A DNA stretch of 64,000 nucleotides from Bordetella sp. FB-8 (GTDB lineage Bacteria; Pseudomonadota; Gammaproteobacteria; Burkholderiales; Burkholderiaceae_B), in NCBI RefSeq assembly GCF_000382185.1, contig NZ_KB907784.1, positions 558,001-622,000 on the forward strand. The letters run 5' to 3'. The notes beneath the pieces are model-generated. The model saw only the letters and a program-made list of their open reading frames with translations. It made no database searches and had not been told where the DNA came from. A program made the translations under genes and the position numbers. This document shows positions 1 to 64,000 of the stretch, piece by piece (positions within the stretch are counted from its first letter, which is position 1; each line of letters opens with the position of its first letter).

Positions 1-2
1 AG

Positions 3-752
3 GCCGGCATGGCGTTTCTGCGCCAGGCCCAGCTCACGCTGCGCCACGCCGACGACGCCGTGCTCGCGGCGCGCTCGTCGCGCCTGAGCGGCCACGTCAG
101 CGTCGGCCTGGCGCCCACCACTTCCTCGGTACTGGCCGTGCCCTTCATGGACGCCATGCGCATCCGCTACCCCGACGTGCGCGTGCGACTGGTGGAGAGC
201 CTGTCGGGCCATCTGGCCACCATGCTCAACGCGCGCCAGCTCGACCTGGCGATCATCTTCCATACCGAGGCTGCGCAGCGCTGGAGCATCCAGCCGCTGC
301 TCGATGAGCGCCTTTTCCTGATCGCGGCGCCGACGCTGGCGGATCTGCCCGAGCCCGGGCCGGTCAGCCTGCGCGAAACCGCCCGCCTGCCCCTGATACT
401 GCCCAGCCGCAGCCACGGCCTGCGGGCCCTGCTCAATGGCGCCTTCTCCCGTCTGCGCGTCGAACCGCACATTGCCATGGAGGTCGACGGCCTGGCGGCG
501 CTCATGGCGCTCGTGCGCGCCGGCCACGGCGCCACGCTGCAGCCTGGGGCGGCGGCCACGCACAGTGCCGGCTCGAAGCTGCGCACTTGGCAGATACGCG
601 AGCGGCAGCCGACCCGCGCCAATATGCTGGCCAGCCTGTCCGACGATGAGCTGTCGCCGGCCGCGCTGGCCGCGCGGGTGCTGCTGACGCAGACCGTGGC
701 CAAGCTGGTCCGGGAGGACGCATGGCCTGGCGCGAGGCTTCACAAAAAATGA
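3..752 (+). CDS. LysR-family transcriptional regulator, C-terminal part (TcuR-like candidate)
   Basis: The reading frame is open from the window edge, so the N-terminal helix-turn-helix lies upstream and is not seen. What remains is the linker helix (FLRQAQLTLRHADDAV) and an almost complete LysR effector-binding domain, with the typical 'GHVSVGLAPTTSSVLAVPF' first strand and 'ALVRAGHGATLQP' near the end. Such proteins bind a small metabolite in this domain and control a nearby operon. tcuA begins 81 bp downstream on the same strand. Salmonella tricarballylate genes are controlled by the LysR protein TcuR, so a TcuR-like role is reasonable, but it is inferred from position only. Confidence 0.85.
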   Translation, partial: AGMAFLRQAQLTLRHADDAVLAARSSRLSGHVSVGLAPTTSSVLAVPFMDAMRIRYPDVRVRLVESLSGHLATMLNARQLDLAIIFHTEAAQRWSIQPLLDERLFLIAAPTLADLPEPGPVSLRETARLPLILPSRSHGLRALLNGAFSRLRVEPHIAMEVDGLAALMALVRAGHGATLQPGAAATHSAGSKLRTWQIRERQPTRANMLASLSDDELSPAALAARVLLTQTVAKLVREDAWPGARLHKK

Positions 753-833
753 AGACCTATTCTTAAAAAGCGTATTGTTGGCGTCCCGCCGCAGGCCTAT
801 AGTCTTCACCCGTAGATATACGGGGCTGAATTC

Positions 834-2240
834 ATGGTAGACGTACTGGTCATCGGCGGAGGCAATGCCGCGCTGTGCGCCGCGCTTATGGCCCGCGAGG
901 CAGGCGCCAGCGTGCTGATCCTGGAAGCCGCGCCCAGGCCGTGGCGCGGCGGCAATTCGCAGCACACCCGCAATCTGCGCTGCATGCACGATGCCCCGCA
1001 GGACGTGCTGGTCGAAGCCTACCCCGAGGAAGAGTTCTGGCAGGACCTGCTCAAAGTCACCGGCGGCATCACTGATGAACACCTGGCGCGCCTGGTCATC
1101 CGCGCCTCGTCCAGCTGCCGCGACTGGATGCGCAAGCACGGCGTGAATTTCCAGCCGCCTCTGTCGGGCGCGCTGCACGTGGCGCGCACCAACGCCTTCT
1201 TCATGGGCGGCGGCAAGGCCCTGATCAACGCCTATTACCGCAGCGCCGAGCAGCTCGGCGTACAGGTGCGCTACGACGCTCCGGTCGCATCGCTCGATTT
1301 GCGCGACGGCCGTTTTCTTGCCGCGCGCCTGGCCAACGGCGAGCGTGTCCAGGCGCGCGCCTGCGTATTGGCCGCGGGCGGCTTCGAATCGAACCTCGAA
1401 TGGCTGCGACAGGCCTGGGGCCAGAACGAGCGTGGCGAATGGCCGGCCGACAACTTCCTGATCCGCGGCACGCGCTTTAACCAGGGCGTGCTGCTCAAAT
1501 TCATGATGGACGCCGGCGCCGACGTCATCGGCGACCCTTCGCAATCGCACTGCGTGGCCATCGACGCACGCGCGCCGCTGTACGACGGCGGCATCTGCAC
1601 CCGCATCGACTGCGTTTCGCTGGGCGTGGTGCTCAACCGCGACGCCGAGCGCTTCTACGACGAGGGCGAAGACTTCTGGCCCAAGCGCTATGCCATCTGG
1701 GGACGCCTGACGGCCATGCAGCCCGGCCAGATCGCCTACTCGATCATCGATGCCAAGGCCGTGGGCCGTTTCATGCCGCCGGTCTTTCCCGGCACGCAGG
1801 CCGAAACCCTGCCGGAGCTGGCCCGCAAACTCGGGCTGGACGAAGCGCGCTTCATGCAAACCCTGACTGCATACAACGCCGCCTGCCGCGTCGGCACCTT
1901 CGACCACACGGCCCTGGACGACTGCCATACCGAAGGCGTCGCGCCCGCCAAAACGCACTGGGCGCGCCCCATCGACACCGCCCCCTTCTTTGGCTACCCC
2001 CTGCGCCCCGGCATCACCTTCACCTACCTGAGTCTGAAGGTGGACGAGACGGCGGCGGTGCGTTTTAACGACAAGCCCAGCGACAACCTCTTCGTGGCCG
2101 GCGAAATGATGGCCGGCAACGTGCTGGGCAAGGGCTATACGGCGGGAGTCGGGATGTCGATCGGCACCGCCTTCGGCCGCATCGCCGGCACAGGCGCCGC
2201 GGCCGCGGCCAGGCAGCAGCAGCAGCAACAGGGAGTCTGA
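834..2240 (+). CDS. tcuA: FAD-dependent tricarballylate dehydrogenase TcuA
   Basis: This is a flavoprotein of the fumarate reductase/succinate dehydrogenase family, 468 residues long. An FAD-binding [18 protein letters not shown] motif sits at residues 8-25, and the C-terminal flavin segment is '[27 protein letters not shown]'-like. In the Tcu system TcuA oxidises tricarballylate to cis-aconitate and passes electrons to TcuB. The next gene begins one base after the stop, and encodes TcuB, which supports the assignment. The extreme C-terminus is a run of six glutamines encoded by CAG/CAA codons, which looks like a short slippage-prone addition. The exact substrate (tricarballylate versus a related tricarboxylate) is not proven by sequence. 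Confidence 0.88.
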
Positions 2241-2241
2241 G

Positions 2242-3408
2242 ATGACCGAACTCGAAACGCTGGCAAAACAGGCGCAGGCCCAGGTCCGCGGCCCCGTCCC
2301 CGCGGCCTTGACCGAAAACGAGGGCGAAGTCGCCCGCGTCATGCAGATCTGCAATGCCTGCCGCTATTGCGAAGGCTTTTGCGCGGTGTTCCCCGCCATG
2401 ACGCGGCGGCTGGAATTTCACAAGGCCGACATCGACTACCTGGCCAACCTCTGCCATAACTGCGGCGCCTGCCTGCACGCCTGCCAGTACGCCCCGCCAC
2501 ACGAATTCGGCGTGAACGTGCCGCGAGCCATGGCCAAGGTGCGCGTGCAGACCTACAGCGACTATGCGTGGCCAGCCGGGTTGGGCGCGCTGTACAAGCG
2601 CAACGGCCTGACGCTCGCGGTGGCGCTGGCCGCCGGCCTGGCGCTGTTTCTGGCCATGCTCAAGCGTGTGCAGGGCGAACTGTTCCGTGACTCGCAGCCA
2701 AGCAATTTCTACGCCGTGTTCGCGCACAACACCCTGGCGCTGATGTTCGGCGCGGTCTTTCTCCTGGCCGTGTTCGCACTGGGCAAGGGCGTGACGCGGT
2801 TCTGGCGCGAGGTCAGCCCGGGCGCGGCCACCGGCCCCGCGGTGGCCGAGGCCACCCACGACGCCCTGCGCCTGAAATACCTGGACGGCGGCCACGGCAA
2901 GGGCTGCAACAACGAGGACGATGCCTTCACGCTCAAGCGCCGCCGCTGCCACCACCTGACCTTCTACGGCTTCATGCTGTGCTTTGCCTCGACCTGCGTA
3001 GCCACGATCTACCACTACTTCCTCGGCCTGGAGGCGCCCTACCCCGTGACCAGCATTCCCGTGCTGCTGGGGTCGATCGGCGGTATCGGGCTGGTGCTCG
3101 GCACGACAGGCCTCTGGCGCCTGAACCTGCGGCGCGCGCCCGAGCAGGGCGACACGGCCCAGCGCCCCATGGACCGCGGCTTCATCGCCCTGCTGTTCCT
3201 GGTGGCGCTGACCGGGCTGCTGCTGCTGCTGCTGCGCGATACCGGCGCCATGGGGCTCATGCTGGCGCTGCACCTGGGCTGCGTCATGGCCCTGTTCCTC
3301 ACCCTGCCTTACGGCAAGTTCGCCCACGGCGTCTACCGCAGCGCGGCCCTCTTGAAATGGGCCATCGAAAAGCGCCAACCGAACAAGCTGCAGCTGGGAT
3401 CCGATTGA
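2242..3408 (+). CDS. tcuB: Tricarballylate utilisation iron-sulfur membrane protein TcuB
   Basis: The N-terminal region has two cysteine clusters, [11 protein letters not shown] and [11 protein letters not shown], that fit two [4Fe-4S] centres. Several hydrophobic segments follow (for example around residues 125-140, 165-185, 245-265 and 310-330). TcuB is the membrane partner that re-oxidises the TcuA flavin and delivers electrons to the quinone pool. At 388 residues the length is normal for the TcuB/CitB family. The start is one base from the tcuA stop, with the Shine-Dalgarno-like GGGAG inside the end of tcuA, so the two are probably translated together. Confidence 0.9.
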
Positions 3409-3441
3409 CACCCTCAAAAACCAAGCACGGAGACAACACGC

Positions 3442-4407
3442 ATGAAAAAACCGCTACGCACCCTCATCGCCGGCCTGGCGGCCGGTCTGAGCCTGGGTTG
3501 GGCCGCATCCAGCCAGGCGGCGGCCTGGCCCGATCATGTCATCACACTGGTCGTGCCCTTTCCCCCGGGCGGCACCACCGACATGGTCGCCCGACCGCTG
3601 GCCCAGCAAATGAGCAAGCTGCTGGGACAACCCGTGGTGGTCGACAACCGGGCCGGCGCCGGCGGCACCATCGGCGCGGGCTATGTGGCGCGCGCCAAGC
3701 CGGATGGCTACACCCTCTTTCTGGCTACCATCGCCCACACCATCGCGCCGTCGATCTATAAGAACCTGCCCTACGACTTCATCAAGGATTTCGCCCCGAT
3801 CACGACGGTGGCCTCGTGCCCGAACGTGCTCATCGTCAATCCGAAGGTGCCGGTCCATTCGGTCACCGAGCTGATCCAATACGCCAAGGCCCACCCTGGC
3901 CAGCTCAATTTCGGCTCGGCCGGCATAGGCAGCACGGAACACCTGGCCGGAGAGCTCTTCAAGCGCATGGCCGGCATCCAGATCAATCACGTCCCCTACA
4001 AGGGCGGCGCGCCCATGATGACCGACCTGATGTCCGGCCAGATCCAGATGTCGCTCGAGACCAGCGGCTCGGCGCTGACCCAGATCCGCGCCAACACCGT
4101 CAGGGCGCTGGGCGTATCCAGCCCCAAACCCAGCGTCTATCTGCCCGGCGTCCCCGCAATCGACCAGGCCGGGCTGCCCGGCTACACATTCCAGACCTGG
4201 TACGGCCTGATGGCCCCTGTGAATACGCCCAAGGACGTGCAGGCCAAGCTTTACGCCACCGTCGTCAAGGCGCTGGAATCGCCCGAGATGAAAAAGGCCA
4301 TGAAGTCCATCGGCGCCGATCCCGGCGGCGAACCTTCCAAGCAGTTCGGCGCCTACATCGTCGAGCAGACCAAGAAGTGGCACGACATCCTGCAGGCCGG
4401 GAAATAA
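3442..4407 (+). CDS. Bug/TctC-family periplasmic solute-binding protein
   Basis: This 321-residue exported protein has a signal peptide (MKKPLRTLIAGLAAGLSLG...SQA) followed by the Bug-family signature '[19 protein letters not shown]' and '[24 protein letters not shown]'-like segments. Bug proteins bind carboxylates in the periplasm, sometimes with a TctAB membrane transporter encoded elsewhere. The gene lies 33 bp after tcuB on the same strand, so it probably captures the tricarboxylate oxidised by TcuAB. The major-facilitator TcuC of enterobacteria is absent here, and no TctA/TctB gene is nearby. The ligand is inferred from context. Confidence 0.88.
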   Translation: MKKPLRTLIAGLAAGLSLGWAASSQAAAWPDHVITLVVPFPPGGTTDMVARPLAQQMSKLLGQPVVVDNRAGAGGTIGAGYVARAKPDGYTLFLATIAHTIAPSIYKNLPYDFIKDFAPITTVASCPNVLIVNPKVPVHSVTELIQYAKAHPGQLNFGSAGIGSTEHLAGELFKRMAGIQINHVPYKGGAPMMTDLMSGQIQMSLETSGSALTQIRANTVRALGVSSPKPSVYLPGVPAIDQAGLPGYTFQTWYGLMAPVNTPKDVQAKLYATVVKALESPEMKKAMKSIGADPGGEPSKQFGAYIVEQTKKWHDILQAGK

Positions 4408-4485
4408 GACCTGTCCGGCCGGACGATGCCTGCGGCCGCGGGCCAGGCAAGACAATGCGATCCTTGCCTGGACCACGCATCCGTG

Positions 4486-5409
4486 TCAGCGGAACGCCAG
4501 CATCAGATCCAGATTCTGCACCGCGGCCCCCGAGGCCCCCTTGCCCAGGTTGTCGAACACGGCCGCCAGCACTGCCTGGCCGTGTTCGGCGTTGTGAAAT
4601 ACGCCCAGCCACATATCGTTGGTGCCGTTGAGGACCTCGGGATCAAGGCTGCCGATGACGCTGGTCTGGTCCAACGGCAGCACCTGCACGTGGCGCGAGC
4701 CGGCGTAGTGGCGGTCCAAGCAGGCGTGCAGGGCTGCGGCATCCGCGCCCAGCGACACCAAATCCAGCGGTACCGTCAGCACGATGCCTTGCCGGTATGC
4801 GCCGTAGGACGGCACGAAGAAAGGCCGGCGCGACAGCCCGATATGCGCCTGCATCTCGGGCACATGCTTGTGCGCCAGACCCAGGCCATAGACCTGGAAG
4901 GCAGGCGCCGTCGCCGCGTCCGGGCCTTCGTATTGCTCGACGCCGGCGCGGCCGCCGCCCGAATAGCCCGACACCGCGTGCACGGCCACCGGATAATCGT
5001 CGGGTAGCAGACCGGCCTCGCGCAAGGGCCGCAGCAGGCCGATCGCGCCCGTGGGATAGCAGCCGGGGTTCGTCACGCGCCTGGCCGCCGCGACGCGTTC
5101 GCCCTGCCCTTGCGTCATCTCGGGAAAACCGTAGACCCAGCCCGGTGTGGTGCGATGCGCCGAGCTGGCGTCGATGACGCGCACAGCCGGGTTGACGACC
5201 GACTGCGCGGCCTCCCGCGCCGCGGCATCGGGCAAGCACAGTAGGGCGATGTCGCAATCGTTGATGGCCGCGGCGCGGCGTTCGGCGTTCTTGCGCTCGG
5301 CCGCGGCGAGGGTGGCGACGCGGATATCCGCGCGCCCCCTCAGGCGCTCGTGGATCTGCAGGCCAGTGGTGCCCTGGTCGCCGTCGATGAAGACTGTAGG
5401 TAAGGACAT
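4486..5409 (-). CDS. argC: N-acetyl-gamma-glutamyl-phosphate reductase ArgC (short type)
   Basis: ArgC reduces N-acetylglutamyl phosphate to the semialdehyde with NADPH in arginine biosynthesis. The 307-residue protein has the N-terminal nucleotide-binding start '[13 protein letters not shown]', the catalytic cysteine in [13 protein letters not shown] and the '[11 protein letters not shown]' segment. The length and the DGDQGTTG motif fit the short ArgC type 2 class rather than the longer E. coli type. No other arg gene is adjacent; it is convergent with the Bug gene (78 bp apart) and stands alone, probably with its own promoter. Confidence 0.93.
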
Positions 5410-5492
5410 GATGATTCCCGGCTCCCGATGTGAAATTCGCGAGTCGCCATCTTCGGTCCAGCGCCAGGATATGAAAAGTTGAATCTTATGAC

Positions 5493-5518
5493 TTCATGAT
5501 TCAGTTTTCATGAATCAG
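5493..5518. repeat. 12-bp direct repeat upstream of argC
   Basis: TTCATGATTCAG (5493-5504) is followed after two bases by TTCATGAATCAG (5507-5518), with 11 of 12 bases equal. It lies in the 116-bp gap upstream of argC and downstream of the enoyl-CoA hydratase stop. The unit also contains partial inverted symmetry (GATTC...GAATC). It may be an operator or part of a terminator; no T-run follows. Function unknown. Confidence 0.45.
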
Positions 5519-5525
5519 AAAGCCG

Positions 5526-6314
5526 TTACGACTTCCACCGGGGCGGGCGCTTTTCCATGAAGGCGTCGATACCCTCGCAGGCATCCTGCTCCATCATGTT
5601 GTTCGCCATGACCTCGCCTGCGTAGGCGTAGGCATCGGCCAGCGCCATCTGCTTCTGCTTGTAGAACATGGCCTTGCCCAGGCGTATGGCCGCGGGGCTC
5701 TTGATGAGGATCTCGGCTGTCTTGCGTGTCACGGCCTCATCCAGTTTGTCGTCGGGCACCGCTTCGTTGACCAGGCCCCAGTCCGCCGCCGTGGCCGCGT
5801 CGATAAAGCGCCCGGTCACCAGCATGTCGAAGGCCCGCTTGGACGAGACATTGCGCGACAGGGCCACGGCCGGGGTCGAGCAGAACAGCCCCACATTGAT
5901 GCCCGAGACGGCAAAGCGCGCCGATTGCGCGGCGATCGCCAGGTCGCAACTGGCCACGAGTTGACAGCCCGCGGCCGTGGCCACGCCGTGGACGCGGGCG
6001 ATCACGGGTATGGGCAAGGCCTGGATCGCCTGCATCACGCGGCCGCACTTGGCGAAAAGCTCCTGGTAGTAGACAAACTGAGGCCTGCCGCGCATCTCGC
6101 GCAAATCGTGTCCGGCGCAAAATGCCTTGCCGGCGCCCGACAGCACAACGCAGCGCGCCTGCGCATCCATGCTGATCGCGGCCAATTCGCGCTGCAAGGC
6201 ATCGAGCAGCGCGTCGGACAGCGCATTGAATTGCTGCGGACGATTCAACTGCAGCACCACGACGCCGTCCATGTCTTGCCTGAGCAGAAGAGAAGAGGAG
6301 ATATTTTTATTCAT
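5526..6314 (-). CDS. Enoyl-CoA hydratase/isomerase family protein, ECHDC3-like
   Basis: This 262-residue crotonase-fold protein contains the oxyanion-hole segment 'GAGKAFCAGHDLREMRG' and the second-half signature 'INVGLFCSTPAVALSRNV' seen in ECHDC3-like members. In classical hydratases two glutamates activate water; the first expected position (PEITLG in crotonase) reads 'SGINVGLF' here, so ordinary enoyl-CoA hydration is uncertain. The ATG at 6314 is preferred because the family alignment begins there; the frame stays open upstream through the divergent LysR gene. It is transcribed divergently from that LysR gene, which probably controls it. Confidence 0.85.
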   Translation of the reverse strand: MNKNISSSLLLRQDMDGVVVLQLNRPQQFNALSDALLDALQRELAAISMDAQARCVVLSGAGKAFCAGHDLREMRGRPQFVYYQELFAKCGRVMQAIQALPIPVIARVHGVATAAGCQLVASCDLAIAAQSARFAVSGINVGLFCSTPAVALSRNVSSKRAFDMLVTGRFIDAATAADWGLVNEAVPDDKLDEAVTRKTAEILIKSPAAIRLGKAMFYKQKQMALADAYAYAGEVMANNMMEQDACEGIDAFMEKRPPRWKS

Positions 6315-6414
6315 GATCGTGCCCTCCGCAAAAAAGACCAACCCATTGGGTCCAAGGTTAAAGTAATCAAGCTCAAGCATACGTATAAAAACGGATAAAA
6401 GACGTAAAAAGCCA

Positions 6415-7299
6415 ATGCGTGAAATCAGCCTGGATCGCCTGCGCACCTTGGTCAGCATCGCCGACCACGGCTCTTTCGCCGAGGCGGCGCGCCTGTTGCA
6501 CCTGGCCCCGCCCACCGTCAGCCTGCACATTGCCGAACTCGAAGCCCGCGTCGGCGCGCCCCTGCTGACACGCAAGCGCGGCCAGGTGCGGCCCACGGCT
6601 ATCGGCGAGGCGCTCATCGCGCGCGCGCGGCGGCTGCTGATCGACGCCGACCAGGCGCTGGACGACGTGCACCGTCAGGTGCAGGGCCTCTCGGGCCGCG
6701 TGCGGCTGGGCGCATCCACCGGCGCCATCGCCCATCTGCTGCCCCAGGCTCTGGAGACGCTCAGGCGCGACCACCCCGGCATCGACGTACAGGTCGCCGT
6801 GCTCACTTCGCAGGACACGCTGTCCGGACTGCGCCAGGGCCTGCTCGATGTCGGGCTGATCGCGATGCCCCAGCCGCCCGTGGCCGGGCTGCGCATCCAG
6901 GCCTGGCGACGCGATCCGGTCATGGCTTTCCTGCCGGCGCACTGGTCCGGCCCCGCGCGCGTCACACCGCGCTGGCTGGCGCGGCAGCCGCTCATTCTCA
7001 ACGACGCCAGCACCCGGCTTTCGCGCCAGACCCTGGAATGGTTCGCCGCGGCGGGCGTGCATCCCGAGCCGCGCATCGAGCTCAACTACAACGACGCCAT
7101 CAAGAGCCTGGTGGCGGCCGGCTACGGCGCCGCCCTACTGCCGCACGAGGCGGCCGCGCCCGAACCCGGGGCGCGCATCGCCATGCGCCCGCTACGCCCG
7201 GCGCTGTGGCGCCAGTTGGGCATCGCCCACCGCGCGGGCGACATCGAGCAGACCACGCGGCACGTGCTCGATGTGCTGCGCGGCATGGCCGCGCAATAG
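6415..7299 (+). CDS. LysR-family transcriptional regulator
   Basis: This is a complete 294-residue LysR protein. The N-terminal winged helix-turn-helix covers roughly residues 3-62 (MREISLDRLRTLVSIADHG, then SFAEAARLLHLAPPTVS), followed by an effector-binding domain starting near 'GRVRLGASTGAIAHLLPQ'. It is divergent from the enoyl-CoA hydratase gene across a 100-bp AT-rich gap, the normal LysR arrangement for regulating the neighbour and itself. The effector cannot be deduced; an acyl-CoA or acid linked to the hydratase is a guess. Confidence 0.92.
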   Translation: MREISLDRLRTLVSIADHGSFAEAARLLHLAPPTVSLHIAELEARVGAPLLTRKRGQVRPTAIGEALIARARRLLIDADQALDDVHRQVQGLSGRVRLGASTGAIAHLLPQALETLRRDHPGIDVQVAVLTSQDTLSGLRQGLLDVGLIAMPQPPVAGLRIQAWRRDPVMAFLPAHWSGPARVTPRWLARQPLILNDASTRLSRQTLEWFAAAGVHPEPRIELNYNDAIKSLVAAGYGAALLPHEAAAPEPGARIAMRPLRPALWRQLGIAHRAGDIEQTTRHVLDVLRGMAAQ

Positions 7300-7302
7300 G
7301 AA

Positions 7303-7372
7303 AAAGCCCCCACGCGGCGCCTTCGGCTTGCTGCCCCCAAAGGGAGCCGTTTTGCCTTGGAACAGCGCTGCG
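7303..7372. repeat. GC-rich dispersed palindromic element / possible terminator
   Basis: Directly after the LysR stop is AAAAAGCCCCCACGCGGCGC, then a TTCGG tetraloop-like turn and GCTGCCCCCAAAGGGAGCCGTTTTG. The motif of GCCCCC ... CTGCCCCCAAAGGG resembles a family of intergenic elements common in Burkholderiales. It can form stems and ends in TTTT, so it may terminate the LysR transcript. I recognise the type from memory only. Confidence 0.45.
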
Positions 7373-7438
7373 GCAAAAAGTCCGGCAAGTTTTTCTTGCT
7401 ACCATTGACGATCATTCCCGTCTGCAAGGAAGATCATC

Positions 7439-7834
7439 ATGCGTCTGCTGCACACCATGCTGCGCGTCGGCAACCTCGACAACTCCATCGACTTCTACAC
7501 CCAGGTCCTGGGCATGCGCGTCCTGCGCCGCAACGACTATCCGGACGGCAAATTCACCCTGGCCTTCGTCGGCTACCAGGAGGAAAGCGACGGCGCCGTC
7601 ATCGAACTCACCCACAACTGGGATACCGAGAAGTACGATCTGGGCACGGGCTACGGCCACATCGCCCTGGAAGTCGAGGATGCCTACGACGCCTGCGCCA
7701 AGGTCAAGGACCGCGGCGGCAAGGTCACACGCGAGGCCGGCCCCATGAAGCACGGCACCACCGTCATCGCCTTTGTCGAAGACCCCGACGGCTACAAGAT
7801 CGAATTCATCCAGCGCAAGGGGCGCCAGGCCTGA
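7439..7834 (+). CDS. gloA: Lactoylglutathione lyase (glyoxalase I)
   Basis: Glyoxalase I turns the hemithioacetal of methylglyoxal and glutathione into S-lactoylglutathione in the cytoplasm. The 131-residue protein has all four metal ligands of the E. coli enzyme at the same numbers: His5, Glu56, His74 and Glu122. The size is that of the nickel-dependent class. AAGGAAG lies just before the ATG. The next gene (def) starts 26 bp after the stop, so they probably share a transcript. Confidence 0.96.
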
Positions 7835-7860
7835 ATCAGCCGCGCCAAGAGATCCCGCCC

Positions 7861-8394
7861 ATGATCCATCCCATCCTCAAAATGGGCGATCCGCGCCTGC
7901 TGCGCGTGGCCGCCCCCGTCGCCAACTTCGGCACGCCCGATCTCGACCGGTTGATCGCCGACATGTTCGAAACCATGGTCGCGGCCCACGGCGTGGGCCT
8001 GGCCGCGCCGCAGATCGGCGTGGACACGCAGCTGGTGATTTTCGGTTTCGAGCATAACGAGCGCTACCCCGATGCGCCGGCCGTACCGCTCACCGTGCTG
8101 TGCAATCCGGTCATCACGCCCCTGTCTGACGATATGGAAGACGGCTGGGAAGGCTGTCTTTCCGTACCCGGCATGCGCGGCGAGGTGCCGCGCTACAGCC
8201 GTATTCACTACAGCGGCTTCGACCCCGAGGGCAAGCCCATCGAGCGCGAGGCCGAGGGCTTTCATGCGCGCGTGGTGCAGCACGAGTGCGATCACCTGAT
8301 CGGCCGCCTCTATCCCTCGCGCATTCGCGACTTCTCGCACTTTGGCTTCACCGAAGTGCTGTTTCCCGAGATGGACCCCAACAGCGACGATTGA
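7861..8394 (+). CDS. def: Peptide deformylase
   Basis: Peptide deformylase removes the formyl group from nascent N-terminal methionine. The 177-residue protein carries the three family motifs in order: [19 protein letters not shown] (cysteine metal ligand) and QHECDHLIG (two histidine ligands and the catalytic glutamate). The ATG at 7861 matches the family start ([14 protein letters not shown]); the frame is open further upstream only as an out-of-frame shadow of gloA. It is not next to fmt, the usual def partner, so it may be a second deformylase of the genome. Confidence 0.95.
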
Positions 8395-8411
8395 CCGAAC
8401 AGGGAGATTCC

Positions 8412-9092
8412 ATGCGCAAGCCGGACTATCCCGCTGCCGATTCTGCACGCTGGAGCGCAGTCGACGGCTATTTCGCGGGTCTGCTCGCACCGGACGACTC
8501 GGCGCTGGCCGATGCACTGGCGACCAACACCCGGGCCGGTCTTCCCGCGTATGACGTTTCCGCCTTGCAGGGCCAGATGCTGGCGCTGCTTGTACAGATC
8601 GCGGGCGCCAGGCGCGTCCTGGAGATAGGGACGCTGGGCGGGTACAGCACCCTGCGCATCGCCCGTGCCTTGCCGGCCGACGGCAAGGTCCTCACCATCG
8701 AAGCGGATCAGCACCACGCTGCGGTCGCCCGGGAAAACTTCGACCGAGCGGGGCTATCCGGCCGCATAGACCTGCGCATCGGCAAGGCGCTCGATGTCTT
8801 GCCCACGCTGCGCGGCCCCTACGATCTGATCTTCATCGACGCGGACAAGCCGAACAATCCCCATTACATCGAATGGGCGCTCAGGCTGTCGCGGCCGGGT
8901 ACGGTGATCCTCGGCGACAACGTGGTGCGCGGCGGCGCGGTAGCCGATGCGGGCAGCACCGACCCCGCCGTCCAGGGTGTGCGCGGTTTCCTGGACTTTA
9001 TTGCGCACGAGCCGCGCCTGACGGCAACCGCCATCCAGACGGTCGGCGAGAAAGGCTGGGACGGCTTCGTGCTGGCACGCGTGCTCGCCTGA
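8412..9092 (+). CDS. Class I SAM-dependent O-methyltransferase (caffeoyl-CoA OMT type)
   Basis: The protein has 226 residues in the Methyltransf_3 family. It has the SAM-binding motif VLEIGTLGGYSTLRIAR near residue 65 and the metal-binding, post-motif segment 'YDLIFIDADKPNN'. Bacterial members methylate small catechol-like or other hydroxylated compounds with a divalent metal. The start at 8412 is preceded by AGGGAG. It follows def by 17 bp on the same strand, so it is probably co-transcribed. The substrate is unknown. Confidence 0.88.
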   Translation: MRKPDYPAADSARWSAVDGYFAGLLAPDDSALADALATNTRAGLPAYDVSALQGQMLALLVQIAGARRVLEIGTLGGYSTLRIARALPADGKVLTIEADQHHAAVARENFDRAGLSGRIDLRIGKALDVLPTLRGPYDLIFIDADKPNNPHYIEWALRLSRPGTVILGDNVVRGGAVADAGSTDPAVQGVRGFLDFIAHEPRLTATAIQTVGEKGWDGFVLARVLA

Positions 9093-9103
9093 CGCGAGCG
9101 CGC

Positions 9104-9799
9104 CTATTTCTTGGGTTCGGGCAGGTAGGGAATGATGGCGTGCGCGATATTGGGTACGGCCAGGCTTTGCAGCCATACCTTGCCGGGCCCCGTCAGGTTG
9201 GCCACGAACAGCCCGTCGCCGCCGAAGAGCACGTTCTTGATGCCCTTCATCAGCGTCATGTCGAAACCCACGCTGGCTTCGAACATACCTATATGGCCTG
9301 GATGCACGCGCAGCGACTGGCCCGGCGCCAGATCGTAGAAAACCACGTCGCCGCCCAGCTCCACCCAGGCATGGCCGCTGCCGCTCAGCTTTTGCATGAT
9401 GAAACCTTCCCCGCCGAAAATGCCGGCGCCCAGCGATCTCTGAAAGCCTATCGCCAGCTCCACGTTCTGCGTGGCGCACAGAAAGCCATGGCGATGCACC
9501 ATGTAATTGGACTGCGGATTCAACTCGACCTGGACGATCTGGCCGGGCATCTTGGAGGCGAAAGCGACCATGCCCTCGCCCGAGGACACTTCGTAGGTAT
9601 TGAGAAATAGCCCGCCGCCCGACAAGGCGCGCCCGATCGCGCCGAAAATGCCCTTGGAGCCGCCGGCTCCCATCTTGGTCTGCAGCGCGACGTTGGAGGA
9701 CATCCAGGAGAACTGCGCAGGCTCGGAGATGATCTGCTCGCCCGGCCCGAAAGTCAGTTGCAGAACCGGCATGGTATTGCCGGAGATTTCGGCTTGCAT
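9104..9799 (-). CDS. AIM24/TIGR00266-family protein
   Basis: This 231-residue protein is rich in beta strands and glycine, with segments such as 'GGLFLNTYEVSSGEGMVAFAS' and 'GIFGGEGFIMQKLSGSGHAWV' typical of the TIGR00266/AIM24 family, whose bacterial function is not settled. The ATG at 9799 is chosen over an upstream in-frame ATG because GAAAGGAGTAGC lies right before it and the family start (MQAEI...) matches. It converges with the methyltransferase gene (11 bp) and diverges from glycerate kinase. Confidence 0.82.
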   Translation of the reverse strand: MQAEISGNTMPVLQLTFGPGEQIISEPAQFSWMSSNVALQTKMGAGGSKGIFGAIGRALSGGGLFLNTYEVSSGEGMVAFASKMPGQIVQVELNPQSNYMVHRHGFLCATQNVELAIGFQRSLGAGIFGGEGFIMQKLSGSGHAWVELGGDVVFYDLAPGQSLRVHPGHIGMFEASVGFDMTLMKGIKNVLFGGDGLFVANLTGPGKVWLQSLAVPNIAHAIIPYLPEPKK

Positions 9800-9917
9800 G
9801 GCTACTCCTTTCAAAACGGATGAGGCGATACGTGTCGCCGGTGCCAGCATGTATCATCGAACCGCGCTGCCCTTACCGGCGCTTTCCGCCCTTATAACGT
9901 ACTCTGAAGACGCAGCC

Positions 9918-11060
9918 GTGAAAATCGTCATCGCCCCCGATTCGTTCAAGGAAAGCCTGTCCGCGCCCGACGTGGCGCAAGCCATTGCGCAGGGCGTGCT
10001 GCGCGCCGCGCCGCAAGCGCAGGTCGTCTGCGTGCCCATGGCCGATGGCGGCGAAGGTACGGTACAGGCCGTGCTGGCCGCCACCGGAGGACAGTGGCGC
10101 GAAACCGAGGTGCGCGGCGCGCTGGGCGAACCGCGCAGGGCCGGCTGGGGCTGGCTGGGCGCGGGCAGCGCCGTCATCGAAATGGCCGCGGCCGCCGGCC
10201 TGGAACTCATTGCACCCGGTGAGCGCCAGCCTTTGCGCGCCAGCAGCTATGGCGTGGGCCAGCTGGTGCGCGCCGCGCTCGACGCGGGCGCCACCCGCAT
10301 CATCCTGGGCCTGGGCGGCTCCTGCACCAACGACGGCGGCGCCGGCATGCTCTGGGCGTTGGGCGCGCGTCTGCTCGATGCGCAGGGCCGCGCGCTTGCC
10401 GACGGCGGCGGCGCGCTGGGCGCGCTGGCCTCGGTGGACCTGTCCGGCCTGGATCCGCGCCTGAAGCAGACGCGCCTGGACGTTGCCTGCGATGTCGACA
10501 ATCCGCTGTGCGGCCCCAAGGGCGCCGCGCACATCTTCGGGCCGCAGAAGGGCGCCACGCCCGAGCAGGTGCTCGAGCTCGACCGCAATCTGTCGCACTA
10601 CGCCGATGTCTGCTCGCGTCATGTGCCGCGCAATGCGCGCGACCTGCCCGGCGCGGGTGCGGCCGGAGGGCTGGGCTATGCGGCGCTGGCCTTTCTCGGG
10701 GCGCGCTTTCATCCCGGCGTGGCGCTGGTGGCCGAGATCAGCGGCCTGGAGCAGGCCCTGCAAGGCGCGGCCCTGGCCTATACCGGCGAAGGCCGCATGG
10801 ATGCCCAGACCCTGCATGGCAAGACGCCTGCCGGCGTAGCCCGTATCGCGCACAAGCTGGGGGTGCCCGTGGTGGCCCTGGCCGGCTCGCTGGGCGAAGG
10901 CTACGAAGCCCTGCACAACATCGGCATCACCGCCGCCTTCAGCCTGGCCGGCGGCCCGATGAGCCTGGCCGAGGCCGTCAGGCAGGCGCCCACGCTCCTG
11001 GCCCAGCGCGCCTGCGATGCGACGCGGCTGTGGCTGGCGGCGGGCAAGCGTCGGCTCTAG
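9918..11060 (+). CDS. glxK: Glycerate kinase (GlxK/GarK type)
   Basis: Glycerate kinase phosphorylates D-glycerate with ATP. The 380-residue protein begins 'MKIVIAPDSFKESLSAPDVA' and has 'GLGGSCTNDGGAGML' and 'YTGEGRMDAQTLHGKTPAGVA', the diagnostic stretches of the GarK/GlxK family. The start is the GTG at 9918, which matches the family N-terminus; the frame continues upstream without homology and overlaps the AIM24-like gene. It is divergent from that gene. Glycerate could come from glyoxylate or aldarate breakdown; the aldarate genes lie 13 kb away but use a route that does not make glycerate. Confidence 0.92.
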   Translation: MKIVIAPDSFKESLSAPDVAQAIAQGVLRAAPQAQVVCVPMADGGEGTVQAVLAATGGQWRETEVRGALGEPRRAGWGWLGAGSAVIEMAAAAGLELIAPGERQPLRASSYGVGQLVRAALDAGATRIILGLGGSCTNDGGAGMLWALGARLLDAQGRALADGGGALGALASVDLSGLDPRLKQTRLDVACDVDNPLCGPKGAAHIFGPQKGATPEQVLELDRNLSHYADVCSRHVPRNARDLPGAGAAGGLGYAALAFLGARFHPGVALVAEISGLEQALQGAALAYTGEGRMDAQTLHGKTPAGVARIAHKLGVPVVALAGSLGEGYEALHNIGITAAFSLAGGPMSLAEAVRQAPTLLAQRACDATRLWLAAGKRRL

Positions 11061-11146
11061 TCTTGCCGGCCGGCGATGCCGTCAATGGCGCGCGCTTTAA
11101 ACCGCCGCGCGCATCCTCGATATTTTCATAAAGAGAAGGCTTTGCC

Positions 11147-12421
11147 ATGACGTCTTGCGTGCTCCCCCGTCTTTCCGATTCACTGGCCGGCCTGCGCATC
11201 GACGGCGCGCGCCTGTGGGACAGCCTGATGCGCCTGGCCCGGATCGGGGCCACGGAAAAAGGCGGCGTCTGCCGACTGGCGCTGACCGACTTGGATCGGC
11301 AGGGGCGCGATCTGGTCTGCGCCTGGGCGCGCGATATCGGCTGCACGGTGCGCATCGATGCCATCGGCAACATCTTCATGCGCCGCGCGGGCCGGCGCGA
11401 GGACCTGCCGCCGGTCATGACCGGCAGCCATATCGACACCCAGCCCACCGGCGGCAAATTCGACGGCAACTACGGCGTGCTGGCGGGCATCGAGGTACTG
11501 CGCACGCTGCAGGACCACGGCCTGGTCACCGAGGCGCCGCTCGAAGTGGTCGTATGGACCAATGAGGAAGGCTCGCGCTTCGTGCCGGTCATGATGGGTT
11601 CGGGCGTCTATGCCGGCGCCTTCACCCTGGAGCACGCGCTGTCGCAACGCGATCATGCCGGCATCCGCGTGGGCGACGCGCTGGCCGAGATCGGCTACGC
11701 CGGCCACGCCATGCAGACGCCCCATGTCCGCGCCTACTTCGAGGCCCACATCGAACAGGGACCCATACTGGAGGCGCGCCAGGCGGTGATCGGCTCGGTC
11801 ACCGGCGCGCTGGGCCAGCGCTGGTACGACGTGACCATTACGGGCATGGAGGCCCATGCCGGCCCCACGCCGATGGACCTGCGCCAGGACGCGCTGCTGG
11901 CAGGCGCCGAGATCATCCGCCTGGTCAACCGCGTCGCGCTCGAGCACGGCGCGGACAGCCGCGGCACCGTGGGCTGGATCGAGAACCGCCCCAATTCGCG
12001 CAACGTGATCCCGGGTACCGTCAGGCTCAGCGCGGATCTGCGCGCCGCCGACGACGCCACGCTCGCCAGCATGGACCGCGCCCTGCGCGCAGGCTGTGCG
12101 GCGCTGAGCGCAAAGGTGCGCATCGCAGTCGAGCAGGTGGTGTACTTCCCGCCGCAGCCCTTCGATCCTGCGCTGGTGGAGGCCGTTCGGGAAAGCGCCG
12201 GGCAGCTCGGTCTACAGGCGCTGGACATCGTCAGCGGCGCCGGCCACGACGCGGTCTACATGGCCGCGGTCGCCCCCACCGCCATGCTCTTCGTGCCCTG
12301 CAAGGACGGCATCAGCCACAACGAGATCGAAGATGCCCGGCCCGAACATCTGGAAGCCGGCTGCAACGTATTGCTGCAAGCCATGCTGCGGGCAGCCGGC
12401 GCCCCGGAGGGGCAGGCATGA
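11147..12421 (+). CDS. M20-family amidohydrolase (allantoate amidohydrolase / N-carbamoyl-L-amino-acid hydrolase type)
   Basis: This 424-residue zinc-dependent hydrolase has the metal-site segments 'GSHIDTQPTGGKFDGNYGV', 'WTNEEGSRF' and 'EAHIEQGP', the dimerisation domain 'GMEAHAGPTPMDLRQD', and the C-terminal 'SGAGHDAVYMA'. This family cleaves carbamoyl or ureido groups from amino acids or allantoate. The TGA overlaps the ATG of the M81 gene by four bases, so the two are translationally coupled and probably work on one substrate. No other purine or hydantoin genes are close, so the substrate is open. Confidence 0.88.
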   Translation: MTSCVLPRLSDSLAGLRIDGARLWDSLMRLARIGATEKGGVCRLALTDLDRQGRDLVCAWARDIGCTVRIDAIGNIFMRRAGRREDLPPVMTGSHIDTQPTGGKFDGNYGVLAGIEVLRTLQDHGLVTEAPLEVVVWTNEEGSRFVPVMMGSGVYAGAFTLEHALSQRDHAGIRVGDALAEIGYAGHAMQTPHVRAYFEAHIEQGPILEARQAVIGSVTGALGQRWYDVTITGMEAHAGPTPMDLRQDALLAGAEIIRLVNRVALEHGADSRGTVGWIENRPNSRNVIPGTVRLSADLRAADDATLASMDRALRAGCAALSAKVRIAVEQVVYFPPQPFDPALVEAVRESAGQLGLQALDIVSGAGHDAVYMAAVAPTAMLFVPCKDGISHNEIEDARPEHLEAGCNVLLQAMLRAAGAPEGQA

Positions 12422-13914
12422 AAGTCCTGATCGCGCGCATGAACCACGAAACCAACACCTTCTCGCCGGTCCCCACGCCGCTGGCCGCCTTCGGCCCCCT
12501 CTACGGTGAAGACGCCTACCGCGACAACCGCGACGGCAGCACGGCCATGTCGGCCTTCATCGATCTGGCCGAGGCGCGCGGCGCCGAGCTGGTCACGCCG
12601 CTGTCGGCCTGGGCCAATCCGAGCGGCCCCGTGCACGCAGGCGCCTATGACGCGATGTGCCGCTGCATTCTCGAGGCCATCCCGGGCTGCGAGGCCATCT
12701 TCCTGGACCTGCATGGCGCCATGGTCGCGGAAAACAGCGACGACGGCGAGGGCGACCTGCTGGCCAAGGTGCGCGCGGCCGCGCCGGGCGTACCCATCGC
12801 CGTGGCCCTGGACCTGCACGGCAATGTCACGCAGACGATGGTCGACAACGCCGATGTCATCTTCAGCTTCAAGACCTATCCGCACGTCGACATGTATGAG
12901 ACGGGCGAACATGCGGGCCGGCTGCTGTGGGACATGATCGACGGCCGGATCCGGCCGGTGATGGCCTGGCGCATCCTGCCGCTGATGACCTCCACCTTGC
13001 GCTCGGCCACTGCCGCGGGTGCGATGCGGGACGCCGTGGACCATGCGCGCCAAGCCCAGGAAGCCGGCGCGCTGGGCGTTTCCATCCTGGCCGGCTTCGG
13101 GCTGGCCGACATCCCGCGCCCCTGCCTGAGCGTGGTCGTAATCGCCGACGGCGACCGCCAGCAGGCAGAGCGCATCGCCGCCGACATCGCGGCGCGGATG
13201 TGGTCGCAGCGCGAGGGCTTCGTCTATCGCAGCGAACCGCTGGCGCATTCGCTGGCGCGCGCCCAGGCCATGGCGCTGCAGGCCGACAAGCCCATACTGC
13301 TGCTGGACCACGGCGACAATTGCAATTCCGGCGGCACCTGCGACACCACCGGGGTTCTGGAACAAGCCCTGGCCCTGGGCATGGACGGCATCATGGCCGG
13401 CCTGCTGTGCGATCCCGATGCGGTGCAGGCGCTGGCGCTGGCGGGAGTGGGCGCGACCGTTACCCTGCCGATCGGCAACAAGCGTTCGCTCGCGGCGCTG
13501 GGCATGCATGCCCGTCCGCTGACCGTGACCGGCACCGTGCGCGCCGTCAGCGACGGCCGCTATACCATTGCCGGCCCGACCTACACCGGCAAAGCCATGA
13601 ACATGGGCCGCAGCGCTGTGCTCGATATCGGCGCGGCCCGGATCGTGCTCACCAGCCAGACGCACGAACCCTGGGACCTGGGTGTCTTCGAAAGCCTGGG
13701 CCTGGACCCGCGGGCCGCGCGCTATCTGCTGCTCAAATCGCGTATGTACTGCCGACCGGTGTTTGTGCCGATCTGCGGCGGTCTGGTCGAATGCGACAGC
13801 CCGGGCGCAACGACTTCGAACCTGGCGGTCTACCCGTTCCGCAAGCGCGTGCGACCTATGTACCCGCTGGAAGATGCCGGCTGCGACGCGGGCGCGGCGC
13901 CGGCCTGTGCCTGA
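12418..13914 (+). CDS. M81-family metallopeptidase (MlrC-like)
   Basis: The protein has 498 residues. The N-terminal half has 'RMNHETNTFSP', 'FLDLHGAMV', 'ALDLHGN' and 'YPHVDMYETGEHAG', histidine- and aspartate-rich motifs of the DUF1485/MlrC family; the C-terminal half carries 'LLDHGDNCNSGGTCDTT' and 'TSQTHEPWD'. MlrC takes part in microcystin peptide degradation in sphingomonads, but most members sit with amidohydrolases and transporters and act on unknown amide substrates. Its start overlaps the upstream amidohydrolase stop (ATGA). Confidence 0.87.
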   Translation: MKVLIARMNHETNTFSPVPTPLAAFGPLYGEDAYRDNRDGSTAMSAFIDLAEARGAELVTPLSAWANPSGPVHAGAYDAMCRCILEAIPGCEAIFLDLHGAMVAENSDDGEGDLLAKVRAAAPGVPIAVALDLHGNVTQTMVDNADVIFSFKTYPHVDMYETGEHAGRLLWDMIDGRIRPVMAWRILPLMTSTLRSATAAGAMRDAVDHARQAQEAGALGVSILAGFGLADIPRPCLSVVVIADGDRQQAERIAADIAARMWSQREGFVYRSEPLAHSLARAQAMALQADKPILLLDHGDNCNSGGTCDTTGVLEQALALGMDGIMAGLLCDPDAVQALALAGVGATVTLPIGNKRSLAALGMHARPLTVTGTVRAVSDGRYTIAGPTYTGKAMNMGRSAVLDIGAARIVLTSQTHEPWDLGVFESLGLDPRAARYLLLKSRMYCRPVFVPICGGLVECDSPGATTSNLAVYPFRKRVRPMYPLEDAGCDAGAAPACA

Positions 13915-13957
13915 CCGAACCCGACGTGGCCCCAATGCCGGTTCGCGCGCAGACGGC

Positions 13958-14488
13958 CTAGAAAAACCCGGTCAGCAGCCCGATTGCAGCGCCGCCGAAC
14001 AGCACCCACAGCGGGTGCACTTTCCTGGCCAGCACCGATACCAAGGCCGCCGCCACCACGATGCAGCCCAGGATGAAACTATTCGCGGCCACCTTGGTGA
14101 TCAGCCAGGCGCTGGCAACGACCAGGCCGGCCGTCACCGGCATCAGCGCCGTCTGCAGCACGACGCGCCAGGGCCGGTCCTTGAACCGTACCCACAACCC
14201 CATCACGATCATGGTGATGAAGTACGAAGGCATGAACATGCCGACGGTCGACGCCAGCAGCCCCGGCAGTCCCGCGATATGCCAGCCCAGCAGCGCCACG
14301 ATCATCATGTTCGGCCCGGGGGCGGCCTGACTGAGCGCGAACAGCGCGTTGAAATCGGCCGCCGTCATCCAGTGATGCACCGAAACGACCTGGCGCTGCA
14401 TCTCGGGCAGGACGGTATTGCCGCCGCCGAAGGCCAGCACAGAAAGCTGCGCGAAGATCCCGAACAGGGTTGCCAGTATGCCGGTCAT
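13958..14488 (-). CDS. chrA: Chromate transporter, short chain, second subunit
   Basis: The protein has 176 residues of the CHR family with about five hydrophobic segments and the family's N-terminal pattern 'LSVLAFGGGNTVLPEMQRQVV', followed by 'FALSQAAPGPNMMIV'. Short CHR proteins function as pairs, and this one follows its partner with an ATGA overlap. Known members export chromate using the proton gradient, but many chromosomal pairs have no proven chromate role. The true start is the ATG at 14488; the frame is open upstream within the partner gene. Confidence 0.87.
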   Translation of the reverse strand: MTGILATLFGIFAQLSVLAFGGGNTVLPEMQRQVVSVHHWMTAADFNALFALSQAAPGPNMMIVALLGWHIAGLPGLLASTVGMFMPSYFITMIVMGLWVRFKDRPWRVVLQTALMPVTAGLVVASAWLITKVAANSFILGCIVVAAALVSVLARKVHPLWVLFGGAAIGLLTGFF

Positions 14489-15057
14489 TTGCGCCGCCTC
14501 CAGGCCACCAGCGCGGTGCTCGCCAACGTAAGGCCCGCCATGCCGTAGAGCAGGGGGAACCGTGCGAGCGCGATCACCACAAAGCTCAGGCACGCCATCG
14601 CCACGGCCGGTTTGTCGCGGAAAAGCGGCCTGGCGACCTTGACGCCCATGGCGATCATCAGGCCCGAGGCCGCGGCGGCCAGGCCGGCAAACAGATGCTG
14701 CACGTAGACATCGTTGCGAAAGTGGTCGTAGATGATGCCCAGCAGGACCACCACGATCGTGGGCACCGCGATCATCCCCAGCAGCGCCGCCAGAGCGCCC
14801 CGGGGGCCGCGGAACTTCATGCCCACCGCGACCGACATATTGATGATGTTGCCGCCCGGCAGGAACTGGCACAGCCCGAGCAGCTCGGCATACTCTTCGC
14901 CGCTGAGCCAGCCTTCGCGCTCGACCAACATGCGGCGGGACAAGGGCAGCGCACCGCCGAACGAGATCATGCCCAGGCGCAAGAAACCCATGAAAAGTTC
15001 ACGGCGGGTGGGCCGGCGCGCAGAATCCGGCGCGGCGGATGCAACAAGAGAAGTCAT
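14485..15057 (-). CDS. chrA: Chromate transporter, short chain, first subunit
   Basis: The protein has 190 residues. It contains the CHR-family signature 'FLRLGMISFGGALPLSRRM', 'EEYAELLGLCQFLPGGNIINMSVAVG' and several transmembrane segments. It pairs with the downstream short CHR gene, overlapping by four bases. The ATG at 15057 is used because the upstream frame has no homology and runs through yajQ. A TATATAAG stretch in the 82-bp upstream gap may be a promoter element. The pair likely assembles with opposite membrane orientation. Confidence 0.87.
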   Translation of the reverse strand: MTSLVASAAPDSARRPTRRELFMGFLRLGMISFGGALPLSRRMLVEREGWLSGEEYAELLGLCQFLPGGNIINMSVAVGMKFRGPRGALAALLGMIAVPTIVVVLLGIIYDHFRNDVYVQHLFAGLAAAASGLMIAMGVKVARPLFRDKPAVAMACLSFVVIALARFPLLYGMAGLTLASTALVAWRRRK

Positions 15058-15139
15058 GGAGTACGCCCTGGCTGTATTCGGGTTTAGACGAACCGGCACC
15101 AGCCTACTCTTATATAAGACCTCTGTCGATCTTTCCGCC

Positions 15140-15622
15140 TCAATCCCGAAAGTTTTGAAACTGCAGGGGCAGCTCGACGTCGGTCTTGCGCAACAGGGCG
15201 ATGGCCGCCTGCAAGTCGTCGCGCTTCTTGCCCGTGACCCGCAGCTTGTCGCCGTTGATCTGGCTTTCCACCTTGATCTTGCTGCCCTTGATGGCGGCCA
15301 CCAGCTTTTTGGCCACGGCCTGCTCGATGCCCTGCTTGATGGTGACCTTCTGGCGGGCACCGCCCAGGTTCTCGATCATTTCTCCTGGATCCACGCAGCG
15401 CGCATCGATACTGCGGGCCGACAGGCGCCCGCGCAGAATGTCGAGCATCTGCTTGATCTGGAAAGCGGAAGCGGCCGCAAGGCTGACGACATAGCCTTCC
15501 AGCTCGAAACTGGCCTGTACGCCCTTGAAGTCAAAGCGTGTGGCCAGTTCGCGATTGGCCTGATCGATGGCATTGGTCAGTTCGTGCTTGTCGACCTCGG
15601 ACACGACGTCGAAACTGGGCAT
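15140..15622 (-). CDS. yajQ: YajQ-family nucleotide-binding protein
   Basis: The 160-residue protein starts MPSFDVVSEVDKHELTNAI and ends 'ELPLQFQNFRD', the typical YajQ termini. YajQ members in Xanthomonas bind cyclic di-GMP and influence transcription; others bind nucleic acid or nucleotides. It is encoded next to a group of c-di-GMP enzymes (16.6-22 kb), which fits a signalling role here. The ATG at 15622 matches the family start. No operon partner is evident. Confidence 0.93.
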   Translation of the reverse strand: MPSFDVVSEVDKHELTNAIDQANRELATRFDFKGVQASFELEGYVVSLAAASAFQIKQMLDILRGRLSARSIDARCVDPGEMIENLGGARQKVTIKQGIEQAVAKKLVAAIKGSKIKVESQINGDKLRVTGKKRDDLQAAIALLRKTDVELPLQFQNFRD

Positions 15623-15677
15623 GGCGCAATTCCTGAAGGCAAATGGCGGAAAAATCAGTTTAACCGCCCCGCCGCAC

Positions 15678-16523
15678 TCACCGCCGGGGCAGCACGCCCA
15701 TCGGGTTGACCGGCTGTCCGCCATGGCGCAATTCGAAATACAGTTCCACTCTGCGCGAATCGGTACTGCCCATTTCGGCGATGCGTTGCCCCTGCTTGAC
15801 GTGATCGCCCTGCCTGACCAAAAGCTTACTGTTGTGGGCATAGATGGTCAGGAAATCATGGGCGTGGCGGATGATGACCATCTTGCCGTAGCCCCGCAGC
15901 CCGGCATTGGCGTAGGCCACCGTGCCACCGGCCGCCGCCACCACCGGCGAACCGGACTGGCCCGTGATGACCAGCCCGCGCGAAGTGGAACCGTTGTAGG
16001 ACGCCAACAATTTACCCCGGGCCGGCCAGACCAGCGAAATGCCGCGAACCGGCGCCGAGGCCGCCGCCGCCGAACCGATGTACGGCGCGGGCTTGGCGAC
16101 ACTGCGGTTATCGCCGCGCGGCGGTTCGTGCCCTTTCGTGCTGGCGTCGTGGAAAGGCGGCTGAATCCGCAGGAGCATGCCAGTCGATATCTCGTTGGCG
16201 TCGGACAATTTGTTCCAGCGCATCAGGTCATGCACGCTCTGGCCGTATCGGCGGGAGACCTGCGTCAGCGTATCGCCCTCCTTCACCCGGTAATAGGCCG
16301 CGGAAGCGGCCGGGGAATTCGAACTGCCGGACATCGCTGAGCAGGCGGCCAGCAGGCCCAGCAAGGCGGCGCAGGCGGCGCGCCGGACCCATGCGGCCCA
16401 GGAGCGTAAGTTGGAAGACAGGCAGGCAAAAGATAAAGGCAGAACGGCGAACACAGGAAAGCGGCAGTCAAAAAAAGGGCGGACTAAGAGTAGCAGGAAG
16501 TGGCCCGCCGCTTCAGGCGCCAT
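15678..16523 (-). CDS. LysM and degenerate M23 (NlpD-like) lipoprotein
   Basis: A lipobox (LLGLLAACS) is followed by a LysM peptidoglycan-binding module ('YYRVKEGDTLTQVSRRYGQS') and a C-terminal M23 domain. The M23 domain has 'YAHNSKLLVRQGDHVKQGQ' and 'ELYFELRHGGQPVNPMGVL', but the usual metal-binding H..D motif reads 'SRGLVITGQSG', so it is probably catalytically dead. NlpD of E. coli is also degenerate and activates an amidase for cell separation, so a similar role is likely. The neighbours are not surE/pcm/rpoS, so it may be a paralogue. The start is unsure: the ATG at 16523 gives a long leader before the lipobox. Confidence 0.8.
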   Translation of the reverse strand: MAPEAAGHFLLLLVRPFFDCRFPVFAVLPLSFACLSSNLRSWAAWVRRAACAALLGLLAACSAMSGSSNSPAASAAYYRVKEGDTLTQVSRRYGQSVHDLMRWNKLSDANEISTGMLLRIQPPFHDASTKGHEPPRGDNRSVAKPAPYIGSAAAASAPVRGISLVWPARGKLLASYNGSTSRGLVITGQSGSPVVAAAGGTVAYANAGLRGYGKMVIIRHAHDFLTIYAHNSKLLVRQGDHVKQGQRIAEMGSTDSRRVELYFELRHGGQPVNPMGVLPRR

Positions 16524-16611
16524 TGGGTCAGGATTTATCAATTCGGGCTTATCTCGAGCCAATCTGGTACCTTCTACGGCGCGGTATCCAAGGAATAACA
16601 TTCTCCAAACC

Positions 16612-19600
16612 ATGTCCCTTCTGGCTCTGCAAGACCTGTTGTCCGCGCTCAGCAGCGATGCCCCGCTGGGCAAGATCATGGACTCGCTCTGCCGCGAAAT
16701 CGAGCGGGTCGCGCCCGAGATCGTCGCATGCGTCCTGGTCCTGGACGAGAACAGGTTGATACGCCCGCTCGCCTCGCCCAGCCTGCCCGACAGCTACATC
16801 CAGGCGCTCGACGGCATTCCCAGCACGCCCAGCGTCGGCACCTGCGGCGTGGCCATGACGTATGTCAGGCCGCACCTGACCTACGATATTGCACAAGACC
16901 CGAACTGGGCCGGGTTCAAGCACCTGGTCGAGCCGCTGGGCCTGCGCACATGCTGGTCCCATCCCATCACGCGCCGCGACGGGCGGGTCCTGGGCAGCCT
17001 CGCCTTCTACTTCCGCGAAGCCACCCGGCCTTCGGATTTTCATGAGTCGCTGGTCAAGGTCAGCCTCAATCTGTGTACCCTGGCCTTCGAGCACGAAGAG
17101 GCGCAGCACAACATCCAAAAGCTCGCGTATTTCGACACACTGACCGGCCTGCCCAACCGGGCGATGCTGCGCAAGGAACTCAAGCGCATCCTCACACAGG
17201 CGCAGCGCAGCGCGTCTTCCTTTGCCCTGGTGTTCCTAGACCTGGACAATTTCAAGGAAATCAATGACGGATACGGCCACCTCGCCGGCGACGAAGTCCT
17301 GTGCCAGAGCAGCCGGCGGCTGCAGGACTGCGCGCGCGCGCAGGATATCGTGGGCAGGCTGGGCGGCGACGAGTTCCTGGCGGTCATCTGCGACGGCGAC
17401 GCGGGCCAGGTCAATGCCATCGTCCAGCGCATCCTGTCGTCGCTGCACAAACCCATGGCCGTCACCGGCGAGCAGACGGTCATCGTCCAGGTCACGGCCA
17501 GCCTGGGCGTAAGCATCTATCCCAAGGACGGCCGCGACATCGATACTTTGCTGAACAACGCCGACACGGCGATGTACAAGTCAAAGAACGCGGGCAAAAA
17601 CCTGGCTTCTTTCTTTCAGACGCCTGCGACCTCGCATACGGCGCCCCCTGCCAGCGGCGAGGCTCCCGTGCCGATCTCGGCCACCGCCGGCGACACGGCC
17701 GTGGACACGCGCTACGGCCCCTCGGTGTACAGCGACATGGCGGCCCTTTCGCGAGACGTTCCCGCCGTCATCGAAAGCGTCATCGAAAAATTCAACAACC
17801 GCCTTTCCACATTGCAGGGGCTCAAGCACCTGATCAACTGCCTGTCGCCCGGCGAGCTGACGCACCTGAAAAGGCAGCAGGCGCGCAACCTGACCGAATT
17901 GTGTTCTCCCGAGCTGACCGAGGAGCAGCACAACCGGATGGCACTCGAGACAGGACGCATCCACGCCATTACGGGCCTGTCGCGGGAACAACTGGTCGCC
18001 AGCTACGACATCCTGCACACGATCCTGCGCGAACACGTGGATATCGCCCGGCACAGCGCGGCGCTGGCGGTGCTGGCCAGGCGCCAGATCCGCGATCTGT
18101 CGTGCCAGATGGCCGCCGCCCAGGCCTTGCAACTATCCCGCCACAAGATCCTGCTCAAGGTCAGCGACCTGTGCTGGAACGCGGAAAACTATACCGACCT
18201 CATCACCAGGACGGCCGAGCTCCTGGTCGACCAGGACGGCGTCGCAGGATGCGTCTTCATGCGCCCGGACGCGCGCGGCATCCTCAGGGCAGAAGCCCTG
18301 GCCGGCGCCGAGGTGCCCGGCCTGCTCGCGCGGGGGGAAATTCTGCAGAACAAGTGGATCGAGCAAGGCAAGGAACCCATGCAGCCCGACTCCACCGTGA
18401 CGGCCTGGAAGCGCGGCCACACTGAACGCTGCCTGAACTACGCTACCGACCCGAACGTCGAAGCCTGGCGGGCATCGGTCATGCAGGCAGGCTACAGATC
18501 AAGCATCAGCCTGCCCCTGGTGCCGCTCAGCGACCGCGGCCCCGCGGCCGTGCTCGTCATCTACAGCGAGCTGCCCGGTGGCTTTTCGTCGCTGGAGCAG
18601 GACGCGTTCTTCATGCAGATCAAGACCCTGCTCGCTTTCGGGATCAGCAAGCTCGAGGCCTTCACGGGCTTGACCGCTTCGATTTCCCATGCGACCCGCA
18701 GACGCTGGCAGGACCTGTTGCGTGGCGCGGGACTGCAAATGCATTACCAGCCCATCATCAACCCGCATACCCGTCAGGTAAAGAAGGTGGAGGCGCTGGC
18801 GCGGCTGCATGACGACGGCAAGGTGCTCGCGCCCGACGCGTTCTTTCCAGCGCTCTCCTCCGAGGACTTCTACACCATCTTCGAGCGCGGCCTGGACCAG
18901 GCCTTGCGCCAGCGCGCCGATTGGATCAAGCAGAACAAGATACATCTGGACATCACGCTCAACCTGCCCACCTCGGCACTGGGCAACCCGCGTTATGTCG
19001 AAGCCACCAGGCAGGCCCTGTATCTCTACGACTGTCCGCCGCGCGCCCTCACCCTGGAATTGCTGGAAACCGAGGAAATCTCACCCAGCATCGATCTACT
19101 GTCCGCGCTGGGTGCCTACAAAAAACTGGGGGTCTGTCTGGCCGAAGACGACCTGGGTTCGGGCTACAGCACGCTGACCCGCCTGCGCGAAATGCCCTTC
19201 GATTTCATCAAAATCGACCGCAGCATCGTCAGGCAGGCCGACAAAGATCCCTACAACACCCTGCGTTTTATCTACCAGCTCACCCGGCTCGGCCACAGCC
19301 TGGGCAAGCAGGTCATCGTCGAAGGCGTCGAAGATCCCGCGCTATTGCAGGCAGTGGCGCAACTTGGGCCGAACTACGTGCAGGGCTACGCCATCGCCAG
19401 ACCCATGCGCGCCGAGCTATTCACGGACTGGCTCGGCCAGTGGTACTACGAAGCGCCGCTCCCGCGTGTCTCAAACGATGCGCTTTCCCGCCTGGCCGAG
19501 GCGCTGATATGGGAAGAAGGCCTGCATGTGATCTACAAAGAAATACCGGACTTCTCAGCCAAATCTGCCATTCTGGACGAAATGTATGCCAGCATGCTGA

Positions 19601-19767
19601 ACAAGTCCGCGTCGTCTCCCCAAGAGCGCGTCCTGCGTACCGACCTGGTCCAGTCCGCCCGGCGATGCGGCCTGCGCGGCACGGAGTATCTCGCGGCGCG
19701 CGACCGCATGGTCGCGCTGCTGATGCGGGATCAGGCCCAGGGAATAGCGGCGCATAGCGCCGACTGA
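16612..19767 (+). CDS. Multidomain c-di-GMP enzyme: GAF, GGDEF, globin-like, GAF, EAL
   Basis: The protein has 1051 residues. An N-terminal GAF-like domain (about 10-165) is followed by a GGDEF domain with intact GGDEF near residue 253 and an inhibitory RxxD (RAQD) five residues before it. A helical segment of about 375-485 contains 'RIHAITGLSREQLVASYDIL', which resembles the F-helix with proximal histidine of globin-coupled sensors. A second GAF-like region (about 515-680) and an EAL domain ('KVEALARL', 'LAEDDLGSGYSTL', 'FIKIDRSIV', 'VEGVED', 'VQGYAIARPM') follow, then about 100 uncharacterised residues. Both catalytic domains look active. The start at 16612 avoids overlap with the divergent lipoprotein gene. 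Confidence 0.88.
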   Translation: MSLLALQDLLSALSSDAPLGKIMDSLCREIERVAPEIVACVLVLDENRLIRPLASPSLPDSYIQALDGIPSTPSVGTCGVAMTYVRPHLTYDIAQDPNWAGFKHLVEPLGLRTCWSHPITRRDGRVLGSLAFYFREATRPSDFHESLVKVSLNLCTLAFEHEEAQHNIQKLAYFDTLTGLPNRAMLRKELKRILTQAQRSASSFALVFLDLDNFKEINDGYGHLAGDEVLCQSSRRLQDCARAQDIVGRLGGDEFLAVICDGDAGQVNAIVQRILSSLHKPMAVTGEQTVIVQVTASLGVSIYPKDGRDIDTLLNNADTAMYKSKNAGKNLASFFQTPATSHTAPPASGEAPVPISATAGDTAVDTRYGPSVYSDMAALSRDVPAVIESVIEKFNNRLSTLQGLKHLINCLSPGELTHLKRQQARNLTELCSPELTEEQHNRMALETGRIHAITGLSREQLVASYDILHTILREHVDIARHSAALAVLARRQIRDLSCQMAAAQALQLSRHKILLKVSDLCWNAENYTDLITRTAELLVDQDGVAGCVFMRPDARGILRAEALAGAEVPGLLARGEILQNKWIEQGKEPMQPDSTVTAWKRGHTERCLNYATDPNVEAWRASVMQAGYRSSISLPLVPLSDRGPAAVLVIYSELPGGFSSLEQDAFFMQIKTLLAFGISKLEAFTGLTASISHATRRRWQDLLRGAGLQMHYQPIINPHTRQVKKVEALARLHDDGKVLAPDAFFPALSSEDFYTIFERGLDQALRQRADWIKQNKIHLDITLNLPTSALGNPRYVEATRQALYLYDCPPRALTLELLETEEISPSIDLLSALGAYKKLGVCLAEDDLGSGYSTLTRLREMPFDFIKIDRSIVRQADKDPYNTLRFIYQLTRLGHSLGKQVIVEGVEDPALLQAVAQLGPNYVQGYAIARPMRAELFTDWLGQWYYEAPLPRVSNDALSRLAEALIWEEGLHVIYKEIPDFSAKSAILDEMYASMLNKSASSPQERVLRTDLVQSARRCGLRGTEYLAARDRMVALLMRDQAQGIAAHSAD

Positions 19768-20036
19768 ACAACGCCCTTCGATTCCTTTCACCCCTGATTC
19801 GCGACTTGCATTTGCTCGCAATTACTTTGAAAATCACGCAAAATATGGCCACCGTTGAAACTGCAAGTACCGCATTCAGCGTGTCAGGCAACCATCGCGC
19901 CGTATCCCGCGCGGCCGGCCCTTGCGCATCGGCGCAAAACCCCACCTCATGTCAGTGCGCGATAAGCCCGACAGAATCCTGACAGGCGTCTTTGCGATAC
20001 CGCACAATTTCTCAAAATCCGGTTTTCTGTCCGACT
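19768..20036. other. 269-bp intergenic leader before the receiver/CheC/DGC operon
   Basis: No coding region is seen between the stop of the large GGDEF/EAL gene and the receiver gene. The stretch is more AT-rich around 19795-19845 and contains CCTGACAGGC at 19978-19987. It presumably holds the promoter of the three-gene operon; I cannot assign -35/-10 boxes confidently. Confidence 0.4.
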
Positions 20037-20405
20037 ATGCCTTTGCCCATTGTTATCGCCGATGATTCGCTGCTAGCCCGTAAAGTCATGACCAAGGCGT
20101 TGCCACAGGACTGGGACGTGGATATCACCTACGCGATGAACGGACGCGAGGCGCTGCAGGCATGCCGGGATGGCAAAGCCAAGGTCATGTTCCTGGATCT
20201 CACCATGCCCGACATGACGGGTTTCCAGGTGCTCGAAGCATTGCAGCGCGAAGACATCAAGCCGCTCGTGATCGTAGTGTCCGCAGACGTTCAGCCGATC
20301 GCGCGCGAACGCGTGCGCGAACTCGGTGCCTCGGCGTTCATCGCCAAGCCCGTCATGCAAGAGGCCTTGCTGCCGATTCTCAAGGAACACCGTTTGTATG
20401 GCTGA
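20037..20405 (+). CDS. Single-domain response regulator (CheY-like receiver)
   Basis: This 122-residue stand-alone receiver has acid pocket residues Asp9-Asp10, probable phosphoacceptor Asp54 in 'VMFLDLTMPD', the switch serine in 'VIVVSAD' and the lysine in 'FIAKPV'. It has no output domain, so the signal must pass to partners. The next gene overlaps by eight bases and encodes a CheC-type phosphatase, and the third encodes a diguanylate cyclase. This suggests the receiver controls, or is dephosphorylated by, those proteins. The start at 20037 is preferred over an upstream ATG because it gives the canonical receiver beginning. Confidence 0.9.
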   Translation: MPLPIVIADDSLLARKVMTKALPQDWDVDITYAMNGREALQACRDGKAKVMFLDLTMPDMTGFQVLEALQREDIKPLVIVVSADVQPIARERVRELGASAFIAKPVMQEALLPILKEHRLYG

Positions 20406-21021
20406 GACGTTTTTCACCGAAACCCAGCGCGACGCGCTGCAGGAAATCTCCAATCTCGCGATGGGGCTGGCCGCCAAGGGTCTGTCCGAGCTGCTCGATG
20501 CGTTCATCGAATTGTCGGTGCCGCGGGTGCGCAGCGTCGCCATCGAGGCGGCCGCATCCGCGCTGCGCGAAATGACGGGACTGGACGGTGTCGTGACGGC
20601 GGTGCGACAGAGTTTTCGGTCCGAGATAAAGGGCGAAGCGCTCATCATCTGCCGCAGCGGCGAAATCGCCGATCTTGCGGTGCTCGCGCGGGGACCGGAC
20701 GGACAATCGCCCGAAGAGGCAATGGGTGAAACCGAACTGGCGTTCGACATCGCGAACGTGGTGACGGGAGCCTGCGTGTCCTCGATCCTGGACCAGCTCG
20801 GCTCCACGCCCGTGTTCTCGCCGCCGGGGCTGATCGGCGGCGAAATGTCGCTCGACGAGATTTTCCTGCGCGAGGGCGTGGACTGGGACATGGCGCTGCT
20901 CATCGAAGTCAATTTCTCCCTCGAAGATCAGAACTTCCGCGTGCACCTGGTCATGTTGATGGCGCAGGAGTCGATCCGCAAAGTGCGCGACGCGATCGAT
21001 GTGCTGTTGAGCGAGCCATGA
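20398..21021 (+). CDS. CheC/CheX-like phosphatase
   Basis: The 207-residue protein has two CheC-type active-site helices. The first is 'LQEISNLAMGLAAKGL' with the E..N pair at Glu16 and Asn19. The second is 'FDIANVVTGACVSSIL', where aspartate replaces the usual glutamate. CheC proteins dephosphorylate receiver domains, so its target is likely the receiver encoded just upstream, which its start overlaps by eight bases. A following diguanylate cyclase gene overlaps its stop (ATGA). No chemotaxis operon is present in the window. Confidence 0.82.
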   Translation: MAETFFTETQRDALQEISNLAMGLAAKGLSELLDAFIELSVPRVRSVAIEAAASALREMTGLDGVVTAVRQSFRSEIKGEALIICRSGEIADLAVLARGPDGQSPEEAMGETELAFDIANVVTGACVSSILDQLGSTPVFSPPGLIGGEMSLDEIFLREGVDWDMALLIEVNFSLEDQNFRVHLVMLMAQESIRKVRDAIDVLLSEP

Positions 21022-21971
21022 GCGATTCGGCGGGACAAGCGCCAGGCCCGTCGTTGTCCGAGCTGGTGGTCGAGCGCATCGGCCTGGGTATTTTCGTCGT
21101 CGATCGCGACATGACCGTGCAGATGTGGAACCGCTTCATGCACGAGCACAGCGGCTTGTCGGCGCAGCAGGTGATAGGACGCTCGCTCTTTGACAGTTTT
21201 CCCGACCTGCCCCGCGCATGGCTGACGCGCAAGGTGAAAAGCGTGTTCCTGCTCGGCAGCTTCGCGTTCAGTTCCTGGGAGCAACGACCCTACGTCTTTC
21301 GCTTCGAGCACGACCGGCCGATCACCGGCGGGGTCGATTTCATGCAGCAAAATTGCACGTTCATGCCTCTGATGCGCGGCCGCGAGGTGGTGGCGGTGTG
21401 CGTGACGATCACCGACGCGACGGACGCCAGCATCGTGCAGCGCGAGCGCGAGGAGGCCGTGGCCAAGCTGCGCGAATACGCCAATCACGACGGCCTGACC
21501 GGCATCGCCAACCGGCGCTTCTTCGAATCGCGGCTGAGCGAAGCATTCGCGCGCTGGCAGCATCTCGGCGGCGAACTGTCGATGCTGCTGTTCGACCTCG
21601 ACCACTTCAAGAGGGTCAACGACGAATTCGGCCACACGGCCGGAGACGCCGTGCTGCGCGAGACGGCGCGGCGCGTTTCGGCGGTGATCCCGCGTGAAAA
21701 CACCTTCGGGCGCTTCGGCGGCGAGGAGTTCGCGCTGCTGCTGCCCGCCACGGGCCTGGACGAGGCAATGCGGATCGCCGAGCAGGTGCGGATTGCCATC
21801 GGCAGCGAGCCGGTCGACGCCGACGGCGTCAGCGTGCCGGTGACCGCCAGTTGCGGCGTGGCGTCGGCGCGGCCCGGGCTGGACACCCATGTGTCGCTCG
21901 TCAACGAAGCGGACACCGCGCTCTACACGGCCAAGCGCGAGGGGCGCAATCGCTCGGCGGCGTTCGCGTAG
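21018..21971 (+). CDS. PAS-GGDEF diguanylate cyclase
   Basis: The 317-residue protein has an N-terminal PAS-like domain (about 15-135: 'IGLGIFVVDRDMTVQMWNRFM' ... 'VVAVCVTITDAT'), a short coiled linker and a C-terminal GGDEF domain ('YANHDGLTGIANRR', 'LFDLDHFKRVNDEFGH', GGEEF near residue 235). The GGEEF form is active in known enzymes. The inhibitory RxxD site is missing (RENT at that position), so product inhibition may be weak. There is no membrane segment, so it is cytoplasmic. Its ATG overlaps the TGA of the CheC-like gene. Confidence 0.92.
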   Translation: MSDSAGQAPGPSLSELVVERIGLGIFVVDRDMTVQMWNRFMHEHSGLSAQQVIGRSLFDSFPDLPRAWLTRKVKSVFLLGSFAFSSWEQRPYVFRFEHDRPITGGVDFMQQNCTFMPLMRGREVVAVCVTITDATDASIVQREREEAVAKLREYANHDGLTGIANRRFFESRLSEAFARWQHLGGELSMLLFDLDHFKRVNDEFGHTAGDAVLRETARRVSAVIPRENTFGRFGGEEFALLLPATGLDEAMRIAEQVRIAIGSEPVDADGVSVPVTASCGVASARPGLDTHVSLVNEADTALYTAKREGRNRSAAFA

Positions 21972-22054
21972 CCGCAGTCTGGGGCCTGTTGGCCTTAGAG
22001 CGCGCCACGCACAGGCCGGCAACCGGACGGGCCTGACCTGCATGTCAATTCAAC

Positions 22055-23050
22055 CTATGCCGCTGCACCCGTAGATTCCCGTTCGATCAAACGAAAACCC
22101 ACATCGATGATGGACTGTTCGGCCGCCTTGCCGCGGCATCGGTCCATGATCAAGCGGGCCGCCAGGCGGCCCATTTCCGGACCATCCACGTGCACCGTCG
22201 TGATCGAGGGCACCGTGTAGGCGCTGAAATCCGTATTGCCGAAGCCGCACACCGCCAGATCCTGCGGCACGCGCATGCCGCGCGCGCGCGCTTCGGTCAA
22301 TACGCCGTTGGCCAGCATGTCCGAGGTACAGCACACCGCCTCCAGGTTGGGAGCCTGTTGCAGCAACTCGGCCAGCGCCCGGCGCCCGCGCTCCAGATTG
22401 CTCGGCGGCTGCACCACCGCCATCGGCACATGGCCGCCGAATGCAGCCGTAAATCCCTCGGTGCGCAGCCTGGCCCGGGAATCGGATCCACTGATCACGC
22501 CGACGTGCTTCCAGCCCTTGGAGACGAAATAACCGCCCAGGGTGCCGCCTACCTTCAGGTGGGAGAAACCCACGGACATGTCCACGGGCCGGTCGCTCAG
22601 TTCCCAAAGCTCCACCACGGGCAGGCCGCTGCGGCGCAGCCTGTCTCGCGCACGTTGCGTCTGCACCAGCCCCACCACCACGATGCCGTCGGGCTGGCGC
22701 CCGATCATGGTGTCAAGCACTGTCGCCTCGCGTGCGGGGTCATAGCCGGTTTCGCCAAGAAGGAGCTGGTAGCCTTCGCCAGCCAGGTCCGACGTCAGCG
22801 CCTGCAACATGGGCAAGAACTCCGTCACCGACAGCCCCGGGGTTATGCCGGCGACGGTCAGGCTGCGCTTGGACTTCAGCCCACCGGCCAGCATATTGGG
22901 AATGTAGCCCGTCGCTTCCACGGCCTGCCGCACCCGCTCCCGCGTCTTGGCGGACACGATGACGGGGTTGCCCAGGGCGCGCGAGGCCGTGATCAAGGAC
23001 ACGCCGGCCGCCTGGGCGACATCACGCAGCGTTGCAGATTTCAACTTCAA
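22055..23050 (-). CDS. LacI-family transcriptional regulator (uronate/aldarate operon)
   Basis: This is a LacI/GalR protein with DNA-binding segment 'ATLRDVAQAAGVSLITASRALG' and a periplasmic-binding-protein-like effector domain resembling GntR ('SLTVAGITPGLSVTEFLPML', 'AVCGFGNTDFSAYTVPSITTV'). The frame is open far upstream, but the conserved start is near a TTG at 23050 (LKLKSATLRDVA), with AAGGG about 12 bases before it. It diverges from the aldarate operon, and two identical operator-like sequences lie between. The inducer is probably a sugar acid such as galactarate; this is inference. Confidence 0.88.
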   Translation of the reverse strand: MKLKSATLRDVAQAAGVSLITASRALGNPVIVSAKTRERVRQAVEATGYIPNMLAGGLKSKRSLTVAGITPGLSVTEFLPMLQALTSDLAGEGYQLLLGETGYDPAREATVLDTMIGRQPDGIVVVGLVQTQRARDRLRRSGLPVVELWELSDRPVDMSVGFSHLKVGGTLGGYFVSKGWKHVGVISGSDSRARLRTEGFTAAFGGHVPMAVVQPPSNLERGRRALAELLQQAPNLEAVCCTSDMLANGVLTEARARGMRVPQDLAVCGFGNTDFSAYTVPSITTVHVDGPEMGRLAARLIMDRCRGKAAEQSIIDVGFRLIERESTGAAA

Positions 23051-23091
23051 AATCAGGGTTTTCCCTTGTCTGAATATATTGACTTGATTAT

Positions 23092-23107
23092 TGATAACGA
23101 TATCATT
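23092..23107. promoter_or_regulatory. LacI-type operator, copy 1
   Basis: TGATAACGATATCATT is a near-palindrome centred on CG, as is typical for LacI-family operators. An identical 16-bp copy lies 98 bp away. This copy is about 42-57 bp upstream of the proposed regulator start, so it may autoregulate it. Confidence 0.75.
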
Positions 23108-23189
23108 GCATGGACTTGAGCGCGACATATTTTCGAAAAACTGCGGTTTTTCTTCGGAAAAGCCATAAAAAAACCATAACGCCAATAAA

Positions 23190-23205
23190 TGATAACGATA
23201 TCATT
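23190..23205. promoter_or_regulatory. LacI-type operator, copy 2
   Basis: The second TGATAACGATATCATT ends 15 bp before the ATG of the Bug gene, just upstream of the AGGAG ribosome-binding site, so a bound repressor would block the operon. Two copies 98 bp apart could support DNA looping. The binding protein is inferred to be the divergent LacI regulator. Confidence 0.78.
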
Positions 23206-23220
23206 TTGGCAGGAGACAAA

Positions 23221-24180
23221 ATGAAAAAGCCTCTGGTGGCCCTCATGCTGGGCATCGCAAGCCTGACCGCCCATGCTGCCGACTGGCCCGACAGGCCGGT
23301 CACGCTCGTCGTCCCCTTCCCGCCCGGCGGCTCCACCGATCAGGTGGCGCGCGCGCTGGCAGCCGATATGGGACAGACGCTCCATCAGAATTTCATCGTC
23401 GAAAACCGCGCCGGCGCCACCGGCGTCATCGGCGCGGGCTTCGTCCAGCGCGCCAAGCCGGACGGCTACACCTTCCTGGTGACCTCGCTCGGTCCGCTGG
23501 TGATCGTGCCGCATCTGCAGAAAAACCTGCCCTTCGACCCCTTGAAGGACTTCACGCCGATCACGGTCGCCGTGTCCTCGCCCAATGTGCTGGTCGTGCC
23601 TGGCAACTCGCAGTTCAAGAGCGTGGCCGATCTCATCGCCTATGAAAAGGCCCACCCGAACAAGGTGACTTTCGCCTCCTCGGGCGTGGGCTCGAGCGAC
23701 CATCTCTCCGCCGTGCTGTTCTGGCAGAGGAGCGGCACCACCGGCATCCACGTTCCCTATCAGGGCGGCGGACCGGCCCAGACCGATCTGATGGGCGGGC
23801 AAGTCGACGCCTCGTTTCAGAACCTGAACACTGTCCTGCCGTACATCCAGGCCGGACGCATGCGTGCCCTGGGCATCACCAGCGCCGCGCGTTCGCCGTT
23901 GCTGCCCAATGTGCCCACCATGGCCGAGGCCGGCGTCAAGGATATGGTGGTCACTTCCTGGCAGGCCGTCGTCGCCCCCCAAGGCATGCCTGCCGCCTTG
24001 CGCGACAAAGTGGCCGCCGCCTTCGTCAAGGCCCTGGACGATCCCAAGGTCAAGAAGCCGTTCACCTCGGTCGGCTACGACATGATCGCAGACACGCCCG
24101 ACCAGTTCGCCAAGTTCATGAAGCAGGACTCGGCCCGCTGGAAAACCGTGATCGACGCCGGCCACGTCACCATCAACTAA
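23221..24180 (+). CDS. Bug/TctC-family periplasmic solute-binding protein (sugar-acid operon)
   Basis: This 319-residue exported protein has signal peptide [19 protein letters not shown] and the Bug signature '[21 protein letters not shown]'. AGGAG precedes the ATG; the frame is open upstream into the operator region, so the start at 23221 is chosen by the signal peptide and ribosome-binding site. As first gene of the aldarate operon it probably binds galactarate or glucarate in the periplasm. No TctA/TctB partners are encoded; the operon also has a TRAP system with its own receptor. Confidence 0.9.
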
Positions 24181-24202
24181 CACCGCGCGGAACGCAAGCC
24201 CC

Positions 24203-25771
24203 ATGACTCAGACCACCACCGCCAAGCCCCTGCTCATCAAGATGCACGAGCTGGACAATGTCGCCATCGTCACCAACGAGGGCGGACTGCCCGCGGGCAC
24301 TGCGGTCGATGGGGGCATCACGCTGGTGGAAAAAGTGCCCCAGGCGCACAAAGTCGCCTTGGTCGACCTCGCCCAAGGCGAGGCCATCCGGCGCTACAAC
24401 GTACCCATCGGCTACGCGCTGCAGGCCATCTCCGCCGGCAGCTGGGTGCATGAAAAACTGCTGCGCATGCCGCAGGCGCGCGCGCTCGAAGGCCTGCCCA
24501 TCGCCACGGTCAAGCCCGCGCCCCAGCCCGTGCTCGAGGGCTACACCTTCGAGGGCTACCGCAACGCCGACGGCTCGGTGGGCACCCGCAACATCCTGGC
24601 CATCACGCAGACCGTGCAATGCGTGGCCGGCGTGACCGAGTTCGCCGTAAAACGCATCAAGTCCGAGCTGCTGCCCAAGTACCCCAATGTCGACGACGTG
24701 GTGGCACTGGAGCATGCCTACGGCTGCGGCGTCGCCATCGACGCGCCGGACGCCATCGTGCCCATACGCACCCTGCGCAACATCAGCATGAACCCCAATT
24801 TCGGCGGCGAAGTGATGGTGGTCAGCCTGGGCTGCGAAAAGCTGCAGCCCGAGCGGCTGCTGCCTCCCGGCACCTTTGCCATCGCCGACGAACGCCAAGC
24901 CAGCCAGGCGCTGGATGTCGTGTGCCTGCAGGACAGCGCGCACGTGGGCTTCATGTCGATGATAGAGAGCATCCTGCGTCAGGCCGAAACGCATCTTGCG
25001 CGTCTGGATGCGCGCAGGCGCGTAACGGTGCCCGCCAGCGAACTGGTGGTGGGCGTGCAATGCGGCGGCAGCGACGCCTTCAGCGGCGTCACCGCCAATC
25101 CAGCGGTCGGCTTTTGCACTGATCTGCTGGTGCGCGCCGGCGCCGCGGTGATGTTCTCCGAAGTCACCGAGGTGCGCGACGGCATCGACCAACTCACCGC
25201 GCGCGCCGCCACGGCCGAAGTCGCCCAAGACATGATCCGTGAGATGGCCTGGTACGACGCCTATCTCAAGCGCGGCCAGGTCGACCGCAGCGCCAACACC
25301 ACCCCGGGCAACAAAAAAGGCGGACTGTCCAATATTGTCGAAAAGGCCATGGGTTCCATCGTCAAGTCGGGCAGTTCCCCCATCTGCGGCGTGCTGCCGC
25401 CGGGCGAGAAGCTCAGGCAAAAAGGCCTGATCTACGCTGCCACGCCCGCCAGCGATTTCGTCTGTGGCACGCTGCAGCTCGCGGCGGGCATGAACCTGCA
25501 CGTATTCACCACCGGCCGCGGTACGCCCTACGGACTGGCCGCCGTTCCCGTCATCAAGGTCGCCACCCGCGACGAACTCGCGCGGCGTTGGCACGACCTC
25601 ATGGACATCAACGCCGGCACCATCGCCACCGGCGAGAAGACCATCTCCGACGTGGGCTGGGAGCTTTTCCGATTCATGCTGGAGGTGGCCAGCGGCCGCA
25701 AGAAAACCTGGTCCGAGCAATGGCAGCTGCACAACGCGCTCGCCCTGTTCAACCCCGCTCCGATCACGTGA
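24203..25771 (+). CDS. garD: Galactarate dehydratase
   Basis: Galactarate dehydratase removes water from galactarate to give 5-dehydro-4-deoxy-D-glucarate. The 522-residue protein is collinear in length with E. coli GarD and shows the UxaA/GarD layout: an N-terminal SAF-like part ('[15 protein letters not shown]', '[19 protein letters not shown]') and the C-terminal catalytic part ('[14 protein letters not shown]', 'EHAYGCGV', '[21 protein letters not shown]', '[19 protein letters not shown]'). It follows the Bug gene by 22 bp, and the downstream dehydratase uses its product. Confidence 0.93.
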
Positions 25772-25817
25772 GGTCGCAACGCGCGCCTCGCCCTCATTCA
25801 ATCATCAAGGACATGCC

Positions 25818-26741
25818 ATGAGTTTTACCCCCCAGGAACTCAAGACCATCGTCAGCGACGGCCTGCTGTCGTTCCCGCTGACCGACTTCGACGCCAATCT
25901 CGAGTTCGACCAGAAAAGCTATACCAGGCGCCTGGAATGGCTGGCCCCCTATGGCGCCAGCGCGCTGTTCGCCGCCGGCGGCACGGGTGAATTCTTCTCC
26001 CTCTCGCCCGAGGAATACCCCAGCGTCATCAAGACCGCGGTGGACGTATGCCGCGGCACGGTGCCCATCATCGCCGGCGCTGGCGGCTCGACCCGCCAGA
26101 CCATCGCCTATGCGCAAGCGGCCGAAAAAGCCGGCGCGCATGGCATCCTGCTGATGCCGCACTACCTCACCGAAGCCAGCCAGGAAGGCCTGGCCGCGCA
26201 CGTCGAGGCCATCTGCAAGAGCGTGAATTTCGGTGTCATCGTCTACAACCGCGCCCAGGCCAAGTACACGCCCGACACGCTGGCCCGCCTGGCCGAGCGC
26301 TGCCCAAACCTCGTCGGCTTCAAGGACGGGGTGGGCGACATCGAATACATGGTCTCGGTCTACCAGAAAATGGGCGAGCGCTTCAGCTACCTGGGCGGCC
26401 TGCCTACCGCCGAAGTCTATGCCGCGGCCTACAAGGCCCTGGGCGTCCCGGTCTATTCCTCGGCCGTCTTCAACTTCATTCCCAAGACCGCGATGAAGTT
26501 CTACGAAGCCGTGCGCGACGACGACATGAAGACCCAGCACGAGCTGCTCAAGAACTTCTTCATGCCCTACCTGGACATCCGCAACAAGAGCGCCGGCTAC
26601 GCGGTGAGCATCGTCAAGGCGGGCGCGGCCATCGTCGGCCACGGCGCCGGCCCGGTGCGCCCGCCTCTGAGCGATCTGAAGCCCGACGAAGTCCAGGCCC
26701 TGCGCGAGCTGATCGAAAAGCTGGGCCCGCAAGCGCTCTGA
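25818..26741 (+). CDS. kdgD: 5-dehydro-4-deoxyglucarate dehydratase
   Basis: KdgD is a DHDPS-family aldolase-fold enzyme that decarboxylates and dehydrates 5-dehydro-4-deoxyglucarate to 2-oxoglutarate semialdehyde. The 307-residue protein has '[14 protein letters not shown]', '[15 protein letters not shown]' and the Schiff-base lysine in '[11 protein letters not shown]'. The NR(A) pattern after IVYN rather than NxP fits KdgD over ordinary DHDPS. It directly follows GarD, whose product it consumes. The enzyme for the next step (semialdehyde dehydrogenase) is not found in the window. Confidence 0.93.
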
Positions 26742-26781
26742 CCAGGCCACGCACCGTTCCTGGCGCACCCGGACACCCACC

Positions 26782-27609
26782 ATGCCGACACCCCCTACTC
26801 CCCTACCCCAGGGCCGCTCCCGCAAGCTGCTGCTGACCGGCGCGGCCGGCGGCCTGGGCACAGTCCTGCGTCCTCGATTGAAAGCCTATGCGGATCTGCT
26901 GCGCGTCTCCGATATCGGTTCCATGGCCCCCGCCCGGGCAGGCGAGGAAGTCGTAGTCTGCGACCTGGCCGACCCGCGCGCGGTCGATGCGCTGGTCCAG
27001 GGCTGCGATGCCATCGTCCACCTGGGCGGCGTCTCCGTGGAGCGGCCGTTCGAGGAAATACTGCCCGCCAATATCCAGGGCATCTACAACGTATACGAAG
27101 CCGCGCGCCGCCATGGCGTTCGCCGCATCATCTTCGCCAGCTCCAACCACGCCATCGGCTTCTACCGCCAGAACCAGGTCATCGACGCGGACGTACTGCC
27201 GCGCCCGGACGGGTACTACGGCCTGAGCAAGGTGTTTGGCGAGAACCTCGCGCGCTTCTACTTCGATCGCTACGGCATCGAAACCGTATGCATCCGCATT
27301 GGCTCGTCTTTCCCCGAAGCGAAAGACCGCCGCATGCTAGTGACCTGGCTGAGCTATGACGATCTGGAGCAGTTGATCGTCCGCGGGCTGTTCACGCCCC
27401 ATGTCGGCCACACCATCGTCTACGGCGCTTCGGCCAACCGCGACAGCTGGTGGGACAACAGCCGTGCCGCGCACCTGGGCTTCGCCCCCCAGGACAGTTC
27501 CGAGCCGTTCCGCGCCAAGGTCGAAGCCCAGCCTCTACCCGACCCGACCGACCCCGCCAATCAATATCAGGGCGGCGGCTTCGTCAAGGCAGGCCCCTTC
27601 AACGACTGA
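26782..27609 (+). CDS. udh: Uronate (hexuronate) dehydrogenase
   Basis: This short-chain dehydrogenase-type enzyme oxidises galacturonate or glucuronate to the aldarolactone with NAD. The 275-residue protein has the Rossmann motif GAAGGLG, 'DLADPRAVDALVQGCDAIVHLGG', the serine region 'FASSNHAIGFYRQN' and the catalytic YxxxK in 'YYGLSKVFGE'. The 'SSNHAIGFY' and C-terminal 'GASANRDSWWDNS' segments are typical of uronate dehydrogenases. It lies between kdgD and the lactonase, giving a continuous route from uronate to galactarate or glucarate. Confidence 0.93.
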   Translation: MPTPPTPLPQGRSRKLLLTGAAGGLGTVLRPRLKAYADLLRVSDIGSMAPARAGEEVVVCDLADPRAVDALVQGCDAIVHLGGVSVERPFEEILPANIQGIYNVYEAARRHGVRRIIFASSNHAIGFYRQNQVIDADVLPRPDGYYGLSKVFGENLARFYFDRYGIETVCIRIGSSFPEAKDRRMLVTWLSYDDLEQLIVRGLFTPHVGHTIVYGASANRDSWWDNSRAAHLGFAPQDSSEPFRAKVEAQPLPDPTDPANQYQGGGFVKAGPFND

Positions 27610-27616
27610 ACCCGCC

Positions 27617-29529
<1,913 letters not shown>

Positions 29530-29548
29530 TCCCTGCCTGCCCCCCATC

Positions 29549-29573
29549 GCGCCGGCGAAAGCGCTGCCGGCGC
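29549..29573 (+). terminator. Intercistronic hairpin between TRAP receptor and membrane genes
   Basis: GCGCCGGC and GCCGGCGC form a perfect 8-bp stem around a 9-base loop, 19 bases after the receptor stop. There is no T-run, so it is more likely a processing or attenuation element that keeps receptor levels above membrane subunits than a full terminator. Confidence 0.5.
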
Positions 29574-29581
29574 TGCTAGTG

Positions 29582-30070
29582 ATGCCCCTCATGAACCTCA
29601 TGAAAATGCCCAATAAGTTCATCGCCAGCGTGATGAATCGGGTCTCGGCCCTCTGCCTGATCATCCTGTGCGCAATCGTGTTGTACGGCGTGATCATGCG
29701 TTATGTATTCGACCATAGCGCCGACTTCGTGGAACCCATTGCCCTGCTGATGGTCCTGGTCATCGCTTTCTTCGGCGCCGCGCTGCGCGTGCGCGACGGC
29801 GGCCACATCGGCCTTGACTCGCTGGTCGAACGCCTGCCGCCAAAAGGCAGGCTGGCCATGGAGGCCTTCCAGCAGCTATGCCTGATTGCCTTCGCGCTGG
29901 CGGCACTGTGCGGCTGCGTGCAAATGGCCCAGATCACCATGGGTGACACCATTCCCATCGTCGACCTGTCCGAGGGCATACGCTACCTCATCCCCGCTGT
30001 GGCATTCGCAAGCATCGTGCTGTTCTGCATCGAGCATCTGCTGGACATGCGTTTTCACAAACAGGACTGA
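29582..30070 (+). CDS. TRAP transporter small membrane subunit (DctQ family)
   Basis: The 162-residue protein has four predicted membrane segments (around residues 18-42, 50-70, 95-115 and 130-150) and the DctQ pattern 'VIMRYVFDHSADFVEPIALLMV'. DctQ and DctM together form the sodium-driven membrane part of TRAP transporters. Several ATG codons occur in the first ten residues; 29582 is the first of them, but 29591, 29600 or 29606 are also possible. DctM starts five bases after its stop. Confidence 0.88.
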   Translation: MPLMNLMKMPNKFIASVMNRVSALCLIILCAIVLYGVIMRYVFDHSADFVEPIALLMVLVIAFFGAALRVRDGGHIGLDSLVERLPPKGRLAMEAFQQLCLIAFALAALCGCVQMAQITMGDTIPIVDLSEGIRYLIPAVAFASIVLFCIEHLLDMRFHKQD

Positions 30071-30075
30071 ACCCC

Positions 30076-31428
30076 ATGGAACTGGCCCTACTCACCATCA
30101 GTTTTCTCGCCCTCCTTGCGTTTGGCGTTCCAGTCTCGTTCGCGCTGGGCCTGTCCTGCGTGCTGACCTATTTCTACGAAGGCCTCCCCCTTGCCACGGC
30201 GATGCAGTCCATGGTGTCCGGCGTCAACGCATTTTCCTTCCTCGCGGTGCCTTTCTTCATTCTTTCGGGCGAATTGATGCTGCACGGCGGCATCGCCGAC
30301 CGCATCCTGCGCTTTGCGCAGGACACCGTGGGCCACTTTCGCGGCGGCCTGGGCCTGGCCAACGCCGTGGCCTGCACGCTATTCGGCGGCGTGTCCGGCT
30401 CGCCCACGGCCGACACGTCGGCCATGGGCGGCGTGGTCATTCCGCTCATGAAGCGCGAGGGCTACAGCGCCGCCTATGCCGTCAACGTCACCACGCACTC
30501 GTCGCTGGCTGGCGCGCTGATGCCCACCTCGACCAACATGATCATCTACGCGCTCGCCGCGCAGGGCATCGCCGGCACCGTTCACGGTCATTCGGTCAAC
30601 GGCGTGTCCATCGGCGACCTGCTGTTCTCGGGCCTGATCCCGGTGCTCTGGGTCCTGGGTCTGGTGCTGATCGCCGCCTACTGGCAGGCCGTGAAATTCG
30701 GCTTTCCCAAGCGGCCCGACGGCACGACCGCGGTCACGCAATTCCCCGGCTGGCATGCCGTGGCGCGCTCGTTCGCCGGAGCACTGCCGGGGCTGTTTGT
30801 CATCCTCATCATCCTGGGCTGCGTAGCCAAGGGCGTCGCCACGGCCACCGAAGCGGCCGCCATCGCGGTGGGCTACTCGTTGCTCCTGACCACGATCGTC
30901 TACCGCAGCATGACGCTGGAAAAGCTGTTCACGGCGTTGGCCCGGGCGATCAAGACCACCGGCGTGGTGCTGCTGCTGATCGGCGTATCGAACATGCTGC
31001 GCTTTCAGATGGCGTACCTGGAGATTCCGGATGCCATCGAGCACATGCTGCGCAATGCCACAACCCTACCCTGGCTGATGCTGCTTTATATCAACATCAT
31101 CCAGGTGTTCCTGGGCACTTTCGTGGACATGGCGGCGCACATCCTGATCACCACGCCGCTCTTTCTGCCACTGGCCATGCACTACGGCGTGGGTCCGGTG
31201 CAATTCGGCATCATGATCCTGCTCAATTGCTCGCTCGGCCTGGTGCATCCGCCCATCGGCTCGGTGCAGTTCGTCGGCTGCGCGATCGGCGAAGTGTCGA
31301 TCGGCGAGACGACCAAGATAGCCTGGCCGTACTATCTGGCCATCTTCAGCGCGATCAACATCGTCACCTACTTCCCGTCTTTCTCCACCTGGCTGCCCAG
31401 CGTGATCGCCGGGCATCCGGTGTTCTAG
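30076..31428 (+). CDS. TRAP transporter large membrane subunit (DctM family)
   Basis: The 450-residue protein has about 12 membrane segments and typical DctM motifs: 'PVSFALGLSCVLTYFYEG', 'VPFFILSGELMLHGG', 'FGGVSGSPTADTSAMGGVVIP' and 'LVHPPIGSVQFVGCAIGEVS'. It is the ion-coupled carrier of the TRAP system whose receptor and small subunit precede it. It is the last gene of the LacI-controlled operon, followed by a hairpin at 31452-31490. Confidence 0.93.
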   Translation: MELALLTISFLALLAFGVPVSFALGLSCVLTYFYEGLPLATAMQSMVSGVNAFSFLAVPFFILSGELMLHGGIADRILRFAQDTVGHFRGGLGLANAVACTLFGGVSGSPTADTSAMGGVVIPLMKREGYSAAYAVNVTTHSSLAGALMPTSTNMIIYALAAQGIAGTVHGHSVNGVSIGDLLFSGLIPVLWVLGLVLIAAYWQAVKFGFPKRPDGTTAVTQFPGWHAVARSFAGALPGLFVILIILGCVAKGVATATEAAAIAVGYSLLLTTIVYRSMTLEKLFTALARAIKTTGVVLLLIGVSNMLRFQMAYLEIPDAIEHMLRNATTLPWLMLLYINIIQVFLGTFVDMAAHILITTPLFLPLAMHYGVGPVQFGIMILLNCSLGLVHPPIGSVQFVGCAIGEVSIGETTKIAWPYYLAIFSAINIVTYFPSFSTWLPSVIAGHPVF

Positions 31429-31451
31429 ACACACGGCGCCCGCTGGCCCGC

Positions 31452-31490
31452 GGCCCGCACATACGCCCAAAGGTGGCGTACATGCGGGCC
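31452..31490 (+). terminator. Hairpin after the uronate operon
   Basis: GGCCCGCACATACGCC and GGCGTACATGCGGGCC pair over 14 of 16 bases around a 7-base loop. It lies 24 bp after the dctM-like stop and ahead of the pntA promoter region. No U-run follows, so its termination strength is uncertain. Confidence 0.55.
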
Positions 31491-31538
31491 GTTGCGTTAT
31501 AAAGTTTCGAAAGACAATTACGCCCTACAGGAACTCGC

Positions 31539-33203
31539 ATGCCAACCAGCCCCACCCCACCCGCGCAGGGTAGTGACGCCCAGCGTAGTGACGCCCAGCG
31601 TGATGACGCCCAACGTGATGACGCCCAACGCATAGGCGTCCCGCGGGAAACCTTCCCCGGTGAAAAGCGCGTGGCCACGGTGCCCGACGTCGTCGATAAA
31701 CTCATTAAGCTGGGCTTCTCCGTTGCCGTCGAAGCGGGCGCGGGCGAGGCGGCCAATTTCGACGACGACGCCTATCGCGCCGCCGGGGCTGACATCGTGG
31801 CAGATGCCGCGACCCTGTGGGCCACGTCCGACATTGTCTTCAAGGCGCGCCCACCCAGCGCCGACGAGGTGGCCCAGATGCGCGAAGGCGGCATCCTGAT
31901 CGGCTTCGTCTGGCCCGCCCAGAATCCCGGCCTGATGCAGCAGCTAGCCGCGAGAAAGGCCACGGTGCTGGCCATCGACTGCCTGCCGCGCACCCTGAGC
32001 CGCGCGCAGAAGATGGACGCGCTGACCTCGATGGCCGGCGTCAGCGGCTACCGGGCCGTCATCGAGGCCGCCAACGCCTTCGGCCGCTACTTCAGCGGCC
32101 AGATCACGGCGGCCGGCAAAGTGCCGCCCGCCAAGGTGTTTATCGCCGGCGCGGGCGTGGCGGGCCTGGCGGCCATCGGCACCGCCGCCAGCCTGGGGGC
32201 CATCGTGCGCGCCAACGATACGCGCTCCGAAGTCGCCGATCAGGTCAAATCCCTGGGCGGCGAGTTCGTCAAGGTCGACTACGAAGAAGAAGGCTCGGGC
32301 GGCGGCGGCTACGCCAAGGTCATGAGCGAGGGCTTCCAAGCCGCGCAGCGCGCCATGTATGCGCAGCAGGCCAAGGATGCCGACATCATCATCACTACCG
32401 CGCTGATTCCCGGCAAGCCCGCGCCCAAGCTCATCAGCGCCGATATGGTGCAGTCCATGAAGCCGGGCAGCGTGATCGTGGACATGGCCGGCGAACAAGG
32501 CGGCAACTGCGAACTGACCGTGCCGGGCGAGGCGGTGGTGCGCCACGGCGTGACCATCATCGGCTATACCGACCTGGCCTCGCGCCTGGCCAGGCAATCT
32601 TCCACGCTGTACGCCACCAATCTTCTGCGCCTTGCGCAGGAGCTGTGCAAAGCCAAGGACGGGGTGGCCGTCGTGAATATGGAAGACGAAGCCCTACGCG
32701 GCCTGACAGTCATCAAGGACGGCGCCGTCACCTGGCCCGCACCGCCGCTCAAGCCCGCTGCGGTGCCGGCGCCCAAACCCGCCGCCGCCGTGGCGGAAAA
32801 AAAGAGCGGCCACGGCCATGGCAGCGGCGCGCCGCTGCCGGCCAGGACGATGGCAATCCTGTTCGCCGTCGCCGCGGTCGCCTTCTGGTTCATCGGCGCC
32901 TATGCGCCCGCGGCATTCCTGGGACACTTCACGGTGTTCGTGCTGGCCTGCTTCATCGGCTACATGGTCGTGTGGAACGTCACGCCCGCCCTGCACACGC
33001 CGCTGATGAGCGTCACCAACGCTATCTCCAGCATCATCGCCATCGGAGCCCTGGTACAAATCGCGCCGCCCGAAGTCGCCGCCGCGGGCAGGCCGGACGA
33101 TCTGATCCGCTGGCTGGCCGTCGCCGCCATCGTGCTCACCGGCGTCAACATGTTCGGCGGTTTCGCCGTCACGCGCCGCATGCTGGCCATGTTCCGCAAA
33201 TAA
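31539..33203 (+). CDS. pntA: NAD(P) transhydrogenase subunit alpha with repeat-bearing N-terminal extension
   Basis: PntA contains the NAD(H)-binding domain I and the first membrane helices of the proton-pumping transhydrogenase. The 554-residue protein matches E. coli PntA from about residue 31 ('RIGVPRETFPGEKRVATVPD') and has 'VFIAGAGVAGLAAIGTAASLG' for NAD binding and four C-terminal helices. The first 30 residues are an unusual extension holding four tandem five-residue units (SDAQR, SDAQR, DDAQR, DDAQR). The extension is assigned because no better start codon follows it before the conserved domain. pntB follows 21 bp downstream. Confidence 0.93.
   Translation: MPTSPTPPAQGSDAQRSDAQRDDAQRDDAQRIGVPRETFPGEKRVATVPDVVDKLIKLGFSVAVEAGAGEAANFDDDAYRAAGADIVADAATLWATSDIVFKARPPSADEVAQMREGGILIGFVWPAQNPGLMQQLAARKATVLAIDCLPRTLSRAQKMDALTSMAGVSGYRAVIEAANAFGRYFSGQITAAGKVPPAKVFIAGAGVAGLAAIGTAASLGAIVRANDTRSEVADQVKSLGGEFVKVDYEEEGSGGGGYAKVMSEGFQAAQRAMYAQQAKDADIIITTALIPGKPAPKLISADMVQSMKPGSVIVDMAGEQGGNCELTVPGEAVVRHGVTIIGYTDLASRLARQSSTLYATNLLRLAQELCKAKDGVAVVNMEDEALRGLTVIKDGAVTWPAPPLKPAAVPAPKPAAAVAEKKSGHGHGSGAPLPARTMAILFAVAAVAFWFIGAYAPAAFLGHFTVFVLACFIGYMVVWNVTPALHTPLMSVTNAISSIIAIGALVQIAPPEVAAAGRPDDLIRWLAVAAIVLTGVNMFGGFAVTRRMLAMFRK
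31572..31631 (+). repeat. Four tandem 15-bp repeats inside the pntA start
   Basis: Four consecutive 15-bp units (AGTGACGCCCAGCGT twice, GATGACGCCCAACGT, GATGACGCCCAACGC) encode the (S/D)DAQR repeats of PntA residues 12-31. The first two units are identical, which indicates recent duplication. Gain or loss of a unit keeps the frame. Confidence 0.92.
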
Positions 33204-33224
33204 GAAGAAAGGGAAACCAAGATC

Positions 33225-34637
33225 ATGTCCCAAAGTCTCGCCACGGTGGCCTATCTCGGCGCCGCCATACTTTTCATCCTGAGCCTGGGAGGCCTGTCCA
33301 ACCCGGAAACCTCGCGCCGGGGCAATCTGCTTGGCATGGTCGGCATGGCGCTGGCCGTGCTGGCCACGCTCTTGGGTCCGCGCGTGGGCGCTGGCGGCAT
33401 CGCCTGGATCGTCGCGGCCCTGGCGGTCGGTGGCGGGATCGGCCTGTATGCGGCCAAGGTCGTGAAGATGACCCAAATGCCCGAACTGGTCGCGCTCATG
33501 CACAGCCTCGTAGGCCTGGCAGCTTGCCTGGTGGGTTTTGCCAGCTATGTGGATACGTCGGTTCAGTTCCAGGGCGCGGAACAAACCATTCATCTGGTGG
33601 AAATCTACGTCGGCATCCTGATCGGCGCGGTCACCTTCTCGGGTTCGCTGATCGCCTTTGGCAAACTCAGCGGCAAGATCGGCGGCAAGCCTTTGCTGCT
33701 GCCCGCGCGGCACTGGCTCAATCTGGCCGCGCTCCTGATGGTCATCTGGTTCGGCAGCCGGTTTCTGCATGCGCACGGCGCCAGCGCCGGGATGACGGCG
33801 CTCATCGTCATGACCGCGATCGCGCTGCTGTTCGGCGTACACATGGTCATGGCGATCGGCGGGGCCGACATGCCCGTTGTGATATCTATGCTCAATAGCT
33901 ACTCGGGCTGGGCGGCGGCGGCCACGGGCTTTATGCTGAACAACGACCTGCTGATCGTCACCGGCGCCCTGGTCGGCTCCTCGGGCGCCATCCTGTCATA
34001 CATCATGTGCAACGCGATGAACCGCAACTTCGTCAGCGTGATCGCGGGCGGCTTCGGCTCCGGCGGCGGCGCGGCCAAGAAAGGCGACGCAACCTTGCAA
34101 CCCCAGGGCGAAGTGACCCCCATCGACGCTGTTGAAACGGCCCAGCTGCTGCGCGAGGCCAGGAATGTGATCGTCGTGCCGGGCTACGGCATGGCGGTGG
34201 CGCAGGCCCAGCATACGGTGTTCGAGATCACACGGACCTTGCGCGAAAAAGGCGTGAATGTGCGCTTTGCCATCCACCCGGTGGCGGGCCGCATGCCCGG
34301 CCACATGAACGTGTTGCTGGCCGAGGCCAAAGTACCCTACGACATCGTGATGGAAATGGACGAGATCAACGCCGACTTTCCCGATACGGACGTCGCGATG
34401 GTGATCGGCGCCAACGACATCGTCAATCCCAGCGCGGCCGACGACCCCGCCAGCCCCATCGCCGGCATGCCGGTACTGGAGGTCTGGAAGGCCAAAACTT
34501 CGATCGTAATGAAGCGTTCCATGGCCTCGGGGTACGCCGGCGTGGACAATCCGCTTTTCTACAAGGACAACAACCGCATGCTGTTCGGCGACGCCAAGAA
34601 GATGCTCGACGAGGTACTGGCCGCGCTCAAAGACTGA
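33225..34637 (+). CDS. pntB: NAD(P) transhydrogenase subunit beta
   Basis: PntB has the remaining membrane helices (about residues 1-260) and the NADP(H)-binding domain III ('[16 protein letters not shown]', '[21 protein letters not shown]', '[13 protein letters not shown]', '[21 protein letters not shown]'). The 470-residue length is normal for the family. With PntA it forms the enzyme that makes NADPH from NADH using the proton gradient. Its last 75 or so bases reappear in decayed form at 59358-59438, marking the far end of the adjacent island. Confidence 0.95.
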
Positions 34638-34678
34638 ATTGTTGCGGCGTGACCATTGGCGGCGGCCCGGCCCGCCTG

Positions 34679-35992
34679 TCAGGCGGACTCATTGTTCTCG
34701 GCTCGCCGGCCGTACCATTTCATCAGCGGCCGCATGGAAATGCCGTGCACGAAAATGGACGCCGAAACGACCACCAGTGTCAAGGTGATCAGTTGTCCGG
34801 CCAACGGCTCCTCTACGCCATGCCGCAACGCAAACATCAAATAAAAGACAGAGCCGATTCCACGTATTCCGAACCATGACGCCATGACCCTGGCGTGTCC
34901 CGCCCCGGCCACGCCAAGCGTTCCGAGAACGACCGAGACAGGGCGCACGAGCAGCAATATCACCGGAACGAACCACCAGAGCGCCCGCCATGCCAGGGCA
35001 TGAGGAAGCAAGGCCCCAACGAGCAGCACCATCGTCAATTCGGCGAGGCGTTCGAGTTGGGCATTGAATTCCCGCACCGCGCTTTTCATGATGGCGCTGG
35101 CGTGATGCGAGTGGGTCGCCATTACCCCATACGTATGACCTTGCGCATCGTCGGCGGCCCCAAGCGAGACCGTACCCACTTGCGGCATTTCCTCTATTCG
35201 CTGAAAAGCCAGTCCCGCGGCAAAGACGGCCAGAAACCCGGAAGCATGGCACTGCTGCGCAAGACCGTAGGCAACGGCAATCACGCCTAGCGACAGAAAC
35301 TCGTCCTGGCCCACGGCCTGGAAATGCCGCGTGCGCAGATAGACAATCAGCCGGCCGGTCAGGAAACCCACTATCACGCCGACCAATATGCCGCCGACAC
35401 TGGACCATATCAGATCGAACAGCAACCAACGCCAGACGCTGAAAGCCACGGCATTGGGCGCCAGCAAAGCCAAGCCTAGCACCACGAATGGAAACGCGGT
35501 GCTGTCGTTCAGCGCACCTTCGCCTGCGAGACTGAACCTCAGGCGATCGGGGTGGACGCCGCGATCGGTCTTCATGCCGGAGGCCAGCACGGGATCCGTG
35601 GGCGCCAGAATGCCGCCCAAGAGTATCGCAGCCCCCGGAGACAAACCCAATCCCCAAATGCCGATCACCGCAATCAACCCAACGGTGATCGCCATCGAGA
35701 GATAGGCCAGACGCAATGGAACGATCCACCTGCGGTCCAGGATCGGAACACCCATGCGCAATCCCACGGAGAACAAGGAAATCAGCAAGGCCATTTCCGC
35801 AATCCGGCCGATCACTTCGGCATGAAGCACCGGATCGGGAACAACCGGCATCAACCCTCCGATTCTTACTAAATAGCCGATGCCCAAGTAAATCGTCGCG
35901 CTGCTCAGCAGCATGCGCTCGAGTGTTGCGCCCAACACCACCATGGTGATGAGCAGCAAGCCGAACAACAAATACCAAAACGAATCCAGCAT
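34679..35992 (-). CDS. Cation/proton antiporter, CPA1/NhaP-like
   Basis: The 437-residue membrane protein has about 12 hydrophobic segments and CPA1 features: 'LGGILAPTDPVLAS' (the TDP motif), 'EGALNDSTAFPFVV' (the conserved ND ion-binding pair) and 'SWFGIRGIGSVFYLMFAL' near the end. Such antiporters exchange Na+ or K+ for protons. It starts 10 bp after the stop of the cyclic glucan synthase gene and is probably the last gene of the slipin / synthase / antiporter operon. Both products would serve osmotic or ionic stress, which fits the grouping. Confidence 0.88.
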   Translation of the reverse strand: MLDSFWYLLFGLLLITMVVLGATLERMLLSSATIYLGIGYLVRIGGLMPVVPDPVLHAEVIGRIAEMALLISLFSVGLRMGVPILDRRWIVPLRLAYLSMAITVGLIAVIGIWGLGLSPGAAILLGGILAPTDPVLASGMKTDRGVHPDRLRFSLAGEGALNDSTAFPFVVLGLALLAPNAVAFSVWRWLLFDLIWSSVGGILVGVIVGFLTGRLIVYLRTRHFQAVGQDEFLSLGVIAVAYGLAQQCHASGFLAVFAAGLAFQRIEEMPQVGTVSLGAADDAQGHTYGVMATHSHHASAIMKSAVREFNAQLERLAELTMVLLVGALLPHALAWRALWWFVPVILLLVRPVSVVLGTLGVAGAGHARVMASWFGIRGIGSVFYLMFALRHGVEEPLAGQLITLTLVVVSASIFVHGISMRPLMKWYGRRAENNESA

Positions 35993-36002
35993 GCCTTTTG
36001 CT

Positions 36003-39000
36003 CTAGGGCCTGCCCAGCGTCACCGTCACCCGATGGCGCGCCGCGTCGTCCACCAAGGGCACTGCTGTCTTGCCGGATTCGAATTCGATACCGTCCATGA
36101 CGATACGGCTTACGCCGCGATTGACGCCTTGCGGATTTTCCACCGTGATCTCGTACCGGGCCGCGCCATGACGCAACACCGCGGTAAAACCCGGCCATAT
36201 CCTGGGTATGCACGGATCAATGGAGAGTTGCGCGCCGCGCTTGCGCAAGCCAAGCAGCCCTTCGATGCCGGCGCGGTACATCCATCCCGCCGAGCCGGTA
36301 TACCAGGTCCACCCGCCGCGCCCCGCATGGGGATCGACCGAGTAGACGTCGGCCGCCATGACATACGGCTCGACCTTGTAGCGGTTCATCCCGCTACGCG
36401 TGAAGCTGCGATTGATGGGATTGAGCAGCGAAAACAGATGGGCTGCGCGATCGCCGTCGCCCATCTTGGCGAATGCCAGCATAGACCAGACCGCGGCATG
36501 CGTATATTGACCGCCGTTTTCCCGGATGCCCGGCGGATAGCCCTTGATATAGCCGGGATCTGCCTGCCCATGATCGAACGGCGGGTCAAACAGCAGGGCA
36601 AGACCCTCGTCGCGACGGATCAGCCGATCGTCCAGCGCCGCCATCGCGCATTCTGCCCGCGACGCATCGGCCGCGCCTGACAAAACGCTCCAGGACTGGG
36701 CAATGGCATCGATCGCGCATTCGTCGTTGGCGGCCGATCCGAGCGGCGTGCCATCGTCGTAATAGCCGCGCCGATACCACTGGCCGTCCCACCCCGCGCT
36801 TTCCAGCGCCTCTCGCAAGGCTTCGACGCGCAGCAGCCAGCGGTCAGCCCGCTCACTGTCTGCGCGCGACCGCGCCAAGGGTTCAAAGGCCAAGAGCGTG
36901 GCATAGAGGAACCAGCCTAGCCACACACTTTCGCCGCGCCCCGCCGCGCCGACCCGGTTCATGCCGTCGTTCCAGTCGCCGGTACCCATCAGCGGCAAGC
37001 CATGCGCACCGAACAGACCAAGGCTTTGATCGAGCGCGCGCGCGCAATGCTCAAAAAGCGGCACACTGGTCTGCGACACGCGCGGCGTGAAATAGGCGTC
37101 GTGCTCGCCCGCGGCCAAGGGCGGCCCCTCGATAAACGGCACCATCACGTCGAGAATCGCGTTATCGCCCGTTACTTCGATGTACTGGGCCGCAGTGTAG
37201 GCCAACCATGCCCTATCGTCCGAAATATGTGTGCGCACGCCGGCACCGTCGTCGGGCAACCACCAATGCTGCACGTCGCCCTCCTGGAACTGCCTGGCCG
37301 CTGCGCGCAGAAGATGCTCACGGGTCAGTTCGGGACGCGCCACGGCGAGCGCCATGCCATCCTGCAGCTGATCGCGAAAGCCATAAGCGCCGCTGGCCTG
37401 ATAAAAGCCCGCGCGCGCCCAGATGCGGCTGGCCAGCGTCTGATACAGCAGCCAGCGGTTCAGCAGCACATCCATCGTCCGGTCGGGCGTTGCCACCTGA
37501 ACGGTTTCGAGTGTTTCGTCCCAGAATGCGGTCACCTCGGCAAGTACGGCATCCAGATCGGCTTCGCGGTAGCGGACGATCAGCTGCCGGGCCGCTTCCG
37601 GCGCTTGAGCCTCGCCCAGCAGAAATACGATTTCTGCCGCCCCGCCGGGCGCCAGCTCAATCTCGGTTTGCAACGCAGCGCAAGGGTCCAGCCCCGCGCC
37701 GACTCGGCCCGACAGCGGCACGGACCCCAGCCCGGCCGGATTGGCCAGACTGCCGTTGCGGCCGATGAATTCGCGCCTGTCGGCGCTCCATGCGCTCTGC
37801 CGGCCAGCCAGATCGGCAAAAGCCACCCGGCCGCGGTAGACCCCGGCCCGGGCATTGCTGGCAAACATCGCTCCCGTTTGCGCGTCGATCTCGCTGACTG
37901 TGTGCGGTGCGGCAATACTGCGCGACGCGCCCAGCGCCCATTCGGCATAAGCCGTCACCGAGAGCCGGCGAGTCCGGCTCGACAGATTGCGCAGCACCAA
38001 GCGGGAAATCTTGACAGGGTCCTCTCGCGGCACAAATTGCAGAAGCTCCAGCGCGACCTCCTCGGCTGTATGCGTAAACCGGCTGTAGCCCTGGCCATGA
38101 CGCGCGACATAGGATGCCGCGCCCTGGGGGTTGCGGCGCATGGGATTGGCCTGAGGCCCCCAAAGCACCCCGGTTTCGTCGTCGCGAACGTAGAACACTT
38201 CCGCGGGAGGATCGACGACGGCATCGCTGGACCAAGGCGTCAGCGGGTGATCGCGGCTGTTCGACGCCCAGGTATAGCCGCTCCCCTCGGCCGAGACCAG
38301 AAAGCCGCAAGATGGGTTGGCGACAATGTTGACCCACGGCATCGGCGTGCATTGTCCCGAAGCGAGAACCGTCACGTATTCTCTGCCTCCGTTGGCAAAA
38401 CCGCCAAGACCGTTAAAGCACTCCAGCGCGGCAGCCGGCGCCAGACCTGCCGCAAGCACCGGCCTGGGCGGGTAAGCCTGCGCAGACGGGGAAACAAGGC
38501 GAAGCGGTGTAGCAGGCCGAAAATTGGTTAAGCGCCTTAGCTGCTCCAGCAGACGGCCATTGCGCGCCGCCAGCACCGCACGCGCGGCCACGGGAAAAAG
38601 CGCAAGTGACGCGTCCGACATGAGGTCCGCGCGCAGCACGAAAATATCGCCGTGCACAGCGCCGATAGGCGCAGGCTGCACTTGCCGGGAGCGCACCAGC
38701 GTTTCGAGGGCCGCCTGCAACTCCTGCGCATACGACATCACACGCTCGTTGATGATGACCAGATCGACCGCGAACCGCTTCATGCGCCAGTATTCATGGG
38801 CATGCACCAATTGGCGCACCAGCGCCATGTGCTCGACGTCATCGATTCGCACCAGCAGAATCGGCAGATCGCCGGACACGCCATGCGCCCAAAGCGGCGC
38901 GGCGCCAATGCCGCCCGCGGCCTGCACGGCTGCCGTGCCGCGCAGCAATGCGGCCGAAGCCGGCCGCAGCGACGCATCGTTGTACAGTAGGTGGCCAGCC

Positions 39001-42000
39001 ATCTGTTGGAACAGGCAGGCCTCGTCGGGACTCACGCCAATGTGGCGCAGTTGTATCTGGGCCTGAGTCCAGGCCAGCATCGCCGCCCGTGCAAACGGCT
39101 CGCCATCTCGATGCTTGTCCACCAAGTCCAGCAATTGAGTCCGCGAGTCGGCGACAATGGTCCAGAAATCAACGCTGGCCGTCTCGCCTGGCCTAATGCA
39201 CAAACGCTGGCGCAGGACGAAGACGGCGTCGAGCACCACGCCCGCCGAATTGCCAAGCCGCCGCCCGCTGGCGAGGCCCTGCGGGAGGCGCACGCTTTTC
39301 CCGCGCCCGATGAACCGTGCCCGATCGGTTTCGATTTCGACCGCCCCGACGGCATCGCCCGATATTTGCGCAAGATGCGCGGCCCAGACCTCGGGCTCGC
39401 CCACTTCGCGTCGACGGCGCGTCGCCAGAATGGCATTGGATCCAGGCAAAAACTCGGTTTCGACGAACAGTTTCGAGAATGACGGATGCGACTGATCGGC
39501 GGCCGGCGGAGCAAGCACGATCTCCGCGTAGGACGTGAACTCGATGACACGCACGCGCGCGCCCTCGTTGGTCAACGAGACTCGCCGCACTTCCGCGTCC
39601 TCCTCGGGCGATACGACCACATCGAACGTGGTGGTCAGCGTGCCGTCTTGGCGCAGAAACTGCGCGCGGTCTTCCATGAATTTCACTTCGTACCGATCCG
39701 GGACGGCTCCGATTGGCTGCCACGTCGCCGACCAGAGTTCGCCGCTTTCCGCATCGCGCAGATACAGGTAGCTGCCCGAGTCGTCGCATGTGGCATCCTC
39801 GCGCCAACGCGTGACGGCCACATTGCCACGACGGCTGTATCCTGACCCGGCTGCCGTCAGCATCACGGTGTAACGACCATTGGAAAGCAAGTGGGTAGCG
39901 GGCAAGGGTCCATCCGCCGAAAACAGACGCCTTGCCACCGCGGGCCCGGTTCCACGCATCGCAACATCGACGCGTTCCTCGTCGACCCGCAGATGCGCAA
40001 CCGCGACTCTGCTGGGCATGCGCTCCTGCAGCAGCAGCTCGGTGGCCTGGATTGCCGGTTCGGCGTGGAAAAAACCGCGCAGACGGCCGTTCAGCAGCGC
40101 ATTGGCGATCGCGACGATCGACATGCCCTGATGATGCGCCATGAAGGCGCGCACCACCGCGACCCGCTGGCCTTCGGGCACACGCGCCGGCGTATAGTCG
40201 AGCGCCTCGTAGAACCCGAACCGGCCAATTCCGCCGGCGGCGACAATACGTTCGAAGTTGCTCACAGCCGCGCCTGGCGCAACCATGGCAGCCAGCGCTG
40301 TCGCGTAGGGTGCGATCACGATGTCATGACCAAGACCGCGCTTGAGCCCCAGATCCGGGATGCCGAAACTCGAGTATTGATAAGTAAATTCAAGATCACG
40401 CGCATTGAAGGCAGATTCAGAAATGCCCCAGGGCAGTCCGAGCGCGGCGCCGTAGCGGATCTGCCGGCGTACGACCAGGCTGTTGGTCCGCGCAATCAGG
40501 CTTTCTGCCGGCGCGCGCATGACCAGCGATGGCATCAGGTATTCGAACATCGAACCAGACCAGGACACCAGTGCCGCGCCGCCGGGAACCGGCGTGGCGA
40601 CGCGGCCCAGCCGAAACCAGTGGCGTGCGGGAATATCACCCTTGGCGATGGCGATAAAACTGGCCAGCCGCGCCTCGGAGGCCAGCATGTCATAACTGCT
40701 TGGGTCGAGCCGCCCGTCCCCGACGGCATAACCGATCGACAACAGGCCGCGGACCGGATCCAGCAGAAAGCCGAACTCCATTGCATCAGACATTTGCAGC
40801 GCCGTATCGGCTATGGCATTTAGTCGCGCGGCCAGAGACGCCGACTCCGGCACACGATCGTCGTCGCAGCAGTGTCCATGAACCACACGTTCGAGCGCGC
40901 CAATCCAGAACAGCACCTCACCGCCCACGTCGGCCGAATTCTGATGAACCTCATCAACCAACGCATGCGCAATGTCAGCCACTGTCGCGGCGAGCAGCTT
41001 GATTCTGGACCATGTCGGCATCGGCTCGGCAGCCGATCGGGCGGGTCCGATTTCGGATGCGGGCGTGCAAGCGCCGGGAACCCTAGCCGGCCCATCGACC
41101 GCCAGAGCAGCCTGAAGCGCACCCGATGCCTGATCGAACTCGTCATGCAGGAGCGTACGGGAATGCCGAGCCGCATGCGCGCTGACTGACATGCTCAACA
41201 GGGCAAGGCTATCGCGTATGCCAGAGAAAGCGCTCGATGCCGCCCCTGCCGGCTGTTGCGCCCACGCGCGGCAGGCATTGCCCACCGCGATCAAATGACC
41301 CGCAAGATTTCCGCTATCGACAGATGACACATACCTCGGCTCCAGCGCCTGCAGACTCTGCGTGTCGTACCAATTGTAGAAATGGCCTCGATGCCGGGGC
41401 AGGCTTTGCAGCGTTGCGAACGTGGTCTCCAGTCGCGCGATCGCATCGTGCGTACCCAACCAGCCGAACTCCCGCGCGCTGACTGTCGCAAGAAGATAAA
41501 GCCCGACATTGGTCGGGGACGTGCGGTGCGCGACGATCTGGCGCGGCTCTTCCTGCAAATTGTCCGGCGGCAGCATATGTTCGTCCGTCGTGACAAAAGT
41601 CTCGAAATAGCGCCAATTGCGGCGGGCATACAGACGCAGGTGCAGCGCGTCGTCGGAATCGATATTCAGATCGCATGCCGATCGTGGTGCGATGCTCACC
41701 CTATGGGCGATGACCGGCGAGGCCAGCCAGGCGATCACAAACGGAATGCCGACCCACGCCCCGCCGTTTCCCAGGTGCCATGCCATCCATGCGCTGGCCG
41801 TCGTTCCGAACAGGGCAAGCATGACGCCGCCGCGCATCCAGAAGAAAAGCGCATCAAGCGAACGCCGTTCATTTGCACCGGTTTCGGCTGCAGTGGTCCA
41901 TTCAAGCAGATGCCGATGGCTGATCAGAACACGAAACAGCGTGCGCGAGATCGCATCGCACATCGACCATGCCTGCTGAGCCAGGAACACAATCGAAAAG

Positions 42001-44702
42001 CCGGTCCGAACCAGGGCCAGGTAAAAATCGGTCAGCCAAGTACGCAACAGACTGCCGAACGTCATTTTCACGTGCGCTCGCCTCCAGTGCGGCATGAACG
42101 CCCCCAGCACGGGCAGCATTGCAGGCACTCCGATTGTCGCCACGACATAGATGCTCCAGAGCAATGCGCAAGGCAACGGAAAAGCCCAGCCGACCAATAA
42201 CGCGAGGAAGGTCGCGGGTGCCGCCAAGGTGCGACGCAAGTTGTCCAGGATCTTCCAGCGTCCCGTGGCCTGCAATGTCAGGGCGGCCCGCTGCCGCACC
42301 GGAAACAGCCAAGGCAGCAGTTGCCAGTCACCGCGCGCCCATCGATGCTGGCGCGCCATGGCGACGTCGTACCGGTCCGGAAATGCCTCGACCACTTCGA
42401 TATCGGACGCCAGGCCCGCGCGCGCGAATATCCCCTCGAACAGGTCGTGGCTGAGCATCGTGTTGTTCGGCACCCTCCCGGCGAGCGCCAGCTCGAAGGC
42501 ATCGATATCGTAAATTCCCTTGCCTACGTAGGAGCCTTCGTCGAACAGATCCTGGTACACGTCGGACACGGCCGCGGCATAAGGATCAATTCCGCTAGGG
42601 CTCGATAAAATGCGCTGAAACAGCGAACCCTCGGCGCCGAGTGGCAATGACGGCGTCACACGGGGCTGTAAAACGCCATATCCTTCTACAACGCGCTGGC
42701 TCTGCGGGTCGAACACCGGACGATTCAGCGGATGCGCCATCTTGCCGATCAGGCGGCGCACCGTATCACGCGGCAGGCGGGTGTCCGCATCGAGGGTGAT
42801 CACATAGCGAACTTGCGGCGGCGTGATCGGCGTATGCCCATCGATGGCGACGAAAGAAGTGTCCGTCGCGCCGCGCAACAGACGGTTGAGTTCGTGCAGT
42901 TTGCCGCGCTTGCGCTCCCAGCCCATCCAATGCCTTTGCTCTTGATTCCAGATGCGCCGCCGATGCAATAGCAGGAAGCGGGCGCCATGCGGCGTGGCCG
43001 GATAGCGCCGGTTCAGTTCCGCGATTCCTGCGGCCGCGGCAGCCAGAAGGCCTTGGTCATCATCGGTCAGCTCGGTCGGTGAGTCCGTCCAGTCCGATAG
43101 CAGCGCGTAGTAAATTTCGCCCGCTCCGCTCGCAAGATGATGAATCTCCAGCCGCTCGATCTGTTCGGTCAGCGCGGCCCGTGTGGTCAGCAGCGTTGGA
43201 ACGGCCACCACCGTGCGCATCTCGGCCGGAACGCCGTCGCGCAGCGCCAGACCTGGCAGAACGACCGCATTGACGTCACGCATCACCCCTCGATTGGCAA
43301 TTGCCACGGCCGCATCCAGCGTGGGCAATATGCCTGCCAGACCCAACCATACAAGCCAGCCGGCATGGGGCACAAAGCCGGCCAGCAGCGCCAGAATGCC
43401 GCCCAACAGCAGGGCCGCAAGCAGCAAAATGCGAGCGATGTAGCCACCCAGACCGACGCGGCGCGTGAAACGGTGCAGCCACAGCCTCGCCGGCGGGCGA
43501 TAGCCGATTGCCGTCTCGAAAGCGTGCCGGCCGGCCCCCAGCAAGTAATAGCCGGGATCGACGGTGTGCTGCCGCATCGCTTGCGCGGCAGACTCTTTCG
43601 CGGCCGTATCCTGCGTCGCCGTCTGTGCGGCGGCGACGGCACGATCCGCGATATCGATCTCGCTCAGCGACGATCCGCGCGCCAACACCTCGATCGCGCC
43701 GCGATACAAATTGCGCGTGGCGAAATCCATGTCTACGAACTGTGGGTATACGCGCAATCGCTCGTCAACGGGACTCATGCGCTCAAACAGGTCGCTCCAG
43801 TCCACGTCGGAAATCAGGCGCATGCTCGTAATCACATTGCGCACGGTCAGGCTTGCCGCACCCTGATTCTGATGCACCGCGGCAACAATTTGCTCCACCG
43901 TCGTGTTCTGAGCGATCAAGCGCGCGTGCAGCCATGCAATGGCCGGCATCGCCTCCGGGTCCTGATCGTGCAGCCGCTGTATCAATTGCACCGCGAAGGT
44001 ATCGCGCAAAGCCGATCTGCCATAGCGCACGAGTAGTGTTTCGATGGCCTGAGGCGCATGGCCGGCCACGCCGAGCAGACGATCGGCCATTGCATCGGCA
44101 TCGACTCGCGCGATGCGGCCGTCGGTAATTTCGTCGGCCAGTCGCCGCAGGTTTTCGATCAGCACAATGCGCAGCGTAATGGCCACGGCCCAGAGTTCGC
44201 CGATGGTCAGCGGCTGCACGGTCTGGTATGCCTCTACGAACCTGCAAAGCAGGTTGGGGTCAAAGTGACTATCGGTATGCGCGACGAATGCCCACGCAAG
44301 GCCGAAAACGCGTGGATAGCAGGAGAACGAGCCGGCGCTAAGCTTGGGCAATTGCCGGTAGTAGCTGGCTGGCAGGTCATCGCGGATCTGGCGCACCTGG
44401 TCTTCGACCAGGTGGTAGTTGTCGAGCAACCATTCTGCGGCCGGAGTGATCGGCTCACCGTTTCCCGCCGCCGTCACCGTCGTTTCGTAGGCCCGCAAGA
44501 GCTGGCGCGCATTATCCTTGAGCCGCGCCGTCAGGGAGGGGCAGGCGCGAGTCTGCTTCAGGATGGACTGAGCACCAGCGAGGCTGCGCGCGTGCTGCAT
44601 CAGCCGCTCTTCGCCAAACAACTCGTCGCGCACCGGCGCGATGCTGTTCCATGGCGATGGGTTCCTGCGGCTCCATGCGGCACGTGCAAATTGAAACATC
44701 AT
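36003..44702 (-). CDS. ndvB: Cyclic beta-1,2-glucan synthase (GT84/GH94)
   Basis: The enormous 2899-residue membrane protein matches the NdvB/ChvB/Cgs family, which builds periplasmic cyclic beta-1,2-glucans from UDP-glucose and closes the ring by phosphorolysis/transfer. Membrane helices occur near residues 425-470, 830-870 and 955-1000. The GT84 part has 'VITLDADTRLPRDTVRRLIGKM' around 635 (DxD). A glycoamylase-like domain with 'VRAFMAHHQGMSIVAIANALL' lies near 1510. The C-terminal GH94 domain has 'GTGDWNDGMNRVG' near 2577, carrying the catalytic aspartate. The slipin stop and this ATG overlap by one base (TAATG), showing coupling. Confidence 0.93.
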   Translation of the reverse strand: MMFQFARAAWSRRNPSPWNSIAPVRDELFGEERLMQHARSLAGAQSILKQTRACPSLTARLKDNARQLLRAYETTVTAAGNGEPITPAAEWLLDNYHLVEDQVRQIRDDLPASYYRQLPKLSAGSFSCYPRVFGLAWAFVAHTDSHFDPNLLCRFVEAYQTVQPLTIGELWAVAITLRIVLIENLRRLADEITDGRIARVDADAMADRLLGVAGHAPQAIETLLVRYGRSALRDTFAVQLIQRLHDQDPEAMPAIAWLHARLIAQNTTVEQIVAAVHQNQGAASLTVRNVITSMRLISDVDWSDLFERMSPVDERLRVYPQFVDMDFATRNLYRGAIEVLARGSSLSEIDIADRAVAAAQTATQDTAAKESAAQAMRQHTVDPGYYLLGAGRHAFETAIGYRPPARLWLHRFTRRVGLGGYIARILLLAALLLGGILALLAGFVPHAGWLVWLGLAGILPTLDAAVAIANRGVMRDVNAVVLPGLALRDGVPAEMRTVVAVPTLLTTRAALTEQIERLEIHHLASGAGEIYYALLSDWTDSPTELTDDDQGLLAAAAAGIAELNRRYPATPHGARFLLLHRRRIWNQEQRHWMGWERKRGKLHELNRLLRGATDTSFVAIDGHTPITPPQVRYVITLDADTRLPRDTVRRLIGKMAHPLNRPVFDPQSQRVVEGYGVLQPRVTPSLPLGAEGSLFQRILSSPSGIDPYAAAVSDVYQDLFDEGSYVGKGIYDIDAFELALAGRVPNNTMLSHDLFEGIFARAGLASDIEVVEAFPDRYDVAMARQHRWARGDWQLLPWLFPVRQRAALTLQATGRWKILDNLRRTLAAPATFLALLVGWAFPLPCALLWSIYVVATIGVPAMLPVLGAFMPHWRRAHVKMTFGSLLRTWLTDFYLALVRTGFSIVFLAQQAWSMCDAISRTLFRVLISHRHLLEWTTAAETGANERRSLDALFFWMRGGVMLALFGTTASAWMAWHLGNGGAWVGIPFVIAWLASPVIAHRVSIAPRSACDLNIDSDDALHLRLYARRNWRYFETFVTTDEHMLPPDNLQEEPRQIVAHRTSPTNVGLYLLATVSAREFGWLGTHDAIARLETTFATLQSLPRHRGHFYNWYDTQSLQALEPRYVSSVDSGNLAGHLIAVGNACRAWAQQPAGAASSAFSGIRDSLALLSMSVSAHAARHSRTLLHDEFDQASGALQAALAVDGPARVPGACTPASEIGPARSAAEPMPTWSRIKLLAATVADIAHALVDEVHQNSADVGGEVLFWIGALERVVHGHCCDDDRVPESASLAARLNAIADTALQMSDAMEFGFLLDPVRGLLSIGYAVGDGRLDPSSYDMLASEARLASFIAIAKGDIPARHWFRLGRVATPVPGGAALVSWSGSMFEYLMPSLVMRAPAESLIARTNSLVVRRQIRYGAALGLPWGISESAFNARDLEFTYQYSSFGIPDLGLKRGLGHDIVIAPYATALAAMVAPGAAVSNFERIVAAGGIGRFGFYEALDYTPARVPEGQRVAVVRAFMAHHQGMSIVAIANALLNGRLRGFFHAEPAIQATELLLQERMPSRVAVAHLRVDEERVDVAMRGTGPAVARRLFSADGPLPATHLLSNGRYTVMLTAAGSGYSRRGNVAVTRWREDATCDDSGSYLYLRDAESGELWSATWQPIGAVPDRYEVKFMEDRAQFLRQDGTLTTTFDVVVSPEEDAEVRRVSLTNEGARVRVIEFTSYAEIVLAPPAADQSHPSFSKLFVETEFLPGSNAILATRRRREVGEPEVWAAHLAQISGDAVGAVEIETDRARFIGRGKSVRLPQGLASGRRLGNSAGVVLDAVFVLRQRLCIRPGETASVDFWTIVADSRTQLLDLVDKHRDGEPFARAAMLAWTQAQIQLRHIGVSPDEACLFQQMAGHLLYNDASLRPASAALLRGTAAVQAAGGIGAAPLWAHGVSGDLPILLVRIDDVEHMALVRQLVHAHEYWRMKRFAVDLVIINERVMSYAQELQAALETLVRSRQVQPAPIGAVHGDIFVLRADLMSDASLALFPVAARAVLAARNGRLLEQLRRLTNFRPATPLRLVSPSAQAYPPRPVLAAGLAPAAALECFNGLGGFANGGREYVTVLASGQCTPMPWVNIVANPSCGFLVSAEGSGYTWASNSRDHPLTPWSSDAVVDPPAEVFYVRDDETGVLWGPQANPMRRNPQGAASYVARHGQGYSRFTHTAEEVALELLQFVPREDPVKISRLVLRNLSSRTRRLSVTAYAEWALGASRSIAAPHTVSEIDAQTGAMFASNARAGVYRGRVAFADLAGRQSAWSADRREFIGRNGSLANPAGLGSVPLSGRVGAGLDPCAALQTEIELAPGGAAEIVFLLGEAQAPEAARQLIVRYREADLDAVLAEVTAFWDETLETVQVATPDRTMDVLLNRWLLYQTLASRIWARAGFYQASGAYGFRDQLQDGMALAVARPELTREHLLRAAARQFQEGDVQHWWLPDDGAGVRTHISDDRAWLAYTAAQYIEVTGDNAILDVMVPFIEGPPLAAGEHDAYFTPRVSQTSVPLFEHCARALDQSLGLFGAHGLPLMGTGDWNDGMNRVGAAGRGESVWLGWFLYATLLAFEPLARSRADSERADRWLLRVEALREALESAGWDGQWYRRGYYDDGTPLGSAANDECAIDAIAQSWSVLSGAADASRAECAMAALDDRLIRRDEGLALLFDPPFDHGQADPGYIKGYPPGIRENGGQYTHAAVWSMLAFAKMGDGDRAAHLFSLLNPINRSFTRSGMNRYKVEPYVMAADVYSVDPHAGRGGWTWYTGSAGWMYRAGIEGLLGLRKRGAQLSIDPCIPRIWPGFTAVLRHGAARYEITVENPQGVNRGVSRIVMDGIEFESGKTAVPLVDDAARHRVTVTLGRP

Positions 44703-45580
44703 TAGGCTGCCGTCTTGAGCGGGCTGGCGACGGCGTTCCGGTCTGTGGCGATTTCCCGACCTGCGACAGCCAGCGCAAGCACAGGATTCAGACTATCGAC
44801 CATTGAAGTCGGCATGAGAATGGTGGCGCCCCGCTCCTTGGTTGTTTCGTAAATAATATTCATCGCCCGCAGCTGCAGTGCGCCGGGTTGACTTTCATAG
44901 ATCCGCGCTGCCTCGACGAAATTCGAGGCGATCGCGGCTTCCGACGAACCCAGAATCACGCGTGCCTGCTTTTCGCGTTCGGCCTGCGCCTGGCGGGACA
45001 TCGCATCCTGCAGCGCAACCGGAATCGCGACATCCCGGATCTCCACCGAACTGACCGCAATACCCCATGCGGCAGTCTTGCCTTCTATTTCGATCCGCAG
45101 ATGCGAGTCCGCTTGGACGCGATCCGAGAGCAGCGTCGAGAGCATCGAAGCGCCGATCAATTCCCGTAAAGTCGTCTGAGCCACTCGGTCGATGGCCTGG
45201 CGATAATCGGTAATCGATAAAGCCGCCTTTTGCGCGTCGTTCACATGCCAGAAGATAATCGCATCGACATTGACCGGCACCGTATCCTTGGTTAAAGCCT
45301 GCTCAGCGTTGAAAGCCGTGGTCTGGATCCGTTCATCAATGATTGCCACAATGCGATCCAGCAAGGGCACGATCATGAAAAATCCGGCCCCCTTGACGCT
45401 TTGCAGCTTGCCCAGCCGCAGGATCACGAACTTTTCCCATACATTGGCCACCTTGGCGGACAGGCCGACGAGAATCCCGACGACAATCAGCACGCCCCCC
45501 AGATAAAAATTGATCCATTGGCCAGCGGCAATACCGGCCAGGACAACCACAAGAGATAAAAATAAGGGAATCTGGTTCAT
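44702..45580 (-). CDS. SPFH/band 7 protein (slipin)
   Basis: The 292-residue protein has two N-terminal hydrophobic stretches and a SPFH domain with 'KFVILRLGKLQSVKGAGFFMIVPLLDRI', 'TKDTVPVNVDAIIFWHV' and 'RELIGASMLSTLLSDR'. Slipins scaffold membrane microdomains. The ATG at 45580 has GAGG at good spacing, whereas the TTG nine bases upstream does not. It is first in an operon with the glucan synthase, and a GTACG palindrome lies 79-92 bp upstream. It may organise the membrane around the huge synthase; this is inference. Confidence 0.9.
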   Translation of the reverse strand: MNQIPLFLSLVVVLAGIAAGQWINFYLGGVLIVVGILVGLSAKVANVWEKFVILRLGKLQSVKGAGFFMIVPLLDRIVAIIDERIQTTAFNAEQALTKDTVPVNVDAIIFWHVNDAQKAALSITDYRQAIDRVAQTTLRELIGASMLSTLLSDRVQADSHLRIEIEGKTAAWGIAVSSVEIRDVAIPVALQDAMSRQAQAEREKQARVILGSSEAAIASNFVEAARIYESQPGALQLRAMNIIYETTKERGATILMPTSMVDSLNPVLALAVAGREIATDRNAVASPLKTAA

Positions 45581-45658
45581 GGCAATCAACCTCGTTTGAT
45601 GCCCGCTCGAAAGAGCGATACATACTGCACACGGTGTTCATTTCCCCGAGTCCAGTCT

Positions 45659-45672
45659 GTACGTTGCCGTAC
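45659..45672. promoter_or_regulatory. Perfect GTACG-N4-CGTAC inverted repeat (site A)
   Basis: GTACGTTGCCGTAC lies between the divergent slipin and transaldolase genes, 79 bp from one start and 89 bp from the other. The 5-4-5 spacing is that of Crp/Fnr-family operators. Related sites occur upstream of other genes of the island, and a Crp/Fnr gene is at 57.9 kb. Confidence 0.7.
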
Positions 45673-45723
45673 CCAACCGCAGGCTTGCTTTTCGGTGTAA
45701 TTGCGCGCAAGGTGAATCGATCT

Positions 45724-45746
45724 ACGCACCTTTCTCGTCGGTGCGT
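45724..45746 (+). promoter_or_regulatory. Hairpin in the transaldolase leader
   Basis: ACGCACC (45724-45730) and GGTGCGT (45740-45746) can form a 7-bp stem with a 9-base loop, ending just before the GAGG ribosome-binding site of the transaldolase gene. It could affect translation or mRNA stability; this is not tested. Confidence 0.4.
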
Positions 45747-45760
45747 CAGCGAGGTCTCTC

Positions 45761-46834
45761 ATGAATGCGACAACCCGGCTTCATGCCCTAGGTCAAAGCC
45801 TATGGCTTGACAACATCACGCGCGATCTTCTGACCAGCGGCACGCTCGAGCGCTACCGCACCGAACTGTGCATAACGGGGTTGACGTCCAATCTGGCCGC
45901 CTTCGATCAGGCCATCCGCGACACGGCCGTCTACGACGACGCCATTGGCTGGAAGATCCGGCAAGGCATGCCATGCGAAACACTATTCTTCGAGCTGGCA
46001 ATGGAAGACCTGACACGGGCCGCCACGCTGTTTCGCCTTGTTCATGAAGCAAGCCATGGCATGGAAGGCTGGGTCTCGCTGGAGGTTTCTCCGCTGCTGG
46101 CCGATGACGTGGCTGGAACAATCGATACAGCCAGATGGCTTCATACCAGCGCGCAATGCAACAACCTTTTCATCAAAATCCCGGGCACGGCGGCGGGAAT
46201 TCAGGCCGCCGAAGAACTGATCTTCGCCGGCGTTCCGATCAACATCACGCTGCTATTTTCGCGCGGACACTATATCGCCGCGGCCGGCGCCTACGCACGC
46301 GGCATCCGACGCAGGGTTTACGCAGGCCTCGACCCGAAAGTCCATTGCGTGGCATCGATTTTCGTCAGCCGATGGGATCAGGCCGTCAAGGACATGATCC
46401 CGCCCGCACTGCGCAACCGATTGGGCATTGCCGTCGCCAGGCAAATATACAAAACCTATCGAGAACGGCTGATTGCGCCGCAATGGCGCGAGCTGGCCAG
46501 GAACGGCGCTCTGCCCCAACGGCTGGTGTGGGCCAGCACAGGAACGAGAGACCCGACGCTGCGCAGCGGATACTACGTCGAGGCGCTTGCCGCACCGCAC
46601 ACCATCAACACCCTGCCGGGAAAAACCATGCTCGAATTCGCCGAGCGGGGCGAGGTGCGCGGGGCGATGCGCGACGATGGCGGCGACTCCGAATCCTTGC
46701 TTGCCGAATTCGCGCAGGCTGGCGTGGGCATTCCAGCGCTTGCCGCGCAACTCCAGGACGAAGGCCGGCTTTCTTTCATTCGATCCTGGAACAAGCTGAT
46801 GAACCTCATCGCTGCGAAAGGCAAACCCACTTGA
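45761..46834 (+). CDS. tal: Transaldolase
   Basis: Transaldolase moves a dihydroxyacetone unit between sugar phosphates in the non-oxidative pentose phosphate pathway. The 357-residue protein has the active-site lysine in 'NNLFIKIPGTAAGIQAAEEL' and 'INITLLFSRGHYIAAAGAY', which fit the longer actinobacterial/cyanobacterial-type transaldolases. It is divergent from slipin with site A between, and the island also encodes transketolase and phosphoglucose isomerase. The ATG at 45761 has GAGG before it. Confidence 0.93.
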   Translation: MNATTRLHALGQSLWLDNITRDLLTSGTLERYRTELCITGLTSNLAAFDQAIRDTAVYDDAIGWKIRQGMPCETLFFELAMEDLTRAATLFRLVHEASHGMEGWVSLEVSPLLADDVAGTIDTARWLHTSAQCNNLFIKIPGTAAGIQAAEELIFAGVPINITLLFSRGHYIAAAGAYARGIRRRVYAGLDPKVHCVASIFVSRWDQAVKDMIPPALRNRLGIAVARQIYKTYRERLIAPQWRELARNGALPQRLVWASTGTRDPTLRSGYYVEALAAPHTINTLPGKTMLEFAERGEVRGAMRDDGGDSESLLAEFAQAGVGIPALAAQLQDEGRLSFIRSWNKLMNLIAAKGKPT

Positions 46835-46900
46835 GCCGGATTGTGTGCAAAAGAAAGGCCTATTCCAGTGGTTTTTATTCTTGATTATTTTCCGATGCGT

Positions 46901-46914
46901 GCACGCTAGCGTAC
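46901..46914. promoter_or_regulatory. GTACG-N4-CGTAC-like site B
   Basis: GCACGCTAGCGTAC differs from the island consensus at one base and lies 63-76 bp before the collagen-like lipoprotein start, a spacing similar to the other copies. Its central CTAG makes the whole 14-mer almost perfectly palindromic. Confidence 0.62.
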
Positions 46915-46976
46915 CGACTACGCCGTGATATTCCCGTAGCGTCTCATTATTCATGCAGACCAACAAAGGAATCATC

Positions 46977-47249
46977 ATGAAACATTCGAAGCTGATATTT
47001 GCCGCCGTGACCATGCTCGCGCTGGGTGCCTGCACCGGACCCCAAGGCCCGCAGGGCGAGATGGGCAATACCGGAAACACCGGGCGGCAAGGGGACTCGG
47101 GGTATAGCGGCGCGACCGGAGCGACCGGCGCTCCCGGGGCGACCGGTGACACGGGCGCCACCGGCACCACGGGGGCAAGAGGCAGCAACGGGGCCAGAGG
47201 CCCTGCCACTACCCCCGACGGCGCCGTGCTGCTCGTCCCGGCTCACTGA
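46977..47249 (+). CDS. Collagen-like repeat lipoprotein
   Basis: The 90-residue protein has signal peptide [17 protein letters not shown] and a lipobox LGAC, then an uninterrupted run of about 18 Gly-X-Y triplets ([16 protein letters not shown], ..., [14 protein letters not shown] and [11 protein letters not shown]), with threonine frequent in the Y position. This is the pattern of bacterial collagen-like proteins, whose triple helix can be stabilised by threonine. AAGGA precedes the ATG at 46977. It is probably transcribed with the NRAMP-type gene 24 bp downstream, under site B. Cell-surface anchoring is inferred. Confidence 0.85.
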
Positions 47250-47273
47250 AACTGACGCCGGGCCTGCCGCCCC

Positions 47274-48566
47274 ATGCACGCACCGGTATCCGATCCGGTC
47301 AAACAGCCGGACCGCCCCAAGCTGCTCCAGGTAATGGGGCCAGGCCTGATCACCGGTGCCTCCGACGACGATCCGAGCGGCATCGCCACCTATTCGCAAA
47401 TCGGCGCCAAGTTCGGCTACGAACTGGCCTGGACCCTGCTGCTGAGCTATCCCTTGATGGCGGCGATCCAGGAAATCAGCGCGCGTATAGGTCGGGTGAC
47501 CGGCTACGGCATCGCGGGCAATCTGCGCCGCCACTACCCGTCATGGCTTTCCCGCGGCATCGTCGGCCTGTTGCTGATTGCCAATATCGTCAATCTGGGA
47601 GCGGACTTGGGTGCGATGGGTGCCGCGCTCACGCTGCTTATCAACGGCCCCGCCCTGCTCTATGTCTGTCTGTTCGGACTGCTATCGGCCGCGCTGGAGA
47701 TCTTCACCCGCTATGCACGATACGTGTCGGCCCTGAAGTGGTTGTGCCTGTCGTTGTTCAGCTACGTGATTTGCGCCTTCGTCGTGCAGGTCCCGTGGGG
47801 CCAGGTCGCCCGGGCCGTAGTCTGGCCCCCGCTCTCCTTCACGCCCGGCTATATCGTGGCCATTGTCGCGGTCATGGGGACGACCATCAGTCCCTATCTC
47901 TTTTTCTGGCAGGCCGAGCAAGAGGTCGAGGACGAACAGGAGCGGCCCGACGGGGCGGGCGATCTCGTTCGCGCACCGTTGCGGGCGCACGCCGAATTCG
48001 CCCGCATCCGCATCGATACGTATCTCGGCATGGCGCTTTCCAACGTTATCGCCTTCTTCATCATCATCACCACCGCAACGACGCTGCACGCGCACGGCCA
48101 GACCGACATCCAGACCTCTGCGCAGGCCGCCGAAGCCCTGCGGGCCGTGGCCGGCCGCTTCACGTTCATTGTTTTCTCGGCGGGCATCCTCGGCACCGGC
48201 ATGCTTACGCTGCCCGTACTCGCCGGCTCGGCCGCCTACGCCGTGGGAGAACTGTTCTCGTGGCGCGTCGGTCTTGCGCGCCTACCCAGGCAGGCCAAGG
48301 CTTTTTATGCCGTCATCATCGCGGCCACCGCGATCGGCGTCGGCTTGAACTTCACGTCCATCGATCCCGTGAAAGCCCTGTACTGGAGCGCTGTCCTCAA
48401 TGGCGTGGTGGCGGCTCCGGTGATGGCCGTCATGATGCATCTTTCGATGCGTCAAGCCATCATGGGCACCTTCACGCTGCCGCCTGTGCTGCGCATCCTC
48501 GGTTGGATCGCGACTTTCGTGATGGCCGCGACAGTATTTGCCATGATCGCCACGTGGATAGCGTGA
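47274..48566 (+). CDS. NRAMP-related transporter with altered metal-site motif
   Basis: The 430-residue membrane protein has 11 or so helices. The NRAMP region in the first helix reads 'TGASDDDPSGIATYSQIG', where classical Mn2+/Fe2+ carriers have DPGN. In the sixth-helix region 'AVMGTTISPYLFFWQAEQEVED' replaces the usual MPHN segment with its metal-binding methionine. It thus belongs to the NRAMP-related group whose substrates include Mg2+ or Al3+ in some members, or are unknown. It follows the collagen-like lipoprotein on the same transcript. The start lacks a clear ribosome-binding site, so coupling to the upstream gene is likely. Confidence 0.85.
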   Translation: MHAPVSDPVKQPDRPKLLQVMGPGLITGASDDDPSGIATYSQIGAKFGYELAWTLLLSYPLMAAIQEISARIGRVTGYGIAGNLRRHYPSWLSRGIVGLLLIANIVNLGADLGAMGAALTLLINGPALLYVCLFGLLSAALEIFTRYARYVSALKWLCLSLFSYVICAFVVQVPWGQVARAVVWPPLSFTPGYIVAIVAVMGTTISPYLFFWQAEQEVEDEQERPDGAGDLVRAPLRAHAEFARIRIDTYLGMALSNVIAFFIIITTATTLHAHGQTDIQTSAQAAEALRAVAGRFTFIVFSAGILGTGMLTLPVLAGSAAYAVGELFSWRVGLARLPRQAKAFYAVIIAATAIGVGLNFTSIDPVKALYWSAVLNGVVAAPVMAVMMHLSMRQAIMGTFTLPPVLRILGWIATFVMAATVFAMIATWIA

Positions 48567-48707
48567 CCGGTCGGCACTGCCCTAGCGTTCGCCATCGGAC
48601 AGATACCGCTCAAAAATAGGAACATACGTGGTCTCGTGATCGAACACTCGTGGCCTTCACCTTTTGTGAAAGCCTAGGTTCCTCGTATATATCCTTGGAG
48701 ATTCACG

Positions 48708-49154
48708 ATGAAATGCACTCATTCCTTGGCTCGGCCGTTCGCCCTAACCGCGCTCGCGGCAGTTCTGCTTCTGGGTGCGGCCGTGTTGGCCAGACCAGCC
48801 GCCGCGGCCGGCACCCAGCCGGCGAGCCGAGCCGATACGCGCATAAACAGCCTTCATTTGCGCCTGCAAATCACTGCCGCGCAGGAGCCTCTCTGGCAGA
48901 CTGTTGCGCAGGTCATGCGCGACAACGACTTAGCCATCGAAGCGCTCGAGAAAGTCCGCGCCGAGGGCAAGAACACTATGACCGCCGTTGACGATCTACG
49001 GTCTTACGGCCAATTGATCGACGCCCATGCCGACGGCGTCAAAAAACTCGAACCGCCATTCGAGGCGCTTTACAAGACCCTGTCGCGTACGCAGAAGCAC
49101 AATGCCGACCTGATTTTCCGCAACGAAAGACACCCTGTACAAAAGAAGGGTTGA
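48708..49154 (+). CDS. Spy/CpxP-like periplasmic protein
   Basis: The 148-residue protein has an N-terminal export signal and a helical body with the Spy/CpxP (LTxxQ) pattern: 'RINSLHLRLQITAAQEPLWQTVAQVMRDN' and 'LEPPFEALYKTLSRTQKHNADLIF'. Spy-like proteins are periplasmic chaperones induced by envelope stress or metal. GGAG lies eight bases before the ATG. The upstream region has no convincing GTACG site; a TTCAC/GTGAA hairpin around 48653-48673 may end the preceding transcript. Confidence 0.82.
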   Translation: MKCTHSLARPFALTALAAVLLLGAAVLARPAAAAGTQPASRADTRINSLHLRLQITAAQEPLWQTVAQVMRDNDLAIEALEKVRAEGKNTMTAVDDLRSYGQLIDAHADGVKKLEPPFEALYKTLSRTQKHNADLIFRNERHPVQKKG

Positions 49155-49241
49155 TTATGGCGACTTCAATCACACGTATGCCGGCGAGGCATTTCATGCG
49201 CAACAAAAGGGTAGCCGCGTCTGGACTCGCCGTCGCGCCGG

Positions 49242-49253
49242 CCTGCCTGCCTG
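49242..49253 (+). repeat. (CCTG)3 tetranucleotide repeat at the frameshift
   Basis: Three CCTG units lie inside the presumed signal peptide of the frameshifted gene. Loss of one unit (4 bp) restores the reading frame. Tetranucleotide tracts are classic slippage sites, but three units is short. Confidence 0.7.
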
Positions 49254-49471
49254 CTCGCGACTCCGACGCTGCGAGCGCAAGAGGCTAACCGCGCAAGACA
49301 ACAGCACACCCATGGACATGAACCCCGGCATGCCGATCGGCATGGCAATGATCGCGGTGATGGCGCCGGCCACTACATAAGCTATCCGGGCTATGTCTAT
49401 GGTGCGCCCCCTCTGGTCTACGGACCATCGGTCGTGCCCCGGCATCAATCTCTTCCTGCCGCTTTGGCTTT

Positions 49472-49485
49472 GTACGCTGTCGTAC
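49472..49485. promoter_or_regulatory. Perfect GTACG-N4-CGTAC inverted repeat (site C)
   Basis: GTACGCTGTCGTAC is a perfect copy of both half-sites, 60-73 bp before the start of the SYLF lipoprotein gene and inside the 3' part of the frameshifted gene. Its distance to the start codon matches that of sites B and F. Confidence 0.7.
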
Positions 49486-49544
49486 CGCACCGGCGCGTGC
49501 ATCGGCGTAAGTTCGGGTAACTCACATCCCATCAGGAGAACATC

Positions 49545-50138
49545 GTGCTAAGAAGAAAATTCATACTGGGCACGCCCGGGTCGATTCTTGCAATCGGCTT
49601 CGCCGTCTCGGGCTGCACCATGACCGGCATGTCCGACGTCAAGACTCAAAGAGAACAGACCGACAAGCGCCACACAATTGACTCCGGAGTGGACTCGACC
49701 TTGACACGCCTTTATGCGGCTGCGAACGGTTCGCGCCAACTCGTCGAGAAAGCCCACGGTGTTCTGGTATTTCCGTCGGTCATCGATGCGGGCTTTGTCG
49801 TCGGCGGACAATACGGCGAAGGCGCGTTGCGCATCCATGGCCGCACGAGCGGGTACTACAGTACGGTTACCGGATCAGTGGGATGGCAGGCCGGGGCGCA
49901 GTCGCGTGCGATCATCTTTCTTTTCATGACGGAGGAATCGCTCAACAAGTTCCACAATGCCAAGGGCTGGTCTGCCGGCGGCGACGCATCGGTAGCTGTG
50001 CTGAAAATCGGCGCAAACGGCGCTGTCGACACCAGCACCGCAACCGGAGATGTCGATGCGTTCGTGCTGTCCAATGGCGGCCTGATGGCGGGAGTTTCGC
50101 TTCAAGGCACCAAGGTCACCCGGCTCAAATCGCTATAG
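49545..50138 (+). CDS. SYLF/YSC84-domain lipoprotein
   Basis: The 197-residue protein begins with GTG at 49545 after CAGGAG. It has a lipobox (AVSGC) and a SYLF domain: '[28 protein letters not shown]', '[19 protein letters not shown]', '[20 protein letters not shown]'. SYLF domains bind lipids in eukaryotic YSC84; bacterial members are exported lipoproteins of unclear, envelope-stress-linked function. Transketolase begins eight bases after its stop, so the two genes form one transcript controlled from site C. Confidence 0.9.
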
Positions 50139-50146
50139 CCGGCCCG

Positions 50147-52198
50147 ATGGACAACCAGACCCTGGACGCGCTGTGCGTCGACACACTGCGTTTTCTTTCC
50201 ATCGACGCGGTACAGCTAGCCCATAGCGGGCATCCCGGGCTACCGCTCGGCGCCGCGCCCATGGCTTACGCGCTGTGGTCCCGCTTTCTCAGGCACAACC
50301 CGGCCAATCCGGCATGGTTCGACCGTGACCGCTTCGTGCTGTCGGCGGGGCACGGCTCCATGCTGCTGTACAGCCTGCTGCATCTGACCGGCTATGACCT
50401 ACCGCTCGAGGAGATAAAGCGTTTTCGGCAGTGGGGTAGTCGCACGCCGGGCCACCCCGAGCGCGGCCTGACCCCCGGTGTGGAAACCACGACCGGACCG
50501 TTAGGCCAGGGATTCGCCAACGGCGTGGGCATGGCCATTGCCCAGGCCCATCTCGCCGCACGCTACAACCGCCCTGGCTACGACATCGTCGATCACTACA
50601 CCTACGGCATCGTCAGCGATGGGGATCTGATGGAAGGCGTTGCGTCGGAAGCGGCTTCCCTGGCCGGCCATTTGCGGCTTGGCAAACTGGTCTACCTGTA
50701 CGACGACAACCAGGTCACGCTTTCCGCGGGCACCAGCATCGCGTTTACCGAGGACCGTGCCCAGCGTTTCAGGGCCTACGGCTGGCACACCCAATGCGTT
50801 GAAGACGGCAACGATCTTGCTACCATCGGCCAAGCTCTGGCTCATGCCCGCGCCGAAACGCAACGCCCATCCCTGATCCTGGTGCATACGCACCTGGGTT
50901 ACGGATCGCCCAACAAGCAGGACACATACAAGGCACACGGTTCGCCGCTCGGTGAGGAAGAAGTGCGCCTGACCAAGCAGAACCTGGGCTGGCCGATCGA
51001 GCCGGCCTTCTATATTCCCGCCGCAGCTCAGACGCGTTTTCATCGCGCTCGAGTGGAAGGCTCGCAGCAAGAGGCCGAATGGAACGCCCTGATCGCCTCT
51101 TATACCCAGGCATTTCCCGTGCTTGCCGAAGAACTGCAACAGACAATGCAAGGGGAATTGCCCGATGGCTGGGACCGCGACATTCCGCATTTCCCCGCCG
51201 ATGCCACAGGCATGGCCACACGGTTCGCATCGGGCCGGGTCATGAATGCGATAGCGCCGCACCTTCCCGCGCTGTTCGGCGGCTCGGCGGACCTCGATCC
51301 CTCGACCTTTACCGCGCTGTCGGGCCTTGGGGACTTCGCCGCGCCCGGCGCCGACGCCCACGATAGGCAGGGTTCCAACGGGGGCGGCTGGAACCACGCA
51401 GGTCGCAATCTGCACTTCGGCGTGCGCGAGCATGCCATGGGCGCGATCCTGAACGGACTGGCCGCGCATGGCGGCATCATTCCGTTCGGTGCGACTTTCC
51501 TGATCTTCTCGGACTATATGCGCCCGCCGATCCGGCTTGCCGCGCTCATGCATCTTCATGTGATCCTTGTTTTTACGCACGACAGCCTGGCGCTGGGCGA
51601 AGACGGTTCAACGCACCAGCCCGTCGAGCAGCTCGCGAGCCTGCGGTCCGTGCCAGGACTGCATGTCATGCGTCCCGCCGACGCCAACGAGACAGCCCAA
51701 GCCTGGCGCCTGGCGCTGGAAACGAAAGACCGGCCCACCGCGCTCGTCCTGACGCGGCAGGACGTGCCGACTTTCGACCGCACCCGATTCGCCGCCGCCG
51801 ACGGACTGCGGCGCGGCGGCTACGTACTTGCCGACGCTCCCGGTGGGGAGCCGGCGCTGATCCTGATCGCCACCGGCTCCGAGGTCGCACTGGCGATGGC
51901 CGCGCGCGAACAATTGCTGGCGCGGCATATCGCGGTGCGCGTGGTTTCACTGCCTTGCTGGACCTTGTTCGACGCCCAGGAGCAGGCATACCGGGATGCC
52001 GTGCTGCCTGCGTCGGTGGGCGCGCGACTCGCGATCGAGGCAGGCGTAGCGCAAGGCTGGCATCGCTACATCGGCGATCGCGGCGGCGTGCTCGGCATAG
52101 ACGGCTATGGCGCCTCGGCGCCGGCCGACGTATTGCTGCGCGAATATGGGTTCACCGTCGACAACGTCTGCGCGCGCGCCCTGGCGCTGCTAGGGTAA
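50147..52198 (+). CDS. tkt: Transketolase
   Basis: Transketolase moves two-carbon units between sugar phosphates using thiamine diphosphate. The 683-residue protein has '[20 protein letters not shown]', the cofactor loop '[20 protein letters not shown]', '[11 protein letters not shown]', and the second domain '[20 protein letters not shown]' and '[20 protein letters not shown]'. The ATG at 50147 is the family start; the frame is open upstream inside the SYLF gene. It converges with phosphoglucomutase, overlapping by nine bases. Probably a second, stress-linked copy beside a housekeeping one elsewhere. Confidence 0.94.
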
Positions 52199-53845
52199 CA
52201 ACGCCACGCGCAACGCATCGTCGACCATCGCCTGGGCCTGATCGACGATGCGCGTGAGGTGTTCGTCGCCGAGGAAACTCTCCGCATAGATCTTGTAGAT
52301 ATCTTCGGTGCCCGATGGCCGCGCGGCGAACCATCCATTCTTGGCCACTACCTTGATGCCGCCGATGGCCGCGCCGTTGCCCGGCGCACGATCGAGCACC
52401 TGCTCGATCTTCTCGCCCGCCAATTCGGCGTGGGTAACCTGCGCCGGCGCAAGCCGGGCCAGCCGTGCGCGCTGCGGCGCCGTCGCCGCCGCCTGGATGC
52501 GACGCTCGACTGGGGCGCCCAACTGTCCGGCTAGCTCCTGGTAGCGCTCCGCGGGGTCGCGACCCATCCGTATCGTCATTTCCGCGGCCAGCAAGGCAGG
52601 CACCATGCCGTCCTTGTCGGTCGTCCAGGCCGTGCCATCGCGCCTCAGGCAGCTCGCTCCGGCGCTCTCTTCACCCGCATAACCCAGCGAGCCCTCGAGC
52701 AGGCCGTCCGAAAACCATTTGAATCCCGCCGGCACTTCGTAGAGCGCCCGGCCGTGCTTGCTCGCCACACGATCGATCATCTGGCTGCTGACAACAGTCT
52801 TGCCCACTGCCGCATCCGTACGCCACCCAGGCCGGTGCGTGTAGAGATAATCGACGAGAACAGCCAGATAGTGATTCGGCGCCAGCAAACCGGCGTGCCG
52901 GGTGACGATGCCGTGCCGGTCGTGGTCGGTATCGCATGCGAAAGCCACATCGAAGCCATCCCGCTGACCGATCAGCGCCTGCATCGCATAGGGCGACGAG
53001 GGGTCCATGCGGATGCGCCCATCCCAATCGACGCTCATGAAGCCGAAAGTCGGATCGACGATATCGTCGATCACGGTGAGATTCAGGCCGTAGCGCGCGG
53101 CGATCGGTTTCCAGTAATGTACGCCCGCGCCGCCCAGCGGATCGACGCCCAGGCGGATCGGCGAACCGCGCACGATGTCCATATCGATGACACCGGCCAG
53201 ATCACCCACATAGACATTGAGAAAATCATGCCGATGCATCGTCGCGGCACGTATCGCCCTGGACAGCGGCATGCGGCGCACTCCCTGGAGCCGACTTTCG
53301 AGCAGGCGGTTCGCCGCCGCTTCGATCCAGCCCGTCGCGGCCTCGCCGGCCGGCCCACCGTTGGACGGGTTGTATTTGAAGCCGCCGCTTTCCGGCGGAT
53401 TGTGCGAAGGCGTCACGACGATGCCGTCGGCCAGGCCAGCGGCACGGTTGCGGTTATAGGCGACAATGGCATGGGATATTGCCGGAGTAGGCGTATATTC
53501 TCCGTTTTGCGCGATCATGACCTCCACGCCGTTGGCCGCCAGGACTTCAAGCGCACTCGCGTAGGCCGGCTCGGAAAGCGCGTGCGTGTCAATGCCGATG
53601 AACAGTGGGCCGTCTGTCCCCTGCCGCGCGCGATACAGGCAAATAGCCTGCGTAATCGCCAGGACATGCCACTCGTTGAAACTGCATGTCAGCGAAGATC
53701 CTCGATGCCCGGACGTTCCGAACGCGACCCGCTGTTCCGTTATCGAAGGATCCGGCCGATCACTGTAATAGGCCGTGATCAGCCGGGGCACATTGACCCG
53801 TATCGAACGGGGTGCCGGCTTTCCGGCCTGCGGACTGACATACAT
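52190..53845 (-). CDS. pgm: Phosphoglucomutase (alpha-D-glucose phosphate specific)
   Basis: Pgm interconverts glucose-6-phosphate and glucose-1-phosphate, the precursor of UDP-glucose. The 551-residue protein has '[11 protein letters not shown]', the phosphoserine loop '[19 protein letters not shown]', the metal loop '[11 protein letters not shown]', the sugar loop '[15 protein letters not shown]' and the phosphate loop '[16 protein letters not shown]'. It lies 32 bp after pgi on the same strand. UDP-glucose made from its product is the substrate of the island's glucan synthase, which makes the grouping meaningful. Confidence 0.95.
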
Positions 53846-53877
53846 ACCTGCTCTCCCTGCCCAGACTAGGTTTATAG

Positions 53878-55545
53878 CTACGACGCCCGCTGATAGCGAT
53901 ACTGTCGTATCAGGGCGTTGGTCGAGCTATCGTGGTCCAGCCAATCCGGAGCCTCTTCCCGGGCTTCAGGCTGAATCTTCACTGCGATCCGCTTTCCCGG
54001 TTCGAAGCCCCGTTGATCGAACGAATCGATGTTCCGGATCGTGCCTTGCGTGAAAATGCTGTGCTCGTAAAGGGCGACGAGTTTGCCCAGCGTTTCAGGA
54101 GTCAGGCATTCGGCAAGAATTGTGCTTGAGGGACGATTGCCCTCGCAGACGAGATACGACGCCAGCCAGGGCGGCGTGCCATCGGTCTCTGCCTGAGTCA
54201 CTGTCGTACCGAAGGCGAGCGCCTCGGTCTGCGCGAATAGATTCGCCGTCATCAAGTCATGCGTAGGGTCATGCGGATCCAGGCTCCGGCCGAATCCGAT
54301 GAAATCGCACGGAATGACATGGGTATCCTGGTGCCCCAGTGGATAAACCGCGTGCTGTTCGTTGGCGCCCGGTTCGCCCCAATAGATCTGGCCGGTCGGA
54401 TAGGCGAACCGTGTTTCATCACACGAGACATGCTTGCCATTACTCTGAACTGCCAACTGCTGGAGGTACACGGGAAAGCGCTTCATATAATGATCATAAG
54501 GCAGTACTGCGACCGTCTGCGCACCAAAGAAATTGCTATACCAGATCGAAAGCAGCGCCATCAGCACCGGCAGATTGCGTTCGAATGGCGCGGTGCGGAA
54601 ATGTCGGTCCATTGCATGAATTCCGGCCAGCAGCCCACAAAAATTCTCGGGTCCTATGGCCATCATGATCGACAGACCTCCTGCGGAATTCATCGAATAC
54701 CGGCCCGCGACCTGGTCTCTGAGGCGAAACATATATTCCGTGTCGATGCCGAAATCCGCCACGCCTTGCGCGTTGGTCGACACGGCGACAAAATGGTGGC
54801 GTATTGCGCCCTGATCGCCCAGCGCGCGCAGACTCCACTCGCGGGCAAGACGGACGTTGCCCAAGGTTTCGGCCGCAGAGAAGGACTGAGAGCAAATGAT
54901 GAACATTGTCTCCTCGGGGTCGAGATCGCGGGTTTTTTCGAAAAAATCGGCCTCATCCGCACTGGAGACGAAGCGGAATTTCATATTGCCCTGGCTATAG
55001 TGGCGCAATGCTTCGTAGGCCATGTCCGGGCCCAGACCGTAACCCCCGACACCAATATTGACGATGTTACGAATCGGGCGGCCCGTGTGGCCGCGCCAGA
55101 GGCCGGCGCGGACGTCTTCGCAAAAAGCGGTCATGCGCTCCAGTACCACATTGGCGCCAGGCAGGACATCGTTGTCGTCGACAAATGTGCGCTCGCTGAA
55201 CGACGCGCACAAGGCCGCGCGCAGCGTAGTTCTCTGCTCGGTTACGTTGATCGCGACGCCGGTGAACATCGCTTCGATGCGCTGCGCCATATCGCACTCG
55301 CGGACCAGTCGCAACAAGAGCGCGATCGTCTCGCCGGTTACCCGATGCTTGGAATAATCGAAATAGAGACCGGCCGCATAAAGCACCATGCGTTCGCGAC
55401 GAAAGGGGTCATTCACAAAAAAGTCCCGCAGGTGCAAGTCGCGGATCTGCCGATGATGCGCCACCAGCGCTTGCCAGGCTGGACTTTCGGTAAGCGGCGC
55501 CATCGGCATGCCGACCGGTCGCGGTCGCTGCAATATCGATTTCAT
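53878..55545 (-). CDS. pgi: Glucose-6-phosphate isomerase
   Basis: Pgi interconverts fructose-6-phosphate and glucose-6-phosphate. The 555-residue protein has 'VNIGVGGYGLGPDMAYEAL', 'SFSAAETLGNVRLAREW', 'YWGEPGANEQHAVYPLGHQ' and 'NIDSFDQRGFEPGKRIA', the last two being the PROSITE-type Pgi signatures. It stands between a HAD phosphatase gene (23 bp upstream) and pgm. With transaldolase and transketolase, it can turn pentose or triose phosphates into glucose-6-phosphate for glucan synthesis. Confidence 0.95.
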   Translation of the reverse strand: MKSILQRPRPVGMPMAPLTESPAWQALVAHHRQIRDLHLRDFFVNDPFRRERMVLYAAGLYFDYSKHRVTGETIALLLRLVRECDMAQRIEAMFTGVAINVTEQRTTLRAALCASFSERTFVDDNDVLPGANVVLERMTAFCEDVRAGLWRGHTGRPIRNIVNIGVGGYGLGPDMAYEALRHYSQGNMKFRFVSSADEADFFEKTRDLDPEETMFIICSQSFSAAETLGNVRLAREWSLRALGDQGAIRHHFVAVSTNAQGVADFGIDTEYMFRLRDQVAGRYSMNSAGGLSIMMAIGPENFCGLLAGIHAMDRHFRTAPFERNLPVLMALLSIWYSNFFGAQTVAVLPYDHYMKRFPVYLQQLAVQSNGKHVSCDETRFAYPTGQIYWGEPGANEQHAVYPLGHQDTHVIPCDFIGFGRSLDPHDPTHDLMTANLFAQTEALAFGTTVTQAETDGTPPWLASYLVCEGNRPSSTILAECLTPETLGKLVALYEHSIFTQGTIRNIDSFDQRGFEPGKRIAVKIQPEAREEAPDWLDHDSSTNALIRQYRYQRAS

Positions 55546-55568
55546 GAAAATTCCTTGTCAAATATTGA

Positions 55569-56246
55569 CTACCTAGCGCTGCGCGATCGAGCAGCCAGAA
55601 CGGCTTCGTTCAGATCACCGATATGCTCGATGACGACATCGGCCGGCGGATAGGCGATGGCCGCCGGGTCCCGCGCGTAGTGCCCCTGGCGTGGAAATAC
55701 CGTTGTCAGGCGGCTCTCCCATCTTTGCTTCATCGTCGACAGAATGCGCAATTTGTCGTCGACCATCACATAGCGTCGGGCGGGATAGCACTTTGCAATC
55801 TCATCGAGCATCGTCTCTTTGTGGATATAGATCAGCACGCGGCCGCGCACCTCCGCCCACAACCCGGCGCGTTTTATCTTGTGCGGTTGGAACACGGCAT
55901 CGCCATCGGAGACAATAACGGTCTTGCCCATGGCACGCAGACGTCGCAAGGCCTCCAGCGCCCCGGGATACAGACGACTGGAAAACGGGTAGTCGATCAG
56001 GAATGAAGACATCCGCATCACGGGCGCATCACTGCGGTCTTTGCGTCGCAAGCGCTGCAATGCCCCCAGGTAATCCACGTAGCCCAGTTCGACACGCAAG
56101 GCTTCGGAAATCACCCAATACCTGTCGCTGTCGATTTGCCCAAATTCATCGACCATGCGAGCGCGCAAGTCTTCCAGTAGCGCATCGTTGTCCAAAAGCG
56201 TGTTGTCGCAATCGAAGAGAAGGATTAGGTCATCGGAATCTGGCAT
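55569..56246 (-). CDS. HAD-superfamily hydrolase
   Basis: The 225-residue protein has the HAD motif I 'LLFDCDNTLLDN', motif II in 'KTVIVSDGDAVF' and motif III/IV around 'RRYVMVDDKLRIL'. These enzymes usually remove phosphate from a sugar phosphate or nucleotide. The ATG at 56246 has AGAGGAAA before it, and the upstream part of the frame lacks homology. It appears to be the first gene of the HAD/pgi/pgm operon, with GTACG-like site F 73-86 bp upstream. The substrate is unknown. Confidence 0.85.
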   Translation of the reverse strand: MPDSDDLILLFDCDNTLLDNDALLEDLRARMVDEFGQIDSDRYWVISEALRVELGYVDYLGALQRLRRKDRSDAPVMRMSSFLIDYPFSSRLYPGALEALRRLRAMGKTVIVSDGDAVFQPHKIKRAGLWAEVRGRVLIYIHKETMLDEIAKCYPARRYVMVDDKLRILSTMKQRWESRLTTVFPRQGHYARDPAAIAYPPADVVIEHIGDLNEAVLAARSRSAR

Positions 56247-56318
56247 TTTTCCTCTTGCACGAAGTCGCCGCGACCATCGGAACTGCATGCAGTCTGAACG
56301 CGAAGCACCATGTCATCT

Positions 56319-56332
56319 GTCTGCCAGCGTAC
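56319..56332. promoter_or_regulatory. GTACG-N4-CGTAC-like site F
   Basis: GTCTGCCAGCGTAC has a perfect right half-site and a left half with two differences. It lies 73-86 bp before the HAD gene of the HAD/pgi/pgm operon, the same distance as the better copies. It shares the CCAGCGTACA core with site D. Confidence 0.45.
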
Positions 56333-56409
56333 ACACCCCCGTGTCTTACGCGAATGGATGGGGTTCAGTCTCGTTCCTGCGCATATCGCCCAAGCCATGA
56401 GCCGGCCGA

Positions 56410-57327
56410 TCAGGTCCCGAGTTTGCGCGCATCCTCGAAGGCCTTAGCCCACTTCGCATACTGCCCGGCGATGCGGTCCGCCGCCTGCTTGCGCGTGGCC
56501 TTGCCGGCCACGTAATCGGCAATGGCATCATGAAAACTGGTTCGCCCCACGGCGAATCCGATGAAACCGTCGACTTGCGCCGCGGTCTCGATCCAAGCGA
56601 TCACCTTCTTCTCATCGGCCCCACGCCCCAGCACGATGCAGCCGACATGGCCACGCCCGCCTCGGCGCGCCGCCACGACCATACTGCGGCAGTCTTCGCG
56701 GCAAGCCAGTCCTTCGATTTTCCAGACGACCGGCTCCACGCCGGCATCCTGCAAGGCGGTTATCGCGGCCAACATCAGGGGGGGCCGCATAGTCAGGTCG
56801 TAGACCGAAGGATCGTCATGCGCGTCCTGCAACTGCCCCGCCGTGGCGGGCACCAGCAATTCGAACATCAGCATTCGGTTCGTTCTGCGGCAATATTGCG
56901 AAAGCATCCTGAGCCGGGCAAGCTGACGCAGGTTCATCGCCGCATCGTCTTGCGGGTTGTAACGGACCAGCACTTTGGCGAACGTCGGGTCGACCGCTTC
57001 GATATGCGCCGCGAAATCATCGCCGTATTCGAACTGAAACTCGTCGGAACCGCTGCGCTCGACCGATACGGCCGTTGTATAGCCACGAGCGCGCGCATCG
57101 CGCAGGATCCCGGCGCCGAAGGCTTCATCGACCAGTACGCCAGCGAAGCGCCCGCACACGGCATGCTCGGCGGCCTGCAGGAAGCCTTCGTAAATAACCT
57201 GCTTGCTATCTACGATCCGCGCCTGCTGCCGGACATCCAGCGGAAATCCGAAATGGAACAGGTCGCTCACATAGGAGTTGCGATGGTCGAAAGGCAACAG
57301 ATAAAGGCGGTGCGCGCAGTCCGACAT
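56410..57327 (-). CDS. DUF2090/IolC-like aldolase-family protein
   Basis: The 305-residue protein begins 'LYLLPFDHRNSYVSDLF' and has 'GVLVDEAFGAGILRDARARG' and 'VEPVVWKIEGLACREDC', typical of the DUF2090 domain found at the C-terminus of inositol-pathway IolC and of class I aldolase-like proteins. A lysine in 'VVWKIEG' could form a Schiff base. It probably cleaves or binds a sugar phosphate, but the substrate is unknown. It follows a small secreted-protein gene with adjacent stop and start (TAG/ATG), so the two are coupled. Confidence 0.8.
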   Translation of the reverse strand: MSDCAHRLYLLPFDHRNSYVSDLFHFGFPLDVRQQARIVDSKQVIYEGFLQAAEHAVCGRFAGVLVDEAFGAGILRDARARGYTTAVSVERSGSDEFQFEYGDDFAAHIEAVDPTFAKVLVRYNPQDDAAMNLRQLARLRMLSQYCRRTNRMLMFELLVPATAGQLQDAHDDPSVYDLTMRPPLMLAAITALQDAGVEPVVWKIEGLACREDCRSMVVAARRGGRGHVGCIVLGRGADEKKVIAWIETAAQVDGFIGFAVGRTSFHDAIADYVAGKATRKQAADRIAGQYAKWAKAFEDARKLGT

Positions 57328-57762
57328 CTACATGGGCCAGCTAAATGTCTGGTGGACGTGTCGCGACCGGGAAACGGTCATCGCATGCTGTTGCGATTTT
57401 CCCTGGTAACTGGCGCTGACCGTATAGCGCCCATTGGGCAAGGAAACCAACATGAACGGACCTTCCGACAAGGCCTGCAAAACAATATTGCCCTGTCCAT
57501 CCTTGATGATTACCGGCACGTTGGCCAGATATTCCCTGGCATTTCCCGTCGAGCCGACGAACGTGAGGGTCAGCGGGTAATCGTGCATGACGCTTTTCAT
57601 GGCTGTCGACTGATCCAGGCCTATTCCTCCCGACAAATAACTTACCTGGCCCGCATGCTGCGTTGCAGGAAGCATTGGACCCGCGGCAAAGGCGGCTCCC
57701 CCCGTCACTGTGGCGAGCAAGACCACGACCCACGGCAAAAACGAAATTCCATGCCTTTTCAT
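57328..57762 (-). CDS. Small secreted protein with carboxypeptidase-regulatory-like fold
   Basis: The 144-residue protein has signal peptide MKRHGISFLPWVVVLLATVTG..AFA and then a beta-sandwich-like body ('VSYLSGGIGLDQSTAMKSV', 'YPLTLTFVGSTGNAREYL', 'VPVIIKDGQGNIVLQALSEGPFMLVSLPNGRYTVSASYQGK'). The last part resembles carboxypeptidase regulatory-like modules. GAGG lies six bases before the ATG at 57762. It is coupled to the DUF2090 gene. Function unknown; periplasmic location is likely. Confidence 0.75.
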   Translation of the reverse strand: MKRHGISFLPWVVVLLATVTGGAAFAAGPMLPATQHAGQVSYLSGGIGLDQSTAMKSVMHDYPLTLTFVGSTGNAREYLANVPVIIKDGQGNIVLQALSEGPFMLVSLPNGRYTVSASYQGKSQQHAMTVSRSRHVHQTFSWPM

Positions 57763-57861
57763 ATCGCACCTCATTAAACACATTCGGGCGATACGTCGCG
57801 TTGCGGTCAACGCGAAGACACCCTGTGAAAAACAGGCTGCGCGTCATTTGGGTCGAGGTCG

Positions 57862-57875
57862 GTACGGTGCCGATC
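57862..57875. promoter_or_regulatory. GTACG-N4-CGTAC-like site E (weak)
   Basis: GTACGGTGCCGATC has a perfect left half-site and a right half with two changes. It lies 100-113 bp before the small secreted-protein gene, and downstream of the Crp/Fnr gene. Reported as a weak candidate because it shares spacing with the other copies. Confidence 0.35.
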
Positions 57876-57900
57876 CATGGCGGGATCGAAGCCATGCCTT

Positions 57901-58620
57901 CTACAAAGCGCCGATATTGGGCAACAGGCGATCGGATTCGCGCTTGACCACGGCATAGCACTCGCACACGCGCTTTTCGAGTCCAGACCGGTCCAACACT
58001 TCGATATTGCCGTAGCTGTAACGGATCAGCCCTGCGTCCTGCAGCTTCATCGCCGACTCGGTAACCCCGGGCCGGCGAACGCCAAGCATGTTGGCAATCA
58101 ACTCCTGGGTCATCCTCAGCTTGTTCGAGGGCAGGCGGTCCATGCTCAGCAGCAGCCAGCGGCATAATTGCTGATCGATCGAATGATGGCGATTGCATAC
58201 GGCAGTCTGGGCCATCTGAGTGATGAGCGACTGGGTGTAGCGCAGCAGCAGCCGCTGCATCGGGCCGGCGCGATGGAATTCCTCTTTCAGTATGTGCGCG
58301 CTCAAACGATAGGCGGTCCCCGCGCTTTGCACGACCGCGCGGCTCGGAGTGGTTTCACCTCCCATGAACAGGGCAATGCCGACCAACCCTTCATTGCCCA
58401 CGACGGCTATCTCGGCGGACGCGCCGTCTTCCATCACGTAGAGCAGGGAAACGATGGCCGTGGAAGGGAAATAGACGTGGTCGAGCCGGTCGCCGGACTC
58501 GTAGATGACCTGACCCAGCGGCAGGTCCACTTGTAAGAGATGCGGACCGATGCGCGCCCATTCTGCTTCGGGCAAAACCGCGAGCAAGTGATTGCCCCGA
58601 TCTTCATGTGTATTGGACAC
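57901..58620 (-). CDS. Crp/Fnr-family transcriptional regulator
   Basis: The 239-residue protein has an N-terminal cyclic-nucleotide-like sensory domain ('LPLGQVIYESGDRLDHVYFPSTAIVSLL', 'AEIAVVGNEGLVGIALFMGG') and a C-terminal winged helix with 'MTQELIANMLGVRRPGVTESA'. There is no N-terminal cysteine cluster, so it is not an Fe-S FNR-type oxygen sensor. It starts with GTG at 58620 preceded by AAGGAG; the longer ATG frame lacks homology. It is the only Crp/Fnr gene in the island and the natural candidate to bind the GTACG-N4-CGTAC sites. Its signal is unknown. Confidence 0.9.
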   Translation of the reverse strand: MSNTHEDRGNHLLAVLPEAEWARIGPHLLQVDLPLGQVIYESGDRLDHVYFPSTAIVSLLYVMEDGASAEIAVVGNEGLVGIALFMGGETTPSRAVVQSAGTAYRLSAHILKEEFHRAGPMQRLLLRYTQSLITQMAQTAVCNRHHSIDQQLCRWLLLSMDRLPSNKLRMTQELIANMLGVRRPGVTESAMKLQDAGLIRYSYGNIEVLDRSGLEKRVCECYAVVKRESDRLLPNIGAL

Positions 58621-58681
58621 CGGACACTCCTTGACGATCGGTAAAAATGGAACCCTATGTGGTGCCGGATTAATAGACACG

Positions 58682-59071
58682 CTAGATAGCCGACGGAGCG
58701 GAAAAATAATCCCCGCGATCAACCAGGTGACGCATCCGAACTGCCGCCTGGATAGTCAGATAATGCGGCCAGGCTCCCTGCTTGGGAGAGATGAAGGCAG
58801 CCATGTCCAGCGCTTTGCGCCGCTGCCTGTCGGACACGCCTGCCAGCAATGCGACCACGAGGTTCTCCAGCGCGATGACCCGGGTGCGCAGTCGCATCAA
58901 TTCAAAATCCAGAAATAACCGGGGCCGACTCGAGTCCGTCTCATGGACATACCCTGGCGCCCAGGTACCTGCGCCACCTTCGTCATCCCAGCGGGCCAAG
59001 GCATTAGCCTGCGCCATGTCCTTCGATATCCGATTCGCATCGCGAGCCGGCCGAATTTCTTTCGTCTTCAT
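58682..59071 (-). CDS. Hypothetical protein, 129 residues
   Basis: The protein is not recognised. The body is helical and charged ('MAQANALARWDDEGGAGTW', 'FLDFELMRLRTRVIALENLVVALLAGVSDRQRRKALDMA'), with a possible coiled coil near residues 55-80, and there is no signal peptide or membrane helix. GGGA occurs eight bases before the ATG. It lies 61 bp upstream of the Crp/Fnr gene on the same strand and may be its operon partner. Coding is likely, as the frame fills the gap in this dense region. Confidence 0.6.
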   Translation of the reverse strand: MKTKEIRPARDANRISKDMAQANALARWDDEGGAGTWAPGYVHETDSSRPRLFLDFELMRLRTRVIALENLVVALLAGVSDRQRRKALDMAAFISPKQGAWPHYLTIQAAVRMRHLVDRGDYFSAPSAI

Positions 59072-59357
59072 GGATCATTCCCTGTTCCCTGCGATCGCGC
59101 AGTAGTCGATGTTCCAGCCTCACGCCGAATAAGAGGCTCGGGAGTTATTCCATGCGGTTCGGATGGTCCTGCCGCATTCGCCACACCGGGTACGAAGCGC
59201 CCCCAAAGCCACGGGAGAAGACAAAACAAAGACCCAAACTACATCAAGGCATGCGGAAATTTAGTACACCAGCGTACAAAGTAATGCCGAATTTTGGCAT
59301 CGGCATCATGAGATTCCAACGATAACCAAAGAAAGAGGAGACTTTGTCTACCAAGGC
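59072..59357. other. Non-coding stretch at the right end of the island
   Basis: About 290 bp without a convincing gene. The right part is AT-rich. It holds GTACG-like site D, about 193 bp before the hypothetical gene start, and then a GAAAGAGGAG purine run (59331-59340) that resembles a ribosome-binding site with no gene behind it. The pntB remnant follows. Confidence 0.55.
59264..59277. promoter_or_regulatory. GTACG-N4-CGTAC-like site D
   Basis: GTACACCAGCGTAC differs from the consensus at one base. It lies 193-206 bp before the hypothetical gene that precedes the Crp/Fnr gene, so it may allow the regulator to control its own transcript, although this is further away than at other sites. 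Confidence 0.55.
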
Positions 59358-59438
59358 CTGTTAATTCCAGGCAATAACCGCATACAGTTCGGCGACGCCA
59401 AGAGAATGCCGGACGAAGTGCCGGGCGCGCTCAAAGTC
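59358..59438 (+). pseudogene. pntB: Decayed pntB 3' end remnant
   Basis: The stretch translates as 'LLIPGNNRIQFGDAKRMPD' continuing 'EVPGALKV' and matches the end of the intact pntB ('[19 protein letters not shown]', 'VLAALKD'). The DNA is about 80% identical over the last 72 bases, with an exact 17-bp block (59387-59403 versus 34583-34599) and conserved codon phase. It has lost its stop codon and the rest of pntB is absent. This is what an element leaves when it inserts at the 3' end of a gene and restores it with its own copy. The downstream kinase gene overlaps its last bases. Confidence 0.8.
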
Positions 59439-60771
59439 CGAGCCGGAACGCGACCTTGACAGCAAGGCCGCGCGGTGCCGACGCCGGGGTCGGATTCAAG
59501 CCCACCGAGGCGCCGATGCGGTCGGCAATGGTCTTGACGATCGCCAGTCCAAGGCCGGATCCGATGGAGGAATTGCCCGGAATGCGATAGAACGCATCGA
59601 ACACCCTGCGTCTTTCCGCCTCGGGTATGCCCGGTCCCGTATCCCGGATTTCCAGCAAACCGCCGTTTTCGGCCGAAATATGCAGCGTGACATGACCGCG
59701 CTCGGGCGTATAGCGGATCGCGTTGTCGAGCAAGTTCTTGACCAGTGTTTTGAGATCGAGTTCCTGCGCAGGCACCTGCAGATCGTCGTCGCCCACCATT
59801 TCCAGGTCTATCTGCTTTTGCTCGACCAGCGGCATCAGCTCTTCGACCACCTGCCTGATCATCGATTGCAAGGAGACAGGCCGGTATCGATGCCGCTGCA
59901 CCTGCTGTACGCGCGCAAGCGTGAGCAGTTGTTCGATCAGCGACCGGGCGCGGGATATGCCCTGCTGCAGCAATCCGACGCGTTCCTGCACCGCCTCGGG
60001 CAGCGGCACTGCGGCCAGGCGTTCCACCTGAAGAGAAAGCGCGGTCAGCGGGGAACGCAGCTCGTGGGCGGCGTCGGCAATGAATCTGCGCTGGTGTTCG
60101 ATGGCGAGCGCGACGCGCGTAAAGAGTCGATTGATGGCCAAGGCGAAGGGCACGACCTCGAACGGAATCTGCCTGCAGTCCAGCGTGCGCAGATCCTGGT
60201 CCGAGCGAAGGTTGACCTCTTCGGCCAACCGGACCACGGACCGGAACATTTTTCTTACCAGAAAATTGGACAGAAAAATCAGGACGGGGATCAGCAACAG
60301 CAAAGGGGCCAGGGTCACCATGGCACTGTGCCGGGCGATTTCTTCCCGCTCCGAGGTGGGCTGTGCAATGGCGATGCGCACTTGCCGGCTAACCGGCTTG
60401 ACCAGAACCCGCCACGACACGCCATCGGCGAAGACCGTTTGAAGGCCGTCATGCAGATTGGGCGGAAGATTCGGAGCGTCCGGTCCGGCCTGTGCCCGCC
60501 GGCCGCTAGGCGCGCTTGAATCAGGGGACATCTGCTGAACGAAGATGCGCGCGTCGACATCATCGTCCGCCTGCACCTTGCCGCCGTTGTCGGGAAGAGA
60601 AGGCAGGTAGCGGCTGTTGATCAAGGCAGCGATCTGCCGCAACTGGCTGTCCTGAAAATTATCGGCTTCGCGCAGCATCAGAAGAAACGACAGAAACGCG
60701 CCGAGCAGCGCTACCAACGCGATGCCCGCTGCAATCGAGGCGGACAGGCGAAATTGCAGCGAGTGATTCAT
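59431..60771 (-). CDS. Two-component sensor histidine kinase (PmrB/QseC-like)
   Basis: The 446-residue protein has an N-terminal membrane helix, a periplasmic region to about residue 150, a second helix ('LAPLLLLIPVLIFLSNFLV'), then HAMP, the H-box 'RRFIADAAHELRSPLTALS', N-box 'LVKNLLDNAIRYTPERG' and G-boxes 'IRDTGPGIPEAERRR' and 'GSGLGLAIVKTIADR'. It autophosphorylates on the H-box histidine and passes phosphate to the regulator. The ATG at 60771 overlaps the regulator's TGA (ATGA). Its sensed signal is unknown. Confidence 0.92.
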   Translation of the reverse strand: MNHSLQFRLSASIAAGIALVALLGAFLSFLLMLREADNFQDSQLRQIAALINSRYLPSLPDNGGKVQADDDVDARIFVQQMSPDSSAPSGRRAQAGPDAPNLPPNLHDGLQTVFADGVSWRVLVKPVSRQVRIAIAQPTSEREEIARHSAMVTLAPLLLLIPVLIFLSNFLVRKMFRSVVRLAEEVNLRSDQDLRTLDCRQIPFEVVPFALAINRLFTRVALAIEHQRRFIADAAHELRSPLTALSLQVERLAAVPLPEAVQERVGLLQQGISRARSLIEQLLTLARVQQVQRHRYRPVSLQSMIRQVVEELMPLVEQKQIDLEMVGDDDLQVPAQELDLKTLVKNLLDNAIRYTPERGHVTLHISAENGGLLEIRDTGPGIPEAERRRVFDAFYRIPGNSSIGSGLGLAIVKTIADRIGASVGLNPTPASAPRGLAVKVAFRLGL

Positions 60772-61430
60772 CCTTCCCTGGAAACCATCCATCCGATACC
60801 CCTTACGTTTTTGATTGCCTCGCCGCCCAGTTTCTTACGCAGAGCGTGGATCAGGAACTCGATCGCATTGCTGGCAACTTCTGCCCCCCAACCGTAGAGC
60901 CGGTCTTCCAGTTCCGCGCGCGAAAGAATCGCCCCGGGCCGCAGCATGAGCGCCTGTAGCAGCGAGAATTCGCGGTTAGACAACGGTACGACGGCATCCC
61001 TGACGGTTGCCTCGTGCGTACCCAAATCGAGCGAAATGACGCCATTGGACAGCACGGAGCGCGCATTGCCCGCCCGGCGCCTGATCACGGCCCGCATCCT
61101 GGCCAGAAGTTCCGCCATATCGAACGGCTTGAGGATGTAGTCGTCGGCGCCCAGGTCCAGCCCCGCGATGCGGTCCTCGATCGCGTCCCGCGCGGAAATG
61201 ATGAGCACCGGCAGCATATGATTGCCGCCACGCATCTTCCGGAGCACCTGCATGCCATCCTGCCCAGGCAAAACCAGATCCAGGAGCATGACGTCGTAGT
61301 GCTGCCTGTCCAGCGCTTCCAGCGCATCGTTGCCGTTCTGCACCCAATCGACGGCATAGGCGCAATCTTTCAAAGAGCGCGTCACGACCTCGCCGATCAT
61401 GAGGTCGTCTTCCACTAAAAGCGTTCTCAT
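60768..61430 (-). CDS. Two-component response regulator, OmpR/PhoB family (PmrA/QseB-like)
   Basis: The 220-residue protein has a receiver domain with acid residues 'LVEDDLMIGEVV', phosphoacceptor in 'DVMLLDLVLPGQDG' and lysine in 'DDYILKPFD', and a C-terminal winged helix ('SNREFSLLQALMLRPGAILSR', 'NVRGIGWMV'). The ATG at 61430 gives the classical receiver start; earlier in-frame starts extend it without homology. OmpR-type regulators bind direct repeats with 11-bp period, and two such repeats are found upstream of the methyltransferase and MFS genes. Confidence 0.93.
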   Translation of the reverse strand: MRTLLVEDDLMIGEVVTRSLKDCAYAVDWVQNGNDALEALDRQHYDVMLLDLVLPGQDGMQVLRKMRGGNHMLPVLIISARDAIEDRIAGLDLGADDYILKPFDMAELLARMRAVIRRRAGNARSVLSNGVISLDLGTHEATVRDAVVPLSNREFSLLQALMLRPGAILSRAELEDRLYGWGAEVASNAIEFLIHALRKKLGGEAIKNVRGIGWMVSREG

Positions 61431-61536
61431 GAGGCCCGGTCCAATCTGATTCAATAGATTCATGTCTAACGTCATTTTCTCAGATCCCCATGGAATATAC
61501 GGAAATTAAGGGCTGAATCTCGCTGACTGGGCGCGC

Positions 61537-61553
61537 GCTAAGTCTTTGCTAAG
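61537..61553. promoter_or_regulatory. PmrA-box-like direct repeat (GCTAAG-N5-GCTAAG)
   Basis: GCTAAG occurs twice with an 11-bp period, the layout of OmpR/PmrA-type regulator sites. It lies in the gap between the divergent response-regulator and methyltransferase genes, about 40-55 bp upstream of the latter. A related element is at 63164-63180. Regulator binding is inferred. Confidence 0.55.
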
Positions 61554-61591
61554 TCCGGGTCCGTAGTATCATTTCGCGCGATGCTGGGCTT

Positions 61592-62527
61592 ATGTCGCTT
61601 AAAACCACAGATAGCATGGATCAAGAAAAATCAGACGTCTGGATGGACTGGCTCTTGCAGCACCGGCATGGCGACGATCCGCAACTCAAAAAACGGTTTC
61701 TCGATGATGTCGCGCAGATTGCCGACCGGGTGCTGGACGGCGCCCGATTGAGCGCGGGCATGACTCTGGCCGACATCGGCACCGGCGACGGCCTGGTGGC
61801 ATTGCGCGCCATTGATCGCATCGGCCCGTCGCTGAAAGTTGTAATGACGGATATTTCCGCACCGCTCCTCGATTACGTCCAGACTGTCGCGACCGCGCGC
61901 GGCGTACGGGATCAATGCACGTTCCTGCAACGGTCGGCCGATGCCATGCCAGGCATGGCGGACAATTCGGTCGACGCGGTGACCACGCGCGCGGTGGTGA
62001 CCTATGTGGCCGACAAACCGGCGGCCTTGCGCGAATTTCACCGTGTTCTGCGCCCCGGTGGATACCTGTCCATGGCCGAGCCCATACTGCGCGACGATGC
62101 CCTGGAAGTGTGCGCGTTGAGAAAACTGATCGACAGCGGGGATGGCGCGAGCGAGGATCCCTTTTTCCCCTTGCTGCTGCGCTGGCGTTCGGCACTGTAT
62201 CCGGATACGGAGGAGAAACTGCGCCAGTTTGCGCCGACAAACTTCGGCGAACGCGATCTGGTGCGCTACGCCATCGATGCAGGATTCAACGATATCCACC
62301 TCGAGTTCCATGTCGATGTCAGGAACGAAGACCGGCGTCCTCCCTGGGAGGCGTTCATCAATGCTTCGCCCCACCCCCTGGCGCCAACCTTGAGCAAGGT
62401 TCTCGAGGAACAGTTCACATCCGAGGAACGGTCCTTCTTCGAGCAACGGCTGCGCGCCATTTATGAACAGAGCAGTCGATTCAACATCGATCGCATAGCC
62501 TGGATGACTGCGCGCAAACCCGCATAA
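61592..62527 (+). CDS. Class I SAM-dependent methyltransferase
   Basis: The 311-residue protein has motif I 'LADIGTGDGLVALRAID', the acidic loop 'VVMTDISAPLLDYVQ' and 'LREFHRVLRPGGYLSMAEPI' of class I methyltransferases. The C-terminal 120 residues are not recognised and may bind the acceptor. It is divergent from the response regulator, with a direct repeat between, so the two-component system may control it. The substrate is unknown. Confidence 0.85.
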   Translation: MSLKTTDSMDQEKSDVWMDWLLQHRHGDDPQLKKRFLDDVAQIADRVLDGARLSAGMTLADIGTGDGLVALRAIDRIGPSLKVVMTDISAPLLDYVQTVATARGVRDQCTFLQRSADAMPGMADNSVDAVTTRAVVTYVADKPAALREFHRVLRPGGYLSMAEPILRDDALEVCALRKLIDSGDGASEDPFFPLLLRWRSALYPDTEEKLRQFAPTNFGERDLVRYAIDAGFNDIHLEFHVDVRNEDRRPPWEAFINASPHPLAPTLSKVLEEQFTSEERSFFEQRLRAIYEQSSRFNIDRIAWMTARKPA

Positions 62528-62582
62528 TCATGATACGGTCCAGGGCCACCGGAAAACCGGACCGGGCCGACCCGAACCCGAC

Positions 62583-62906
62583 ATGAGTCCGTCACCTGCG
62601 GCCCGCGGTCGCGCTGCGGCAGAAGTCTTCGCCATCTTCCTAAGGCTGGGGCGGACCTGCTTCGGCGGCCCCATTGCCCACCTCGGCTACTTCCGGCGCG
62701 AGTTCGTCGAGCGCCGGCGTTGGCTCGACGACGCGGCGTTTTCCGATCTGGTCGGCCTATGCCAGTTCCTGCCCGGTTCGGCGAGCAGCCAGACGGGATT
62801 CTCGATCGGCCTTCTCAGGGGCGGATGGCTGGGCGGTCTGGCGCTCTCGGTGTTCCTGGGCTTTCGCAAGCGGATCTGGCCGGCGCCATGCGGTGCGGCG
62901 CCGTGA
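62583..62906 (+). pseudogene. chrA: Truncated chromate transporter gene (5' part)
   Basis: The first 93 residues match the N-terminal CHR domain well ('FLRLGRTCFGGPIAHLGYF', 'LVGLCQFLPGSASSQTGFS'), then similarity stops at 'LGF' (near 62862) and the frame runs 14 unrelated codons to a stop. A full ChrA has about 400 residues and a short CHR about 180. It is a remnant joined to a bestrophin fragment in another frame. It is separate from the intact CHR pair at 14-15 kb. Confidence 0.85.
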
Positions 62907-63151
62907 GCGACATCGTCTATCAAGGCCTGCTGCAGCGCGTGGCGGCCTGCGCAGCCGTGCAGGCCGCATGCGAACGCATCCACAATACGCCGGCGCCCTT
63001 CGCCTATTCCCTGCTGCTGCACCGCACGGCCTGGCTGTTCTGCCTGCTGCTGCGGTCCATCGTTCGCACCATCGAGATCGACCTGCTCGACGGCCTGGGC
63101 GTGCGCCCCCTGCCCCAGCCCTTGAGTCCCAGCAATTATGTGCTGCGTTGA
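62873..63151 (+). pseudogene. Bestrophin-family (UPF0187) gene remnant
   Basis: In a second frame the sequence 'GAVSDIVYQGLLQRVAACA', 'CERIHNTPAPFAYSLLLH', 'RTAWLFCLLL' and 'RTIEIDLLDGLG' then 'PLPQPLSPSNYVLR' matches the C-terminal half of bacterial bestrophin-like channel proteins. About 60 residues that normally separate the last two membrane helices are missing, joined in frame at LLL-RSIVRT. The N-terminal half is absent and replaced by the chrA remnant. An ATG at 62888 could give an 87-residue peptide, but function is unlikely. Confidence 0.75.
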
Positions 63152-63163
63152 TCCGACGCCCGC

Positions 63164-63180
63164 CTTAATCTTCAGTTAAT
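63164..63180. promoter_or_regulatory. PmrA-box-like direct repeat (CTTAAT-N5-GTTAAT)
   Basis: CTTAAT and GTTAAT are repeated with an 11-bp period, close to the enterobacterial PmrA box YTTAAK-N5-YTTAAK. It lies about 100 bp before the MFS transporter gene. The PmrAB/QseBC-like system encoded 2-4 kb away is the likely regulator. Confidence 0.6.
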
Positions 63181-63280
63181 GGTCCCGCGGGTAGGCTTGC
63201 CGTGTTTTTTCGTGCGGCTGCTGAAAGCAGGAGCAAGACCGTCATGCCGTCCACCTGATCGAACCGGGAAAACCGAAGAA

Positions 63281-64000
63281 ATGTCATTCCATGCATCGCA
63301 TGCCGAACGGATCCGCATCCCCAGAACGGTGCTAATGCTCGGGTTCGTCAGCCTCTTCATGGATCTTTCGTCCGAGCTGATCCATGCCCTGCTGCCCATC
63401 TTTCTCGTCACCACCATGGGAATGAGCGTGAGCGCGCTGGGCGTGCTCGAGGGAGCCGCCGAAGCCACCGGGATGATCGTCAAGATTTTCTCCGGCGCCA
63501 TCAGCGACTGGCTGCGCAGGCGCAAGGCACTGCTGCTGGCCGGTTACGGGCTGGCCGCCCTCTCCAAGCCGTTTTTCCCGATGGCGCAAACACCGGCGAT
63601 GGTAATCGCCGCAAGACTGGCCGACCGAGTGGGCAAGGGCATCCGCGGCGCACCGCGTGACGCTCTTGTGGCGGACGTCGCCCCGCCCGAGATCCGAGGC
63701 GCATGCTTTGGCCTGAGGCAGTCGATGGATACGGTGGGCGCGTTCGCCGGGCCGCTCGCGGCCATCGCCCTGATGTTCTGGTTCCACGATCACATCCGTG
63801 CCGTCTTGTGGTTTGCGGTTCTGCCCGCGTTCATCGCAGTCGGTCTGATTGCGTTCGGCATCAAGGAGCCGTCCGGCGCGCAGACCTCGGGCCGCTTCCG
63901 CTCGCCCCTGTCCTGGGGAACGCTGCGCGCGTTTTCGCCGCGCTATTGGTTCGTGGTGGTGCTGGGTTCGGCCTTCACCCTGACCCGTTTCAGCGAGGCG
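63281..64000 (+). CDS. Major facilitator superfamily transporter, 5' part
   Basis: The gene runs off the window end; 240 codons are visible. It begins MSFHASHAERIRIPRTVL and has several membrane helices, with the loop motif 'ISDWLRRRKALLLAGYGL' between helices 2 and 3 and 'ADRVGKGIRGAPRDALVAD' in the following cytosolic loop, typical of a drug- or metabolite-exporting MFS family. A PmrA-like box precedes it, hinting at control by the neighbouring two-component system. Substrate unknown. Confidence 0.88.
   Translation, partial: MSFHASHAERIRIPRTVLMLGFVSLFMDLSSELIHALLPIFLVTTMGMSVSALGVLEGAAEATGMIVKIFSGAISDWLRRRKALLLAGYGLAALSKPFFPMAQTPAMVIAARLADRVGKGIRGAPRDALVADVAPPEIRGACFGLRQSMDTVGAFAGPLAAIALMFWFHDHIRAVLWFAVLPAFIAVGLIAFGIKEPSGAQTSGRFRSPLSWGTLRAFSPRYWFVVVLGSAFTLTRFSEA

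Follow-up and report, generated by a model that had tools for sequence, protein, structure and literature searches.

Gene content and palindromes of the island

The window, that is, the whole 64-kb stretch of DNA that was analysed, contains an island in which the following genes lie close to a repeated palindrome.

36003..44702, minus strand: GH94-type protein, 2899 aa, with Glyco_hydro_94 domains; relatives found by tblastn
44702..45589, minus strand: slipin (Band_7)
45761..46834, plus strand: transaldolase
46977..47249, plus strand: collagen-like lipoprotein (ORF from 46953, likely ATG 46977; collagen repeat; lipoprotein signal recognised by eye)
47274..48566, plus strand: NRAMP transporter
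48708..49154, plus strand: LTXXQ family protein
49545..50138, plus strand: SYLF / Ysc84 domain protein
50147..52198, plus strand: transketolase
52190..53845, minus strand: phosphoglucomutase (pgm)
53878..55545, minus strand: phosphoglucose isomerase (pgi)
55569..56288, minus strand: HAD-like hydrolase
56410..57327, minus strand: DUF2090 aldolase-like protein (aldolase matches weak, below cut-off)
57328..57810, minus strand: small secreted protein (recognised by eye; CarboxypepD_reg-like, below cut-off)
57904..58623, minus strand: Crp/Fnr-family regulator, about 239 aa, recognition-helix stretch GVRRPGVTES; Pfam HTH_Crp_2 and cNMP_binding
58682..59071, minus strand: 129-aa gene 5' of the regulator, no Pfam or NCBIfam match

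The 2899-aa protein, which we take to be an ndvB-like cyclic glucan synthase, and the slipin form one probable operon.

An earlier note on this DNA had described six copies of the palindrome GTACG-N4-CGTAC. When the letters were rechecked, all six were found where they had been placed and at the mismatch level given: perfect at 45659 and 49472, with one mismatch at 46901 and 59264, and with two at 56319 and 57862. No further copy with zero or one mismatch occurs elsewhere in the 64-kb window; the earlier note had seen no full copies outside the island. Allowing up to two mismatches gave no enrichment over the whole window (25 copies against a shuffle mean of 19.6, with 14 of 100 shuffles reaching 25). 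An additional site at 48587, 5' of the LTXXQ gene, had been overlooked. The sites (A to G) and the letters lying 22 bp from them are listed below, with ranks from the scoring matrix described further on.

45659..45672, no strand assigned: site A, GTACGTTGCCGTAC, in the gap that separates slipin(-glucan synthase) from transaldolase; perfect; rank 1
46901..46914, plus strand: site B, GCACGCTAGCGTAC, 5' of the collagen-like lipoprotein / NRAMP unit; one mismatch; rank 6
46937..46942, plus strand: -10-like TAGCGT, exactly 22 bp past site B
48587..48600, plus strand: site G, GTTCGCCATCGGAC, 5' of LTXXQ; two mismatches relative to the GTACG form; rank 3
48623..48628, plus strand: -10-like CATACG (not TAnnnT), 22 bp past site G
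49472..49485, plus strand: site C, GTACGCTGTCGTAC, 5' of the SYLF / transketolase unit; perfect; rank 2
49508..49513, plus strand: -10-like TAAGTT, exactly 22 bp past site C
56319..56332, minus strand: site E, tentative, GTCTGCCAGCGTAC, 5' of HAD/pgi/pgm; two mismatches; rank 4, thanks to its flanks
57862..57875, minus strand: site F, weak, GTACGGTGCCGATC, 5' of the secreted protein / DUF2090 unit; two mismatches; rank 8, score 11.7
59236..59241, minus strand: -10-like TAGTTT, on the regulator side of site D, at exactly 22 bp
59264..59277, minus strand: site D, pointing to the 129-aa gene and the regulator; one mismatch; rank 7

The distance of 60-92 bp to a start codon, given earlier for some of the sites, is roughly right and shifts with the choice of start. 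Measured to the ORF starts, the gaps are 88 bp (transaldolase) and 69 bp (slipin) for A, 38 bp for B (62 bp to the likelier ATG 46977), 59 bp for C, 51 bp for F, 30 bp for E and 192 bp for D.

Counts in the host genome

Perfect copies of GTACG-N4-CGTAC number 8 in the whole genome, against 12 for a control pattern, and copies with at most one mismatch number 69 against 300. Two of the perfect copies lie in the island, and three represent a single stretch that recurs in three 23S rRNA genes. A degenerate form of the pattern was not enriched in the host genome (43 against 47 for the control), and 16 of 23 matches examined fell inside open frames drawn by a simple gene caller. The presence of 4 of the 69 copies within 13.6 kb has a Poisson probability of about 1e-4 for the island stretch; a cluster as tight appears somewhere in 9.5% of random placements, before the free choice of motif is counted. 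Such figures fit the view that a motif chosen by its reader happened to cluster in one island. Since chance clustering reaches 9.5% and counts stay below the control, within-genome statistics alone are no proof, and it is the comparative data that carry the claim.

The regulon had been presented as probably island-specific. This description does not hold, as strong matches are also present elsewhere in the same genome. The top-scoring site in the genome stretches read falls outside the window, 31 kb beyond it, with phosphoketolase on one side and 6-phosphogluconate dehydrogenase (gnd) on the other. Neither this site nor a ferritin site has TAnnnT at 22 bp.

The palindrome in other genomes

The earlier note had proposed checking whether orthologous regulators neighbour the same palindrome in other genomes, and they do. 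We scanned 1024 half-sites with 11 spacers in 61 neighbourhoods of relatives of the regulator, four of which are only 40-50% identical to it. GTACG was the top palindrome of the 5-N4-5 type (15 occurrences against 0.47 expected, in 13 loci), followed by GTGCG (27 against 2.96). The same neighbourhoods also contain CAGAC-N4-GTCTG (15 against 0.98) and TATGT-N10-ACATA (15 against 0.16).

A Crp/Fnr-type palindrome, as first proposed, is therefore borne out by this check. The exact GTACG half-site is not: the consensus is broader, TCTGTNCG-NYRN-CGNACAGA, and position 3 varies. A scoring matrix was trained on 144 foreign sites, with the window excluded. Applied to the 64-kb window, it ranked A, C, G, E, B, D and F as 1, 2, 3, 4, 6, 7 and 8; the reversed-window control scored up to 18.3, 14.8 and 14.0, so that only A and C stand outright above it.

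Sites also recur in front of the same gene families, against a background of 307 of 6497 tiles (4.7%). SYLF genes elsewhere have a site in 11 of 13 cases, 10 of the 13 at -71 to -76, compared with -73 in the window. For LTXXQ genes, a site was present within 300 bp in 7 of 8, at -155 to -164; that of the window starts 121 bp before ATG 48708. Relatives of the small secreted protein have one in 4/4, and transaldolase genes in 6/15 (counting both L044 and L202, the same place). Transaldolase excepted, a site directly upstream of other metabolic genes is rare. In the relative locus L001, the letters of site A and its 102-bp offset to transaldolase are identical, site B has a counterpart with the same -10, the -10 of site C is the same, and the 20-mer at site G departs at three degenerate positions only; the hexamer 22 bp past G is CATAAG in L001 and L190. 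Among foreign loci, operator and -10 are retained while the flanks diverge. What is conserved across genomes is the site itself, its spacing, the place of the -10 and the set of neighbouring genes.

An accidental cluster would leave unexplained that the same motif tops the spacer-4 scan near the regulators of other genomes, that the SYLF distance is kept and that a window-free matrix puts the island sites in its top 8. We consider chance a highly improbable explanation overall. It is in the main refuted for A, B, C, D and G, and could still account for F and partly for E. These last two sites stay weak: neither has TAnnnT at 22 bp, and the score of F is only 11.7.

Within 350 bp 5' of the orthologue genes, GTNCG-N4-CGNAC was found in 33 of 66 cases; 256 comparable patterns gave a mean of 0.56 (next best, 7), and shuffles gave 0.5/64. 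Autoregulation is not general: among the 69 orthologue genes in loci of the Burkholderiaceae type, a site at most 350 bp upstream was seen for only 11. Each of 12 genomes with a close orthologue has 3-14 perfect YR-centred copies, and each of 14 without one has 0-3 (one-sided Mann-Whitney, 1.5e-5); these genomes were selected (12 of the 56 that have the orthologue, 8 of the 293 that lack it and 6 of the same genus) and differ in size, and the counts are not per base. Loci L044 and L202 were merged in the site pool and both counted in the gene-family and two upstream counts; because L248-L277 mostly repeat the places of L188-L247, a count of 30/61 and a comparison of cysteines over 198 hits are not independent.

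These data also bear on the possibility that the palindrome is the operator of another regulator, either the family of Crp/Fnr paralogues about 40% identical to the island's protein or an unrelated factor that acts as a dimer, with the island's protein as a co-regulated passenger. Paralogue genes have an upstream site in 7 of 24 cases, so that elsewhere the operator could be shared with a paralogue, and many foreign loci contain two or three Crp/Fnr genes. However, the host genome has sites and yet a single match to the regulator's clade at E<=1e-40 (a first look gave 7 other Crp/Fnr-like candidates), in the genomes chosen, copy number follows the presence of a close orthologue, and half of the orthologues in the 66-gene count are themselves preceded by the site. 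No palindrome was prominent in the 350 bp 5' of 20 paralogues. We regard another regulator as improbable. The Crp/Fnr protein at 57.9 kb, put forward as the natural candidate, is the likely reader of the palindrome, since its orthologues adjoin the site and copy counts are higher where a close orthologue is present.

Promoter layout

The foreign sites were pooled as site-gene orientations, a site between divergent genes being counted once per direction and L162-L167 being left out. Removal of near-identical flanks reduced 207 orientations to 194, representing 147 distinct sites. In 42 of the 194, coming from 37 of 80 loci, the hexamer TAnnnT starts exactly 22 bp downstream; at 36 other offsets it was seen 0-4 times (mean 1.25). 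Of the window's own sites, B, C and D have TAnnnT at the 22-bp distance. It is absent from A, where both directions were checked, from E (CAGACT) and from F. Many sites thus have the layout of a class II activator, the -10 element following at 22 bp.

The sites without this element, A, E and F as well as 152 of the 194 foreign orientations, would suit a repressor site or a bidirectional one (for instance A, between divergent units) rather than mainly class II activation. Some share without the hexamer is expected, since sites between divergent genes are counted twice as orientations. Repression does not explain the peak at a single offset, which activation needs, and B, C and D all have the hexamer. 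A mainly repressing or bidirectional role therefore seems rather unlikely to us.

The regulator and its clade

The protein belongs to the Crp/Fnr superfamily, with 39.9 bits for PF00027 (cut-off 27.5) and 53.7 bits for PF13545 (cut-off 27), scores obtained on the longer ORF 57901-58722. Its predicted fold (mean pLDDT 70.5) matches CRP, GlxR, FNR and NtcA in Foldseek. The clade comprises at least 8000 relatives at E<=1e-60, with only generic names among the 120 matches listed; it is widespread in Burkholderiales and apparently uncharacterised. A literature search by title and start of abstract, mostly outside subscription journals, returned nothing on the island's regulator. Likewise, GTACGNNNNCGTAC, GTNCGNNNNCGNAC, GTGCGNNNNCGCAC and GTACG-N4-CGTAC were not found among the literature matches listed for TGTACG, subscription journals being again mostly outside the search.

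The only N-terminal cysteine of the regulator is kept in 12 of 67 hits covering that position; conserved cysteines are located at 176, 187, 253 and 255. Tentatively, and we would rather doubt it than believe it, the clade may represent a new type of sensing in Crp/Fnr proteins, in which the invariant C176 and H180 and the near-C-terminal C253 and C255 would sense redox state, a metal or a small ligand, directing carbon to the phosphoketolase/pentose-phosphate route along with envelope-stress proteins; the regulon would be mobile, self-contained and served by an operator of its own.

Proposed circuit

It is likely that TCTGTNCG-NYRN-CGNACAGA is the operator of the island's Crp/Fnr protein, which would activate, in class II fashion, genes of the pentose-phosphate/phosphoketolase routes together with those for envelope stress. 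A signal would presumably reach the regulator, whose dimer would bind the operator; the operator centre would then lie about 41.5 bp before the transcription start, and the bound dimer could touch RNA polymerase over the weak -10 (TAnnnT, 22 bp downstream), leading to activation. Predicted targets are the regulator's own operon, transaldolase and SYLF-transketolase; HAD-pgi-pgm and the envelope/stress genes for slipin, NRAMP and LTXXQ would be probable ones, as would, elsewhere in the genome, phosphoketolase/gnd-zwf-tal-pgi. An apparently unstudied Crp/Fnr clade thereby gains an operator, a promoter layout and a set of targets that can be tested. The proposed circuit connects central carbon enzymes to proteins of the SYLF, slipin, NRAMP and LTXXQ kinds, a route into the function of several of the latter.

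Comparison with known systems

According to PMC3898017, the canonical NtcA promoter of cyanobacteria has GTAN8TAC centred at about -41.5 and a -10 box TAN3T (22 nt for ilvG). The island system is alike in its Crp/Fnr family regulator, in its operator GTAcgN4cgTAC, which fits GTAN8TAC, in TAN3T 22 bp downstream and in the class II layout. This suggests that an NtcA-like promoter layout is present outside cyanobacteria. It differs in that the regulator scores 25 bits on the NtcA equivalog TIGR03697 (cut-off 244.95), that the core includes CG/CG and a YR centre with a variable position 3, that the phylum is another one and that the targets found here are carbon and stress genes, NtcA being a nitrogen regulator that responds to 2-oxoglutarate.

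FNR carries N-terminal cysteines for a [4Fe-4S] cluster and recognises the consensus TTGAT-N4-ATCAA. The island operator differs from this sequence, and a conserved N-terminal cysteine set is absent from the relatives of the regulator. FNR/Anr proteins, including BCAM0049, which is discussed with the lxa locus of B. cenocepacia (PMC3759415, PMC9104464, PMC6127331), resemble the regulator in family. PMC6127331 cites BCAM0049, an Anr-like protein, as a potential oxygen-sensing regulator. A Pandoraea locus with the same genes also has universal stress proteins and a second Crp/Fnr gene. We considered the lxa locus as the same system and did not adopt this view; the strings 'motif' and 'palindrom' do not occur in the main text of the lxa-related papers PMC3759415, PMC9104464 and PMC6127331.

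The regulator shares cNMP_binding and HTH_Crp_2 with CRP and GlxR, and its nearest solved structures by fold are M. tuberculosis CRP and C. glutamicum GlxR. An Arg stands before the residue that aligns with Glu in the SRE of GlxR, and TGT is found at the operator edge. In contrast, identity is 14-21% among the 50 matches listed, and the island half-site is TGTNCG, not TGTGA. E. coli CRP, whose E181 numbering is used below, recognises TGTGA-N6-TCACA. The residue expected to match E181 is P in the window, S or P in most Burkholderiaceae-type orthologues and E in most others. A specificity code linking this residue to base 3 of the half-site was examined and is not claimed, as lineage explains the data at least as well. 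At sites with TAnnnT, base 3 was A34 C4 T2 in the S/P loci and G16 T16 A10 in the E loci; against a code, in two genomes of one genus with E-type regulators, base 3 of the 16 half-sites was A 13 times, T 3 times and never G.

Palindrome sites in the window and in the genome

The six sites of the palindrome GTACG-N4-CGTAC reported in the earlier note (A to F) were all confirmed at their places, and a seventh (G) was added.

Sites in the island (window 45659..59277), with matrix rank in the window and the sequence 22 bp past the site
A, 45659, slipin/transaldolase: rank 1; no TAnnnT
B, 46901, lipoprotein/NRAMP: rank 6; -10-like TAGCGT
C, 49472, SYLF/transketolase: rank 2; -10-like TAAGTT
D, 59264, towards the regulator: rank 7; -10-like TAGTTT, read towards the regulator
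E, 56319, HAD/pgi/pgm: rank 4; no TAnnnT
F, 57862, secreted protein/DUF2090: rank 8; no TAnnnT
G, 48587, before LTXXQ: rank 3; CATACG, not TAnnnT

When up to two mismatches were allowed, the 64-kb window was not enriched (25 copies against 19.6 expected); the copies with no or one mismatch were four, all inside the island. The window spans C1:558001-622000 of the genome. The whole 4.08-Mb genome held 8 perfect copies (control 12), three of which are a single segment shared by 23S rRNA genes (assigned with Rfam), 69 copies with no more than one mismatch (control 300) and 43 matches to the degenerate form (control 47). Four of 69 within 13.6 kb corresponds to a local P of about 1e-4. Since a cluster of this tightness arises somewhere in 9.5% of random placements, and the motif was picked after looking, the clustering is suggestive only. 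Among 23 matches in 20 examined genome stretches, 16 lay within open frames and 3 in rRNA.

The window was ranked with a 20-bp matrix from 144 training sites of other genomes, excluding the window and its close relative L001; the pattern used to collect these sites had fixed eight core positions. As a control, the reversed window gave scores up to 18.3, 14.8 and 14.0, and only A and C stood outright above this control; the strong part of the test is that seven of the top eight sites fell within one 13.6-kb stretch. Rank 5 (score 15.2) was TTGCGATACCGCAC, outside the island at window 19992-20005, right where a 137-codon open frame begins (19992-20405) that looks response-regulator-like by eye.

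In L001, an uncultured Bordetella contig with about 84-89% DNA identity to the island over aligned parts, site A is identical, and its 102-bp offset to transaldolase is unchanged. At site C both half-sites are retained around an altered spacer, at site B one half-site is fully retained, and the three differences at site G all fall at degenerate positions. This contig does not extend to the regulator region.

Association with the regulator

Regulator matches were found in 18 of 151 family genomes (E<=1e-40), 91 of 399 order genomes (E<=1e-90), 56 of 349 genomes of the family of genome G398 (E<=1e-112) and 37 of 369 class genomes (E<=1e-80). The six same-genus genomes listed in the family search gave no match, which suggests horizontal gain of the regulator gene.

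The earlier note had proposed looking for the same palindrome beside orthologous regulators in other genomes, and there it was indeed present: GTNCG-N4-CGNAC occurred within 350 bp upstream of 33 of 66 orthologue genes in a first set, where 256 patterns of the same form averaged 0.56 (runner-up 7) and shuffled sequences 0.5. In a second set it again came first of the 256 patterns, upstream of 11 of 69 genes (runner-up 6; shuffled mean 0.91). The difference between the two sets indicates that autoregulation through the predicted operator would be a frequent feature of some lineages and a rare one of others. Paralogues about 40% identical carried the pattern in 7 of 24 cases.

Perfect YR-centred copies were counted per genome and not per base. 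Of the 56 genomes with a close orthologue, 12 were selected, and these held 3-14 copies each (total 71, control 40). The copies numbered 0-3 both in 8 genomes chosen from those without one, meaning no match at the E-value used (total 14, control 36), and in 6 same-genus genomes without one (total 4, control 28). A one-sided Mann-Whitney test gave 2.0e-4 for 12 against 8 and 1.5e-5 for 12 against 14. On this genomic evidence, copy numbers link the predicted operator with the regulator.

From part of the listed places we took 120 neighbourhoods, each 20 kb at most. All 1024 half-sites with spacers of 0-10 were scanned in the first 60 (L108-L167) plus locus L044, with expected counts obtained by multiplying 5-mer frequencies. 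Among spacer-4 palindromes, GTACG came first (15 against 0.47 expected), GTGCG (27 against 2.96) was also at the top and GTTCG (11 against 1.78) was high as well. The same scan returned CAGAC-N4-GTCTG among the spacer-4 top (15 against 0.98, 12 loci) and TATGT-N10-ACATA (15 against 0.16, 15 loci), which is more extreme than the spacer-4 leaders.

Candidate target genes and promoter layout

Genes of other loci with a site within 300 bp (some counts include L001; background 307 of 6497 tiles, 4.7%)
SYLF: 11/13, ten at -71 to -76; window -73
LTXXQ: 7/8, between -155 and -164; in the window 121 bp upstream of ATG 48708
Secreted protein: 4/4
Glucan synthase: 7/16
Transaldolase: 6/15, two being the same place
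Slipin: 5/17
NRAMP: 6/21
HAD: 2/7
Transketolase: 2/17
pgm: 1/16
pgi: 1/5
DUF2090: 0/2
Collagen-like lipoprotein: 0/1

In the alignment upstream of SYLF, the operator and the -10 are conserved while the surrounding flanks have diverged. That metabolic genes have few direct sites may reflect their position within operons.

Dropping near-identical flanks left 194 of 207 site-gene orientations, which represent 147 distinct sites from 80 loci, and the flanks widened the operator to TCTGTNCG-NYRN-CGNACAGA. TAnnnT started 22 bp past the site in 42 of the 194 orientations, from 37 of the 80 loci, against 0-4 (mean 1.25) at the 36 remaining offsets between 8 and 44. As described in PMC3898017, the canonical NtcA promoter has GTAN8TAC centred near -41.5 together with TAN3T, the layout seen here. 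The best explanation, which we hold to be quite probable, is that the palindrome is the operator of the island's Crp/Fnr protein, predicted to act as a class II activator.

Operator matches elsewhere in the same genome

The view of the earlier note that the regulon is island-specific was not borne out, as strong matches also lie outside the island.

Matches outside the island
C1:653505, about 31 kb beyond the window end: TCTGTGCGGTATCGCACAGA, matrix score 24.2, best among the genome stretches read
C1:653389: score 19.1
C1:644613, before a ferritin-like gene: score 20.0, no TAnnnT
C1:1600655, before a P-type ATPase gene: perfect palindrome, TATTGT at 22 bp
C1:2363449, before a 157-aa gene without Pfam match: TATCTT at 22 bp

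The first two both sit between phosphoketolase and 6-phosphogluconate dehydrogenase, the former inside a 93-codon open frame (simple gene caller); G6PD, another transaldolase and another Pgi follow. Together xfp, gnd, zwf, tal and pgi make up a second cluster for the pentose-phosphate/phosphoketolase route (L168:10942-19178, equal to C1:650941-659177). Neither match has TAnnnT at 22 bp, which slightly lowered our confidence in the best explanation given above.

The regulator protein and its neighbours

A histidine kinase and OmpR-type response regulator pair (window 59431-61475) adjoins the regulator operon and itself has no matching site. Directly upstream of the regulator lies a 129-aa gene of no known family (58682-59071), for which tblastn (E<=1e-10) against the pooled neighbourhoods from other genomes gave no relative. 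The regulator was rejected as an NtcA (model score 25 bits against a cut-off of 245), and its structure model, with a mean pLDDT of 70.5 and residues 67-95 below 50, is too modest to support a conclusion on a ligand. The regulator has no FNR-type N-terminal Cys set. C176, H180, C253 and C255 (positions in the 273-aa open frame) are conserved in 198 of 198 partly non-independent orthologue hits, and likewise in every one of the 33-34 paralogue hits spanning these residues.
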